A stretch of 64,000 nt of DNA, taken from contig CM022374.1 of NCBI GenBank assembly GCA_011800155.1, forward strand, positions 2,480,001-2,544,000, given 5' to 3'. Source of the DNA: Flammulina velutipes. Its lineage: Eukaryota; Basidiomycota; Agaricomycetes; Agaricales; Physalacriaceae. Positions 1 to 64,000 of the stretch are shown here, piece after piece. The position numbers were made by a program, and so were the translations under genes. Numbering within the stretch: position 1 is the stretch's first letter; every line of letters begins with the position of its first letter. A model generated the notes under the pieces. It was not told where the DNA came from and did no database searches. It saw nothing but the letters and a program-made list of their open reading frames with translations.

Positions 1-787
1 ATCTCTGCGCCTCTGGAAATCTCACTCACAATGTCGTTATACCAAATCCTAATACTTACTATTTCTCACTTGCATGTCGTTTTCGTATCCGCTTTAGCCT
101 TTCGCTTTCTGCTGCATTGCTTTCTTCCTTCTTATTGTAGCACACTTAACCTGCTCGTCGCAATGTATCACTACTACTTCGTCTAATCAATACCCTCGCT
201 CTTACTAAGCTTCTTAAATTTGACCTTGTAGGGATGGCGCGCTCTGGCGCTGGTCGGAGAGGTACGCACATTTTATGATTTTATTGAGTACATTTAAGTA
301 TAGATCCACTTTCAGAAAAATAAATTAAGAGATCGACGTCGCCTCTCGACGATTTTACCCATTTCGGGGAGCGAGCGGAGCTCTCAACGTCACACGCCCA
401 CGTCGCTTGCGATTGGCCGATTCCATACGATGACTTGTCCCAGTTGCCCACAACTTGGGGGCGTGTACATAAGCAACTTCAGACTTCGTTCTGCTCCCGA
501 TTGGGCAGGTGTTCGTAAATAGAAAAGTGTTCTGCGACCATCGTCTTGAAGGCGTACACAAGCTCTGCTCTTGACCGAGTGGGTGTGAGTATATTTGAAT
601 GTGACGCCACAGAATATTACGGAGCACAACAAAAGATATATTGCCTAAAAATACAAGTTTGCTATTGATCAATGCCACGACATCGATACGAACACCCAAA
701 AGTAGACTACAACTACATCGAAAGATCAATAATGATACACTGCACCTCGCCCCAGGTCGCAATCAAGTCTGCAAAATCTGCCCCTCC
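1..787. other. left-edge stretch without a clear gene
   Basis: Pyrimidine-rich and AT-rich sequence with no long coding frame that looks real. Near 230-335 a short open segment is framed by an acceptor-like TTGTAG and a GTACGC donor, followed by a CAG acceptor. It could be the last exons of a plus-strand gene that begins left of the window, but there is too little to name it. From about 350 to 787 I see only the likely 3' flank of the next minus-strand gene. Confidence 0.4.
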
Positions 788-3233
788 TCATGTATGCATC
801 CTCTTTGCACTAGATCCAGCCCCCTCGTCGTTAGCCTCCCGCGGTCGCTTCCATCCACCCAAAGCCGTGTACGGCTCTCGAAAGTACATCCCGACGTCAG
901 GTTTCTTTGCAGACGACCTCAAGCGTGGTGGCAGCGCACCCGCAGGCGCACCATACATGTCCATACCCATACCCGGTTTCTTCGTCTTATACTAGAAACC
1001 AATCAGCATATTCACCAATACTAAATCTTCGGCAACTTACAGTCTCCAGCTCTGGCTTGCCCCGCCATTTCGCGAGCGCTTCGCAAAACCGAACAGCAGC
1101 ACGCTCAACAGGCTCGGCAGGATACTGCCACGCCAGGTCCTCCATATGTGTCGCAAGATCAGGCGTCGACGCGGGGATGTCGTAAAACTGCACGAAACGA
1201 AACGAGGCAGACATTAGCGAAATGGCCCCGCACGTAAAAGAAAACAAGACACTCGTACCTTCCTCAACCTGTCGTCCATCTCCATCTCGAACTCTGCCTC
1301 TGCCTCGCCCTTCCTCAATGGTGCACCCGGTCTCAAGCTCGGGAAGAGTATCCTCGCCGCGTCGCTGAGAGTTGGCAGCTCATCAGGTTCAAAATCCTCG
1401 AAATCCTTCTCGATTCCATCCACTTCCCGTCCTTCAATTATGCCGAGGCCCACTGTCAAAAGACACTCGACGGCATTGGCGCCCTTCCATTCGCTCGCCA
1501 GATACCCCTCTAACGCCGCCCGAGTCAACAATCCAGATAGAAGCATGTACCATTGCCGTGTGGGTCTCAGAGTCATCCCATACGCCTTCTGCTGTGCCTC
1601 CTCTATCGCACGGAGCGTCGATGTCGAAGCAGGCTGTGGCAAGGGAGACAGCTCGCCATAGCTCCTCCCACCGAACGCGTCGTCCTGCCGCTTCGGTATG
1701 GGCGGTGGCGAATCTAGACCTGCATCTTCCCTGGCTTCTCTTCCCAGCTCAGATGCCACCAGCGCTGATAGACGCAAAAAGCGGGGGATGAGGGTTGCCA
1801 GTTTGGTATTGCCTGCTCCCGGTCTTTTGTCGCCTGAACTGTCTTCGTCTCTGCGCCTGAGGACGCTGCCTGTTGCTGAAGACCTGGCGAGACCAGAGCC
1901 TATTCCGCTGCCATCTTGCCAGCCGGTAATGCCACCTCCATCTGCACTCATGCCGGCCACAGTGCCCTTCCAAGTTGGAGCTCTGGTTCGCTTGGACCGA
2001 TCAACGGGCTGGCCGGAGAAGCCAGAGTGTGCTCGACTGAGGATTCGGACTGGAGCGCGCGCCTCGACACAGATTTCACATGCGGTATGGAGGTGGCGCA
2101 TGCACCGCAGAGATGGCGGGGAGTTGGCGCTGCTGGGGTCGGCACCTTCCCGGTAGAGCAGCTGGGTGCGGACATTGGGTTTAATTGGAGTCTTTGGCTG
2201 GAAAACAAGGTGAGATAAGCGAAAGTGAGTGCAAAGGAAACTTACTGGATAGTTGGACTGATTGTACCCGGGGACTAGAGGGGAGTAGGCTGAGACAAAG
2301 GACAGATTCTGGAGTGTGTGTGGCAGATGTGGCGACGGATCTCGGAAGGATTGGTCCGGTGTGGCGACGTCTGAGGGAGTGTGCGTCGGGACCGAGGGTG
2401 AGGTATACGGCGTTGCTGATTGGTGTCGGAATGGCGGTGGCGGGGAATGTCGGGCGAATAGGTCGTTGATGACGGTGCTCAGCGCGAGCCGTAGGCGCAC
2501 GCCGTCCGGCAGGATGTGTGGGTGGGTCCCAGTTCGTTGGTGTGGCGAGATCTGCGGCGACGTCGGAGGCGTCGAGCGGATCTCTTCGTCGGATATCGGG
2601 GGGACATGTGGCGGCTGGTTGAGCATCGAGAGGACGACCTTTTCCACGCCTTCGGCCCGCTGGCGCAGGTCTTGGGCGAGGGGCAGATCCTGCGTGCGCA
2701 ACCGCTCGTCCTCGTCGTCGTTGTAGGGGTCGTGATCGCGTACGCCCGCCCGCGTTTTGAGCACAGAAACATCCTCGCCATCGCTCCCCACTTCTTCTTC
2801 TTCCTCGTAGTTCTCTGGTCGTCGTCGATGCGTATAGTTTTGCGATCGGGTACCACCGGTTCGATCCGTCATTCCTAGCTCTGCGCGCGCTTGCGCAAAG
2901 CGGGTGCGCGCTACAGCCTGGATATCAGTATATACCATACATAGCACCACCTCGTAACGCACCGTGCACCCAGAGCATATGATCTATTATCAATGTGCGA
3001 GTACTCTTCTCCCGTGGCGGAATCGAATGCAGATGGTGCGCATGCTTGTGCGCCGGGGCTTTGAACTGGCCTGCATTGCTGCTGCTAGACGTCGATGCAT
3101 GGCTGTGCACAGCCGACGACGCGGCCTGAAAGTGGTTTGCAGAAGATGATAGATGGGCGATGGTATATAGACCGGACTGAGGGCCATTCGTGTTGAACAT
3201 CCCATACGCCGGTCCCGGCATTGCATTGGCCAT
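788..3233 (-). CDS. conserved fungal hypothetical protein, 741 aa
   Basis: Five exons join in phase: 3233-2963, 2910-2246, 2197-1259, 1187-1041 and 991-788, with introns of 48-71 nt and standard GT..AG borders. The start at 3233 is chosen for its GGCGATGG context. The first splice creates the block LWVHARTRFAQARAELGMTD, which I recall as conserved near the N terminus of a widespread fungal hypothetical family. The N terminus is rich in Ser, Ala and His, the middle in Pro, Ser and Thr. The last third looks folded and alpha-helical (AALEGYLASEWKGANAVECL). No signal peptide or membrane segment is visible. Function is unknown; a regulatory or nuclear role would be a guess. Confidence 0.8.
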
Positions 3234-3670
3234 CGCCGCCCCTTGAGATCCTGTTCTTGTCGTCGCCGTCGTCGTCTGCGATGATGAGCAGGATACAAGA
3301 GCAACAAAAGGGTATATAATGGAAGTCAGAAACAAACCGATTCCGACTTTCCCCTTCTAACGTCAGATTATTTGTAACCCTCTCGGATTGCCGAGATTGC
3401 CATCTTGCTCTTCCATCGCTTGGGACGACATCTAGCGCTACGGGCAGCGTCGAAATAATGTCCTTTTCGTGGTCAAAGGTATCTGCAGTAATGCGCACGC
3501 CGAGGGACGGAACGTATCGGACATTCGCGGGAATCAGTGTTACCTGCAACGCTATTGGTCTGTCCAACCTCAACAAGTACCCAAAGTAACGACGCGATGC
3601 CTATTTGCTACAGCAGATTTAATAGGATACAAATACAGGGTATAGGAGAACACGAAATAAATTCGAATAA
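3234..3670. other. intergenic, no gene recognised
   Basis: Promoter side of the 788-3233 gene and 3' flank of the zinc-finger gene at 3671. A minus-strand frame (3350-3576) stays open but shows no splice logic or family resemblance. Confidence 0.4.
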
Positions 3671-4729
3671 TTATCTCTTTTTGCCGTGTCGGTTTTCAAT
3701 GTGCCGATCCCGAGACGTGAGATGTCTATAGCTCTTCCCGCAGTTCTGTTCAGTGCATTGGTAGCGCTTGCCATGATGCGTACTGTCGATATGACCTAAA
3801 AACCATCAATACAGGAACAAATGAGGTCAACGACAAGAAGACATACCATTAAGCCGTATGCGTGTCGTAAAATCCACCTGACAATGCGGGCACTTGAAAG
3901 ACGCGTCCATCTTGCGCCTCTTTGTGATAGCGTCGCTATCGCGCCCACGCGTCCGCCCGCCCTCAATCTCCGACAAGGAGACTACCCCACCACCACTAGC
4001 GTCGAACCTCCTACTAGGAGCTGCATGCTCACCAAGGATCCATTCCAATTCCAAAGTCGATCCACGCGCCACCTCGTCAATTAATCCAAACGTCGGCTGA
4101 TCCACCTCCGGCTCAAACACGCGCGAAGGGCCCACAACAGCAGATTCGGGCAAGTAGGGTGCAAGACATGCATCCCGAGGATCCTGCACCGACAACCTCA
4201 ACAGCGCATCCGTAATTGCCTGAGACTCTGGGAAACCCCCGTACGCTTCCGAGTTGGGGAAAGTCATTGATCTCTGCCGTTGTTGGTGTTGATGCTCCGG
4301 TGTTGTCGACGTAGGAGAAAGCGGGGAATCCAAAGGTGTCACAGAGGGAGACATTCGAAAGTCGAAACCTCCAAGATGATCAGTACGTGTTATTTGACAT
4401 CTATTGAGATGACTCACTAAATTCATCACCGCTCGGGCTGTGGTGGGCACTTGAATCGCTATCGGCTGTGATAACAAAGGTCGGAAGAGGGCCACAATGG
4501 GTAGTGGTTACCTACATGGCCAGTTAGCACCACCAATCCACCTCCCAGGATCGAGAAACGGCGACAGAGAAGACTCCGCATCGGAGTTGTAGTACCCCCC
4601 ACCGTCTTGCACGTTGGTGTATACAGCGAGACGATCACCCTCGTTGACAGAGTTAGGAGACGGATTGTCAAAAATGAAGGTGAAACCAGCACTGGGGTCG
4701 GTGAAGGAGGTGGGGTTATCCTTCTCCAT
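3671..4729 (-). CDS. C2H2 zinc-finger protein A, 302 aa (tandem paralogue family)
   Basis: Exons 4729-4516, 4465-4418, 4368-3847 and 3795-3671 join in phase (introns 49-51 nt). The long N-terminal part is acidic and Pro/Ser-rich. A basic stretch (DAITKRRK) precedes two C-terminal C2H2 fingers: CPHCQVDF...HIDSTH and CTEQNCGKSYRHL...HIENRH. The intron between exons 3 and 4 splits finger 1, as in genes B and C. This is the layout of a small nuclear DNA-binding factor; target genes are unknown. Homology with B and C covers the start (an acidic motif ending ..GFTFIF), the D-S-D-S-S exon and the finger region. The upstream GTG at 4765 is in frame, but the ATG at 4729 aligns with the start of paralogue C. 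Confidence 0.82.
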
Positions 4730-5402
4730 AGTGGTGTAGAGCAAGCAAGGGAACGGGGGGTGCACGGACCTTTAAGCACTGCCTGCTAGGCATGAGTAGA
4801 CAGCAGCTAATGCTGAGGTGTAGCTGTTATGAAGACGATATGCCAACAAAGTCTCACGGCACACAGCATCCTTTAGTATACAATGCGTGCCTTTCCAGAC
4901 CTGGGTTAGAATACTAAGCGCCACGAAAGCGCCAGGCCAGTTGTCGGTTCAAGTCATAGCCAATGGCGCTCCAGGCGCTCAGGGATGTCCTAGAGAACTA
5001 GAGCTGTATTCGAAGATTGCAAGACACCTTCTGGCGAGAACAAAGCGTCTGTTTTCAGCTTGTTTTGAACGAAGACGAAGACAGCTCTACGTCATGGTTA
5101 GCCAGAGAGATGTATGCGTACGGCATCCCATATACACAGCTGTCGCTCAGCACTCAGCAATACCACAAAGATACCATAGGTGAGCCCAGGTCAGGTATCG
5201 TCCGCAATTCAAAGAGACAGCGACGAAGAGGAGGAATGCATTGTGGTGGTTGTGAATGAGTGGGGAAGTTTTCCCACGCGATAATTATTGTTCGCATTAA
5301 GATACACTATAATGCTAAAGTAAATAGGGTATCGGCGACAACTTGAAAGCGATTTAATACAAAGCAACAGGGCAAGTACTGGGGTATCATGAAATGCGCG
5401 GA
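4730..5402. other. spacer holding one copy of a duplicated 3' flank
   Basis: Promoter of zinc-finger A and 3' flank of zinc-finger B. About 5090-5330 is duplicated at 8605-8835; otherwise no gene is seen. Confidence 0.5.
5090..5330. repeat. segmental repeat, copy 1 (second copy 8605-8835)
   Basis: Long runs are shared with the second copy, for example AGGAGGAATGCATTGTGGTG and GATAATTATTGTTCGCATTA. Each copy lies just beyond the stop codon of a C2H2 paralogue (B here, C there), so the flank was duplicated with the gene. On the plus strand each copy encodes a short acidic frame (S-D-E-E-E-E-C-I-V-V-V) that diverges and stops differently. It may be the remnant of a third gene. Confidence 0.75.
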
Positions 5403-6669
5403 TTAAGCAGGTATAAAGGCATCTTCGCCATGTGATCGTGGCTGACCCAGCGGCTGGCTTCCACTAGCAGCACCACTGGAACGATGTTTATCATTCAAGT
5501 GGCGGGTGAGAGACGGCAAATGTTTGAAAACCTTCCCACAGCCCGAGAAGGAACACCTGTGTCTCATAAGTTTATGTTTACTGTCCACGTGTGCTGGAAC
5601 AAAAAATGAGTTAAAAGGGAGGATGTGTCTTCGTAGCAGGATATTACGCACATTTGAGCCTGGCCTTCGTCGTGAAATCTGCTTCGTCGCAGTCGGGGCA
5701 GTAGTATATAGCTGGGTTCTTTCGCCTCTTATTGATGGCAGAATGATCGCGTCCCCTACTAGATCGAGCGCTATTGCTGGAAGCGTCGCTGGCAGCACTC
5801 TCAGACGCGGTGGGAGAGGGCGCGTGCGCTGGCTGAGCATAATTTAAATAGCCTGGCATCAAGGATGTGATGGGATCGTAATCGGTGGGAGAAGGAGGCT
5901 CAGATGCCGGCAGCTCATGAGGGGTATGATCATAATGTTCGTGGAGAGAGCGCTGGGAAGGAGGAGTCGGGTGAACCTCCAGGTGGGGCTGTAATGGGGC
6001 GCTTTGACGGTGCTGAAGGCGATGGGGGTATGATAGGGTATTCTCCGAGTAAGGCAGTCCTCCTTCTGCGGATTGCCCTGAGGTTTGCCATGACTGACTG
6101 GCGAATTCATTCGTCGATTCCCGGGAATTGATGTTAACCGCCGGAAAGAGAGGATATGGGGCAAATGGCAAGGATGGCTGGAAGCCTTCAAAGCCTGCAC
6201 GAGCATGCGTAAGGGTTACAAAACCACAGGAATACTAATTGAAACCTACTGTCAGCGTCAGAAACAGCTGGAGTATGATAACCACTGCTGCTGTTATCGC
6301 TCTCAGCTGTTAAAACGGTCAGCGATTTCATGGAAAATAGTATCATGAGCATTTACATCCAGCACTGGGGCTTCCCCGATACGAAGGATCCCCGGACGTG
6401 TACGATGATGGGGCACCACCGCTGCTCCCATCGAGGAAAAGTGATTCGCCACTTCCGAAAATTGAAGGGAAGCGCACGTCGCGACGATGATCTGCACTAT
6501 CTGCATCTTCAATTTTGAAAACGAAATCTGCACCATCGTCGGAGATCGATACAGGTTGAGGATTTAAGGAGCCAGATCTAGTCGACGTAGGAGTCGGGTG
6601 CGCACCCGGGCGGTCCTGTGAAGAGCCAGGGAATGTCGCTATGTCTAAATCATAGTCAGAAGATATGCT
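5403..6669 (-). CDS. C2H2 zinc-finger protein B, start codon missing
   Basis: Paralogue of A and C with the same intron positions: coding blocks 6669-6357, 6306-6250, 6194-5652 and 5593-5403 join in phase. Two C-terminal C2H2 fingers follow the basic stretch SAINKRRK: CPDCDEADF...HVDSKH and CSFSGCGKVFKHL...HLNDKH. The first block aligns with the first exons of A and C, but no ATG lies in frame upstream. Where C has ATG-AAA-CAG-GAC, B has TCT-TCA-CAG-GAC. The block opens directly onto an acceptor-like CTAACAG at 6670-6676, and the stop of gene D (6656-6658) lies inside it in another frame. So B has lost its start, starts in an unrecognised upstream exon, or is read as a fusion with gene D. Confidence 0.7.
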
Positions 6670-8103
6670 CTGTTAGCTGGTCGAATGAACAGAACTTGCC
6701 TTTCACAATGGCCAAGCCACGATTTGCCACGACTTTGTTGACAATGTCTTCAACCGTCAGTGCAGGCGTGTCGCGCACATATGGCATCCATTCACGGTCT
6801 GAGACGATAGATATTTCTGCGTTGGGGCACTGTGATTCTCATCAGCGACGTCGCACCGGAGATTTATGGATGAAATCACCTTGTTGAGCATCCACTGGCT
6901 TAAGTGTGTAGAGGGATTCCAAGACTAAGAAAGAGTATATGATATGTAAGCCATGCAGTAAGAAAGATTAGCAGACCAACCCAATCAACATTTATCTTGA
7001 GACCGTTTGAGAACATCTCCTCCGAAGTGGACTCACTGACGGTGTCGGAATCGGAACTGATTGGAAAATCCTCTTCGTCGACATCCATGTCCGTAGTGGA
7101 GGTGATTTGCCGGTGTATATCTGGATTAAGGGAGCCAGAGCCAGATTGTGGGGATTTCTTTTTGATGAAAGGCGGGCATGTATCGGTTGACGATCCGTCG
7201 ATCCACGAAACCTTGACGGAGGTCTTCCTTTTCCAGCGTGACCGTTTGGTGGTTATGGTCAACCCTCGGGCAAATACACATTGATTCACTGGACCTGACT
7301 GGTTTATGGCTGTTGGAGGGTAATAGTGATAATCAGGTCGTTTATGCAGTATACCGGACTCCTTCGAATAGGACATCCCTCCGCCAGCGATACCGCCTAC
7401 GGTGAACTTGAGAGCACAGTGTCTTGAATCGATGGAACCATGCACGAGAGCAACACACCAAGAGCGCGACTTGTCACAGCCGGTGACGAGGTAGAGTGAA
7501 TTGGTCGGTAAACGCTTTCCCAGTTTGTTCTCCACGAAGTCGAACCAGGATTCAGCGTGCTTCTCGGCATACTCTTCGTACGCACGCTCATTTGAGGCAT
7601 CGTATCGAGCGGCGCCATCTGGAAGCGCCAATACGGCGGCCTCCGCGCTCGATGTCGAAATACCAAAACTAAAGCCAGCGCCAGCAATGGTCCTACAGAG
7701 TGAAAAATAAGCCGTAAGCAGTTTCCATAGAATGAAACTGAACGCACAGAAGCTCGGCGGAGGCCTCGGCATCCACAGAATGAGTGGAGTGATCCGTGGC
7801 GGTCCAAATGGTGTTCGCATTGTGGCAATGGGGCAAGAAGCGGGGCGCATGGTTCACCTGCAAGGGCACGAAACCTGAAGGAACACCATTGATGTTGACT
7901 GAATCTTCGGCGGGAGTGTGTACATTGAAAATATAGATGTAACCCCCGTCACCGTTGAGGATGACAAGATCACCAATCCTCATGCCATTCTGGCGATAAG
8001 ACAGGGGGAGAGACTCGTCGATGTTGGGTTCCCAGAATGGATATCCATTACCACGAGAGATCATGAGGCGTCGATAGACAGCGTGAGGCCTTGTATCAGC
8101 CAT
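6656..8103 (-). CDS. agaricomycete hypothetical protein D, 428 aa
   Basis: Exons 8103-7748, 7692-6981, 6924-6880 and 6829-6656 join in phase. The start MADTRPHAVYRRLMISRGNG and the C-terminal pattern (WNPSTHLSQWML, then PNAEISIVSDREWMPYV) match an uncharacterised family I recall as multicopy in Agaricomycetes. Exon 1 looks like a beta-rich domain (GDLVILNGDGGYIYIFNV). The middle has a basic linker before an acidic, Ser-rich stretch. No signal peptide or transmembrane segment is seen once the intron at 6925-6980 is removed. It separates zinc-finger genes B and C without resembling them. Its last codons overlap the first block of gene B in another frame. Confidence 0.75.
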
Positions 8104-8952
8104 CTGTGAGACGTGTGGTAGGCTGTGGATGCTACTAGGGAGAACAAGGAGTTACTGGTGTCCTAAGCAAGGCGGTAGATATGGATCGACCTGAGTGCTG
8201 TGCAAAGCAATTCGTCCTCGAAGTCTGCTATTCGTAGCCTTCTTCGTTGTATTACGGGAAGATCCGATAATGAAAGGCTATGTCGGCGCCTAAAGCATAC
8301 TTCGAACATCCTGGAACTGCACTGATTGCACAGAATACAGTGCTGTGTTAACCCACGACGCAGCGACTACCGTTCTAGACATATCAAGAGTAAGAAATAT
8401 GCAATGAAAGCGAAAACGAAGAACGTACTCCAAAGAAAGAAACGAGGACGACACATCGACCTGATTCCTTTGTTTGATTATAGATAATTAGCGAAATAGC
8501 ACGTTACGCTGTGATAATAATTTTGTCCACCCATATCTGGTCCTTGCTTTAAGACCGACGGTACAAGTCGCGGAAGAAGCGAAAACCGACGCGGTAGCAC
8601 GGTCATGGTTAGACAGAGAGATGTACTTACGTGTACGACATCCAACAGCTGCTGTCCGTCGCTCAGCACTCAGCAGCACCAAAAAGATCCAATAGGCGAG
8701 CCCAGGTCAGCTATCGTCCACAATTCAGAGAGGCAGCGACGAAGAGGAGGAATGCATTGTGGTGGTTGGAGACATAGACGGAGTGGGGAGGGTTTCCCGG
8801 GCGATAATTATTGTTCGCATTAAAATACACCATAATGCAGAGACTGTAAATAGGGTATCGGTGAATATTCAAAAAGCGTTACAAAGCGAATTGATACAAA
8901 GGGGCAGAGCAAAGCGAGACGAAGGGGGGTATTAAGTAGGAATAAAAGGATA
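8104..8952. other. promoter of gene D and 3' flank of zinc-finger C
   Basis: No independent gene recognised. It contains the second copy of the segmental repeat at 8605-8835. Confidence 0.45.
8605..8835. repeat. segmental repeat, copy 2 (first copy 5090-5330)
   Basis: Matches 5090-5330 with scattered substitutions and small indels. The plus-strand acidic frame continues here for about 40 codons further than in copy 1. Confidence 0.75.
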
Positions 8953-10182
8953 TCAATAGCCTGAATATGGACTGTATGTTCGTGGGTGATCCGGCTGCTT
9001 GCTTCCACTGGCAGCGTCACTGCGATGGATGTCATTGAAGTGACGGTCGCGGGATGTCGAATGTTGATAGACCTTTTCGCACCCCACGAAGGTACACTCG
9101 TATGTAACTCCGTCATGTTTATTGGCTATGTGAGCTGGAACAAAACATAAGTCCATAAGGTCAAGTCTTCGTAGAAATACACACTTTTCAGCCTAGCTCT
9201 CGACGTGAAATCTGCTTCGCAGGATTGGCAGCGAAATTTCGCAGGCTTCTTTCTCCTCTTTGTGATAGCGGCTTGATCGCGCCCTCGACGGCGAGATCGA
9301 GTGCTACCAGTGCTAGACACGTCACTGGCACCACTCTCAGATCCAGACGGAGACGGCGCGTTCACTGGAAGAGCGTATGGATTGAGATAATCCGGTCCTG
9401 TGGACGTGGTAGGATGATAATCCGAGGACCGTGAAGACCGTGAGCCGGCGGGAGAAGGAGGCGCGAATGCTGACGCTGACTGTTGATTCATTTCGTGAGG
9501 GGCACGATCGTAATGGACCTGAGAGCGAAGAGAAGGAGAATCCGGGTGAAAATCCAGGTGATGGTGGTGATGGGCATTAGATGTGTCGCTTGGACCTTGT
9601 GGATGGAACTGGGGAAACGATACCCCGCCCAGCACGTTCGGTAGGCCATATTCTATGAATTGTTCTGAGGGTTGCCATTGTGGGTTGACGAATTCGTTGA
9701 TCATGTGCGAAGGATTAGTGCTGTCCTCAGAGGAGACAGAAAATGGGTCCGTTAGTGAGGGCGGCTTGAGCTCCTCAAAGCCTGCGCGAGCATACGTTAG
9801 GACTAGTGAACCACACGAATTTTAATGGATACCGACTGTCATCGTCAGAAACAGCTTTACTCTGGTAAATACTGCTGTTATCGCTCTCATCTGTTGAAAT
9901 GATCAGCGATTTTGAAAGAGGATGTCAAAAGAACTTACATCCATTGGGAATTCCCCACTCAGAGTACGCTGGGAGGAGCGCTTGAGGTGAATACAATGCA
10001 GGTGCACCGCTGAACAATGATCCCCCACTTCCGTAGGTCAAGGGGATAGCGCTAAGGGCAATTGCAACAGCATCTGGATCTTCGATGTTGATCGTGAAGC
10101 CTGCGTTATCGTCCGGGATCGATACACTATGTTGGGGATCTGACCAGCCAGCTCCAGAGTCGTTTGGCACGTCCTGTTTCAT
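8953..10182 (-). CDS. C2H2 zinc-finger protein C, 358 aa
   Basis: Exons 10182-9939, 9890-9837, 9781-9185 and 9134-8953 join in phase. The ATG at 10182 (MKQDVPNDSG) is used; the in-frame codon at 10194 is GTG. A His/Pro/Ser-rich middle (HHHHHLDFHPDSPS) leads to the basic block AITKRRKKPAK and two C2H2 fingers: CQSCEADF...HIANKH and CTFVGCEKVYQHS...HFNDIH. Intron positions match A and B, including the intron inside finger 1. Likely a nuclear DNA-binding protein; specificity is unknown. C is the best reference for the original start of B. Confidence 0.82.
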
Positions 10183-11053
10183 GCAGATAGCCACCTGCCC
10201 AAGTGAGGTGGCGGTTGTGGACCAAGAGGCGATCCAAGCAGTACCACAGCTCTTGCTTTTGAGGGGGCATTACCGGGGGACGCGTAGAAGCGACTAGCTG
10301 TCCGGGAAAATTCCAATCGATTTTTCAATCTCGAGTCATACTAGACCCGAACACACTGCCTCAAACTCAAAATCTCTGCAGAAGGAGGACATCGTCCACA
10401 CAACGAAGAAGGAACGTGTTCCTTCTCGCGAAGCCGTGCCTCGTTGTGAGATCTAGAGCTTGGCGGGCGGTGAAATGTGCGCGATGACTCCAGGCCATGA
10501 TGCTCCAAGGGCTTGACGAAAAAAAACGCGTACACGGCGCGTCTGAACCATCATGATCTAAGAAGGTCAACACACCGCAGACCTCCAAGCTCAGAACCGA
10601 TGGATAAAATCTGATGGAAAGGACATAGCTTTTGCATAGGAATGCATAGCCTAGCAAGTATATTAGCGCTGTGATGAAGGCACGACAAAGTTGGTGAAAG
10701 TTGGCAGGAAGCCCGCACCTTATTCGTGCCATCCTATCCCATCAAGATCCAAGCTCTCGTGATCCCGTATCCGCGACGCACCTCGCCATAATAGACGGGT
10801 TGGCAGGATAAACGTGTTGGCAGGGAGGATCATGATGATGGAGGGAAAGAAGGAGATCACTTACCACGTGTCAATGTGGCGGCATTCATAATATTGAACA
10901 CATAATGATCTTGGGGCTCACATAACAAAGACAAAGCACAAATATCATAGGTACTATGGTCCATAATTAGACCTACAAGTTATGCCATGGAACTTAGGTG
11001 AACAACTTCAACTTATACATATCTAAATTTAAAAAACCCTGGCGTTGGCTCAT
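10183..11053. other. intergenic, no gene recognised
   Basis: A minus-strand open frame at 10367-10732 has cysteine- and leucine-rich composition but no splice-consistent extension or recognisable motif. The rest is AT-rich 3' flank of the secreted protein gene. Confidence 0.4.
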
Positions 11054-11650
11054 CTATACGACAGGATTAAGGAAGCACCTAAACGATGACATAACCTTAT
11101 CGAAAGACTCTTCATCGAGGTTGTAAATCTGGTTTTCCTTCAACCTTTGAGAACTAAACACTTTCGTCAGGCCGCCGCAATTGTCATTCCTAAGAGATCA
11201 CAGTGATGAGCTTCCGACATAGCGAGAGGAAAGATGCATGCAAAGACGTACGCGAAGATGCTACAAGATGCGGCTGGAAGGCCAACAAAGTCGATACTCG
11301 ACGCCTTGTCGTTCAACTTTTCGAATTCTCCAACAAATGTAGTGCATTTGGCATTGATAGCAGGTACCTTGGTGCATTGTCCTAACAAATCGATCTCTGT
11401 GCAAACGTTGATGTTGCCGAAAGGCTTTCTGGGCTAAATGTAATGAGAATCGGCACTTGTTTCTTAGAATTGAAAGTCAACATACTGATGGGACCGGGTT
11501 ACTAGGGGACGGTTGGGGAAACATGGGAGAGAAAGAAGGTCCCCCAGGAGAGGGTGAAGGAGATGTGGATGGAGAGGGCTCCTGAGCCCAAGCTCCGCCA
11601 CTGGCAATACAAATAAGAATGGCGGATATGAAGGTTTTGATAGTCAGCAT
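11054..11650 (-). CDS. small secreted beta/gamma-crystallin-like protein, 160 aa
   Basis: Exons 11650-11486, 11433-11252 and 11189-11054 join in phase. Residues 1-22 form a signal peptide (MLTIKTFISAILICIASGGAWA). A low-complexity Ser-Pro linker follows, then a cysteine-rich domain with NINVCTEIDLLGQC, LNDKASSIDF and CSIFANDNCGG. Paired C..C strands plus an L-N-D-K-x-S-S motif recall the beta/gamma-crystallin / Streptomyces metalloproteinase-inhibitor fold found in many secreted basidiomycete proteins. That assignment rests on motif resemblance only. It is probably extracellular; candidate roles are wall association, calcium binding or protease inhibition. An effector-like role cannot be excluded or shown. 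Confidence 0.75.
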
Positions 11651-12201
11651 ATTGAACGATGGAAAGAGGCGGCTGACGTTGTTGATGTTATTATCAAGTC
11701 ACTTCATCGTGCTTTTATACCAGAGATGAGCAATTCCGACTACTACAGGGAGTTCGAGTCGCATCAGAGAGCCAGCGATCTCATGGGAAGTAACGGGGTC
11801 GGTGAGAGCATGGGCAACCGTTACCGAGCTATCGAGGTTTCGATACGAAGGCCGAAGTGAGCTGCCACCAATAGCTTCCAACCTGTTTACAAGTTACATC
11901 AGAGAGCGCACAGAAGAGCGGGAATGCGCGGGCAAACTTACCGGGTTTAAAAGGCGGTTCGAGAAGTTGAAACACGCAAATGCGTACTTCTTGAAAGCTG
12001 AGAAATTTGTCGGCAATTTTCCAGGTGTGCTACTAGTAGCAGAGAGCGAGTCGATGTCAGACAGTGGCTTCACAAAGGTTAATCAACGCACGTGATCGTG
12101 ATGACGCCAAAATCTGAATTCTGCGTGGCGGTAGCAAGTATACAAATTTTCAAGTGAGGATAATTACAGTGTTGATACGCTCTGTTACATGGTTGTTCGG
12201 C
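11651..12201. other. intergenic, no gene recognised
   Basis: Short frames on both strands (for example minus 11699-11881 and plus 11802-12095) lack splice support and family resemblance. Confidence 0.4.
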
Positions 12202-13609
12202 TTATTTCTTCTCTTCCTCCGTCCTTATCACCTTCTCAGGACTGGGAAACATCATTTGATCCGCTGGCAATAAATTCGCCTTGGGATTCAGCTCCAACCC
12301 AAACCCAGGCGCATCCAACTCTGAAGCCAATATCTTGCCGTTCTTCGGTATGTATTCATTCAAGAATAGGTCGCCAAAGACGGGTAGCACCGACTTGCCA
12401 TCGGGCGAGTTGGCGAGGTACTCTTGGAAGGGGCAGTTGGGTTGGGAAATGACAAAGTGGTAGGAGTAGGGGCCGGACGCGTGTGGGACGACAGGAATGT
12501 CATACGCTGCAGCTTGAGCTGCTATCTTGACGATCTCCGTTATGCCGCCTACCCACATAACGTCAGGTTGGAGGATATCGATGTTGCGCCCCTCGATGAG
12601 TTTGCGGAAACCATATTTGGTATACTCGTGCTGCGAGGTACATTAGTATGGAACGAGGTTAAGTAAACAAGAAGAGTACCTCTCCGGTCGTGAACTTGAG
12701 CTGAGGTAATGCTTGCTTCAGTTTAGCAAAGCCGTCGAAATCATCCGGGTGGAGACACTCCTCCCACCAGTTGATGTTGAGGTCGAGGCAGGCAGTGGCG
12801 AGCTGTATCGTGTACGGAACCTGTTAGAAAGGATACGTTAGCTATGAATTATCCAGGCTGTAATTGTACCAACGTTCAAAGACATCCAGCAATCGACCAT
12901 GATCGGGAAATCTGGGCCGACACTCTCCCTGTGTTTGCGAAGGAACTCAACGTTCTTCTTCAGGCCGACGTGTCCCTCCTCAGGACTGTACGGAAGGGGA
13001 ACTTTGCTTCCCCAGAAGCCCATAGCCTTTGTCGCCGTTGGCTCAGGACCAGTGCAGTAGAGGCTGATCTCATCCTTGATCGAGCCTCCAATCATCTTGT
13101 ATACAGGTTCTCCACGAAGTTTACCAAGGAGATCCCAGATAGCCAAGTCGACGACGGAGATGACAGCGATGGGAAGACCTTTTCGTCCGTAGAACATGGT
13201 CGAGTTGAACATCTGGTCCCAGATTCGGTTCGTATTACGGGGATCTACGCCGATGAGGAAGCGTTGGAGATGCTGGGAAACTATCCAACATGCGGGTGGG
13301 CCGCCAAAGCCTGTGGCGAATCCAACGGTGCCATCGGTAGCTTCGATTTCGACGAGGAAAGAACCAAGGACGTTAATTCCGAAAGAGACGCGCGATTTGC
13401 GGTACTCCTCGTACTTGGACATTGGCGTAGAGATGGGATTGTCAATGAGCCTAGAGTCATGATAAGCAACATGTCCTGATGATGGTGGGAAGAAGGAGGC
13501 CGCACCAGTGACCACGGGCAACATTGTGGTAATCGCCGCCAGAGCCGACGCCTCCGATAACAAAAGTTCGGACAGATTTTATGGTCGGAAATTGCTTCAA
13601 GGGGGCCAT
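12202..13609 (-). CDS. L-rhamnonate dehydratase (enolase superfamily), 416 aa
   Basis: Exons 13609-13506, 13450-12874, 12820-12680 and 12630-12202 join in phase. The protein starts MAPLKQFPTIKSVRTFVIGG and splices into WLIDNPISTPMSKYEEYR, a typical N-terminal capping domain of rhamnonate dehydratases. The TIM-barrel part carries the metal and catalytic region: VDCWMSLN (metal Asp), WWEECLHPDD (Glu), FTTGEHEY (Glu-His) and VVPHASGPY near the C terminus. Family reaction: L-rhamnonate to 2-keto-3-deoxy-L-rhamnonate in the non-phosphorylated fungal L-rhamnose pathway, in the cytosol with Mg2+. Length is normal for the family and no lesion is seen. No other rhamnose-pathway gene lies nearby. Confidence 0.92.
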
Positions 13610-13754
13610 GGTCGTATTTTATTGGAAGTCTCGCTGGTCATCTGGTATTTAAGCCTTCTGAGTACGGAGAAGCGGCCCGTTTTCCCGTCGGACCGCTTGC
13701 CCCTATGACCACGGTGCGCGCTCTATACGGAGTCCAGACGGTCCTTCATACTCC

Positions 13755-14254
13755 CTATCCCGCCATAGTTGCACCTAACGAGCACTGAACAGGCGGCCAT
13801 AACAATTGATGAGGGAAGGAAAATAGCGGGCTCGAAAACATCGTTAGAAGTATTCTTTTTGTCGATTCTCTATTGGATGACATGCCTAGCCCCAAAGTGC
13901 GTTGATTGCCTATGTACTTGACACGAACAAGACCCAGACGCGCTGTTTGGCAACATGCAACCTCGATCAGTTTCTTAGCGATGAAGCTTTCAAGTTGGTC
14001 GAACGAGAATTCATCGATGTCGGACATGTCGATGCTATCATGAAGAATGTGGACCGCGCGTGAGCCTTACAGGTGTCTCGGGAGACACTTGGATACTGAC
14101 CATGTCGAATCTTGCTTCCGTGACATGGCAAGTTCTGTCCAAGGAAGTCCCGCTTCAGTCAGTAGCCTAATAAATGGATGAAACACAACTAACCGTATTC
14201 TCCAATCAATGTTTTCTCGAACTCCATTAGTTTGGTGTTGACGGCTGTGGTCAT
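13755..14254 (-). CDS. small hypothetical protein, 124 aa
   Basis: A possible three-exon gene: 14254-14194, 14134-14101 and 14034-13755, with 59 and 66 nt introns, joined in phase. The N-terminal half is acidic and helical (MEFEKTLIGEYELAMSRKQD, then DIDEFSFDQLESFIAKKL). The C-terminal third is less convincing and may conceal another intron. No family recognised. The support is three compatible splice sites in a row; expression data would decide. Confidence 0.4.
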
Positions 14255-14336
14255 GATGTTTAGAGATTCAGTGAGAGTTCACTTTGATCCACACCTTCAT
14301 GATAAACAATGAGAAAATGCGAGGGAGCTAGGAAAG

Positions 14337-15272
14337 TCATGTCGTATTATTGGGTGACGCAACGGGGATTGAAGGAGGCGGAGCGACCAAGGCGGGAAAA
14401 TGGTGGCATGAATCGACCGGCGCTGGCGCTGTTTGCTTTTCTATCCTCGCGGCCCTGATGTCAGCATGTATCTTCACCATCTCCTCCCACTCTATCCCAT
14501 CCTCACCGGCCAAAAGCTCTGCGACACTCTGAAGCATATACTTCAGGTAGGATCGGTTCTCTTCCTTCACCATGTTTATGACGTACTCGCGACCGCAGAT
14601 AGTGCCTTCACCCCAGGATCTCTGTCCGTAGCGCCAGTTTTCCTCGTCAAATTCCACGTCCATCTCTTCGGATTCCCACTCGTTGGGGTATTCGCAAACA
14701 GAGCTCTCCAGAAGTGATTCCAGCCAGTGCTCCCACGGTGGTTGGGAGAAGGGGCGAGGGATAACAGGGGGCTCATACATTGTATCTATAAGAGAGTCGA
14801 TAAATGCGATTTCGGTAGGATAGCGTATGGCAGCGACAGAGGGATGTGGTGGGTCTGGATCTGTGAATGATCTTCCTGGGTCATCCAGGTCAAAGTGAAA
14901 TGTCGATGATGCATGCAGGAAGACATGTTTAAAACCAGGAAAGTCTGGGTCGGGATGGCGGAGGGCGATGAAAGATTGTCCATCGGAAGGTCTGAACAAG
15001 TCGACTTGCCAGTTGGTGCATGTCACGGGAAAAGGAGGTTTATGGAAGATTTCGTATCCATGGTCCCTGGCGAGTATTGCTGCAGCAAGGCTTACGTCGT
15101 GCTGGGTAAGGAGAACATGTTGTAGCGACGGCCAAAACCCGTATGGCGAAGCACGATGAACAAAGGTCAAGGCGTCGGGACCATAGACAACGAATTCGAT
15201 TTTTGCGTCGAGGAGACTGGTCAGAGGCCTGAGGAAAAAATATTTTTTTGAGTGACTGACACTAGGTGACAT
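14337..15272 (-). CDS. hypothetical protein, ~311 aa
   Basis: Single long open frame from the ATG at 15272. A 34-nt intron right after the start (GTGTCA..TCAG, 15230-15263) would give MSPRPLTSLLDAKIEF instead; either keeps the frame. The N-terminal half looks like a nucleotidyltransferase-type or similar alpha/beta fold (LLDAKIEFVVYGPDALTFVH, LTQHDVSLAAAILARDHGYE). The C-terminal half is acidic and Trp-rich (EWESEEMDVEFDEENW). I recall basidiomycete hypothetical proteins of this kind, but no catalytic signature can be named. Confidence 0.65.
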   Translation of the reverse strand: MSPSVSHSKKYFFLRPLTSLLDAKIEFVVYGPDALTFVHRASPYGFWPSLQHVLLTQHDVSLAAAILARDHGYEIFHKPPFPVTCTNWQVDLFRPSDGQSFIALRHPDPDFPGFKHVFLHASSTFHFDLDDPGRSFTDPDPPHPSVAAIRYPTEIAFIDSLIDTMYEPPVIPRPFSQPPWEHWLESLLESSVCEYPNEWESEEMDVEFDEENWRYGQRSWGEGTICGREYVINMVKEENRSYLKYMLQSVAELLAGEDGIEWEEMVKIHADIRAARIEKQTAPAPVDSCHHFPALVAPPPSIPVASPNNTT

Positions 15273-15341
15273 GGAGGGAAGAATCAACTTATGTTACGTG
15301 ATAAATGCCACGATATGGACCTCTTTTCGTGACCACCATGC

Positions 15342-15352
15342 GGACCCACAAC
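15342..15352 (+). promoter_or_regulatory. shared upstream motif GGACCCACAAC (H1)
   Basis: The same 11-mer occurs upstream of all three H paralogues (15342, 17823, 20166), 130-210 bp before each start. It is conserved while the surrounding sequence has diverged. A shared regulator site is an inference; it could also be residual duplication. Confidence 0.5.
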
Positions 15353-15548
15353 TCCCTCCTTGGCCTTGTTCAAATCTTGTCCATCTTCCTCGGAATGTTA
15401 AAAATAGCACCACTACGGTTGGCTCTTGTACTATAACCATCCTCCGACTGCCTGCTCTTGTTCGACAATAATCTCCGACGCACTCGAAAACACAATGGAC
15501 CGGAAACGCTCGTCCTATAAAATTGCAACGTTGTTGGTCGTCGCTAGA

Positions 15549-17697
15549 ATGATCTACGGTCTGAACGCTATCGTAAACACTACCGTCAAACATCAACTGG
15601 GTTATGCGTACTCCCTCAAAGTGCGTTGGCTCACCATTTATTTACTCTTGAAGTGACAAAGCCACAGCATCGACACTGATTCTTCAACGCCTAATGAGTT
15701 AACTGAGGATGGAGCGCAACTTCCCAAGGCTTTTGAGGCGTACATCTATTCGTCAAACAAACGGATAATAAGTGCTGACCCCAGATGTAGTGGACCACTC
15801 TACGGCGCGGACGACAGCCACACTTTGCTTGATCCTACGAGGTGACGCCCTAGCGCTATTGAAAACAGCAGCAGCACTAACTAACCGATAGTGAAACATC
15901 TGCACCCTCTATCCGATTTCCTTTCACATTCGCTCGAAGACTGAGCTATATTATTTTTCAATCTATTACTGAAACCGCGGCCCAGCTAGCTATGTAAGTT
16001 GGTCTCGACGCCCCCATTGAAGAGTCTGACAACGGTGTGTAGGTTCTGTCGGGGAGACCATCTTCCAGAGGACGATATTTCTCAACTTGCCTCTGTGGCC
16101 GAACATCCTGTCGCGGCGTCGTCCGGGGCCGTCACCTCTTTTATCCCCCCAACGGAATGTGACGAAGTCGTTATTGCCGAATCCCCCCAGCAAGTGCCCG
16201 AATTATATTCCTCGGGGGCCTTCAATCATGTGTCTGTTTCGTCTACACAGACCACGCCAGACTACTCTGTCAGCCCTCTCCCCTTGGACGAGCAAGATCC
16301 CGCACTGACAGACGACGACATCATCTTACTTCATCCCGGGACCAGGAACGAAGGGAAAGGAAAAGCAGATTACATTGATTTTGAATCGTTGGCTGAACAA
16401 TGCGAAGAAGTGCTCGAGGATTCTGGGTTTCCGTTCTCCGACTCTGTTTCGGGAAGAGAAAGAGAGGACGACGAAATTGTTTGGACAACAAGACCGAGGC
16501 GAACTCGTGCTAACAGGCAGGGATACAACAATGATGTCGTGGCCGGTCCATCTCGTATCCCAGGAGGCTACGTAGAATGTTCAGAGACGAGTAAGATCGA
16601 TACTGTATCTATACCATCCAGATTATTGACGTCTTTACAGGGTCTCGTAGAATTGGCAAGCCAAAGGACGACGACGACGACTTCATCTTAGAGTCGAGCG
16701 ATGCAGAATACTCTGATGACACGGAATTCGGTCAGCCGCCAGCAACACATATGAAAATCAAACTAGTAACGGAAAGGGATCTCAAGCGCAAGCATAGCCA
16801 GCAGGAGGATGAATATGTAAAGATTCCGAAACTCGCGAAACGACGACGCCCGAGAAAGGGCCGGAAACCCAAAGCAACACATCAACTTAGATACACACGA
16901 GGTCTGGACGCAACGCTTCGTATCATTACTTGTTTGCTCATACCTTGTAGGTAAACAAATCAAGAAGGTCGACTCTGAAGATGACGAGTATGCCCCCATA
17001 GAGCTGTCGAAGCGATGTCAGTCTTTCTTACCTTGATTTGCGATGAATGTTCAGCTCATACCTGCCTCAATTTCGTCTAGACACGGATGCTCGAACGGAT
17101 GAATTGAACTCGTCCTCACGGAAAAGAAAGTTTGAAGAAGACAATGTCGGCTCTTCAGACTCGAAGAGACTGAGGTTAAGAACGACGACGCTGGCACTGC
17201 AAGCTGATGAGGAGAACAAATATTTAAAATTTGACACCACTCCGGATACAGGCGACAAATTCGGTATGTGTAACTTTTGGTTCTCTATCCACATGCTGAC
17301 CGTTTTTCTTTCGCCAGAACCGCGCAGATGTCCCGTCTACAACTGCCCAGCGAAAACTGGTCGTAGAGATGGAATGTTTCGAGACTATGCGGCAAGGGAG
17401 CGCCATATCCTGAGCTATGATAGGCATATCGGAGACCTCACCAGCCAGGATCTAACTCGCCTCCGGGAGCTGAAGATTATTGCAGCTCAGCCAAACATTA
17501 GGGCGTGCGACTGTGAAGAGGGACGAAGGCATATGTATTTCTCGCGTCCTTCCTCTTTTCGCAGACATGCCAAGGCGTACCATAGAGGTCGTATAATTGT
17601 GGGCAGGCCCGTTTTGTGGGACGAGGCAAGGGAAATGTGGGCGAGGAAACAGGTGGCCAGAACGAAGAAGAATAAAACCGAGGGAAGGCAAAGATGA
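15549..17697 (+). CDS. H1: nuclear-type protein with degenerate C2H2-like C terminus, ~592 aa
   Basis: Coding blocks 15549-15607, 15662-15841, 15892-15993, 16043-16590, 16641-16901, 16951-17016, 17081-17263 and 17318-17697 join in phase. It is paralogous to H2 and H3: acidic Pro/Ser-rich N terminus, the GKGKAD motif, Asp-runs next to Lys/Arg-rich segments (RKRKFEEDN, KLAKRRRPRKGRK) and a Cys/His C terminus. The fingers are degraded: CPVYNCPAKTGRRDG..RERH, then CDCEEG...SFRRHAKAYH, with long or irregular spacing. The 5' end is uncertain. The first exon is hydrophobic and unlike H2/H3, and an upstream in-frame ATG exists at 15495. A TATAAA-like box at 15516 favours 15549. Confidence 0.65.
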
Positions 17698-17822
17698 TCT
17701 CTGTTCAAATGCATTAGTTATCGGCTGTTATTTACATTTTATGCACAAGCTTCAAAGCCAGAATCGATTTCTCGTTGAAGTAGGTTGAAATCTGCCGGTC
17801 CGGGTAAGCCGTTACATGAGGT

Positions 17823-17884
17823 GGACCCACAACTCTTGTTCTTCTCCTGCCACTCTCCCACATGACTATTGTTCTATACTCGGG
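17823..17884 (+). promoter_or_regulatory. H2 promoter block shared with H3
   Basis: GGACCCACAAC at 17823-17833 and the 19-mer CTATTGTTCTATACTCGGG at 17866-17884 recur upstream of H3 at 20166 and 20220. A TATATAAA box follows near 17899, about 50 bp before the H2 ATG. Confidence 0.55.
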
Positions 17885-17952
17885 ATCTCCGCGCTGGGTA
17901 TATAAACTGGACGAATCACGATGGAAGCTATGCAGAGGCGCTACACTACAAC

Positions 17953-19943
17953 ATGACAGCTCAAGCAGGAAAAGAACCCGACCCCGATAATATCATATCC
18001 AATGGAAGGTGCGTGCTCAGATGCTCTCCTTGCTTGTACGTGCGTACTTAATAAAATCAAAGTTCCCCCGAAATTCCCTCGCGCCACTCAACAACCTTCC
18101 CTACACGCACGAAAACAGGCCTTCCATTCATGCGCGATTCTCAATCCTTCGAGGCAAACCCGCCTTTGTGCACCTTTCCAAGCCCTGTGTTAACGACCGA
18201 CTACGCTCCAGCTACTTCTCCTGTGGTGAACCGACCGGAAGTCGGCATCAAACATTGCCAAAAGGTCAACCTAAATCTACCCACTGCTCAGCCACATTGT
18301 GTACCAACCCCTGAGCATGATGTCGTTCAGCGGAGGGTTACCAAATTATCCTCTGACCAGGCGTCAAGTTCCTTATTTGGTGAGTCTACCATTTTGTGGC
18401 TGATACGCCACTTACATGCTACTTTATTCAGTCGATTCCTCTTGTCCCGTCAAAGACCTTGGCGATAACTTCTCAGCGGCTGAGCTGATTCGTGAACCAC
18501 TCTCTACTCGAGATAAAGGCAAGGGAAAGGCCGATGCCTCGCGTACAGTCAACGAAATTGAATCGCAGGCAAGACCAGTTAAAGAAGAGGAAGGTTCGTT
18601 GAGCTACTACGTTCTGTGACTTGTCTTTCCGACGATGATGACCATTTTCAGGAGCGTTCAACTTCACGGGAAGTCGAAAATATGAACTCTATGCTGCATG
18701 GAGGTCGGGAGGTGCCGCTGGGGCTCTGCGCAACCAGGCAGCTCCATGTGTGCCGGCTTGTTCACCAGCACAAGAGGAAGAAGAGGAAGTGATTGAAATT
18801 TCGAAAGAGGAATTTTACGCCACTGAAGGTACATTTGCCATATGCTACAGCTCCACGAAGCTGACGGGAATGTCCCAGATCTACACGATGCAGGCAAATC
18901 CAAGAGAGACGATGACGATGAATTTGTGGCCTCGTGTGGTGAAGATAACTCTGAAGATTCCGACTGGAGCCCCAAAGCGAGAAGCTCGAAAAAGAAAAAG
19001 AAAGCCATCAAGCGCAAGTTCGGTGACTCGGGCTTGGACCAGCTTGAACAGAGGCGATACTACAAGCAGGCTAAACGAGCGGACGTGTCCTCTCAGAGAG
19101 CAAAAGGTGCTCGAGGTATGTAAAATGTGGCTACGCCTCAAAATTTCCTGTTCTGACTTATCTTTCAAGACGAGAAACTCGAAAAAGATTCCAAGCACGA
19201 GCTCTCAAGTCTTAGAACAGGTATGTATGCAAACCGACACTGTAATCTCTCCGGCGTTCGCTGACGTTGTTCAGCTGCACACCTATTCAAAGTTACAGGA
19301 GAACACAGTTCAGGTACTTAGGCAATATGGCAATGATATCTTTTCCATGTTGAATCTTCCCTTTAGATGTACCGCCGAGCTCATCTTTGGGGAAGAGAAA
19401 GTTGACTATCGATGAAATGCTTACTTTCGCCAAGCGATTAAAGATAATTTCCGAGGATGTCGAGCATCATAACGAGGGGAGTAACATCCACACAACCAAG
19501 ACGAAGACGCTGCAAAGGATGGAATTGAAGCAGAAGAAAGTGAAGACTCGGAAACGTATGCCAGATTCAGGTATGCCTTGGCTAACATGATCGTATTCAC
19601 TCTAACATCGGCAAAAGGACGCACCAGTGAACCTCTTTCGTGCCCTGAGGAAGGTTGCTACAAAGTTTTCAAAACGGTGACTGACCTCAAGAGGCATGTC
19701 CGGAAACATCCTCCCTCGAGATCTACTATCCCTTGGCTTCAAGCCAACGGCGAGGACTTGTCAAATGGGTTGATGACGAAGATTGAATGTACTGTCCCGC
19801 ACTGCCACAATGTCTACGCCAGGCGGGACGTGTTGACGCGACATCAGAGGACTGATCATAAGCTGCTATTGGCTAAGGAGCCGAATTCTGATATCTGGAA
19901 GGGCGTGGAAATTTATGTCAATGTGGACGAGTTTCTGGTGTAG
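17953..19943 (+). CDS. H2: C2H2 zinc-finger nuclear-type protein, 517 aa
   Basis: Nine exons join in phase: 17953-18008, 18063-18379, 18432-18593, 18652-18828, 18894-19115, 19170-19220, 19275-19313, 19367-19570 and 19618-19943. The start MTAQAGKEPDPDNI aligns with H3; an upstream ATG at 17921 only makes a short uORF. After a GKGKADA motif come acidic Glu-runs, the block KRDDDDEFVAS...DSDWSPK and basic segments (KKKKKAIKRKF). Two fingers end the protein: CPEEGCYKVFKTVTDLKRH...H and CTVPHCHNVYARRDVLTRHQRTDH. Likely nuclear and DNA-binding; targets unknown. The long inter-finger spacer (IPWLQANGEDLS) is shared with H3. Confidence 0.8.
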
Positions 19944-20365
19944 TAGGTATAAGCTCAAGTAACATGTAACAGTATACGAATAGCAATATCGATCCCGGCG
20001 CCACCTGGGACGATACCATATATTATGATATGCGAGAAGAAATATGAACATCTGTGAGGAGAATGAGAGTATATAACTGTCCATTATCGACCGTCGTTCA
20101 CAGAGCTACAAGTTGGCTACAAGCATACCAGGTCGGCCCGGACAAAGCGGCACATTTTCTGATCTGGACCCACAACCTTGTTCTCCACCCACCACCGACA
20201 ACAAAAGTACTGGAAATGGCTATTGTTCTATACTCGGGGATCTTCCTCGTCTTGTCTCCAGAAAACAAGCGTCTACCCAATAATAATGTTTTTGTTCCAG
20301 AATACAATAACCACGAGTTTGCTATTTAAGGATGGAGACTAGACGGAGGAGGATCAAGCCACATC
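19944..20365. other. H2-H3 spacer with H3 promoter motifs
   Basis: GGACCCACAAC lies at 20166-20176 and CTATTGTTCTATACTCGGG at 20220-20238. A TATTTAAG box near 20325 lies about 40 bp before the H3 ATG. No gene is seen. Confidence 0.5.
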
Positions 20366-22319
20366 ATGTCGACGCAAGAAACAGAAGCCGAAAACGACGC
20401 CAACGATAATATTGTACCCAACGAAAGGTACGTACTTTTGCTCAATTTGCTGGTCTGTGTATACTGAAGAAACAACAAAGTTCCGCAGAAAGTCCCCCGC
20501 GAACACTTACGCGTACAAACACTGAAGATGCTTTAAATGAGGCATTCTCTCTATATCTGCGATCCTCCCAGTGTCTCGACGACAAGGGAAAGTCTTCGTC
20601 CGCCCTAGTCTCTCAGAACCCTATTCCGAAGTGCTCCTCTCTAGAAACTGTTATAACTGTACCCGACAACGGCGACGACGAGGAACTCAACCAAGTCTTA
20701 CCAACCGCAGAGCCACAAAGGGAGCCGTCAATTCCTTTTGGATATCCTCCTAGTTTCTTTCAACAGGGTTTTTACTCTAGCCCGGAACCATCAAACCCCC
20801 CTCTGGGATATGGAGATCCCGAAGTCACCATCGAAAGCCTCAATCTACCCGCACACGACACCGACCTTGAAAGAGTCGATGCTCAGGCTTCTGGCAACGA
20901 CACTGGCCACCTCATGATCAATGCCGTTGAGCAGTCTACTTTTACCACTCCCCTTTCTGTGACCAGCACTCTATACGCTCATGATCTTGTCAACCCCCAG
21001 GATAAAGGAAAGGGAAATGCTGATCCCTTGGACCACGACACTAAGAATGGATCGCCTTCACCGTCTTTGAATGAGGCGGACTACGACAGAGGTTTGTCGT
21101 GCCAAGTCTCCTCTCGCTCATCCAACTTCGCAGATTTAGAAATCGCTGCTGGGTGGAAGATGGGCGAAATTGCACGAATGCAACTCGGTGAAGCTGGTCC
21201 TTCCCGTATGCCGTATACCTCTCAGGCGGAAGACGAAGAAGGAATGTCAGATTTGGAGGAGCTGGATGATCGTCAACCGAGTAAGGTTACTCCTTGACAA
21301 ATAAATTGCCTCACTGATAGAGAATAGGCAAACGCAAGAGGAGTGACGATGATGAATTCGCCGCCTCAAGTGACGAAGAGTACTCCAAGTCTCAAGACTC
21401 TGATTGGAGCCTGTCAAAGTCACTGTCGCCACCCCCAGTCAAATGCGGAAAGGCCCCCAAACGCAAATTCAATGACTCGAGCTCGGATGAAAATGAACAA
21501 CCGACGAGGAGGAAACGTTCCAAGAAAGAAGTACACCCTTCTCCTCGGAGAGCGAAATATTTTCGAGGTATGTATGATGTCGCGGTGCCACGAGTTTTTC
21601 CCTAATCATCATTTGCAGGCAAGAAAATCGAAGAAGAAGATTATGTGGACTCGGAGGAGTCTATATCGAGTCCCAGAATAGGTACAGCTTCGTCAACCGA
21701 TTTTTGTAGTGTTGGCTTACCTTTGTCTAGTCGCTGGACCATCCAAGTCATCTTTGGGGAAAAGGAAGAGAAAGCCGACTAGAGATGAAGCTCCTCTTGT
21801 TCAGAGGAAGAGAGCCAGGCGCATAAGAGAATCGTCAGACGATGACGACTATTCAAGCGCAGCCGAGAACATCACCTCACAAGTGAAGACCAGCCGGAAG
21901 AAGAATAAATCAAAGAAAACGACGGCAGTCAAGCCCTCAGAGACTCATAGTTCAAATCCACGTATGCATCATTCACACCCCCACTCTTCAAATCGAGCTA
22001 ACATCGGCCAGGAGGGCCTCGCGTTCCGTGCCCAGAGGAAGGCTGTGAAAAGTCTTTTCCACAGACCGACCTCAAGAGGCACGTCCGTACACACACACCC
22101 TCGAAGTGTACCATCCAATGGCTTCAAGCCCACGACGAGGATTTATCTAAAGGGTTTTTGGCATGGTATGGATGTCCTGTCCCGAGATGCTCGAGGCGCT
22201 TTTCCCGGTACGATTCGTTGAAGCGACACTATAAAAACGATCACAAGTCGCGTAACGAAAAGGACATGCAGGCCATACTGTTCTATGTCGATGTGACGAG
22301 ATTTATGGTCCAGGAATAG
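20366..22319 (+). CDS. H3: C2H2 zinc-finger nuclear-type protein, 567 aa
   Basis: Six exons join in phase: 20366-20427, 20481-21280, 21328-21567, 21619-21681, 21731-21961 and 22012-22319. Layout as in H2: Ser/Pro-rich acidic N terminus (SSAESPPRTLTRT), GKGNAD motif, the block KRSDDDEFAASSDEEY...DSDWS, then Lys/Arg-rich segments (GKRKRKPTRDE, RKRARRIRESSDDDDY). Two fingers close it: CPEEGCEKSFPQTDLKRHVRTH and CPVPRCSRRFSRYDSLKRHYKNDH. This is the most canonical finger pair of the three paralogues. No catalytic domain is visible; a transcription or chromatin factor is the likeliest reading. Confidence 0.8.
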
Positions 22320-22512
22320 ATAGCAAGGGGACTTTTAAATGATTATATTTTTATATGTCTGGGATCTTCTACTGTTTATACCCGGTACTCAATTATCTCA
22401 ATGGCATGTAATGTGTGCGCGCCACATTTCTTGTATTGAATTGCTCCCGCCTCTCCCCGCTGGACGGTCCGGTAACCTTGCGTCTCCACAATGAATCAAT
22501 GATATTCCATTA
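22320..22512. other. 3' flank of H3
   Basis: AT-rich; no gene seen. It ends at the TA that precedes the MITE. Confidence 0.4.
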
Positions 22513-22885
22513 CTGTACTCGCATGAATGTAGGATACGTAACGCATAACGCAACCCTCGTTACGTATCCTATGTGGAGGGGTCGTAACCCGTAACGCAGA
22601 GGTCGTATCTAATGTATAGTGCGTTACGGACAAGTGTGGCGCCAATATAGATGACCTTGAAATAAGCGCTTGTCAACGAGAATACTATTCATCAGCGTAT
22701 ATATCATTGTCTGAATTTATCCCACCGTCTCCCGGTCCTCTATCGATGCTGCGACAGCTGAAAGTCGCCACCAGACAATAGTTGGTATCCAAGTTGAGAC
22801 ACGCATAACGCGTAACGAAAGGTCGGTATCCAGCATGCGGTGCGTTACGCACCTGGGTCCGTAGCTTACATTCATGCGAGTACAG
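22513..22885. mobile_element. MITE-like element, 373 bp, TA target duplication
   Basis: The ends are inverted repeats: the left begins CTGTACTCGCATGAATGTA and the right end is its reverse complement with one change near the inner edge. Both sides are flanked by TA (22511-22512 and 22886-22887), as for Tc1/mariner-type insertions. Inside, subterminal copies of CGTAACGC / GCGTTACG occur several times in both orientations (about 22538-22640 and 22800-22855). There is no coding capacity, so it would need a transposase from elsewhere. Confidence 0.8.
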
Positions 22886-23348
22886 TACCTTCATCGACAG
22901 GCTCGATCGAGGGGAATGAGATTAGGCTGTCTCAATCTGATTCTGAGGCGATGTCGGATACGCCCGCGTGACGCAGGCAGTTACCACCAGTTCGGAACGT
23001 TAATAACAATAAGTTACTATTTAGTATCCAATCTGCGTCCTCTAAATATGTGCATTCAATCGTAACGAGCGTGGGTATGCAAGTGTGGTCGATGAGAAAT
23101 CCCCCCAAAAAGATATCAAACAACGACAGAAAATAAATCAAGCCTCTCAAAAAAAGACGTGTCCAGGGACTTGAAAGATTATAGGGCGGTGATTAAACGA
23201 ACGCATGTTATGTATACCACCGCCGGGATGGAGGAGGGGGATGAGAGTGTACGGTAACCTTTTTGAAAGCGTGATGAGGGTATGAACTCGGGCTGAGGAA
23301 TACAAGATTTGTGATAAAGAAAAATAGTCCGCGTGTGTGACCCATGAA
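22886..23348. other. 3' flank of the membrane-sensor gene
   Basis: No gene recognised; frames here are shadows or chance. Confidence 0.35.
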
Positions 23349-24537
23349 CTATTGGGGACCGTACGCTGCGTGAGGGCCAGGGGATGCACGCCCGTACGCC
23401 ATCTGAGGCCCTGGAGACCGCCGACCCATGTCGTACGCCATCTGGGGACCTGGGCTGGCGCGACCCATGGGAATGCTGGGGGACGCACGGCCGGCGTCGT
23501 ACGCAGCTAGTCCAGCGCCTGGGGCAGGACTGGCACGACCCATCTGGGACATGGCGTACGCCTCGCCACCGGGTGCCCATCCCGAGCCAGGAGGACCGCC
23601 AGGGACGTCGTTGAACGTCTGCGGGACAGGTCCCCTGTATGGATCGTAGTACGAGTGGGGCGCATTTGGATCGTCGTGGTACGGTAGGGGCTGGCCAGGA
23701 TTAAGGTGAGGAAGGGGTGGGACCGCATAAGGGTCGTGAGCGAGATCGGGGGTAGAATAATTTGTGCCCGTCTGGGAAGGTGTGCGGGAAAGGGAAACCT
23801 CTGACGCCGTGTCGAAGCCAGCTCGACCGGTGTTGTGCACAGGGAGTGGATGGGAGTCGCCTCCCATGCCGTTGTGGGCGTTAAGCTCGGGCCACTTTAT
23901 CGCCTCGCCTAGACAACGGTTGGACATGTTCGTTCGTGCGGTCGGAGAAACGAGACTTACTGTCGTCAAACTCATTGAAGCGCTTCCTCGTGAACTTCCA
24001 TATCACAAAGGCAATGACACCGAGCACGGCGATACCGCCCGCCACTGAAATACCAATAATTGAGCCCGTTCCCAGTCCGTCGTCATCGTCGTCGCCGTTG
24101 CTGGATCCCGCCTCGCTGCTGCCTGTAGCAGCGGCAGAGGTACTTGCACCGGTGGGACTTTTGGTGAAGAACCTGGTGACTGTTGCGCCCTCCGCATCCG
24201 TTGTAACGAGGGTAGAGGTGTTTGGCGGGGCAGCAGTGGTCTTTGAAGTCTGGCCATTGTTCTGCTGGGTATTCTCCGTCGTTGTCGTCTCCGCAGCTGT
24301 CGTCGGGACTGTTGGGGGCTTCGCAGTGGTTGACGCTGCTGGATTTGGCGCCGTAGTCGAGCTGGGAGGGGCGGTGGTAGATGATGTCCGTGCGGTGGTC
24401 CTGGTGGTCGATGGCTGCGCGGCAGTCGTTGTAACATCGTCGTCGTCGTTCGGTACTGAGATGGAGAGCTGGGCGTGTGCAGCCTGGAATGCAATGGCCA
24501 GAAGACATGAAAGAAGAAGGGAACGAGATGCCTTCAT
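23349..24537 (-). CDS. mucin-like single-pass membrane protein, 378 aa
   Basis: Two exons, 24537-23961 and 23908-23349, join in phase. A signal peptide (MKASRSLLLSCLLAIAFQAA) is followed by a long Thr/Ser/Ala-rich, probably O-glycosylated ectodomain. Then come an acidic Asp run, a transmembrane helix (IIGISVAGGIAVLGVIAFVI) and a basic stop-transfer WKFTRKR. The cytoplasmic tail is Pro/Gly-rich and ends in at least six repeats of the type M-G-R-A-S-P-x-P with Tyr. This resembles Mid2/Wsc-type wall-stress sensors (SKG6-like TM region), but no WSC cysteine domain is present. Likely a plasma-membrane sensor or wall linker. It is divergent from the 24880 gene and shares a 342 bp promoter with it. 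Confidence 0.75.
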
Positions 24538-24879
24538 GGTCGAAGACGGCGCCTAGCGTTCGTAATGGTAATTAAAAAGAGGCGCCGACGTCGTTGCAAG
24601 CAATGTTGAAGCGTTGAAAAAGTATTTGGTCGTTGGATGGGTGAAACGACAAGCGAGTGTGACCGCTGTCTGTCACAACTTTTCCCATGTGGCGGTCTGC
24701 ACAGCCCCTCTCCCGCAGCAACCGGCGACCACCATCGTGTACCCATGACGCACGCTAGCGTAGCACGACGAGCCAATGGCAGTCCAGTTCTAGGTCGGCA
24801 TGCCGAATTCGCCGGCGTCATCTCTGATTTGCACGCGATCGCCGCCTGCTTTTCTCCCACTCAATTAGTATTAAGTAGT
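24538..24879. promoter_or_regulatory. 342 bp divergent intergenic promoter
   Basis: Lies between the start codons of the membrane-sensor gene (minus) and the 24880 gene (plus). No individual site is assigned. Confidence 0.5.
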
Positions 24880-25705
24880 ATGCATCCTATCCTGTCCGCA
24901 ATTCTACGCTGGTTCCGTCGCATCTTTACATCGACTTCTGCCGCGCCTGGGCCCGGCGCCTTGGTCTCTGATGTTGAACGCCATCCCATCTCTCGTAAGC
25001 CCGTCCGCAATTCACTCAAAAAACACAATCCTGATCTTCCAAGGCGCCCATATCCGCGAAACTGTACTAGACATATCACGCCCACCAGCGTTGTCGCCAT
25101 CCAAGCATCGCCGCCATCGCTCAACAAGATGGTTTCCCGTCGACGCCCTACCCAGACCTACGAGCCAACTTGACAAACGCCACACTCGTGCTCACACTCT
25201 ACACAACATGGTCGCCATCGTCCGGCAGGCTATCGCCCTTGACGAAACTGACTACGCCGAAGAAGCACGCGCAAACTTGAGTAGGCGATCCGAGTGGGGA
25301 ACGATAAAGTCACTTTCTATTGACAACTTTGACGACGACGAGGACTCGGTAGAAGCTGAAGGACCTAGGACGCTCGATCGTGACTCAAATACTCTCAACG
25401 CTGCGCGTCTGGTCATCCAAGTTCCCAACCATAACTCGAATGTAATCCACGAATCCTTCGACATGCCAGATACACCTACGTCCGTGGACACGCTACCGCT
25501 CTACGTCTTCAGACAATCTACGCCACCTTACTCCTCTGATTCGCCCTCGACCTCGTACCCCGCGGAAAAGTCGCTCTTCTGCCTATCACTGCAGTCTTTT
25601 GGGAAGATAACTGGCGAGATGGAAATAGAGATACTGTCGAGGCGTGATTCCGAGGTGCAGGACTGGTCGGACGTTTTCTCTCTAGACCAATACATTGGTG
25701 TATAG
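24880..25705 (+). CDS. hypothetical protein, 249 aa
   Basis: Two exons, 24880-24994 and 25071-25705, join in phase through a GTAAGC..CTAG intron. The N terminus (MHPILSAILRWFRRIFTST) could be a membrane anchor or an amphipathic helix. A basic linker (SKHRRHRSTRW) and an acidic, Ser/Thr-rich C-terminal half follow (DNFDDDEDSVEAEG, DMPDTPTSVDTLPLYVF). An alternative start at the internal MVAIVRQAIALDE (25209) would remove the anchor. No family recognised. Confidence 0.6.
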
Positions 25706-26189
25706 GATGGCTTGCGTCACAGTCAATGTACATTATCATCCTATCGTTTTGTGTGACAATTCCTTCCAGGACTCGTGGCGTCAAACTGGTGCGATCACCA
25801 AAAGTTTCAAGAATAATTCAGAGGCTCTGAAAAATTGCAGGCTCGTTCATTGCAGTGTTATAGCACCATATGTTTTTCTTAGATAAATCATGGTACACGA
25901 TACGGAAATGGGTGGTTTGAACGCCGAGGTGGTCTTTGACATTAATAATAACATTTAGTACGGATGTCATGTTTCAATGTTGCCGTGTGCCGCATCTACG
26001 GCGGATACATAACTTCTACTACTATAGCATGAACAAGAAATATAGCCGAATTCAAGCACTCTAGAGTAAGCTACGATTTTTTCAGTGACTGGATTTACCA
26101 GTGATCGTACATCCCTTTCGGGATATTTACATAATTAAAAATAGCTCCCGTACGCCATCCAGTGACCCACTCTCATCATCGCTGCTAGC
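25706..26189. other. intergenic, no gene recognised
   Basis: AT-rich. The last ~25 bp are nearly identical to those before the third kinase (33000-33018) and end in an acceptor-like GCTAG directly before the ATG. Confidence 0.4.
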
Positions 26190-28531
26190 ATGTGGCTCTC
26201 ATCGGAACAAATCTTTACTTGTCCCCTCGAGACATTTCGAACACATTACCTACCATTTAAACCAACCGATAAAGCAGTGAAGGACGGTAAATATCTGTTG
26301 GCTGCCTCCGGACTCTTGATCAAAACCGGAGCTACGAGCCAACGTTCAGAAGATGGCGACGAAGAGGACCAAGACAAAGTCTGGGGACCCCAGGCGGCCG
26401 TTGCAGGCGATCTATTCGAGCTTGAGTCACTTGCCAATATTTCTCGATGCTTGGAGGACATCAATATCGAAGGAAGGTCCGCAAACTATCGTCTGGAACA
26501 TCGTCCCGAAAATGCACCTCAACCAAGTATCTGGTCCTCTGGCGACTCGGAAACTGAACCAGTCATGGACATGCATGGCTGCTTCTACCCTAAATTCGAG
26601 CTAGTCGACGGCGTCCCGCTTGCTGTCGGGAATATTGGCTGCATCAACCAATATGAGGGGAAGAAAAATGTATTGGGTTCTATCTTTGTTATGAGTATGG
26701 CGCGTTAATCTTTGTTTCAGAACCGACGGCACATCGTCAGTGGCGCCAATTTTGCAATGAACGAGTGTCCCGAGCGAATGTTCATGTTTGGGGTGCTTTT
26801 CATATCATTTTGATGCTTCCCCTCCGTCTTACACCCTTATAGCTCACCATTTCAGGCGACATCGTGTCTGTGTGGTACTTCTCTCGCTCACATTCCGCCA
26901 GATCTCAATGCTTCAACTGGAAGAAGGTACGTACTGGCTGGAAATTCCATATATGCCTCATCTAATATCTTTATCTTAACAGGATATTGGTATTCTCGTA
27001 TCCATCCTACTCTCCTTCATCTTTGCCTCTCGTCCAGAATTGGGTTTCGATCCCACCGTGACTCGATGTCAACCTCCAGCAGGCGGTCCCGAATATTTCA
27101 TCTACAAAATCCTGGATTCGCGTTCTCAGGAGACACACTACTTCAAGACTCTGCGTTCGATATACGCATACCGCCTGGATATTTCTGGGCCAGCTACGCG
27201 TGTTTGGCTGTGCGTCGAGGTCAAGTCTGACCAGGACCACACAGCGGTTGACGGGCGTGAGTTGGTGCTGAAGGAAGCCTGGGTTCGCGAGAACGCTCGT
27301 GCCGAGCGCGAAATACAGGACAATATCTTCCGTGACGTCGATGCGTTCGTCGAAAAACTCAACACGGGCATTGAAGTGCCAGAACTTTCCAATTTCGAGG
27401 AACCGATCCGGGACGAACTGCGCGCTCTATTAACAAACAGCATGTACAAACGACATTTCCTCACGATCGCTCATGACGGCAACGGAACGACGTCTAAAAG
27501 TGTTGCTGACGCTTCAAGGCTTGGACGTGTTTCCATATTTCGACGTTTTCCCTCTGACTCTGACTCGTCATTGGACTCAATCGGTGGCCCTTCAACGCCT
27601 ACTTTGACGCATAGCCATTTCGCACGCAGGTTTTCTCCTAGGCGGCAGTATCGTGTTGTCTATGAGGAGGTCTGCCAGGCAATGCAGGAGTTGGAGAGTT
27701 TCGCTGAGTCTATGAAGGCTCTGCGTGACGGAGTGATTGGTACGTGGCAATGTCCTCATACTCGCCCTCACTGACTGCATGTCTTGCAAGCGCTCATCAT
27801 CATGTACTTCGCTGGATGGATTCATCGGGATATCAGTGGTGGCAACGTTCTGTGGTTCACTGACGGCAACAGCAATAAGAGAGGGATTCTGGCTGACTTG
27901 GAGTTTTCAACAAAGCAATTCAGCTTGCCACCCCGTACTGAAACAACCAAGACGGTATGTACAACTATGATATTTAGATTGCCTTCTAACGTTTCGTCAG
28001 GGTACGTCATTCTTCATGGCGTACGAAATTATGCGTCTCGTCACGCTGTATCGACCTCCCGCGCCGTTGGTCTACCCAGGATATATGAACACATCTATCA
28101 ATATTCCCGTTACACACAACTTCCTTCATGATGCTGAGTCGATTTGGTGGTTGCACCTCTGGACGATGACCGCGCGCGTCCAACATCCATCCTCCCAAAC
28201 TCTTGCACATGAAGTCTTCGTCAACCAGTCTGTGCCTTCCCGCCGCAGAGAACAACTGTTTTTAGGTCATTATGGATTTGATCATCACTTGCATCCAAAA
28301 CTCCTTGAGCTGTCCATGACATCGAACACTGCTCGCTCCGCTATCCTCTGGGCACTTGAAACTGCTCCGAGTGCGCGTAATCCCACGGTCTACTCAACAG
28401 TGTACACTCAGCTCCTTCGTCTCTGCAGCGATAGTGCGCTCGTGGATATACAGGATCTGAAGATGTGCCCAAAACGTCGGCTCATTCTGTCTCCACGCAG
28501 TGAGCCCTTCCCCCGGCGACAAATTGGATGA
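26190..28531 (+). CDS. FunK1-type fungal protein kinase K1, 695 aa
   Basis: Exons 26190-26669, 26721-26792, 26843-26926, 26983-27739, 27791-27954 and 28001-28531 join in phase. The kinase core carries the catalytic loop IHRDISGGNVLWF and the D-L-E motif (ILADLEFS) that replaces DFG in FunK1 kinases. WWLHLWTMTARVQH follows in the C lobe, and RRQYRVVYEEVCQAM precedes the loop. The N-terminal domain (FRTHYLPFKPTDKAVKDG) is shared with K2 and K3. The C terminus is shortened: after a lesion near 28500 the frame ends ..PRRQIG, while the ancestral ending L-D-D-R-P-M-K persists out of frame. The N terminus lacks the ~50 residues of K2; the start may lie in an unseen upstream exon. Confidence 0.85.
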
Positions 28532-29255
28532 TAGGCCGATGAAGCAAAGAAAGTAGCAGTTGTCGACCGCATCTGTTTCTTTAATTGTAAGTACTGTGTT
28601 TTGGACGATCTTTCAATATCTACATTGCACAGTATACTACCCCGTGTGCTAAATCTACTGAGTTAAAATCGATGTTCTTCCACTGAATCTGGACTTGTGA
28701 CTTACCACTCACTCTGTCTTTGTTGCCGTGGGTGATTTGCAAATAATGGACCAACTCAGAGAGAAAAGTAGTTGATTCCAGTAGAGCATAACTATACATT
28801 TACACATCATGTTGTAACTGGTTCAGGATGCGCTAAGCCAAAGGTGACCTTAGCTATAGCCTATCAACAAGATAACCTTACAACGACGTGCCACATACAC
28901 AAGTCGTGGTGAACCTCGCCATCCGGAACACCGAGATGGTAGCCTTTCATTTATCTCGATGATTCGAAATGGAAGTATTTTATTTTCTTCAATTCACATT
29001 CAAGTACAACCAACATTCAGTGTTGAACGTTGAACGCTGAAAGATTGAAGCCCAATGAACACTGTAAATGCCTTTCGCGCTCCTGTTGACTATGCAATCA
29101 CATTTCATTCCCTTGACTCTTAATCTTTGGTAATAATCGTTCTAACTGATTGAGAAATAGATCCACGTCGCTCCGTATTTGCTACTCAGCAAAGAGAGGC
29201 CTTGGAAACAAACACGCGCAAGCTAGAGTCGTCCGTTTGTCTATCTGCGACTACC
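28532..29255. other. intergenic K1-K2, no gene recognised
   Basis: AT-rich, with no convincing frame on either strand. Confidence 0.4.
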
Positions 29256-31953
29256 ATGGCAAGGTATGTATGTCTCGCTTGAATTTAACGCTCGGTTCTT
29301 ACCTATACCAATGGCAATAGTGCAGTAATGCCTCCGAGTCTGGCAAGCGATGATCCGTATGTCGTAACCCTGAGTCTGATTTTACGCTGATACTTACTGG
29401 AACAATTTTAGACCACGCTCAGATACGCCGCGCACCATTCGTCTGGGTAACACCCAGGGAAACTTCCATCACAGCCGCAAGGAAGTCGCATCGGAAATGC
29501 ACAACGAAATGTTGACTTGCACAATGGCGACGTTCCGCGCGCACTACCTCCCTTTCAGCCCGACAGAAGAGGCAGTGGATGAGGGTATACGCCTATTGAG
29601 AGGAAAGGGGTTGTTGGTGAAACCGGTCAAGCAGACAGCAGCTGAAAACGACAATAACTCCGATAGCGACGCCAGCGACGCCAGCGGCTCCAGCGACGAC
29701 GACCTCGTCTGGCATAACAATGTGCTGCCTTCCGGTGCTCCAACGGAAACAATTGGGTTCGAACCGCTTTGCAAAATCTCAGACTGTCTCGAGAATGTCA
29801 GCATCGAAGGAAGGAATGCGAATTATTGCATGAAACAACGGCCTTACCACCCACCAAAGTCAAGCATCTGGGGTGGCTCTCAGCAAATGGACGGGTGCTG
29901 CTACGAGAAAGAGAAGTTGGATGCAAAGTCACCATTGTCGATGGGGAACATTGGTCGGATTGACGAGTACAAGATGAAGAACACACCTAAAGATGTGAAG
30001 GAAGTGCGTCATTCTGTGTTCTATCGATTTTCTGCTGACTTGTAGTTTTAGAATCGCCTGCAAGTTGTTAGTGGCGCCGCCTTCGCGATGAACGAGAGCC
30101 CCAGGCGGATGTTCATCTTCGGAGTACGTTCCTCCAAATTATACCTATCGTCTTCATCTGACGCACTATCAGCTCACCATCGAGGACGACATGGCATCTC
30201 TGTGGCACTTCTCCCGCTCGCATTCTACCAAGTCTGAAAACTTCAATTGGCAGAAGGCACGTCGAACGTATCCAAGACTTTCTCCATTGTCTAACATCAC
30301 GTCGTCAGGATATTCGCACTATGGTCGCTGTTCTGCTCTCCTTCATTTTCGCCTCCCAATCAGAATTGGGCTTTGATCCCACTGTTACTCGATTCAATCC
30401 CACGGATGGCAGCCCCGAATATTTCGTTTACGAGGTTCAAGACTCGACTTCTCAGGCGAAGAAGTATTTCAAGACAAAGCGCTCGATTTCCGAATACCCA
30501 TCCCTGTGTATCTCTGGACGATCGACCCGCGTTTGGCTCGTCGAGGAGGTCATTTCCGACCAAGACCACACCCCAGTGGATGGAAAGGAGAAGGTGCTGA
30601 AGGATGTTTGGCTCGACGAGGATGCCCAAACGGAGCGACAAATCCAAGATGATATCTTCAGAGATGTTGATAGTTTCATTGACAAGGTCGAAGCGAGGAT
30701 GGATGTGCCGGAGCTTTCGACGTTCCAGAAAGATATACAGCAGGAATTGAAGGCGCTGTTGACAGATGGGATCTATAAACAACATTTCCTCACAATTTAT
30801 TGGGATGGCATTGGTATGACATCCAAAATTACCGGCGCCCATTCAAGAGTGGACCCCACGATATTCTCGTCCCACGTATCATCCACGGTATCCCCTCAGA
30901 CTCCGGCGGCAGATCAATCGCGCTCTCAAATGCACACGATGCGCAATCCACCACCGACTACACGATCGGTTCCTTTACCTCGCAAATTCGCTCCGAAACG
31001 ACAATATCGTGTTGTCTATGAGGAGGTCTGCCAGGCGATGCAGGAGCTAGAGAGTTTTGCCGATTCTATCAAAGCTCTGCGTGGCGGAGTGATCGGTATG
31101 TGTCAGTGGATCTATGCTCACCCTCACTGACCATATCTTGAAGCACTCATATTGATGTACTTCGCTGGTCGGATTCATCGGGATATCAGTGGTGGAAACA
31201 TTCTATGGTTCACCAATGGAAATGGCAATAAGAGAGGAATTCTGGGTGACCTTGAGTATTCTAAAAGGCCATCAAGTTTTCCACCCAGTCCCGATCCAAA
31301 GACGGTATGTATGATTATGGTAATCTGCTTCCTTTCTAACCCTCTCGCAGGGTACGCCATTCTTCATGGCACACGAAATCATGAACTCCTCCCCGCTGTA
31401 TCAACACCCTTCGGAAATGCCTGATCGGGGACAAAAAGGGAAGAAGCATACCCGTGACCTCTCGCACAATTTCATTCACGACGCGGAGTCGATTTGGTGG
31501 TTGCACCTGTGGACAATGACCGCGCGCGTCCGACATTCCTCCTCCCAAACTCTCGCACACGACATCTTTATCAACCAAAATATGCCTTCTTCCTGCAGAA
31601 GTGCAATGTTTTTCGGGGAAATCGAACTTGTCGATCATCTGCATCCAAAGCTCCAAGGAGTGTCTGCGCTATCAGACTCTGCCCTCTCTGCCCTCTTCAA
31701 TGCACATCTACTTGCCCCGGCTGCTCGTGATGCGGCTGTCTATTCAACCGTGTACACTGCTCTCCTTGATCTTTGTACAGGCACTGCACTTGTGGATATA
31801 CAGGATCTGAAGCCATACCCAGAAGGTCGGCTCGCTCCGTCTCCATCACATCGTAGTGCGCAGCAAGACCATCTCGACGATGATGCCGAGTATACCCCCA
31901 GCGACGATGGAGTTGATTTGGATGATAGACCCATGAAGAAAAGAAAACATTAG
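29256..31953 (+). CDS. FunK1-type fungal protein kinase K2, 780 aa
   Basis: Eight exons join in phase: 29256-29263, 29321-29356, 29412-30003, 30052-30123, 30173-30256, 30309-31095, 31144-31304 and 31351-31953. The first exon is only 8 nt. The intron at 30257-30308 has a GC donor (AAG|GCACGT) where K1 and K3 have GTACGT. Kinase motifs: IHRDISGGNILWF, GILGDLEYS and WWLHLWTMTARVRH. An acidic Ser/Asp insert (NNSDSDASDASGSSDDD) sits in the N-terminal domain. A basic tail (DRPMKKRKH) suggests nuclear targeting. This is the most complete copy of the cluster and the reference for judging K1 and K3. Confidence 0.88.
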
Positions 31954-33018
31954 CATTAAGGGGTAGCTGCGCTTTGTTGCCATGATTTACTCTCAGCCTG
32001 AATGCTATGGTGTAGACTTATATTTTGTGTGTGATTTGGTCCATCTTTTAACCTGCTCAATGTCAACTCTCGTCTCGCAAATACTACACACAGGTTCTCA
32101 AGACATACCTAGGTCGGCGTCTCAACCGTAATCGCAAAGGCACAACCGATGGTGACGAAGAGGACGGTCAACGTCAACCCTGACGATGAAGAGAAGCTGA
32201 CAAGACGAAAGATGGTCGAACATCTCTCGCGGCGGAGTCTCGCCGAACGTTGTGTACATCTTATTGATTTCTCGGTTGTTTACATATGTAGTAAATGTTC
32301 AATGCAATTCTGTCCACGGAAGGTCACGAGATCTTCCTCCTTCCATATCCTTAGCCTAGGAGGAGGAGGAGGAGGAGGAGGGGGTCGTGGGAACGGTTTC
32401 CAAGATTTGAATCTTGGGACGTTACTTTGATGTAAGCAATGAGAATGTCATTATACTTATAACATTTAGTGTGGAGTCAAAGTATCTGTTCGACATCCTG
32501 CGCGATGTGGGGGAAGGCGGAGCCTCCGGGCTCCGACAAAGACAGACCCTCCTGGAAACGCGGTCAGCTGCGATGGGTGGGTGGGCCCGTCGCGGGTGAC
32601 CGTAGGAGATGGTCTGCTCGTCAGAGCCATACGCGACGTCTGCTTGCTTCTGTATTGGGACGGGAGGGCGGGAAAGAAAGAAGCCTTGCTCTTCGACGGA
32701 CACGACGGCTTCGTCGAGTCTGCTGGTGGCTCGATCACATCACGTGTCCGTCCGAAGACATAAGTTTCTGAGCGCTCGTGCCTCGTACTCTGAAACTCTC
32801 AATCTCTTGGGAAAATATGTGCTGCTTTGTCCGGGCCGACCTGCTCCCTAGATTTTACGCACGACGAGTTGCTTGTAGATCTGTAAACGACAGTCGAGTT
32901 TCGTTCTCCTCGCAGACTTTCATATTTCTTCTCGACCATTCACAAATCATAAGATTATTCATGTAGTAATTACATAATAATCTCTCTTTCGCCACCCACT
33001 CTCATTATCGCTGCTAGC
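31954..33018. other. K2-K3 spacer with duplicated flank and (AGG)n
   Basis: About 31980-32300 is a diverged copy of 35450-35760, both downstream of a kinase gene. It contains a short open frame starting MVTKRT at 32149. An (AGG)n microsatellite lies near 32358-32381. The rest (32400-33000) shows GC-rich frames without a family match. Confidence 0.5.
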
Positions 33019-35434
33019 ATGTGGCTCTCGCCGGAACAAATGTTTACTTGCCCCCTCGAGACATTTCGAACACATTACCTACCATTTAAACCAACCGATA
33101 AAACAGTGAAGGATGGTAAATATCTGTTGACTGCCTCCGGACTCTTGATCAAAAGAGACGCCACCGAAGCTACAAGCCAACGTTTAGAAGATGACGACGA
33201 AAACAAAGTCTGGGGACCCCAGGCGGCCGTTGCAGGCGATCTATTCGAGCTTGAGTCACTTGCCAATATTTCTCGATGCTTGGAGGACGTCAATATCGAA
33301 GGAAGGTCCGCAAACTATCGTCTCGAACATCGTCCCAAAAATGCACCACAACCAAGTATCTGGTCCTCTGTCGACTCGGAAACTGAACCAGTCATGGACA
33401 TGCATGGCTGCTTCTACCCTCAATCCGAGCTAGTCGACGGCGTCCCGCTAGCTGTCGGGAATATTGGCAGCCTCAACCAATACAAGGGGAAGAAAAATGT
33501 ATTGAGGTCTAATTTGTTATGAATATGGCTCGTTAATCTTTGTTTCAGAACCGACGGCACGTCGTTAGTGGCGCCAATTTTGCAATGAACGAGAGTCCCG
33601 AGCGGATGTTCGTGTTTGGGGTGCTTTGCATTCTACTTTCATGCCGTCCCCCTTCTAATGTCATCCTAGCTCACTATTGCAGGCGACATGGTTTCTGTGT
33701 GGTACTTCTCTCGCTCACATTCCGCCAGATCTCAGAGCTTCAACTGGAAGAAGGTACGTGCTGGCTGGAAATTTTATATATTCTCCATTCAATATCCTTA
33801 TCTTAACAGGATATTGATGCTCTCGTATCCATCCTGCTCTCCTTCATCTTTGCCTCTCGTTCAGAATTGGGTTTCGATCCCACCGTGACTCGATGTCAAC
33901 CTCCAGCAGGGGGTCCCGAATACTTCCTCTACAAAATCCTGGATTCGCGTTCTCAGGAGACACACTTCTTCAAGACTCTGCGTTCGATATACGCATACCG
34001 CCTGGATATTTCTGGGCCAGCTACGCGTGTTTGGCTGTGCGTCGAGGTCAAATCTGGCCAGGACCACACAGCGGTTGACGGGCGTGAGATGGTGCTGAAG
34101 GAAGCTTGGGTCAGCGAGAACGCTCGTGCCGAGCGCGAAATACAGGACGATATCTTCCGTGACGTCGATACGTTCATCGAAAAACTCAACACGGGCATTG
34201 AAGTGCCAGAACTGTTCAATTTCGAGGAATCGATCCGGGACGAACTGCGCGCTCTATTAACAAACAGCCTGTACAAACGGCATTTCCTCACGATCGCTCA
34301 TGACGGCAACGGGGGAACTTCTAAGACTGTCGCTGACGCTACAAGGCTTGGACGTGTTTCCATATTTCGACGTTTTCCCTCTGACTCTGACTCTTCATTG
34401 GACTCAATCGGTGGTCCTTCGACGCCTACCTTGACGCTTAGCCATTTCGCACGCAGGTTTGCTTCTAGGCGGCAGTATCGTGTTGTTTATGAGGAGGTCT
34501 GCCAGGCGATGCAGGAGTTGAAGAGTTTTCCTGAGTCTATGAAGGCTCTGCGTGACGGAGTTATTGGTGCGTGCCAATGTCCTCATACTCGCTCTCATTG
34601 ACCATGTCCTGAAGCGCTCATCATCTTGTATTTCGCTGGATGGATTCATCGGGATATCAGCGGCGGAAACATTCTATGGTTCACCGATGAAAACGGCAAT
34701 AAGAGAGGGATTCTGGGCGACCTTGAGTATTCCAAAAAGCCATCAAAAGAATCGCCACCCAGTGCCGACCCGATGACTGTATGTATCAATGAGTATGATA
34801 TCTTGGTTACTTTCCAACAACTTTTCAGGGTACACCATTCTTCATGGCATACGAAATCATGAGCCTCACCCCGCTGTATCTACCCCCTTTGGAAAGGAAC
34901 TGGAGCGAGACACAAACAACAAAGATGCCTCTCCCCGACGTCTCGCACAATTTCCTCCACGACGCGGAATCGATTTGGTGGTTACACCTGTGGACAATGA
35001 CCGCACGCGTCCGACACTCCTCCTCCCAAAGCCTCGCACACGACATCTTCGTCAACCAACTTGTGTCTTCCCCCAGCAGAACACGAATGTTTTGGGGGAG
35101 AACCAATCTTGTTAATCATCTTCATCCAAAGCTCCTCGGGCTGTCTGAGACGTCGGGCTCTGCCCGTTCTACCCTTGTCGATGCACATCGAACTGCCCCG
35201 GATGGTCGTCCTCTGCTTGTCTATTCAACTGTGTACACTGATCTACTTGATCTTTGTAGCAACAGTGCACTTGTGGATATACAGGATCTGAAGCCATACC
35301 CAGCAAGTCGGCTCGCTCCGTCTCCATTACATGGTAGTGCGGAGCAAGACCGTGTCGACGATGATGCCGAGTATACCCCCAGCGACGAAGGCGTTGATTT
35401 GGATGATAGACCCCTGAAGAAAAGAAAACATTGA
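33019..35434 (+). CDS. FunK1-type fungal protein kinase K3, 720 aa (K1/K2 mosaic)
   Basis: Exons 33019-33498, 33549-33620, 33670-33753, 33810-34566, 34615-34778 and 34829-35434 join in phase. From 33019 to about 34660 the sequence, introns included, is nearly identical to K1. After that it follows K2: GGNILWFTDENGNKRGILGD, LEYSKKPS, DDDAEYTPSDEGVDLDDRP and the basic tail KKRKH. Catalytic motifs are intact (IHRDISGGN, GDLEYS). The mosaic points to gene conversion or unequal crossing-over. As in K1, the start MWLSPEQ follows an acceptor-like GCTAG, so a missing upstream exon is possible. Confidence 0.87.
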
Positions 35435-35449
35435 TATTAAGGAGTAGCT

Positions 35450-35760
35450 GCGGGCTTTTGCCATGATCCTCCGTATATACTCTCAGCCTGAATGCTATGG
35501 GTGTGATTCGGTCCTGCTCAACGTCAACTCTCGTCTCGCAAATACTACATACAGGTTCTCAAGACATACCCAGATCGGCGTCTCAACTTTATTTCGACTT
35601 CAGCGCAAAATGGTGACGAAGAGGACGGGCAACAAGTTGAAGGCCAACCCTGACGATGAAGAGAAAGCAGCTGACAAGAAGACCCACGAAGAAAAGGAAG
35701 CAAGAACATCTCTCGCAGAACGTTGTATTCATACATCTTATTGATTTCTGGGTTCATGTA
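35450..35760. repeat. duplicated kinase 3' flank (other copy ~31980-32300)
   Basis: Shares AGGTTCTCAAGACATACC and an open frame (MVTKRTGNKLKANPDDEEK, from 35610) with the flank of K2 (MVTKRTVNVNPDDEEK, from 32149). The frames diverge and stop at different places. Either a small charged-protein gene or shared 3' UTR; both copies moved with the kinase. Confidence 0.6.
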
Positions 35761-36009
35761 GTAAATGCTAAATGCAATTCTGTCTATGGATGGATGGGCC
35801 CCACTGGATCACAGTACATACATACTTCTACGTCTGTTAAGAGTCCATGTATGCGAAGAGATCTAAACAACACGCGTATATATAAGAGTGGAGGAGATGA
35901 GCTGATGTACATAGGTATCAAGAGGAGAAGAGAAATGAACGCCAAGACCAATAGGTCAAAACATAAAATGAAGTCGAAGGTCGAAGATCGGAAATAACAA
36001 AGGAATCAA
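35761..36009. other. intergenic
   Basis: No gene seen; 3' flank of the next minus-strand kinase. Confidence 0.35.
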
Positions 36010-38285
36010 TCACCTTCGCCTCGGGAAATCAATGAGGATTCCTTCGCCATCGTCGTCGTCGTCACTGCTACTATCGTCGAGCTCCCGTTCGCGTTCGTAA
36101 GGTATCACGTCCACGCTCTTGTGCCGCGAAGGTGGAATGTCATACAGTCTTTGCCTTAGATGGTGTGCTACCATTCTCGGCTGCGACGTACCCTCCTCGC
36201 TGTCGCCCTCCGCATCGTTCTCGTCACTGTCCGACGAAGGCGCCCCGAACTGCAAGTGCCCATCCCCCACGACATCATCATTGTCCTCAAACACCGTATT
36301 CCTCAGCTCGGCAGGATGATCTCCGAAACTGGACACCCGTCGGTCGCTCGTCAAGCCACCTCCGTGATTGCTGCTCTGCGGATACCCTAGCACTTCAGCA
36401 CTGGCACGAGGGCCAACCAGTCGCGAATTTGACGTTGCCCGTGTAGGTATGAACGTGGACATGTTTGGCTCTTGGGGAGAAGCGGGTTTTGGCGTACTGC
36501 TTTGACTGCTCCGTTTTGAGAACCGCCAGGTCATGGACGAGTTGTTGGAGGAACGCGTGGTGGGGTCGTTCCGCGATGATTTGACAGACAACTGACGACC
36601 GAGAGTCGCAGAGGAACGTAGGCGCGACAGCGAGCGCTCTACTTCCTTGCCTTTGCCTTTCAGGTGCTCTTTCGGGCGACGGACCATGTCGGTAACAGTC
36701 CGATGTCGGCCTAATTGTTGACCTTGTGAACTTGAACTTTGGTCGTCCCTTTGGCGCTCTCGCCCGCGGGTAAGGATAGGGCCAATACCCAACACCGACG
36801 ATATGCCGCGCGCCATTCGCTTCCAAGGACCTAGTTTGACCTCGGTGCTGGTGATGGCGACCGACGTCTCTTGCGGGGAGACAATAATTTGGGCGACTCC
36901 CAAGTCCTGTAGCCATGTCACTGGATTAGGTAGGTCGTTGAGGAACCACGGGTTGCTCTATGATTCTGGTCAGTGGGGAGGACATAAAGTCAAGGAGACA
37001 AGTGGCGCACCTTGACCTCGGCGAGTGTTATTCTCTCAGTGACATTTTTGGTGAGGAAATGATACAACAAGTGGATAATGATGCCTGCTTCGGAGTCTTC
37101 GTCGGCGCTCTGAGTTGATATCTGGTCGGTGCCCATTGTGTCCTTGATACTCCATTCCTCCTTGTTGATGGATCGATAGACTGCGAATTCCTGGGACAAG
37201 CTCGGGAGATTGTGATCTAATTTGTAGGGAAGGCAGCCGAATAGGAGGCAGTAGAAGGTGATGCCGAGTGCCCAGACGTCGATGGCTTTGGTGATGGGCT
37301 GTGGCGGGGGCGGGTCTTCCTCGTCGTCGCGAATGATAGAGTCGTATACCACTTCGGGGGCCATGAATATTGGTGTGCCGGCCTTGATAGCGAGGCCAGA
37401 GTCGTCGAGGAAGAAGGGATCATCAGGATCTTCGGCGGAGGGCGTATTATTGCCCAAAGACGAGAGGCGCTGGGCGTAGGAGAAATGGGCGGTGCCAAAG
37501 TCTGCGATTTTGACGTGTGCGCGATCTTTGGTCCATAACAAGTTGGCGGGCTTTATGTCGCGATGGATGATGCCTTGGCTGTGCACTAGGACGAAGGGTT
37601 AGGATTTGCTAGGGCGGGGGTGGCTGACGCACAATAGTCCAAGCCTTGAATAGCATCCCGCATGATCCGCCGGGTCTGTTCTAGGCTCGAGATGGGATTG
37701 TCGTGACCGTCGGTCCATTCGACCTCGCCTCCGTCGCAGTATTCCATGACTAGAAAACGTGAGCAGGAATGGCGATATATGCTGGCGGACATACCCAAGT
37801 AAATGGTCTGGATGAGCCGGTCGTCGAGGACCTCGCGCAGCTGGACGACGTGCGGATGGTGCAGTTTCTTCATGATGGCAATCTCCTTGCGTATCCTGTG
37901 CTCCTCGGAGTGGATGGCATCGCCGACGGACGTGTGGTTTGTCTGGCGCGGAATGTTGCGGCGCAGGCCTCGGTACTTGCGCTTGCTCCTGCCCTCATTT
38001 GTTTCGCGCCGAATGGCTTTGATAGCCTGCAGACGGTGGTCAGTCAAACCAAAGGTGGCGCGCGCGCGCGAGGGGGCTGGGACGTACCACAGTCTCTACG
38101 GTCGTCTCATCGTCGCTGAGGAGATAGGCGGCGTACACGGTCCCGTTCTTTCCTTTGCCGATTTTTGTGCCAAATGTATACTGATTGATGACTTTATCTT
38201 TGTAGACGACACGGTTTGTAGTGACAACGGCGGGGTGAAGAGGCAGATAGTTGTTGTGTGGACCGCCGTGCTGAGGGTTCTGCAT
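36010..38285 (-). CDS. CaMKK-like Ser/Thr kinase (Tos3/Sak1/Elm1/Ssp1 type), 689 aa
   Basis: Exons 38285-38088, 38026-37795, 37749-37633, 37585-37011 and 36957-36010 join in phase. Kinase motifs in order: glycine loop IGKGKNGTVYAA, lysine VAIKAIRR, KEIAIMKKLHHPHVVQL, gatekeeper VMEYCDGGEV, catalytic loop IIHRDIKPANLLW, KIADFGTAHFSYAQR, APE motif GTPIFMAPEV and DVWALGITFYCLLFG. These blocks are typical of fungal kinases that activate Snf1/AMPK in response to glucose or stress. The C-terminal ~300 residues are Ser/Arg-rich and disordered with acidic ends, probably regulatory. A (GC)n run lies in intron 1 near 38058. Confidence 0.9.
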
Positions 38286-38408
38286 AGCTTCCCTTCATGA
38301 ACGGAGCAACGACGGTGGTGGTACCAAGCAAACCTCCCTCCAAATATCATTCCTGGCACCCGGACCCCTGCTACCCCCATTTCAGGTAATCTGACTAAGC
38401 TACATCCT

Positions 38409-38718
38409 CTACTCTCTTTCGCATTGACATTTGTCTTCCTCCTTGACGTCTTTCATCACCTGTAAATGCAAGAAATCACCATCAGAAAGCCGTGCATGCA
38501 CCCCAGCCTTGATTGGCACCAGGGTCACCTAAATTGAGGGCAACAATCCACTTACGCTTTCGACGTGTTGACCACAGCCCTATTCAATAATCAGTACATA
38601 CCCGTAGAAACTTGTCTGCGCAAAAAACACCCACAACCCAGCTAGTTTTGCCACACTTTCCACATTTAACCGCACGGCACGAGTTTACGGGCACAGTCTC
38701 CATCTTCTGGGTCGCCAT
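38409..38718 (-). CDS. 52-residue zinc-knuckle microprotein
   Basis: Three tiny exons, 38718-38635, 38579-38556 (24 nt) and 38459-38409, join in phase. The product starts MATQKMETVPVNSCRAVKCG. It carries KCGKCGKTSW, GCGQHVES and the end EEDKCQCERE. The C-x-x-C, G-C-G-x-H and C-x-C arrangement matches a small conserved protein family I recall in fungi and bacteria (GCGxHxxxxxxxVPxxxRCxC type), probably zinc-binding. Function unknown. It sits 124 bp beyond the start of the kinase gene, in the same orientation. The splice pattern is inferred from that family match. Confidence 0.72.
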
Positions 38719-38886
38719 TGCTATCTATAGTCGTCAGAGTATGCTCCTTCAAGGCTGCGAATCGTTCTTACTCTTTGCTAAAGTATCTTAAATCTCAGAT
38801 GGATGGGAGGAGATAAGCCTGTTTCCTCCACGATCCTCTTTATACTCCATTCATTCGGAATTCGACACGTGATACCAACTACCGGA

Positions 38887-40678
38887 TTATTCACTTTCCT
38901 GCCGTGCTTCTATAATCGCGTCACGCAGCCGCCTGACCGCCTCCTCAATATCATCGTCTTCCACTGTGCTGAACGACGCCCTCACATACGCCGTCTTCCT
39001 TCCATTGGGGAGGAACGACATACCAGGTAGAGCAATCACTCCCTTCTCAAACGCCTTGGTCCGGATAATGCTCTCAGAGTCTCCTTCCCCTTCCCCAACG
39101 AGCAGCTTGAACCTTGACGCCACACTCAGCAAATCATCCCCATCAAGAGGCAAAATAACCTCACCAAAAGAACATCCCAGCCTCGGGCGTATCCCACTCC
39201 GCCAGACCCTTCAAGTACTTATTCATCGCTCGTTCAAACGTGTCCCTCTTCTTTCGATAGAAATCAGCTACAAACTCGGTGTGCTTGATGAACTCCTCGT
39301 ATCCCCACGAGTGTAACAGCGCCGATGTGATCACCTGAGTCAATGATGCAGTTTGGAGGTTGGCTGTAGATGTCTGCATCGCGGGAACAGATCAGAGATA
39401 GACAGCAGAGTAACGTCAAGAGTACGAACATGAAGATCCATAGCGACGATAATAGCTTCCGGGCCCGACGCAAACCCAATACGTATGCCCGCAGACAAAA
39501 CCTTGGACAGACTATCAAACCTCAGCACACGACCCACCTCTTCTTCTTCGAGTTCCAGCGTAAAGTACGACGGGTACCGGGGATGATTGCCGTAGTACAA
39601 GAAGTAGTAAGGATCGTCTGTTCATTTTCAATCTCAGCAACAAAAAGCAAGTAACGTACGCACCCTCCAGAATCAGGAAATCGTGTTCCTTGGCCAGTTT
39701 CAACACTTCCTTGCGCCGCTCAAGTGTGGCGGTCATTCCACTAGGATTACACCCGTACTATACAAATCCCATCAAAAGTCAGCGTTGATTTTACATCCAA
39801 AGCCAAAGACCTACAGGAACAGTATACAACACTCTAGGCTTCATCTTGCCTTGAGGCCAGTTTTCCAGAATAGAGCGCAAGGAACTCGACAAGATCCCAT
39901 GTGAATCAGTCTCCACCTCTGCAATCAGACTCCAGAATCAGTACGAAGCTATATCAGGAGAGAAAGAACCGGTAGAAGAACACGACGCCAAACGCCAAAC
40001 GCACCGATCATATCACAATCGAGACTTTGGAATATGGGGATTACACCCCTAGGCGTAGTTAGAAGGGCGTAGTTGGAATTAGATTACGAGCACCGCACTC
40101 ACGCGTAGACGGGAGACTCGACTAAAACGGGATCGCCACGATCGACGAGAGCGGTGACAGCCTATAGTGCGCAATGGAATCGAGTCAGATCTAGACGCGT
40201 CTACACCTCGTACATACCTTAGTTATCAGATCCTGAGAGCCCGACCCCACCGTGATGCGCCACCCTTCCCCATTCGCGTTGCGCCCGTGCACTTTTTGCT
40301 GGAGAACATCAAGCCATGCACGAAGTTCGGGGATCCCTCCCGTTTCGCTGTATTGCAATCCCTTGGCAAGCTCCCCTGGGGAAAGGGCCACAGGAACTTC
40401 TTTGGATGGATCGGTGGGTGAGCGAGCGGTGAAGTTGAGGGAGGTGAATGGGAACGTGATGGGATTGGGTTTTCCGGCGAGGAGGGAGAGTACGCCCGGC
40501 GTAGCCTCCAACGGAAAGAGACTGCGTACTTGAAAAGGTGTAAGAATAAACATTGACGCGTAGGAAACGACCTACTTGGACTGGGTTTACGATGCTTGGC
40601 GTCGTCGCTGAAAAATTTAGTATAGTACTCGGCTGGAAGATACTTGACACCACTCAGAGGGCGATCTCCGTCCGTCAT
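38887..40678 (-). CDS. PLP-dependent aromatic / 2-aminoadipate aminotransferase (Aro8-like), 445 aa
   Basis: Nine exons join in phase (40678-40576, 40528-40218, 40161-40103, 40048-40005, 39918-39815, 39757-39664, 39617-39430, 39373-39165, 39112-38887). Fold-type I motifs: SLFPLEATPGVLSLLAGKPN, GLQYSETGGIPELRAWL, VGSGSQDLITKAV, YTVPYGCNPSGMT, LILEDDPYYFLYYG and the PLP-lysine motif FDSLSKVLSAGIRIGF. The C-terminal domain ends with LPNGRKTAYVRASFS. The family transfers amino groups from aromatic amino acids or 2-aminoadipate to 2-oxoglutarate, in tryptophan/phenylalanine/tyrosine or lysine metabolism. Length is normal and no lesion is seen. Which substrate is preferred cannot be read from sequence. 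Confidence 0.9.
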
Positions 40679-41397
40679 TTTGGTGGATTGTTGAGGAACA
40701 CAAGTTAGCCTCCAATTGCCTGCCAGTGACAGTTAAGCGCAGGACTATGACTCATTCAGATAAACGCGATCGGCGTGTACGTACATCAATTGTTCGCGTT
40801 TCCGTGAAGCTTTCAAGCTTCAATCCATACCTATGGATATGGCCGCTATAATTCATCTATTGAACCTTGTACGCCTTTGGTCGTTTCCGATCAACGCGCT
40901 CCCTTTTGTAACGTTAACAAATAGCACAACAGTGACAGCTCGGAGTACTGCTATATTCAATATTCTAGATCTGAATATTCAGTAAGTATCACGAAGGATC
41001 ATCTACACAACTTGGCAGCTATTATATAGAACCCCATGTCACTCAAACTTCTAACTTATCTGTAGCCTGGGCTGGGCTGGCCGCTGCTTGAAATAGGAGA
41101 TTCATCTCGCCTCATGGTAAGCCATACTCCAAGTTAACTCCCCAAGTGCCGTCATCCCACCGCCACACTGCTATACCACTTTAGGCAAACTTCCCTCGCG
41201 GAGGGAAAAGACCACCCTTTCGTCGACATTCTTTAGAAGCTCAGATGTTTATCCATCAGCCTTTAAACATCTCTACTCCTTTTCTCAGCTCTCTGGGCCC
41301 CCAAACACCATTAGGACGTGTCTTCATACAGTGCACGAATACAATTACATGTGTAATAGCTTGGTACGTAGGTATATTGAGGTAGCACGGCCACCCC
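40679..41397. other. intergenic, no gene recognised
   Basis: Aminotransferase promoter and 3' flank of the ABC transporter. AT-rich, without a convincing frame. Confidence 0.4.
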
Positions 41398-44300
41398 TCA
41401 CCGCTTCTCCCGAACGAAGACGTGCAGAGTAATATAACTTGCTGCAGTGAACACCACGAAGAAGATCCCTAGAAGCGCAATGTTGGGCCACCAAAACGCG
41501 TCGGCTTTCAGGCCGAACACAGAAAGAATCATAGAGGCAGGCACGTCTAATTCCACTCCATACTGGTGAACGAAACCATCAGTATAACCCTCAACAATAT
41601 ATCGGTGGTAACATACCTTGACTTCTTTCAATGAAAGATAACGCAGCTCGTTGACGGCAAGTGCTTCGAACGCAGCGTGGAAGAACGATAGCACATACAG
41701 AAACTTCAACGCCGGAACGAAATTCTCTCGGCTGATCAACAGACCAGCAAACAGCAAGCTGAATTACAACAGCGGTTAGCATGCGAACACGCACCCCAAG
41801 AACTGGTAAATGACTGACTTGAATAACATCACCAAAGTTCCGACCAGACTGGCCACGCTGGTGTTCGAGATCGCGATGGAGAGGAGAAGTACGACACTCG
41901 CAGTTGTCAAGTTGAAGAGAACCAGCACTAAATTGAACTTCCAGAATCCTGCGACAGTGGGCACGAGTCCAGCAAGCCCATATACAATGCCACCGAACAT
42001 GAGAGGAGGCACCACTCTCAGCGGGAGGATATCGAAGAGAACCTGGAGTCGGTGCTTAGTAAAAGACGCCACAATTCTAGAACATCCAGCTTGCCTTGCT
42101 TGAGAAGTACGTGAAGGCGGAGTAGTATCCGTTAGACCTGCGGGAAGACATCAACATTTGCCACCATCAGAACGATCGATCCACTCACCTTTCTCGCATA
42201 AACAACAGCCTCTCATTCGCGAACAAGCCCAAGCTTGACAGGCATGAGAATCCGAACAGCGCAAGCGTGAAGAAGAACAATCCTAGAGGAAACGATCAGT
42301 TCATGATTCGTCGTCGTCGTCCGATAAAACACCTACCAAGTCGGTTTTGGAACCCTGCAATATCATTTCTACCAAATAGTTAGGACCAAGAAGGAATTTA
42401 TACAACGCTAACTTACGTGATATTGTGGAAGAAAAGGCCACAAATTACTATTGCTCGATTCGAATCAATGTTTTGAGAACACTAGGAGAAGAACTCACAA
42501 GCTAGTCCAATGGAAGCCAAGTAGTGCGCGGCCAAAAGAGCAGGGTCTCTGTATAGATTCTTGAACGCCCGTCCGCTCAGAATCCTGAACTGTGTTCCCC
42601 AGCTGGCACGTTTTCTCCCCCTCAGCAACGAGGTTTCAAGGGCCACGTCAGGAAGCTCGTCGTTATTCCCATTGGTCCCTCGTTCATGCCCTCGGGAAAC
42701 GCGCTCCATTTCACTTTTAATGTCGGCGGCAATGCCGCTTTGCGCGTAGGCGTCCACGAGGGCGGCAAGCTTGGGCGCGATAGCCTCGCCGGTGTCTATT
42801 GTCGTCGAGCCTGACACAGCCTCAAAGAGTTGGGATGTCTTGCGCTTGATGTAGGCGCCTGTTGTTGAGCTTAAGGAACTGGGCCTAGTACGCAGCTCGG
42901 TGTCTTCTTCAGATCGCGAACTAGTCGATGGCGGAGATCGGAGGGCCAATGGAACAGCTTGATTTAGCCCGCGTTCTTCGTCGTTGAGATTGCTTGGATC
43001 TTCGATAGGCTCCGATGGCATGTTATCGGGAGACTCACCCCTCGGTGAGTTACTCAAGCTTGCGTTGACCGTGAGATCAACTGTCGTTGCTTTAGTAAAG
43101 AAGTGTCTTTTACGGAACGAGACTTACTCAGGAAATCTGCAATATTGAAGCCTGGAGGGCATGGCTGACCGATTGTTGCGAAATGATCTTGACACTTGTG
43201 GAATTCGCCCGAGTACACTAGCTTTCCTTGAGCAAGAACAATCAGTTGATCGAACAGAGCCACGATGTTGCTGCGAGGTTGATGAATGGTGAAGATGACA
43301 GTCCGGTTATAATCTCGGGCAAGGGCAACCAGACTTTCGACGACGTTAAAGGCATTGTATGCATCCAATCCTATGGGACGCAAGGTAAATAAGTATTATC
43401 AGTTTTGAAGGGTAGAATTGATACAAACCGCTGGTAGGTTCGTCCAAGAACAATATGGAAGGACTTGTCACCAGTTCACATGCAATAGAGACCCGTCTCT
43501 TCTCGCCTCCGGAGATAGATCTGCGCCCTAAAGATTATATGAGTTGGCGGGTAAGGTAAAAGACCAAGATCACCGACCCGTTTCACCAATCCTAGAGTCC
43601 TTGATTCTTAGAATGCCTAGTTCATTCATAGTCTCCAGAGTTCTGAACTTCTTGGCTTCAAAGCTCATATCTCTCGGCAACCGCAAAAGTGCGCTGTAAA
43701 GAACGGTTTCGTAAACAGTCAAGGTACTCATCAGAGTATCCTCTTGATCAACGAAACCAGAGACGCTCTTGAATTCCTGATCAGCAACCTCCCTCCCGTT
43801 TACCAACGTGATTCCAGAAACGGTGCCACGCTTGTTCTTGCGAGCTAATATGTCGAGAAGCGTAGACTTGCCGGCACCAGAAGCTCCCATGATGGCCATG
43901 ACCTGCCCAGGTTTCACTGAACCAGAAATATCCTCTAGAATGGGTTTTGAACCAAGCGTATACGATAGAGATGAGAAGTGTAGTGATGCCGGGACGTGTT
44001 CGGTCATAAGCTTCGCGGCCTCGTTGTCTGGTAAACGGATTTGTCCAAATTCCCCGGTTCCGGCACGCCCAGCGTACCAAAGGATGGCAGAGGTTAGAAC
44101 AACGATCAGGCCAGCTCCAGCGGCGCTAAGTGCTACCCATCGTGTATTATCTGGTTTAGGTGGACGCTATAGGCAAACGTCAATACGAAGCGTAGTCCTT
44201 TGGATGGACACTTACCACGTAACCTGGGACTTGAGAATAGTGCAAACACTCCCCGCCGTCGCACTTGAGGGAGATGAAAGGGTCTCCGAAGATGGTCAAG

Positions 44301-45392
44301 ATAAGGTCGTTCATGGCGGGCTCTTCAAATTTGCAGCCATCTCCAGTCTTGCAACTGAAACTCGCTGGTCCGCGAATCTCCTCCGTGAGGAAGTCGCTAA
44401 TGTCGACACTGCCGTCTTCTCCACAGATAAAGCGACCGGGAACACAGCTGCACTTGATGTTCTTGCAAGCATAGGTTGTGGTGTTGAAGTCGTAGCCCGG
44501 TTGAGTCTCCGAAGTACATTCGTCCAGGGCGCAGTAGAACGATTCGACCTGAGCTGTCCAAAACTGGAAAGCACAGGTATCAGTCTGACTCTCGCAGCTA
44601 AAGGTAACTTGTGGTGGCCGTCCGGGTAGCTGGTCTATAATTTTGCGGTCTGTAGCAAGATGAGCACCAGAGAGATTCCGGATGGGAATGGGGACTTGCT
44701 TGTAACGTCGCACATTTGGTGATTGCTGAACACGGTCTCGCCACCAGCATAGCAGGTCATGTTCGCTACTTCTTCTTCCATGTCTTTAGATGATATCTGT
44801 CCCGCTAGAGGGAAGCCGACGCAGGCATTGTCCGTCTTGCAGACTGAATACAATTAGGACGTCGTATCGCAAGAGGCAATGTAGGTCTCACCATTGCAGT
44901 TGATACCGCCCCATCCCTCCTTGCACTCGCAGGTCTTTCCATCCTCTCGTAATCGCCTCTGGTCACCATCCGCGAGCGAATCGCATTCTTGGTCCGAATG
45001 AGCACGCGTATACCCGGATTGGGTGTAGGAACTCACGAGGTACGAGACAGTCTATTCCGCCCCATCCTGGGGGACATTTACATTGCCCGTCGTAGGGATC
45101 GCAATTCCCGTATTGCCCGCAGGTGAAGGCGGGAAGTAGGCAGTTGAAACACGGAGGGCATTTCTCTGGCGCTCAGTCAGTTGTGCGTGAACCAGTCAGC
45201 TTCAAGTGAATACCTGGACGTGTTAGCGACGTAGGCTATGTTCAGTCGTCAGTCATTGTCGTCGCCGTCGGACACGCCACGTACTGATAGTGCCAGCCCG
45301 GACATTGGCTGTGGATTGGGCCACGACCCATTTCGCGCGCTGACCAGCGTTCCCGACAGCAAAGTCGACGATACAAGGAATGCTCGCAGCAT
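41398..45392 (-). CDS. Adp1-like ABCG half-transporter with EGF-like ectodomain
   Basis: Many short exons; the start at 45392 encodes a signal peptide ([19 protein letters not shown]). Cys-rich EGF-like modules follow ([30 protein letters not shown]), then a cysteine-rich ectodomain and a TM helix ([20 protein letters not shown]). The cytoplasmic ABC domain carries Walker [10 protein letters not shown], signature SGGEKRRVS, Walker [13 protein letters not shown] and H-loop TIHQPRS. A disordered Ser-rich linker leads to the C-terminal six-helix ABCG membrane domain, ending HVFVREKR. This matches fungal Adp1, an ABCG protein of unknown substrate. One exon appears to be only 22 nt (45213-45234). 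The 5' part of the model is less certain than the ABC domain. Confidence 0.87.
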
Positions 45393-45891
45393 TTTGGCCG
45401 TCGTCGTCGTGGTTGGAAGAGAAAGGACGTCGGCCTCTCAGTGACCTCGTAGTCGGGAAGATAGGTGCCCAGATCGGGTCGACCTTCGTCATGAATTATT
45501 TATTTAATATTTTTCGTGGCACTTAATCATGTGGCGCAGGGAGGTATACAACATCGTTGTGTGCTTGTTAAGCTGGTATTATATTTGCACAACATGGATG
45601 AGAGAGGTGAGTAAGTTGAATAAGTAAAGCATAAAAGGCGCTTGAAATTGGAGGTGGGAAATATATGAACGAATGGAAGCCGTGGCATGGAAAGAGGGTG
45701 CGTGGGTATCCGTACTAAAACGAATACAATATCGTAAATCAGTCGTTAAATATGCCACAGGAGAACGAAAGAAGAAATCATGAACAGAAAAAGCATTATA
45801 TACATAAGTTAGTCATGGCGTAAGCCGCCCTCTGGTAGCGCGCGCGTTTCTTGTTGTCTACGCCATCCTCTGGTAGCATAAAGACCTGAGC
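45393..45891. other. intergenic, no gene recognised
   Basis: ABC-transporter promoter and 3' flank of the coiled-coil gene. A frame upstream of the transporter (ATG at 45492) is open but lacks the signal peptide found when starting at 45392. Confidence 0.4.
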
Positions 45892-48801
45892 CTACGTCGG
45901 CCAGCCTCTCGCAGCCCGTGCTGCGCCACCGCCTACGCGTCCAAGAAAGTTCCACACAGTACTCGTCCCGTCCGGAGGAAGGTAGCCCTCCCCAGCAGCG
46001 TGTATTGAGTTGAAACTGTTCCAGGCCTGTCGATCATAGTAGGTTGCACCGCCAGGTATGCTAGGGGCCGAAGACAGATAAGGCGACAGCGCTAGCACCA
46101 CGATAGCTGTAGTTCCTACGATGATCGCAGTTGTGGGTATCGATCCATCGTACACGTAGGTGTTATAAATATTGTAGAACCGTCCTCGTCGCCGCTTGCC
46201 TTTGGGGTCGTCCTTGCTAGGTGGTCGCTCTGCAGACTGTGCAATCATCTTCTCGATGACGCCGCATTCGACGCCCAGTTCTTCTTTAAGCGCCTTCCAC
46301 TCAGCCGCAGTCTCCGCAGGTAGCCCACCAGGTACGCCTTGGACAGGTAGCTTGAGACCGGCATGCCACTTCTTGAGAGTAGCAGCAGCATCATGCCACT
46401 CTTGTTGTTCTGAGAGTTGGTTGTACGCTGGCGGTTGATCGAGGGGGATATCCAAGTGGTCAACGTCGGTCTTCGACGACGAAGGCATTACAGTGGATGA
46501 AGAAGACACCATTGTCTCGTCTGGTGAAGGGGAGCGCGATGGTTCTCGTTCGTTCTCCTCGGTTTGGATGTCCATCTCCACCATCACCCGAGCCGGTGGT
46601 GGTGTAGGAGTGCGAACGATAACCTTTGGCTCAGGCTGAGGCACTGGGTCTGTTTGGATACTGAACGATGAGCGTATAATCTTGGGCTCTGGGGGTGTCT
46701 GTGTGGCTGTTGTCGCGAGAAATAGCTGCGGCTCGTATTGCACAGAGCTATCGGAATATTCCCTGATTTCTTCGTGCGTGGTGATCGTTTCGATTTTGTT
46801 AGCGCGGCTGGCCACTTTCTACAATGCAACGTGAATAACAGTTCGGGACAGAAGAAATCATGCTCACCCTCTTCCTAGTTATGATGGTTTGAATGACATC
46901 CTCGTCTTCACTCTCCTCGACGACGGTATTGTCAAAACTATTGTCTTCTTCATCCATATGCTCCGTCTCTTCATCCGATCCCCAGCCATCTTTTATCTTG
47001 CTAGCCAGTTCTGCGCCGAGGCTTTTGCTGATGGTATTGGCAGCGCTGTTGGCACCACTGGAAGGTCCACCCAGTGTGGCATTTGTCAAGTTGCTACGCA
47101 ATTCGTCCATGTCAAAGCGCATACGGTCGATAGTCTCCTTAAGCAACAAATTCTCCTGCTTCTGCTCATCAAGCTGAGCTGAAACCTGCTGCATACTCGC
47201 CAATTCGGCCTCCAAGTCAATGATGCGCTGCTCGTACGCTTCGCTTTCTCGACGGGACTTCTCAGCTTCCATGTCGGAGGAGGTCTGGCTGTTGAGAAGG
47301 ACACGGATTCTTTCATCCCGCTGACGAAGGTCGGTGCGATAGGTTTCCGAAACAGCTAAGAGGGTGTTAGCGAAATGAAACAAAGAAAAAACACAACCAC
47401 GTACCACACTGGTCTTGATAGAGCTTCTGCAAATTAGCATAGTTGATTCGAGAAGTATCCAGCTGCTTTGTGAGCTTAGTAACCTCAGCTTCCAAGGATG
47501 CGATCGTAGTTTGACTGCCTCGCTGAACTATGAGTTAGAAGAGAACTTTGAGTAAGAAGAACATGACGAACCTCTTTGTTACGAAGGTCTTTTTCCTCCC
47601 GTTTACTTGCGTTCAGTTCAGTCGAGAGCTCGTCCAAACGAATTTGATAGGTTTCTATCTCGTTTTCATGCTCCTCGAGCTTGCGTCTCAGATTGCGATC
47701 TGCCTCTGCCGCACGATGTTGAATCTCCTGATTCATCTTCACCAATGCCTCCACTCGCTCCTGGGGTTCCATGGATGCAGTGGAACTGGCAATGTCACGG
47801 TCCATAACGAGACCAAGACCTTCAGCATCATCATCGTCGGAATCAGAATCGGAACCACGAGGCATGGGGAGGCTCGATATTGTCTTCAAGAATTCGTGGT
47901 CGTCTCGCTGGCCGCGGTAGTTGTACGATGCAGTGGCGTCATGACTATCATCAGGCGAAGAATACTCATGCTCGTCGTATGGGCTTGCACTTGTACGGGA
48001 TCGGCCGACACGGGAGGCCGGTCGAGAATGATTGCGGTATGGAGGGGAGCCCAACGAAGAGCTGAGGTCAGCCGACTGGCTTTGTGTGGGGGACGTAGGG
48101 TTTGAAGGTGCTCGTGATCGCGTTCGAGACAAGGACCGACCATACGCGCCAGACTGTTCGAACGGTGAGAAGGAAATTTATCGATGGAGAAGAGACTTAC
48201 ATCGCTGTCGCTACGGTTGCCTGCATCGCTCTTCCGTCGACTGGGAGGTGCTGGTCGGCTAGCCCAACTGGAGGGGGCGGCGCTTCCCAATGGTGTTGAA
48301 CGCTGTCTGCGGTGGGTATCGAACACAGAGTTCTTCGGTGTTTGTGGAGGACCGCGAGACGAGGGACGGCTGTAGGATTCGTGGCCTGAATAGTGCGCAT
48401 CCGGTCCTTCAAGGGCATCCCGTTCGTCTGACAGCTCCAACGCGCTATTTTGCGGACTGTCAGATGGTGAACTTTTTGTCAGGCCTGCGATGAGAGAGAC
48501 GAGGGCAGCCGGTGTCACGAGGAGGCTGCCATTCGTTTCGGTGAAAGTCCTGAGCATGTCCATTTCCGAATTATTCAGAATGGGACGGCCGTTGTAGAAC
48601 TTGGCGAGAGAGATAATGATGTCGGGAACGACTTCGACTGGCACACATTCTTCACCCTCCGGGTTTGTCGTTCTTGCATAGTGTTCGCTGAATGTTAATT
48701 CGAGATTCTCCTCTATGTTTGCTAGAGAGTCGCGATTCCTGCCATAGGTATCCTGCAACCGGGTGAGTACGATGTGTATGTAATGCGTTTGGACGCACCA
48801 T
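45892..48801 (-). CDS. tail-anchored coiled-coil protein, 889 aa
   Basis: Exons 48801-48799, 48752-48201, 48153-47572, 47522-47405, 47355-46868 and 46818-45892 join in phase. The first exon is the ATG alone, followed by a GTGCGT..CAG intron. Residues ~1-100 form a helical domain (ENLELTFSEHYARTTNPEGE, SEMDMLRTFTETNGSLLV). A Ser/Arg-rich disordered region follows, then a long coiled coil (ERVEALVKMNQEIQHRAAEA to RMRFDMDELRSNL). After acidic patches comes a C-terminal membrane helix (TTAIIVGTTAIVVLALSPYL) with a ~50-residue tail. This suggests an organelle or nuclear-envelope tether; the compartment is unknown. No named family is assigned. Confidence 0.8.
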
Positions 48802-49433
48802 GTTTAGTGTTTGTTATAATGGTTAAGAGCAAGAGAGTAACATACGAAGTTGGTGGTTCAGTTGCAAGAAATGAAACAACTTTGTTGAAGCGTGTTTGGC
48901 CAACTGTTCCATTGTTGAACACGCAAATAGTCATGCGTCATCGTTCTTCACACCGTGGACAAGGTAATTTACCCTTGGTGTAAACTCTTTGACAAAACTC
49001 TCTTAGCTGATAAGACGAAAGATATCTACATTTACGATTATATTTTACAATAATTCTTTATGTACATATTCCGGTAGCGATGTGCTAAGTAAATAAATAA
49101 ACAACCTGAATGACATATGCCTTTGTAAATGTATACGCAAATCTGATGAGATAGCATCTGAGAAAAGCAATATACGCCTTCAATAGAAAGGATACGTATA
49201 TACAGGACACAGATAACAAACGGTGAACATTGATTAGCTAGGAGATAGAAATGAGTCCACATATTTCATGTTCCTAGTTCCATATCGCCGAAACTCATAA
49301 ATATGTATTTTCTCGCGTCTAGATATCAGTCTCACGGCCAGCGTCCGCCGTAAAGGCGACGAGCTGCTGATGAGCGCCAACCTCAAGTCCATGTGATCAC
49401 TGCTGTTGAAAGGGAAAAAAATGAGAAAGCATA
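48802..49433. other. spacer with a GC hairpin beyond the transposase stop
   Basis: Mostly AT-rich 3' flank. At about 49338-49362 a GC-rich palindromic stretch (GGCCAGCGT then CGCC-GTAAA-GGCG) stands out. It shares the 9-mer GGCCAGCGT with the repeat at 55667-55741 and lies 70-100 bp beyond the transposase stop codon. Confidence 0.45.
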
Positions 49434-52400
49434 TCAAGGTGAGAAACAATGGATTCTCACTCGACCAAGGTCTACAGTAACCATACGTCCATCATACTCG
49501 AGCTGTGCAATATGACAGACTATGTTGAGCGGGGATATAACGTCGAGATCGGAAACCGTCTCCAAAGAATAGCTGGTGGCCGGAAACCACGGAAAGACAG
49601 AAAATGAGTCATACTCGCCAGCAGGAAGAGGACGATATCGTGAGATATGGAACTGGACTTTTGAGCCATCCGACGAAGCTGCGATCCTCTGTATGCTCCC
49701 CGTGTAGGTTCTTGTCAATGATCCGGGAATCGAGTAACGCACAAGGCTGTTGCCAAGATGCGTACTTTGGCGAGTGTAAAGATAGCCGTCGTAGGCGTAG
49801 CGAGCTGTCTCTCCCGATTGCGTGCCTGGTGCGAAGTCGTTATTGTCATCCTCCGAATACTGACGCGACAGGGCCTTGTCCAAGAGTCGCTTAAACTCCC
49901 GGATTATTGGTGGGCAATTCTGATGCCTCAAGAGCTTGCGTAGGTTCGATCCTCGAGTGAACGACCTGACGATGGTGGTTTCGGCTTCGCCTATAAAAGT
50001 GAATTAGACTACTTACTGTATACGAAGGTCATAAGAAACTCACCTCCGATAAGAGTATTTGTGTTGATCTTCTGAACTGTCCCGATAAGACGCTCGAAGG
50101 GGAATGTCCACCAGGAAGTCACTGGACCAAAAAGCTTTAAAAAATCATAGATGTGGAAAGCCGCATGCACATTTGGTCTGCGCTTTTGTGTTTGGGTATG
50201 CGGATGAACCCGGTGTAATCCATCAACCCACGTCTTTAACAAGTGGTGGTATGCTTCCATTCGCTCCACGCTCACGCTGTAACGACATAGGATGTTGACA
50301 GCTTGGAACAGCGCCATGGTATGTGATAGGACCTCACGTTCACGAGGCGAAGAGTTTTGAGACCCGAAAAGGGTGATGAATGCGATAGGAAGGTAGACGG
50401 TCGACAGAGTACGCCATTCGTCTGCCTTGATGGTCCCTTCGACTGCTTCGCCGAAGCGCTTGGGTACGGTGTTGATCCATGTGGGGACAGTACAATCCCT
50501 GATTACTGCCTGGATGTGGTCGATAACATCCGATGTTACGTTTCGAGATGGAGTCAAAGAAGGGTGAGGTTGTTTATCGCGCTAAACATGACAATCAGTA
50601 GTGCCCGCTACAACGAGTCTAGGTACTTACCCATCTCATCAAGGCTTCCGTGTATTGTTCCTTATTCTTGAGAGGCGTGTTAAGAATCCTACGTTCAGTT
50701 TCATCGCTCGCCAAAGTGAAGACAAGTGTTCGCGTCAACTCGTGAATTCCAAGTGACCAGGCCACGAATCGAAGAGCAGCTTTGGGCTGCTTGAGGAGAC
50801 GACCTTTAAGTACGTCGCGGGATAAGGAATGTTCGCCGGATTCAAAGGGGTGTTGCAGGAGGTCTTGGATAGTTTCGATGGCTTTTAAGCACTTTGTGAG
50901 GTTGTCCTTCGCTAGATTGATTTGGGCGTTTGGGGGAACATTCGCATGCACGTACGCTTTCCAGGGATGGACGAAAGCGGCGGATGGTTTGAACTTCTTC
51001 TCAGCAGCCTTTCTGTCGATCTCAAGAACGTGACGGCAATGGTAATGGACCAATCCTTCCAAAACACAGTGCATGCTGTCGATAACAAGCATGCGGGTGG
51101 GATTCCAATAGGGTAACCTCCAAAACTCCGACCAGCGTATACCGTGAGCATCGAAGATTGCTTGTTGGCTGGCAGCAGTGTCGGCTCCTAAGTAGTCCTC
51201 AGCTGCTTTCCGGAGAGTATTCACGTCCCGCAAGTTCCATGGAAAGGTAACGTTGTAACTCTGGGCAAATTGATCGCAAACAGTGCACCACGACGAAAGA
51301 GGGCCCGCAGCGCCTCCGACCTTTCGGGCGGCTGGGAGGTCGTTGACAGAGATGACAACAGCGAAATCCATGATACGGCCTGTGGGGGAAGACGCCGTCC
51401 GTGAAAGTCGAATCCCAGTATTCCAACCGACCACACACACATCGATTATGGGTTCCAAGTAGCATGGCAACTCGTCGTAGTCAGGTTCCTTCGGTCCTGG
51501 GATGATAGAGGCCATGAATATGTTTTCCGGCTTATAGCGCATGTCGGCGGGAAGGTTGAGGATGGCAATGGAGACGATGCCAAGAGAGTCGCTTGCTCCT
51601 CGAAGGGTAAGGCCGTTGGGGTTGAAAAAGTCGACTTGCATCGCGAGAGCCAGTCGAGCACGGTCTCCTCTATCGATAAAGAGTTTGCGTGTGGACGGTG
51701 AAGAAGGGGGGGCCTGGAATGTCCGTAGGAAGTCTCCGTCGAATGCATTCTGCAGGTTAGGTTGACATGCAGAAGTGTGTCCAGCAGCATGATTTACGCT
51801 GGCGAAAGCATCGTCGCAGGCCTTGTCACAAAGCCGCTCGAGCTCTTCATCGGCGAGAACACGGGCAAGATGATCCTCTAGTGAGGCGACGGGATATGCC
51901 TTTTTGGGGCGCAAAGTTCCATGCCGTAGCGAGGTCAGTTCGTGACCGCACGGACGCCGACGAGCTTGGGGGTTTTCCTTGTCAATGATCATACGCCCAC
52001 ATGTTTTGGGATACTTGGCAGTGACCGAAACACCACTAGAGAACTCGGGGCGATGGCAGTAGCTACATGATGGACATACTGCATATATAGTGAGTTTTCC
52101 GTCCAGGTTGAGAGCGTTGAGGGAGGAGTATAAGGTGGAGGGGAGCTGTTCTAGGACATGCTCATGGAAGGGGGTTTTCGGTTGACCCGACCGACCGACC
52201 TCGAGAGAAGCTCCAGCGATGAGGCCAGCAATACTGATGATGAAGTCGCAAGCTGCGTACAAGAGACCGAGGACGAGATTACACGCCAAACCCAGGAATA
52301 TGATGAGCTGGGCGACGGCAGTCTTCCCCTGGAGAGGATCTTGAAAAAAACGGCCTGCAACACATTAGTTTGAGAAATCGAGAGCTAGCGCCGACATCAC

Positions 52401-53317
52401 ATACTTGTTTCGATCACAGGAGGTTCTGCCGTTGTCCGAGAAGGCAAGGTCGTACCAAGCAGGCTGATGATACCGTCCAGCTCTTGCAAGTTACCCCTGG
52501 CTGTGGCAAGTTCCGCAACGTAGTCGTCCTTTTTTCGTCGCCGGACAGCGGAGAGACTCTGACTTAGACTACGGGCGGTATCACTGGTAGCGTCCAGGAA
52601 ATTGTATCGTTGTTCTAGGGCGTGTTTGTCGTTGGGGTTGACTGGATGTAATGACCTGAGTTCTTTGGCCAGTGCCTCTGCCTTGTCTGAAACGTTCTGT
52701 ATGACGGTATGGGCACGTTGGGACTTCGTGAGATGGATTCGACCAGCCGCGCGATTGACGCTTCGAGAGCCACCACGAAAGGTTGCCGGCGTCGCCTGTC
52801 CAAATAGGCCAGACTGAAACACTGAACGCACGCCATGTTCTAGATCACTGAGCGAAACTCCTGCTACGCTGGAAGGGATGGTGGAAGAAATGTTGGTTTG
52901 ATAGGCATTCCTCGAAGTCCAGAGTCTGTTTGGGGCTTCATGTGCGGGGGGACCATCGCTGATTGTCGTAGCCGCTACCATGTCCGCCAGTTGGTTAAAT
53001 ATTTCGTCGTCTGATCGAGAATCCTCTGTCATGCGCGAAGACGCGAATCTATCTGCTAGATTGGCGCTCTCAATATGTTCAGCGCCGGCTCTGGAAGTCC
53101 CTTCTTGAGCCAGACTAACTGGTGCAACACCTTCAACCACTGGGGAAACATGTCCAGTTGTTAACTGACGCTGCAGAGGAGTGAGGGATGATTATGACCT
53201 CCATATTGGGAAACTCACCAAAGCCTGAATGCGTAAATGTTCCGACTGCTGGATAGATGTCGCCTGATGGGGAGGATAGAGCGTACAGAGACAATTCTTG
53301 ACGCGAGAACGACTCAT
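49434..53317 (-). CDS. Tnp2-type (CACTA/CMC superfamily) transposase, 1227 aa
   Basis: Exons 53317-53219, 53170-52405, 52354-50631, 50581-50044 and 49990-49434 join in phase with no stop or frameshift. The protein begins MSRSRVKNCLCTLYPPHQAT. An N-terminal helical region (KSQRAHTVIQNVSDKAEALA) and two short hydrophobic stretches (LIIFLGLACNLVLGLLYAAC) follow. The core shows the pattern I recall from agaricomycete Tnp2 transposases: CPSCSYCHRPE, PADMRYKPENIFMASIIPGP, SWCTVCDQF, VIDSMHCVLEGLVHYHCRHV and PFERLIGTVQKINTNTLIGG, ending with AETTIVRSFTRGSNLRKLL. An RNase-H-like catalytic core is expected for the family; the individual acidic residues cannot be assigned by eye. An intact frame suggests recent or current activity. 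Confidence 0.85.
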
Positions 53318-53566
53318 GGTATGGACGGCAGCACGAGAGTATGGAAGGTTGGAATTTAGAATGTGTCTACATATAAGTAAGGACGACCAAATCGAGTACA
53401 AAGTCACCATGCAACTTACAATACTACAAGGTCTACCACATATGGAACAACCAGATCCATGCGAAGTGCCCCTCTTCGTCTAGGTGATAGCTTAGTAAGT
53501 TTGCCTTGTAACGAAGAGAGAATAATAGACGTACCTATGCCGAGCAACATATGGATAGTCCAACGA

Positions 53567-53953
53567 TTTGACGCAAAGTCAAACCAAAGGGAAAAACACG
53601 AAGTTTTTCACCACTGGGACGCTCATGAACGCAAAGTTCTCGAGCAGATAGTTGTATTGACACTAGCCACTGTGAATCTCGAGGCGCATTGCCAGGTTCT
53701 CCGTGAAGACTCCACAAGGGTCAAGTTGATGTTCGCCTGATGCCCAGTAGCGCATTGCGAGAGCGCCTTGTGTCTAAAACGATATGTTCGTGAGCCCTTG
53801 TTAACGAGAAGAGAACAATAGACAGATATACCATGGTAAAACTAGATCCATCAGACATAGGTCGCCAAGGTCTAGACGATTTGACACAGAGTCAACTCGC
53901 AAAGCAGAACACATAGTTCTGCTCCACTAAGATGCTCAAGGACACAAAGTCCT
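53567..53953. repeat. hairpin cluster 1, left half (6 hairpins)
   Basis: Upstream of the transposase gene. Stem-loop-stem units: TTTGAC-GCAAA (53567-53583), GAAAAAC-ACGAA (53591-53609), GAAC-GCAAA (53627-53639), TTGAC-ACAGA (53881-53895), AGCAGAAC-ACATA (53903-53923), AGGAC-ACAAA (53939-53953). Each is followed by the perfect reverse complement of its own left arm. Loops read RCANA (or ACGAA) on the plus strand. Confidence 0.9.
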
Positions 53954-54224
53954 GAGCGAGCGTAGTGGTGGGCGCTGGGCAACCTTAAAGAGAATTGCTG
54001 ACATAACCCGACGCCTGGATCCGTCGCCCTCGATCATCTGTCGCCCTCAGTCTCATCTACATCATGATCTACCGGATGAATTACGATCTCTGTTCTCCTA
54101 AGTGCGCTATCGGTATGTCTGCTCGCCTCTACGATACTGACGTGTTGTGCTATCTGGAATAACGGCGACTTGGAAGTTTATATCTCAGCTTACTCAGCTT
54201 GCCGCCATTTCCGTTCTAACTACC

Positions 54225-55549
54225 ATGTCCACTGAATCTACACTGGAAAACTTCAAGAATAGGTGCGTTTTTTTAATCTAATTCTCAATTCGCAAGACCT
54301 TTGTGGTCTTGCCGAAGACTTTGGGTCTTCAGTCGGCTTGAGAAGACTGTGAGTCCTCGCACACCGTTTTACCTCCTTGCCTCAATTCTAACCCAACGAA
54401 TAGGATGTTTGTTACCCAAATTGTGGTTCTCTCAGGAATGTATGTACCCCCTCGTCTCTTTTTCATAAAATCTAATCCATCGCAGGATGATAGGATGTAC
54501 GTTATGCATTCTACCTAACGTTCGTCAATCATGATTATACAGTCGCAATCGCGCAATATGTAGGACTGGCCACCCCTGGCGGGCGGAATGGGAAAAGAGT
54601 CTTCATTGCTGTTTGTTCTTCCAGATTTTAGTATTCATCAGCTGCTGACTACTTCCAGTCTTCTGTAGCCGGCATATTCCTTCTCGCGCATTTTGGGATC
54701 GTCGATGCATTTCTGATAGGGGAATTGGACAAAAAAATTGCCACCCGTCTATCTGCCGTTGCTGTGGCTCTCATGGGCTGCGCCACGGCCACTACAGATG
54801 GCTATTTCGTTCTCTCATTCTTGACCTTTTCAAGGACCGTCCCCTACCCACTTCAACGTCTTCTCCGGATCCAAATTTGGATTAGCGGTACTACCATCTT
54901 GGCAAACCTCGTTTTCAGTATCATTGCCACGGCGGGAATATTACTCGACAATCAGTTTGTAGTCAAATCCTTCATCGTCGCTACCCACTCAGCTTCTATG
55001 GCCACGGACTTCATGTGCGGAATGATCGGATACACTATCATCTCTCAGTTCGAAGAGGCCTCCATGGAAGCAGTGCAGCATTACCTCAGGAAGCAGGTAA
55101 TCATCGGTGTTGCTCTGTGTCTCTGCAAAAATTTGACGATATTGATAGAAATACCTGATTACTGCTACACGCGCCCTTACCGTATGCCTATCGTGCAGTG
55201 TTATCACAATGGTGCGCTACTGCTTTGACTCCAACTCCAACTCCGAATATCTCTATTGATCCACCCTCTAGACAGCTTCGTCCAATATCGGGATTGGGAG
55301 GGTCATCCAAGTGTTCATTGTTCCTAGTAAGTATAATTGACCCATATCTGACTATACTAAGCTTTGGTAGGTCGTGTCATTGGCATGTACGGGATTCTCA
55401 ATCGTCGCAAGCGGAGGCATGAAGATTCGGACTGCGAGGTTTACTTCGTCCCTTCCTCAGACGCGTTCAACTTCGACGGGAGTGTGGAGTTGACTGAATG
55501 CAGAGGAGATGATGTGAGCAAAATTGAGACGGGCGAAGCAATAGAGTAA
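54225..55549 (+). CDS. multi-pass membrane protein, DUF6534-like
   Basis: A clear coding block at about 54660-55095 encodes at least four hydrophobic segments: SSVAGIFLLAHFGIVDAFLI, LSAVAVALMGCATATTDGYF, WISGTTILANLVFSIIATAG and VVKSFIVATHSASMATDFMC. A last exon encodes the tail GRVIGMYGILNRRKRRHEDS, ending at 55549. Hydrophobic pattern and tail position resemble the DUF6534-type membrane proteins common in Agaricomycetes; function unknown. The 5' exons are short and tentative, starting at 54225 (MSTESTLENFKN). Intron 1 (54263-54403) is unusually long for this locus and contains three of the hairpins. The gene faces away from the transposase and towards the 55773 gene. Confidence 0.55.
54292..54355. 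repeat. hairpin cluster 1, right half (3 hairpins, in an intron)
   Basis: GCAAGACC-TTTGT (54292-54312) and GAAGAC-TTTGG (54314-54330) have perfect stems; a third at 54339-54355 has one mismatch. The loops are the reverse complement of those in the left half, so the array is mirrored. Confidence 0.88.
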
Positions 55550-55666
55550 AACCGCACAGTCTTCTTGAACGCAAAGCAAAATGTATTATAATATCTTGTA
55601 TGTACACTATAGGATACGTGTATTGGCTCGTACTAGGATTGACTTAAGTTGTAAATTTGGGACGAG

Positions 55667-55741
55667 CGCACAAAGGTCCATCTCGCCATCGGCGAGAAGG
55701 TGGCCATAGGCCAGCGTTGGCCTTTGCTGCGTGCGGATAAG
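55667..55741. repeat. GC-rich repeat A between convergent genes
   Basis: About 75 bp, inverted relative to 60337-60412, with only a few mismatches (shared start GCACAAAGGTCCA, shared end TTTGCTGCGTGCGGATAAG). It contains nested short palindromes: CTCGCC-ATC-GGCGAG, GGCC-ATA-GGCC and GGCCA-GCGT-TGGCC. It lies 118 bp beyond the stop of the membrane gene and 32 bp beyond that of the coiled-coil gene. Confidence 0.9.
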
Positions 55742-55772
55742 TGTACATATTAGACATATATTATACTGTATA

Positions 55773-58132
55773 TTACAGATCCGTTATAGTGACTGCGTGC
55801 CATTCGAAATCGGGTTCTTCTACGTACATGTCCGTTGTCTTCACATGTTCTGTCAACCAAGCAGAGTCGTAGAATGGCCTATAGAGTCCCTCGGGTGCGC
55901 GCTGCGTGCTAATCTCGTTAGTATACCGACGCTCTGTCGCTATCGTCGTCGGAACTCCCTTTAAAGCAGCTGCCTTCGCCTCCCTGTCGATAGTCCTGAG
56001 CGCTAGCGAAAGAGTCGTGTCTCTCCAAGGGGGCTGTCCAATCAGGTACACGTTATGCTTCGTGCCGTCGCTCTTGGTTTCGATGGTGAATTCCTCATCG
56101 GTCATGACATCCGGACGACACTTGGAGAGTCCCGTAGCCCACTGTCTCCAAACACCAAGATCTGGAGGGGCGGGTTGTTCGGCTTCCTTCATCGACAAAA
56201 TTACGTTGACCCAATACTGTCGACGTTGTAATTTCTAGATTGATTTGTTCTTAGGCATTCCGACACGTAATGAAGAGACTTACTGCTGTACGAATAGTAG
56301 TCAGGCTTGCCTGTCGGAGGCTCTGTTCTCGTTCAGAGGTCGCCCGAGCTAAAGCTTCGTCTGGTGTCTCTACCCTGTCCTTCTTGTCGTCCCGCCTTGG
56401 CTGCCATTGACTCCAGTGCTTTTGACATTGTACAAGTGAGCTATGGAGCAGTCCGGCGAGGTAGCCATCAGAAACGGGAGGTAGCCAAGATTGCTCCTGT
56501 GCGGCCAATTCCTTGAAGCGACTAGTAAGTCGTTCGATGACTCGTCGGTTCCAGATATGACTAGTAAACTGGTTGCCGAAGTACAGATGGCACTTTTCGT
56601 CGGGTCCTGCACCACTCCCATTCGAAAATGCTTCAGCTTCAGCGTCACCCACGGGAGTGTAACCGCTGAAGTCACTGTAGCCAGGTACTCCGTATACCTC
56701 TCTCCACAGGTCGCGGTTCATGGCCTAGTACAGTAGCCAACACCTTAGTGCATGGCTAATGAAAAGCGGGAAAGGAACTTACGTGATATTCATTTGCATA
56801 GTCGGAACGAGCACATCTATAATACACCGCGAGTTGATCAAGGTATTTGGCCCAAGTTGCCCTTTCCTCTGCGATAACTCTAGTCCAGGAATAGTGACTA
56901 CGAATGAGTAGTCGTTCCTCAGGACCGCGTGAAGCGTCAACGCCAAGGTGAACATAGGTTTCCGGAGGTTGAGGTTCTCCTACTCGAGGAGCGCGAGGAC
57001 CTGATTGAGGAGCTGCGCCATCGGCCATTGATGATTGCACAGAGGCTCCTGCGGTTGAGGCTCCATTGGCCATTGGCGACGGCATGGAAGTTCCTGCAGC
57101 GGTACTGCCATCCATTGGCACATCAAGACGAACTGGAAGTGCTGGAAGGGGAGCTGCCAGTTTAGATGCATCGAATTTGCGTCCACGCGCACGTCCACGA
57201 GCAGGCCGTCGACGTGTGTTATATGGCTCTGGAGACGGAGATGGGTTTCGTGGTGTCCTGAACGCCTGGGAGAGAATGAGCTTACTTGTCATCGCGAAAA
57301 GACGGTACTTGACCTGTTCCAGTTGTGACTGCAATTTGACAATCTGAATATTTCTTTGCTCCTGAATGAATTTAATTATGTTTCGTAGACCGCATGATTA
57401 TGGAGACATACCAGGATTTTGTGATGTTCTCTAGCGTTCGATTCAATTTGAGCTTCAAATGATTCTCTTTGGGCAGTCTATGATCGATGAGCGTCAGGGC
57501 GGCATAACGGGTAGAACACGAACCAGTAACGCTTCAGTTTTCATGGTAGCTTCGGCCAAGTCATTAGCGTGCTTTTTCGTGGCCGATAAGAGGTCTTGTT
57601 GCAAAATCATTGTCGATTTAGAGAGTTCGGCTTTCTCGAGAGTAATAGCTTCAATTTGACGATTCTAAAGAATGTCAGCAAGGAGGATTAGTGCTCTAAG
57701 AAAACACGAACCGATGACTGCAAAGCCTCTTGCAAGACCTCATATTTCTCCTCAAGATCTTCGAGCTCTTCCAATCTGCTCATCTCGACATCCTCGCCAT
57801 CGAAGCTCGCCTCAGCAACTCGTAGATTTAATTGCATAATTTCGTGATCCCGGTTCCGTATGTCCTCGGAAAGCTTTCGCACGTCCACATCTCGTTGAGA
57901 TAGATCCCGCCTTAGCTCTTTTTCGCGCGTATAAGCCTGATCTAGTTTGGCCTTCAGGTCGTTTATAAGTTTACGCCTTTCTGGGGCCGCCGTCTTCTTT
58001 TTCGGAGTCGGAGCAGGTGACGGTGACGGACCATCGCCCAGGTGGGGTCGCTTATTGGGGGGCTGTAGAATATTTGAGAAAAAAGCGATGGAGAAGTAAA
58101 ACGAACCTTACATCGGATGGATTGTCAGACAT
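55773..58132 (-). CDS. coiled-coil protein of an agaricomycete multicopy family, 686 aa
   Basis: Seven exons join in phase: 58132-58112, 58062-57712, 57664-57524, 57477-57412, 57361-56783, 56724-56284 and 56234-55773. A Pro/Lys-rich N terminus (PPNKRPHLGDGPSPSPAPTP) leads to ~200 residues of coiled coil. An Arg-rich segment (TRRRPARGRARGRKF) and an Ala/Pro/Met-rich linker follow. The C-terminal region (YVHLGVDASRGPEERLLIRS, SGYTPVGDAEAEAFSNG, RAPEGLYRPFYDSAWLTEH) matches an uncharacterised family I recall as highly multiplied in Agaricomycetes. High copy number would fit transposon-associated cargo. It is divergent from the 58731 gene across hairpin cluster 2. Confidence 0.75.
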
Positions 58133-58311
58133 GGGTTGGGTGTTGGAGGACTGGAGCGTCAGACAGCGTATATAAGAGATGTAAGGCGGAACACTACCGC
58201 GCGATGGAAATCTATCTTATTGTCAGTTTCAAGACAATTAGGCTATTGTTCACATACCGAAAAACGATAGCCACCCATTCAGTTGGCGTTACAACGATCA
58301 AGGAGACTGAC

Positions 58312-58570
58312 TCGACGCAAAGTCGAAACAGACACCAGTGAATCGCCACCGAAGACGCAAAGTCTGCGGGCTATCATCTGAAGACGCATAGTCTTCAGAT
58401 GATAGTAATAAGCCAACCGCTGATTTGTCATCAGCCGGGGATTGACTTCTGCTTCTACCACCACCACCACGAGTGCTAGGCAATGACTTTGGGTCATTGC
58501 TCTGGTATTGCTGAAAAGCGAATGACTTTGTGTCATTGGCTAGGCTTTTGCTTGGACTCTGTGTCCAAGC
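58312..58570. repeat. hairpin cluster 2 (6 hairpins) between divergent genes
   Basis: Left half, loops read on plus: TCGAC-GCAAA (58312-58326), AGAC-GCAAA (58353-58365), and a 15-bp perfect stem CTATCATCTGAAGAC around loop GCATA (58371-58405). Right half, mirrored loops: GCAATGAC-TTTGG (58480-58500), AATGAC-TTTGT (58521-58537), GCTTGGAC-TCTGT (58550-58570). A CCACCACCACCAC run at 58458-58470 marks the midpoint. Confidence 0.92.
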
Positions 58571-58730
58571 TGATTATTGTCTTCAAAGCGCGAACTTCGG
58601 GCCCATCACTTTCCGCTTTATTGTGTACGCGTTTGGATACCCAATTGTGAGTTTTTCTTAGCATACATAGTAGTGAAACAATAATAGCATCTGTATTTAA
58701 GTCTTCCATTATGCCCGTCTTTTCATTATC

Positions 58731-60271
58731 ATGCTACCCTACAAACAATCGAAGAAATACGCTTCCAAGAAAGCACCCGGCAAGAAAGCGACCAGCAAGA
58801 AATCGACCAGGAAATCCGCGAAACTTCGAAGTCCCACACCTATCCGTCCCACTCGTAGCCCTCGCCCCAAGAGCAACTTGATTCATCCTTGTGAGGAAGC
58901 TCGCCGTGCTCGAAAATCTACAAGGTTCTTCGAGAAGCTCTTTGCAGCTAATGAACCATCGGAGGACTTCATGGCATCTTGCGCCCGGCAATTAGCCACT
59001 GTGTATGACAGTGGCCTCATTGTCAGTTTCAACCCTCGCACTGTTCAGTGGGAGGAGGTTAATAGGTAGGTCAAATTTTATCATATACCTTCCATTTCTT
59101 ACCGCCATCGTAGGCCTTTCATCCTGCGGGACGACGGAACAATGACCTCTCTGCACGGATTCCAGTTTGGTTCTGCTCTGCCCACGCTTATCTGTCCGCA
59201 CTCCCTAAATCCTTACCGCTGCTTGGAGGAATGTACGATGTCATTATTTCGTACTCCAGATGGCATCGACTACTTCGAGGCCCGAAATGGCCTCCATAAA
59301 TGCTCGCTTCGTGGTAAGCGGCTTTTCGAGCCTTTGTACGCGTAAATTAATCCGCTTGTAGTGCTAGTCCCTACCATGAATGATCCTCTGAGTGACGAGT
59401 TCGCTTGGGAGCACTCTCACTATCCTCACACGCCCGAAGCCCAAGCCCCTCTTCCTCCCTTCCATGTTTACTTCAACCGCGAAAAGGCTAACTCGCGTGC
59501 CCTCTATGGTTAGTTACTTTTACTATTGGCCCCATATATTTCGTTGATTATCTTTTCAGACACCGAGTTTTGCTCCCGAATGGAATCGTCGTACTGCAAG
59601 GGTGATTTCTCGTCAGGTAAAACTTTCGCTTGTAACAATGAGCTCGTTCTCAGACTGTCAAATTCAGGTGTAGTCGTCCATCCAACACATACCATTCCTA
59701 CGGCAGAAGTCTTACGTCCATGGGATTTATCTTTGGATCAGACTGCTCATCGAAATGCGAACCATTTTACCCAGTTCATTGGAACCGACATCGGTCATGC
59801 CATTAGAGAGCTCCATTCGACGTGTGGTATACCCTCTGAAACATGGCACACTATTCGGGACGATTGCGTCGTCTGTTCGATCTGCTCGTGTGCTTTCTCA
59901 AACGCGGGTTATTTCGATCATATCGTCCCCGGTGGATATTGCCACAACTGGTATCAGCGCCGCAAAGGTCAGTATCTTCCCTGTGACGAACTCATCATCG
60001 TACTGAATGGCTTCATCTAGTGATTCCCGACATCAATCAGCGACGAACCACTCTGCAGCGCACTCCTACCGTTCCAGAGGGAGCACCCGATTGGGCTGAT
60101 GTATTCGCGCCGAGCCGTGCAGCCTTGATTGAGTGGAACTCGCGAATCGGTGTTCCTAGGGATGTATGGGCAGTGATATCTACGATGGAAATTAACTGTG
60201 ATGGATGTGGTCGGTGTCGTTCTTATGCGGCGCATAAAGCACACCTCCAAGATGGTTTATGTAGTTTCTAG
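58731..60271 (+). CDS. tandem zinc-domain protein, 429 aa (446 if one intron is kept)
   Basis: Exons 58731-59065, 59114-59313, 59362-59508, 59560-59616, 59668-59967 and 60021-60271 join in phase. The N terminus is very basic (KKYASKKAPGKKATSKKSTR), suggesting nucleic-acid binding. The last ~170 residues hold two related copies of a Cys/His unit: GIPSETWHTIRDDCVVCSIC followed by H and C, then GVPRDVWAVISTMEINCDGC followed by H and C. Each has the pattern x-I-P-x-x-x-W-x-x-I..C-x-x-C-x-x-C..H..C. The segment 59617-59667 has intron borders but is 51 nt long, stop-free and in frame, so splicing may be optional. No named family is assigned. Confidence 0.72.
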
Positions 60272-60336
60272 TCACTGTAATTACCTGTATTTCCAGACAT
60301 AGACCGTGTACATGCTTTTGAATGAATGAATAATTG

Positions 60337-60412
60337 CTTATCCGCACGCAGCAAAGGCCAACGCAGGCCTTTGGCCAGCTCCTCGCCGATGGCGAGGTGG
60401 ACCTTTGTGCGT
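60337..60412. repeat. GC-rich repeat B between convergent genes
   Basis: Inverted copy of repeat A. It contains CCTCGCC-GAT-GGCGAGG and GGCC palindromes. It lies 66 bp beyond the stop of the zinc-domain gene and about 130 bp beyond that of the 60544 gene. Confidence 0.9.
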
Positions 60413-60543
60413 GCTACACATGCCATACACTTGCGAGAACTTGGACTTACAATTCACTTTCGAGACAACCAAATTTAAAAAAATTCCCAAACAAATCGAT
60501 TAGATCAAGTAATTTTACAGCGACGGATATCTAATGACAACGT

Positions 60544-62720
60544 TCAAGATAAGGTGAAAGGTATGATAGCGGGGCGTCCCAAAACGTCGTATACAAGTTG
60601 TAAATAATGTTCGATCAATGCACGTTCCCAAAGTTCGCCATCCTTGAAAGGCGCATCCGCTTTAAGGGGCTCCGGTAGCGGGACCTCCCATTCAGCCATG
60701 ACATCTCGCCATTTTTCCAAGTAAAGAGAGCGTAGTGGCCACTCTGGATTATGTAGGCCACTGAGGGCGCGAGTTGAATCCACTACCGTCAAAGACCTCT
60801 CAGGGAAAACGGCCAAGAGTTTCTCTGAATGCTCCAAGTCTGCTCCCAGGGCCTCATCCTGCTCATGAGCGACTGAGTTCCGTGGGTTCTTGTAAAGGCG
60901 GCGGTCGACATAACTCAAATCACTACGGAAGCCGATCTGCGAAACCTCCCAAAGTATGAGACGGCGTTCCTGTGGCACCGTTTCGCCCATTTCAGGTGGC
61001 GCAATGAGAGACTGTTGGAACTCCATCCCTTGCATTTCGAAGCATTTACCGAGGAGCTTCTTCGCCTCGTCAAATGAGGCGCTAGCGCGAGATTTTGGGT
61101 CGGCGGACTTCTCACTTGACCGAAGACCAAGTATTTCTCGCCATTGTTGTTTCGGGAGCATGGAAGATGATGATGCCACTCGATAGATAAAAATATCGCG
61201 GAGGTAGCGATATTGCGCAAAGTAATCCGCCGATTTGACCGTACCAACGAACATGTTAGAAGGGGGGTAAGAGTATTGATGTTTCGTGGGACGTTCATCG
61301 AGGAAACGAGTGGATTGAATGTTGATCTTGGCATTCATCCCTATCCAATTTTTCGAGATGGGGGGATAATCATCGCCAACACAATCTTGTAAGAGAGCAG
61401 GGGAGAGATCTGTACGAAACATAAATTATGAAATGTGTACATCGCGCGAGAACTAAACTTGGCCTTACTGGTCTTGGGATTCTTAGTGGTCTGGGCACTC
61501 TGTTTTGCTTTGGAGCGCTGAGAAGGGCCAGCTCGGTAGGAGTCTCTCCGTTCTTGAACCTTTTGTTGAGTAAAGCGAACGGGGCCTGCCGAAGGCTTCG
61601 AGGATGAAGAAGGCGCTGCTGCTGGGGCGATGACTTGCGAATTTGAGCCGCGGGCATCTCGAAAGGAATATGGGTCGGAGTAGGTTATGAAACGAGCGAC
61701 GTAGATAGACATTTGATGGAGGGCGTCTACTGACTTCTCCCCATTGGCGAAGACGGTAGGAAGAGGTTTATCCGGTAGAATGAAAGGACCAAGATGGCCC
61801 AGCTCGCATGTTGATAAAATTCTGACGTTGACAAACGCAGACCATGGGCGCATGAAATACGTCGGAACTTTTGCAGGGAGAAACAACTCGACGACATGCA
61901 GAGCTGAGGTGTAGGTACCGACGACACGAACCCGTAGCTCGTTCTCGTTCTCGTTGTCGAGAGCCAGTCCGTTCATGAGTGGTCGATATATGGTCATGTA
62001 ACGTATTGTGGCCAGGAGGAGGAGCCATGTCCTCTGGAGACCACGTACAAGGACGCGTAGGGAAAGAATGTCCTTCGTCAACGAAGAAAGACGGTCAGCG
62101 TATAGCTGCATACGACGCAATAAGAGGGGTAAGAGGTTGCGAAGGCTTGTATTGTCAGGAGTGTCGTTGAGGTAGGCCTCAGTCTTGACTTTTAGAGCGG
62201 TCACCGAACGATTAAGCGGGTCAAGAAATTTGCGATTGACTCTACCGATTCCCGATATGACGCCCTGAGTCCAGTCGATATCCTCAGATTTTAGGAGGCT
62301 CCATATGCAGCGGTCTTCATGAAGCGGATGCTGCGTATCATCCGACGCTGGGCATAATGGGACGACTGCTAGTTGGGGTATGGATTCATGGTACCATTGC
62401 GGGGCGCAGACAAAATCGTGAGGGCCGAACGATCCGTCTCGATACACTTGAACCTTAGCGTCTGGGGGTGGCGGGGGAATAGACTTGACGGGGCGATGGC
62501 AAGTAACGAAAGATGTTTCGAATATTGTACCGACGTAACCGTCGTGAGCACTCAGGATATCTGTTATGTGTGATGAGCATTTGACAATAAGTCCCATGAA
62601 GACAAAGACTCCAAGAGCTCAAAGCTCTCGCAAATGCGAAAACAACTCACTGGTTTCACCTTCCTTTGGTGCGTATCGGGTAAGGTCATCGACACGGAGA
62701 AATCTGCTTGTGGAAGACAT
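60544..62720 (-). CDS. agaricomycete multicopy hypothetical protein, 675 aa
   Basis: Exons 62720-62651, 62560-61469 and 61409-60544 join in phase. The start MSSTSRFLRVDDLTRYAPKE and motifs SAHDGYVGTIFETSFVTCHR, WYHESIPQLAVVPLCPASDD, SALHVVELFLPAKVPTYFMR and VNVRILSTCELGHLGPFILP match an uncharacterised family I recall in many agaricomycete genomes. A basic, Ser/Lys-rich linker precedes the C-terminal third (ISKNWIGMNAKINIQSTRFL). There is no signal peptide and no recognised catalytic motif. The unusually long intron 1 (62561-62650) holds a hairpin of the cluster-3 type. It converges on the zinc-domain gene across repeat B. Confidence 0.75.
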
Positions 62721-63084
62721 TTTGACCTAGTATAGGTCAGTAAACTCATCGGCTAAGGGCTCAGCAGACGGTCGACGTACGATAAGTGTTCGGGATGATA
62801 GAAGCAAAATCAAAGAATTGACACAAAGTCAATTCTACAAGTTCAGAACACAAAGTTCTGAAGTGACAAGGGGACCAAAAACACAAAGTTCTTGGGTTAT
62901 TGACTGAGTGATGAGATGTGGAAGGAAGCGAGGTTGTCGTGATCGCGTGGATGGCGTGATGGGAATTTCATGTTCACCACCGACCACCATGATCCATCAC
63001 CAGCAGATGCAATGACTCTGCGTCATTGCGCCTTGCTCTCCTGTACTTTGTGTGCAGGATGGCATTGATGACTATGCGTCATCA
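62614..63084. repeat. hairpin cluster 3 (7 hairpins)
   Basis: Left half: AGAGC-TCAAA (62614-62628, in intron 1 of the 60544 gene), AGAATTGAC-ACAAA (62814-62836), TTCAGAAC-ACAAA (62842-62862) and CCAAAAAC-ACAAA with one mismatch (62874-62894). Right half, mirrored: GCAATGAC-TCTGC (63009-63029), CCTGTAC-TTTGT with one wobble (63040-63058), TGATGAC-TATGC (63066-63084). CACCACC runs lie at the midpoint near 62980. No plus-strand gene is seen to its right. Confidence 0.9.
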
Positions 63085-63430
63085 TGTCGCCGCGATGCGC
63101 TGAGGCCTCTGGCACATTTTGCTCTCGCGACATATCGACTGAATGCACCAGGACGTGAACGCTCGTAGTTTCGACTTGGATACGGAGGTAGCTACGCCGC
63201 CAAACGATGAACTAATGCTGTTTTACTAACCTGTCGTAGCATCTGCCAGGCGTCTGGGAATTCTGAAAACCTAATACATTGCGAGATACATTGGCGACGC
63301 CGTTGCAAGCTCTGGGAACATCTATCTGGCGCATTGTGGCTCGGGCTGATTTCGCTGACAGAGAGACCTTCGGCTGGCTGCATAGGTTCCAGTATTGCAT
63401 TGAGAGGTAGGCCCCATGATCTGGACTATT

Positions 63431-63958
63431 CTACCTAACTAATGTACCGTTTGTCAGAAATACGTCTACCGGGAGTTCCTCCATTAGTGCTTCAGCAGAC
63501 GCATCGCTGGGGACCACCCAGGAGTCGGTGGTGGTTGTAGCCGTGGCTGTGATAGTGGTGACGACAGCGTTGAGACTGGGATCGATGTCAGCCAGTGCAT
63601 TTCCCGAAGTCTCGTGGGCTAGTGTTCCTGTCATACGCGGATCGACAGTGGCTTCCTACAGAACGGTCAGGCTACTGTTACGCACGCGAGATTAGGGACT
63701 GACATCTTGGGTGCTTCCAGATATATATATCCTCCACGTCGACCACACTTCCCCGGTGTATTGTCCTATGGCCTGGAAAATAGGTAAGTTATAAGGTGGC
63801 ATCCTACGGGAATTATCGCTGACCTTCGATTCTGTATAGACCAACTTACCACCCAGAACTCCAAGGATGGAGGCAAAGAGGATGATGAACGCATATACCA
63901 GATGATGCACCCACGTCTTTCGGAAGATAAATATATCGCATCTTCCATTATTCGACAT
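63431..63958 (-). CDS. small single-pass membrane protein, 142 aa
   Basis: Exons 63958-63824, 63772-63704 and 63655-63431 join in phase. A short cytoplasmic start (MSNNGRCDIFIFRKTWVHH) is followed by one transmembrane helix (LVYAFIILFASILGVLGGKL). The remaining ~95 residues carry a Thr-rich stretch (VVTTITATATTTTDSWVVPS) that is probably extracellular or lumenal. No family recognised. It lies outside the hairpin clusters and is probably an ordinary host gene. The 63190-63430 region downstream has open frames and could hold a further exon if the stop at 63431 is bypassed by splicing. Confidence 0.55.
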
Positions 63959-64000
63959 TGCGTGACCCGCTATGATTGCTGGTACACCGTTGATAGAGGT

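Follow-up and report, generated by a model that had tools for sequence, protein, structure and literature searches.

The transposon and its genes

The window (the whole 64,000-nucleotide stretch of the Flammulina velutipes genome analysed here) ends inside a Tnp2, EnSpm/CACTA-type transposon of 18,002 bp, which extends from 48949 to 66950 when the numbering is continued past the window end and exceeds the hairpin region (53567-63084) at both limits. Five copies were found in this genome: W, the window copy, and A, B, D, and E (for D and E, four pieces of each were read, amounting to 10,771 and 10,738 bases, respectively). In W, A, and B, each end carries a terminal inverted repeat (TIR) of the form CACACCGTGGACAAG[GA]TA, and the 3-bp target site duplications (TSDs) are CTT, TGG, and TGA, respectively. 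The termini of D matched this form with one mismatch, and those of E were not found in a search allowing up to two mismatches. A Transposase_21 domain (PF02992, cut-off 28.6 bits) was detected in W (45.5 bits) and D (43.4 bits). Membership of Plavaka was considered and rejected, with PF18759 scores of 15.9 and 19.1 bits below the cut-off of 26.3 and termini other than TGT..ACA or CATCA..TGATG. Fungal EnSpm elements are placed in the CMCT group, with 5'-CAC..GTG-3' termini and 3-bp TSDs (PMC12730594), and the present element shares both features and has a Tnp2-like transposase; the words "hairpin" and "subterminal" do not occur in the main text of that paper. As a point of difference, no TET/JBP gene was recognised among the part of the element proteins scanned.

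Table 1 Positions of genes, hairpin triplets, and repeats of the transposon in copy W.
Feature	Position	Strand	Remarks
Left TIR	48949..48970	+	starts CACACCGTGGACAAGGTA
Tnp2-type transposase gene	50619..53140	-	ORFs 50619-52289 (Transposase_21) and 52397-53140
Second Tnp2 hairpin module	53567..53639	-	53567-53583, 53591-53609, 53627-53639
Tnp2 hairpin triplet	53881..53953	-	53881-53895, 53903-53923, 53939-53953
G54 putative coding first exon	54225..54262	+	38 nt
G54 putative first intron	54263..54485	+	223 nt, contains the G54 triplet
G54 hairpin triplet	54292..54358	+	54292-54312, 54314-54330, 54340-54358 (last imperfect)
G54 longest ORF	54725..55228	+	hydrophobic product
75-bp inverted repeat, left arm	55667..55741		borders segment inverted between copies
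G58m gene	56251..58132	-	ORFs 56251-56721, 56756-57334, upstream exons; putative start codon
G58m hairpin triplet	58312..58405	-	58312-58326, 58353-58365, 58371-58405 (15-bp stem)
G58p hairpin triplet	58480..58570	+	58480-58500, 58521-58537, 58550-58570
G58p gene	58731..60271	+	429-aa protein, six predicted exons
75-bp inverted repeat, right arm	60337..60411		
G61 gene	60544..62720	-	main ORF 61341-62597; putative start codon 62720-62718; ORF 60544-61422 may be part of it
G61 predicted 5'-UTR intron	62727..62780	-	GTACGT...CTAG, from a four-copy alignment by eye
G61 hairpin triplet	62814..62895	-	62814-62836, 62842-62862, 62875-62895 (last with one wobble)
Sixth triplet (G63)	63009..63084	+	63009-63029, 63039-63059, 63066-63084; gene putative
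Right TIR	66929-66950		outside the window (continued numbering)

Hairpin triplets at the 5' sides of genes

Six triplets of hairpins were recognised, one situated on the 5' side of each of five element genes (Tnp2, G54, G58m, G58p, and G61) and one before a sixth, putative gene (G63). No hairpins accompany the two genes at the right of the element (about 63.3-66.6 kb). The sequence-only reading had placed the hairpins in three clusters; its coordinates hold, and the arrangement is better described as three divergent triplet pairs plus an extra module at 53567-53639. The triplets of cluster 2 stand back to back between divergent genes, with spacings of about 75-125 bp among the copies read, as do those of cluster 3 in W (spacing about 113 bp); the G61 and G63 triplets of D and E instead follow one another in tandem.

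In W, B, D, and E, the loop had a single orientation relative to the gene in all 72 assigned hairpins (18 per copy), and its sense strand read TNTGN in 71 of them. Triplet order, orientation, and gene linkage were the same in these four copies despite inversions of the G58 segment and of G61. These results show that the triplets travel with their genes through inversions.

Predicted 5' splice sites, read by eye, lie roughly 30-90 nt downstream of the triplets. The predicted 5'-UTR intron of G61 sits between the G61 triplet and the putative start codon. For G54, the triplet would fall behind a putative start exon of 38 (W), 35, 29, or 23 nt in the four copies read, each length being 2 mod 3, and in all four this exon is in frame with R-x-x-G-C. 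In W and D, translation according to this reading runs into a stop within 120 nt of exon 2. Matches to the longest G54 ORF within this genome were limited to the five copies. A pyrimidine-tract test for a start site 5' of H1 gave no signal (mean 0.595 upstream vs 0.574 downstream).

Hairpin number, core, and chance expectation

In 53567-63084 we counted 21 hairpins, of which 18 have perfect stems (4-15 bp); the observation is confirmed, at slightly lower numbers than the 22 and 19 given in the sequence-only reading. The fixed core proposed in that reading was recovered as well: AC precedes and GT succeeds the loop in 20 of the 21 hairpins (54292 has CC/GG), and 17 loops conform to RCANA or to the complementary TNTGY, the exceptions being 58480 and 54314 (TTTGG), 54340 (TGTGA), and 53591 (ACGAA).

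To obtain the chance expectation, 200 dinucleotide shuffles of 53567-63084 were used. Perfect hairpins with a five-base loop and arms of at least 6 numbered 15, far above the shuffled sequence (mean 1.84, maximum 6). At least three of four outer pairs were formed in 16 of the 17 core motifs in this region, whereas shuffles gave a mean of 0.04 such cores (maximum 1), and the window's first five blocks of 9.5 kb contain none. An Rfam scan of the window gave no match at the gathering threshold. Searching the genome with an array pattern yielded 13 matches, 12 of which fall in the five copies; since this pattern requires cores to be spaced by 8-17 bases and misses many true pairs, these hits are no proof of absence elsewhere. 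By the pattern used, hairpin arrays are almost confined to the Tnp2 element.

Conservation of pairing

To examine the stems, 85 element cores were picked regardless of their outer arms. Positions 3-8 were paired at 77.8%, compared with 35.4% (SD 2.3) when arms were re-dealt and 31.8% in 56 non-element cores, one of which had at least five of six outer pairs. When orthologues were compared pairwise between copies, 40 two-sided exchanges of one Watson-Crick (WC) pair for another were found, against a mean of 13.8 and a maximum of 33 in 2000 shuffles. The covariation score was 0.657, against 0.182 in shuffled data and 0.09-0.16 with slid partners. One of the five measures in the covariation run, the number of pairs changed on both sides, was 8 vs 7.1, and 42 of 500 shuffles gave at least this value. 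A covariance model built from the hairpins has 23 positions and 9 pairs. The innermost pairs and the loop are the best-conserved part of the hairpins, partly owing to row selection.

Compensatory base-pair changes, as required of a structured RNA element, were found among the orthologous copies. In these copies the stems covary around a near-constant loop, so what is conserved in the hairpins is the pairing and not the stem sequence. The suggestion that structure is recognised is supported to this extent; a role of the hairpins as subterminal repeats for the transposase is not, as described below.

A proposed structure-read tag and its alternatives

We favour, at slightly less than even confidence, the explanation that the hairpins are a structure-recognised, element-wide 5' cis-regulatory tag of this giant EnSpm/CACTA transposon, probably acting in pre-mRNA. 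Each tagged gene carries at its 5' side three stem-loops with a near-fixed core, 5'-AC-TNTGY-GT-3', and free stem sequence, the loop being on the sense strand upstream of the predicted 5' splice site. The triplets would be transcribed, as a 5' leader or in the first intron, and would fold within the pre-mRNA, where one protein may bind them by reading the loop and closing pairs and may co-ordinate splicing, export, or expression of the element genes.

As RNA, the six W triplets gave folding z values of -3.1 to -6.9, and the minimum-energy fold showed all three hairpins in four triplets (Tnp2, G58p, G61, and G63), two in that of G58m, and one in that of G54. The sense strand showed no depletion of ATG, which fits intronic or untranslated RNA; upstream ATGs within hairpins would upset translation if the leader were exonic, and this counts against an RNA tag. 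Transcription of the triplets is putative and the introns are predictions, which also weakens the RNA reading. Further points against it are the lack of hairpins at the two right-hand genes, the putative status of the gene behind the sixth triplet, and the stop in exon 2 of G54. Whole-stem mismatches comprised 11 G-U and 8 A-C independent cases (11 and 11 by cells), and this lack of skew may count against RNA, since an RNA helix should favour G-U. At pair 3, all six non-WC pairs among 72 were G-U or U-G and none was A-C, a pattern seen after the fact.

Near-equal mismatches would be expected if both strands matter, as in the rather unlikely alternative that the hairpins act as DNA, namely as palindromes between divergent genes and upstream of promoters, which negative supercoiling would extrude into hairpins or cruciforms for an activator encoded by the element to bind, much as the promoters of phage N4 are read. 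Single-stranded DNA folds of the triplets were as significant as the RNA folds (z -3.1 to -8.2), the triplets of cluster 2 and W cluster 3 diverge across short intergenic stretches, and a TATA-like stretch lies between the G58m triplet and the ATG in W. However, a median perfect stem of 6 bp with a five-base loop is small for the extrusion of cruciforms in chromatin. Additionally, action as DNA requires neither strict sense orientation nor a triplet behind a start exon (putative, in G54), and the tandem triplets of D and E also speak against it.

We consider it improbable that the fixed 9-bp core ACTNTGNGT is a protein-binding site in duplex DNA, with the arms kept palindromic by template-switch correction and not by structural selection. 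Correction of quasi-palindromes yields two-sided changes and treats both strands equally, in agreement with the balanced mismatches, and conservation is highest in the innermost pairs and loop (partly from row choice). However, the single well-paired outer stem among the 56 non-element cores indicates that the core alone does not generate palindromes, and the constant number of hairpins per triplet is left unexplained.

The element type would suit subterminal CACTA repeats bound by transposase, a role expected near the termini and in mobile derivatives. This is very improbable here: about 4.6 kb and 3.9 kb separate the hairpins from the element ends, the hairpins adjoin gene 5' ends, and the core was absent from all three 222-bp derivatives fetched, which have the same TIRs and 3-bp TSDs (CCT, TCA, and ACA). 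From these derivatives, the hairpins are probably dispensable in cis for mobility. Chance or a composition artefact is refuted by the shuffles, non-element controls, and orthologue tests, and its likelihood is negligible.

A proposed reader protein and comparison with known systems

The protein reading the proposed tag would most likely be a product of the element itself, and naming it would be a guess. The G58p protein has a Lys-rich N terminus and a Cys-rich C terminus. Neither G58p nor G61 had a Pfam match above cut-off, a PDB sequence search with G61 gave no match, and the AlphaFold model of G61 (pLDDT 46.7) was unusable. Comparable triplets were absent from the flanks examined of distant Tnp2/G61 relatives (35-37% identity for those of G61), and a search of viral contigs for relatives of G61 and Tnp2 confirmed none.

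Multi-gene transposons must co-express their genes in a host that silences repeats, and the known solutions are specific-sequence repeats bound by element proteins. In VANDAL transposons of Arabidopsis, as described in PMC10398659, an element-encoded factor acts on the element's repeats, the targets of the VANC anti-silencing proteins being specific sequence motifs in tandem repeats; the present hairpins are likewise short repeats clustered in noncoding parts of a multi-protein DNA transposon. In contrast to that description, the stem sequence here is free while pairing is kept, and the repeats are not specific tandem motifs. The VANDAL transposase family differs from that of the Tnp2 element. 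A tag whose sequence drifts while its shape is kept would thus differ from the known solutions. A possible, though doubtful, extension is a transposon RNA regulon, in which an element protein would license splicing, export, or expression only of the element's own transcripts, marked as pre-mRNAs by hairpin triplets. If so, free stems would spare the tags a shared sequence identity, a possible target of host silencing. The roughly 18-21 natural hairpins per copy, with their natural compensatory differences, make the tag directly testable.

We know of no fixed-loop RNA stem-loop that matches a UNUGY loop closed by AC/GU. In their constant loop and short free stem, the hairpins resemble Smaug elements and the AGNN tetraloop of yeast RNase III, RNA stem-loops in which the loop is fixed and the short stem variable. 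Oriented hairpins also control genes from the 5' side in phage N4, where they are promoters of the virion RNA polymerase and both polymerase and genome belong to the phage; unlike these, the hairpins described here number three per gene and reside in a nuclear genome with introns.

Element and its copies

The genome examined comprises 38 Mb in 23 contigs (window, C7:2480001-2544000), and the hairpins are internal to a transposon whose span in the window copy (W) was defined by BLAST of its copies. A host enzyme encoded in the window has its nearest protein matches in Mucidula mucida (92%) and Armillaria (88-89%), which probably places the host in the Physalacriaceae. Its ends are CACACCGTGGACAAGGTA, and 3-bp target site duplications (TSDs) flank W (CTT), A (TGG), and B (TGA). 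The Tnp2 transposase exceeds the Pfam cut-off, and the element is of the EnSpm/CACTA type by the criteria in PMC12730594. Fragments of six proteins of the element (Tnp2, G54, G58m, G58p, G61, and a WD40-like protein) each match all five copies. At the threshold of the genome search, G54, G58m, and the WD40-like piece had no match beyond these copies, and distant relatives of Tnp2, G61, and G58p are also present elsewhere in the genome. Protein searches found three relatives of G61 (59-80%) and one of G58p (Tricholoma furcatifolium, 33% over half) outside this genome. The WD40-like gene, named from reading alone, has a hydrophobic segment.

Table. Copies of the transposon, and features of the window and its continuation
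Feature	Location	Remarks
Copy W	C7, 48949-66950 of the window plus its rightward continuation (L010)	18,002 bp
Copy A	C9	99.92% identical to W over 18,004 aligned bases
Copy B	C5	~82-88% over most of length; 73% in right-end parts, some right-end sequence unaligned
Copy D	C12	Tnp2 81% identical
Copy E	C7, 0.93 Mb	Tnp2 81% identical
75-bp inverted repeats	55667-55741 and 60337-60411	93%; lie 3′ to two pairs of convergent genes
Predicted G58m mini-intron	58220-58260	Equivalents in L071 and L072
Sixth triplet site	63009-63084	Precedes a putative gene
WD40-like gene	63200-65150 of the window plus continuation	Minus strand; right part of the element
Gene block	26165-35784	Three diverged tandem copies, ~72-86% identity

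Hairpin triplets at the 5′ sides of element genes

The triplets are a real, statistically strong, structure-conserved, and gene-linked set in a giant CACTA-type transposon. Three hairpins (H1-H3) lie 5′ of each of Tnp2, G54, G58m, G58p, and G61 and at a sixth site, with cores (the loop and its closing AC/GT pairs) spaced 20-40 nt apart, and the loop reads TNTGN on the sense strand of the gene in all 19 W cores. In W and B, a second hairpin module accompanies Tnp2, and E has two additional Tnp2 cores; a tandem duplication of the sixth site is present in D and, in part, in E. No hairpins were present at the two genes to the right of this site (~63.3-66.6 kb) or between the WD40-like gene and its divergent neighbour. 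The 4.6-kb segment between the 75-bp inverted repeats has opposite orientations in B and W, likely through recombination between these repeats. G58p and G58m are oriented in D and E as in B, and the orientation of G61 with respect to Tnp2 is the same in W and B but reversed in D and E; across these inversions the triplets remain with their genes.

Our count was 21 hairpins, of which 18 have perfect stems measuring 4-15 bp. The sequence-only reading had counted 22 and 19, respectively; the family holds, but not the exact counts. Perfect hairpins with five-base loops and arms of at least 6 bp numbered 15 in 53567-63084, against a mean of 1.84 and a maximum of 6 in 200 dinucleotide shuffles, so that shuffled sequence falls far below the observed density. 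In the same interval, 16 of 17 cores had at least three of four outer pairs, versus a mean of 0.04 and a maximum of 1 in dinucleotide shuffles.

Covariation of the stems

Since selection by pairing was to be avoided, cores were taken by ACTNTGNGT: every such core in the W, B, D, and E sequence was included regardless of pairing (n = 85, including a few clear non-hairpins). Outer positions 3-8 were paired at 77.8% in these cores, compared with 35.4% (sd 2.3) when the arms were re-dealt, and at 31.8% in 56 cores from 232,355 bases outside the element, where core density is inflated because 30 loci came via the core pattern. Two-sided changes keeping Watson-Crick pairs at positions 1-8 numbered 40 (tallied per copy pair across 18 four-copy orthologous groups, and not all independent) versus 13.8 in within-group shuffles (maximum 33 among 2000). 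Aligned without gaps, 70 distinct hairpins gave a covariation score of 0.657 versus 0.182 (sd 0.017) after shuffling and 0.09-0.16 when partners were slid. One of five alignment measures, the number of pairs changed on both sides, was not distinctive (8 versus 7.1; reached by 42 of 500 shuffles). With this exception, the proposal that the arms covary around an RCANA loop was borne out, pairing being kept beyond the shuffles.

Among 72 rows, 67 were picked by core motif and five by hand (G54_H1 of W and B, G58m_H2 of E, G58m_H3 of D, which is degenerate, and G61_H2 of B). Loop positions 3 and 4 and pair 1 were invariant in 72/72, largely by construction because most rows were selected by core motif. 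Identity beyond the core drops as distance from the loop grows. The last loop base (position 5) is variable (T in 36/72, C in 23/72), and together with the next base it forms CpG or its TpG relative, as methylation-driven change would give.

Distribution in the genome and mobility

Same-strand pairs of cores 8-17 bases apart number 13 genome-wide, of which 12 lie in the five copies and one elsewhere (reversed control, 1); as far as tested, for these core gaps, the arrays are confined to the element. Matches to the single core GACRCANAGTC number 241, versus 114 for its reversed control. Isolated hairpins of this kind occur outside the element, because five of 30 fetched GACRCANAGTC loci (L017, L021, L029, L035, and L041) have a 5-6 bp stem at the core; no hairpin arrays were seen in the 30. 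Near the contig start at C5:39827-99308, the core pattern recurs five times, ~14.8-15.0 kb apart, among the matches listed, which suggests a long array of tandem repeats, for example rDNA.

A search with the terminal 18-mer, allowing at most one mismatch, found three inverted pairs, each bounding exactly 222 bp (L075, L076, and L077). These MITE-like derivatives have 3-bp TSDs (CCT, TCA, and ACA) and share only ~22-42 bp with the large element at each end, the inner sequence being mostly unrelated. Judging from the shared ends, one transposase may have moved both. None of the three TSD-bearing derivatives has a core, which disfavours a cis requirement for mobility; the hairpins are probably not needed in cis for it.

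Possible action as RNA or DNA

We infer that the triplets have a regulatory function. Their nearest working analogue is the VANC targets, as described in PMC10398659, and searches of open-licence PMC papers turned up no account of hairpins like these in transposons of fungi. We tentatively favour a reading of the hairpins as RNA, holding it to be nearly an even call; that they act as DNA hairpins seems rather unlikely. Predicted splice donors lie ~30-75 nt past the triplets of G61, G58p, G58m, and Tnp2 (by eye), and the G54 triplet is inside a putative first intron of 212-233 nt across four copies; both points count for RNA. The putative G54 exons before this intron (38, 35, 29, and 23 nt) are all 2 mod 3 and would give an in-frame junction to R-x-x-G-C in the four copies. 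In W and D, this reading runs into a stop no more than 120 nt further on, and the putative donor, GT in the W and B copies, is GC in those of D and E. Independent mismatch cases comprised 11 sense G-U versus 8 A-C and 14 others, which counts as neutral or against RNA; at pair 3 alone, G-U outnumbered A-C by 6 to 0 (post hoc). ATG showed no depletion on the sense strand, with 46 occurrences in 2737 nt compared with 35 on the opposite strand. The six W triplets folded significantly both as RNA (z-scores from -3.1 to -6.9) and as DNA (from -3.1 to -8.2). In the RNA minimum-energy fold, four triplets formed all their hairpins, G58m formed two, and G54 formed one.

The predicted G58m mini-intron carries a second inverted-repeat motif, ACAAT...ATTGT, and related GAACAATAG strings occur near predicted splice sites in other element genes. 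Elsewhere in the window, the proteins of the tandemly repeated gene block, as read, resemble a fungal kinase family.
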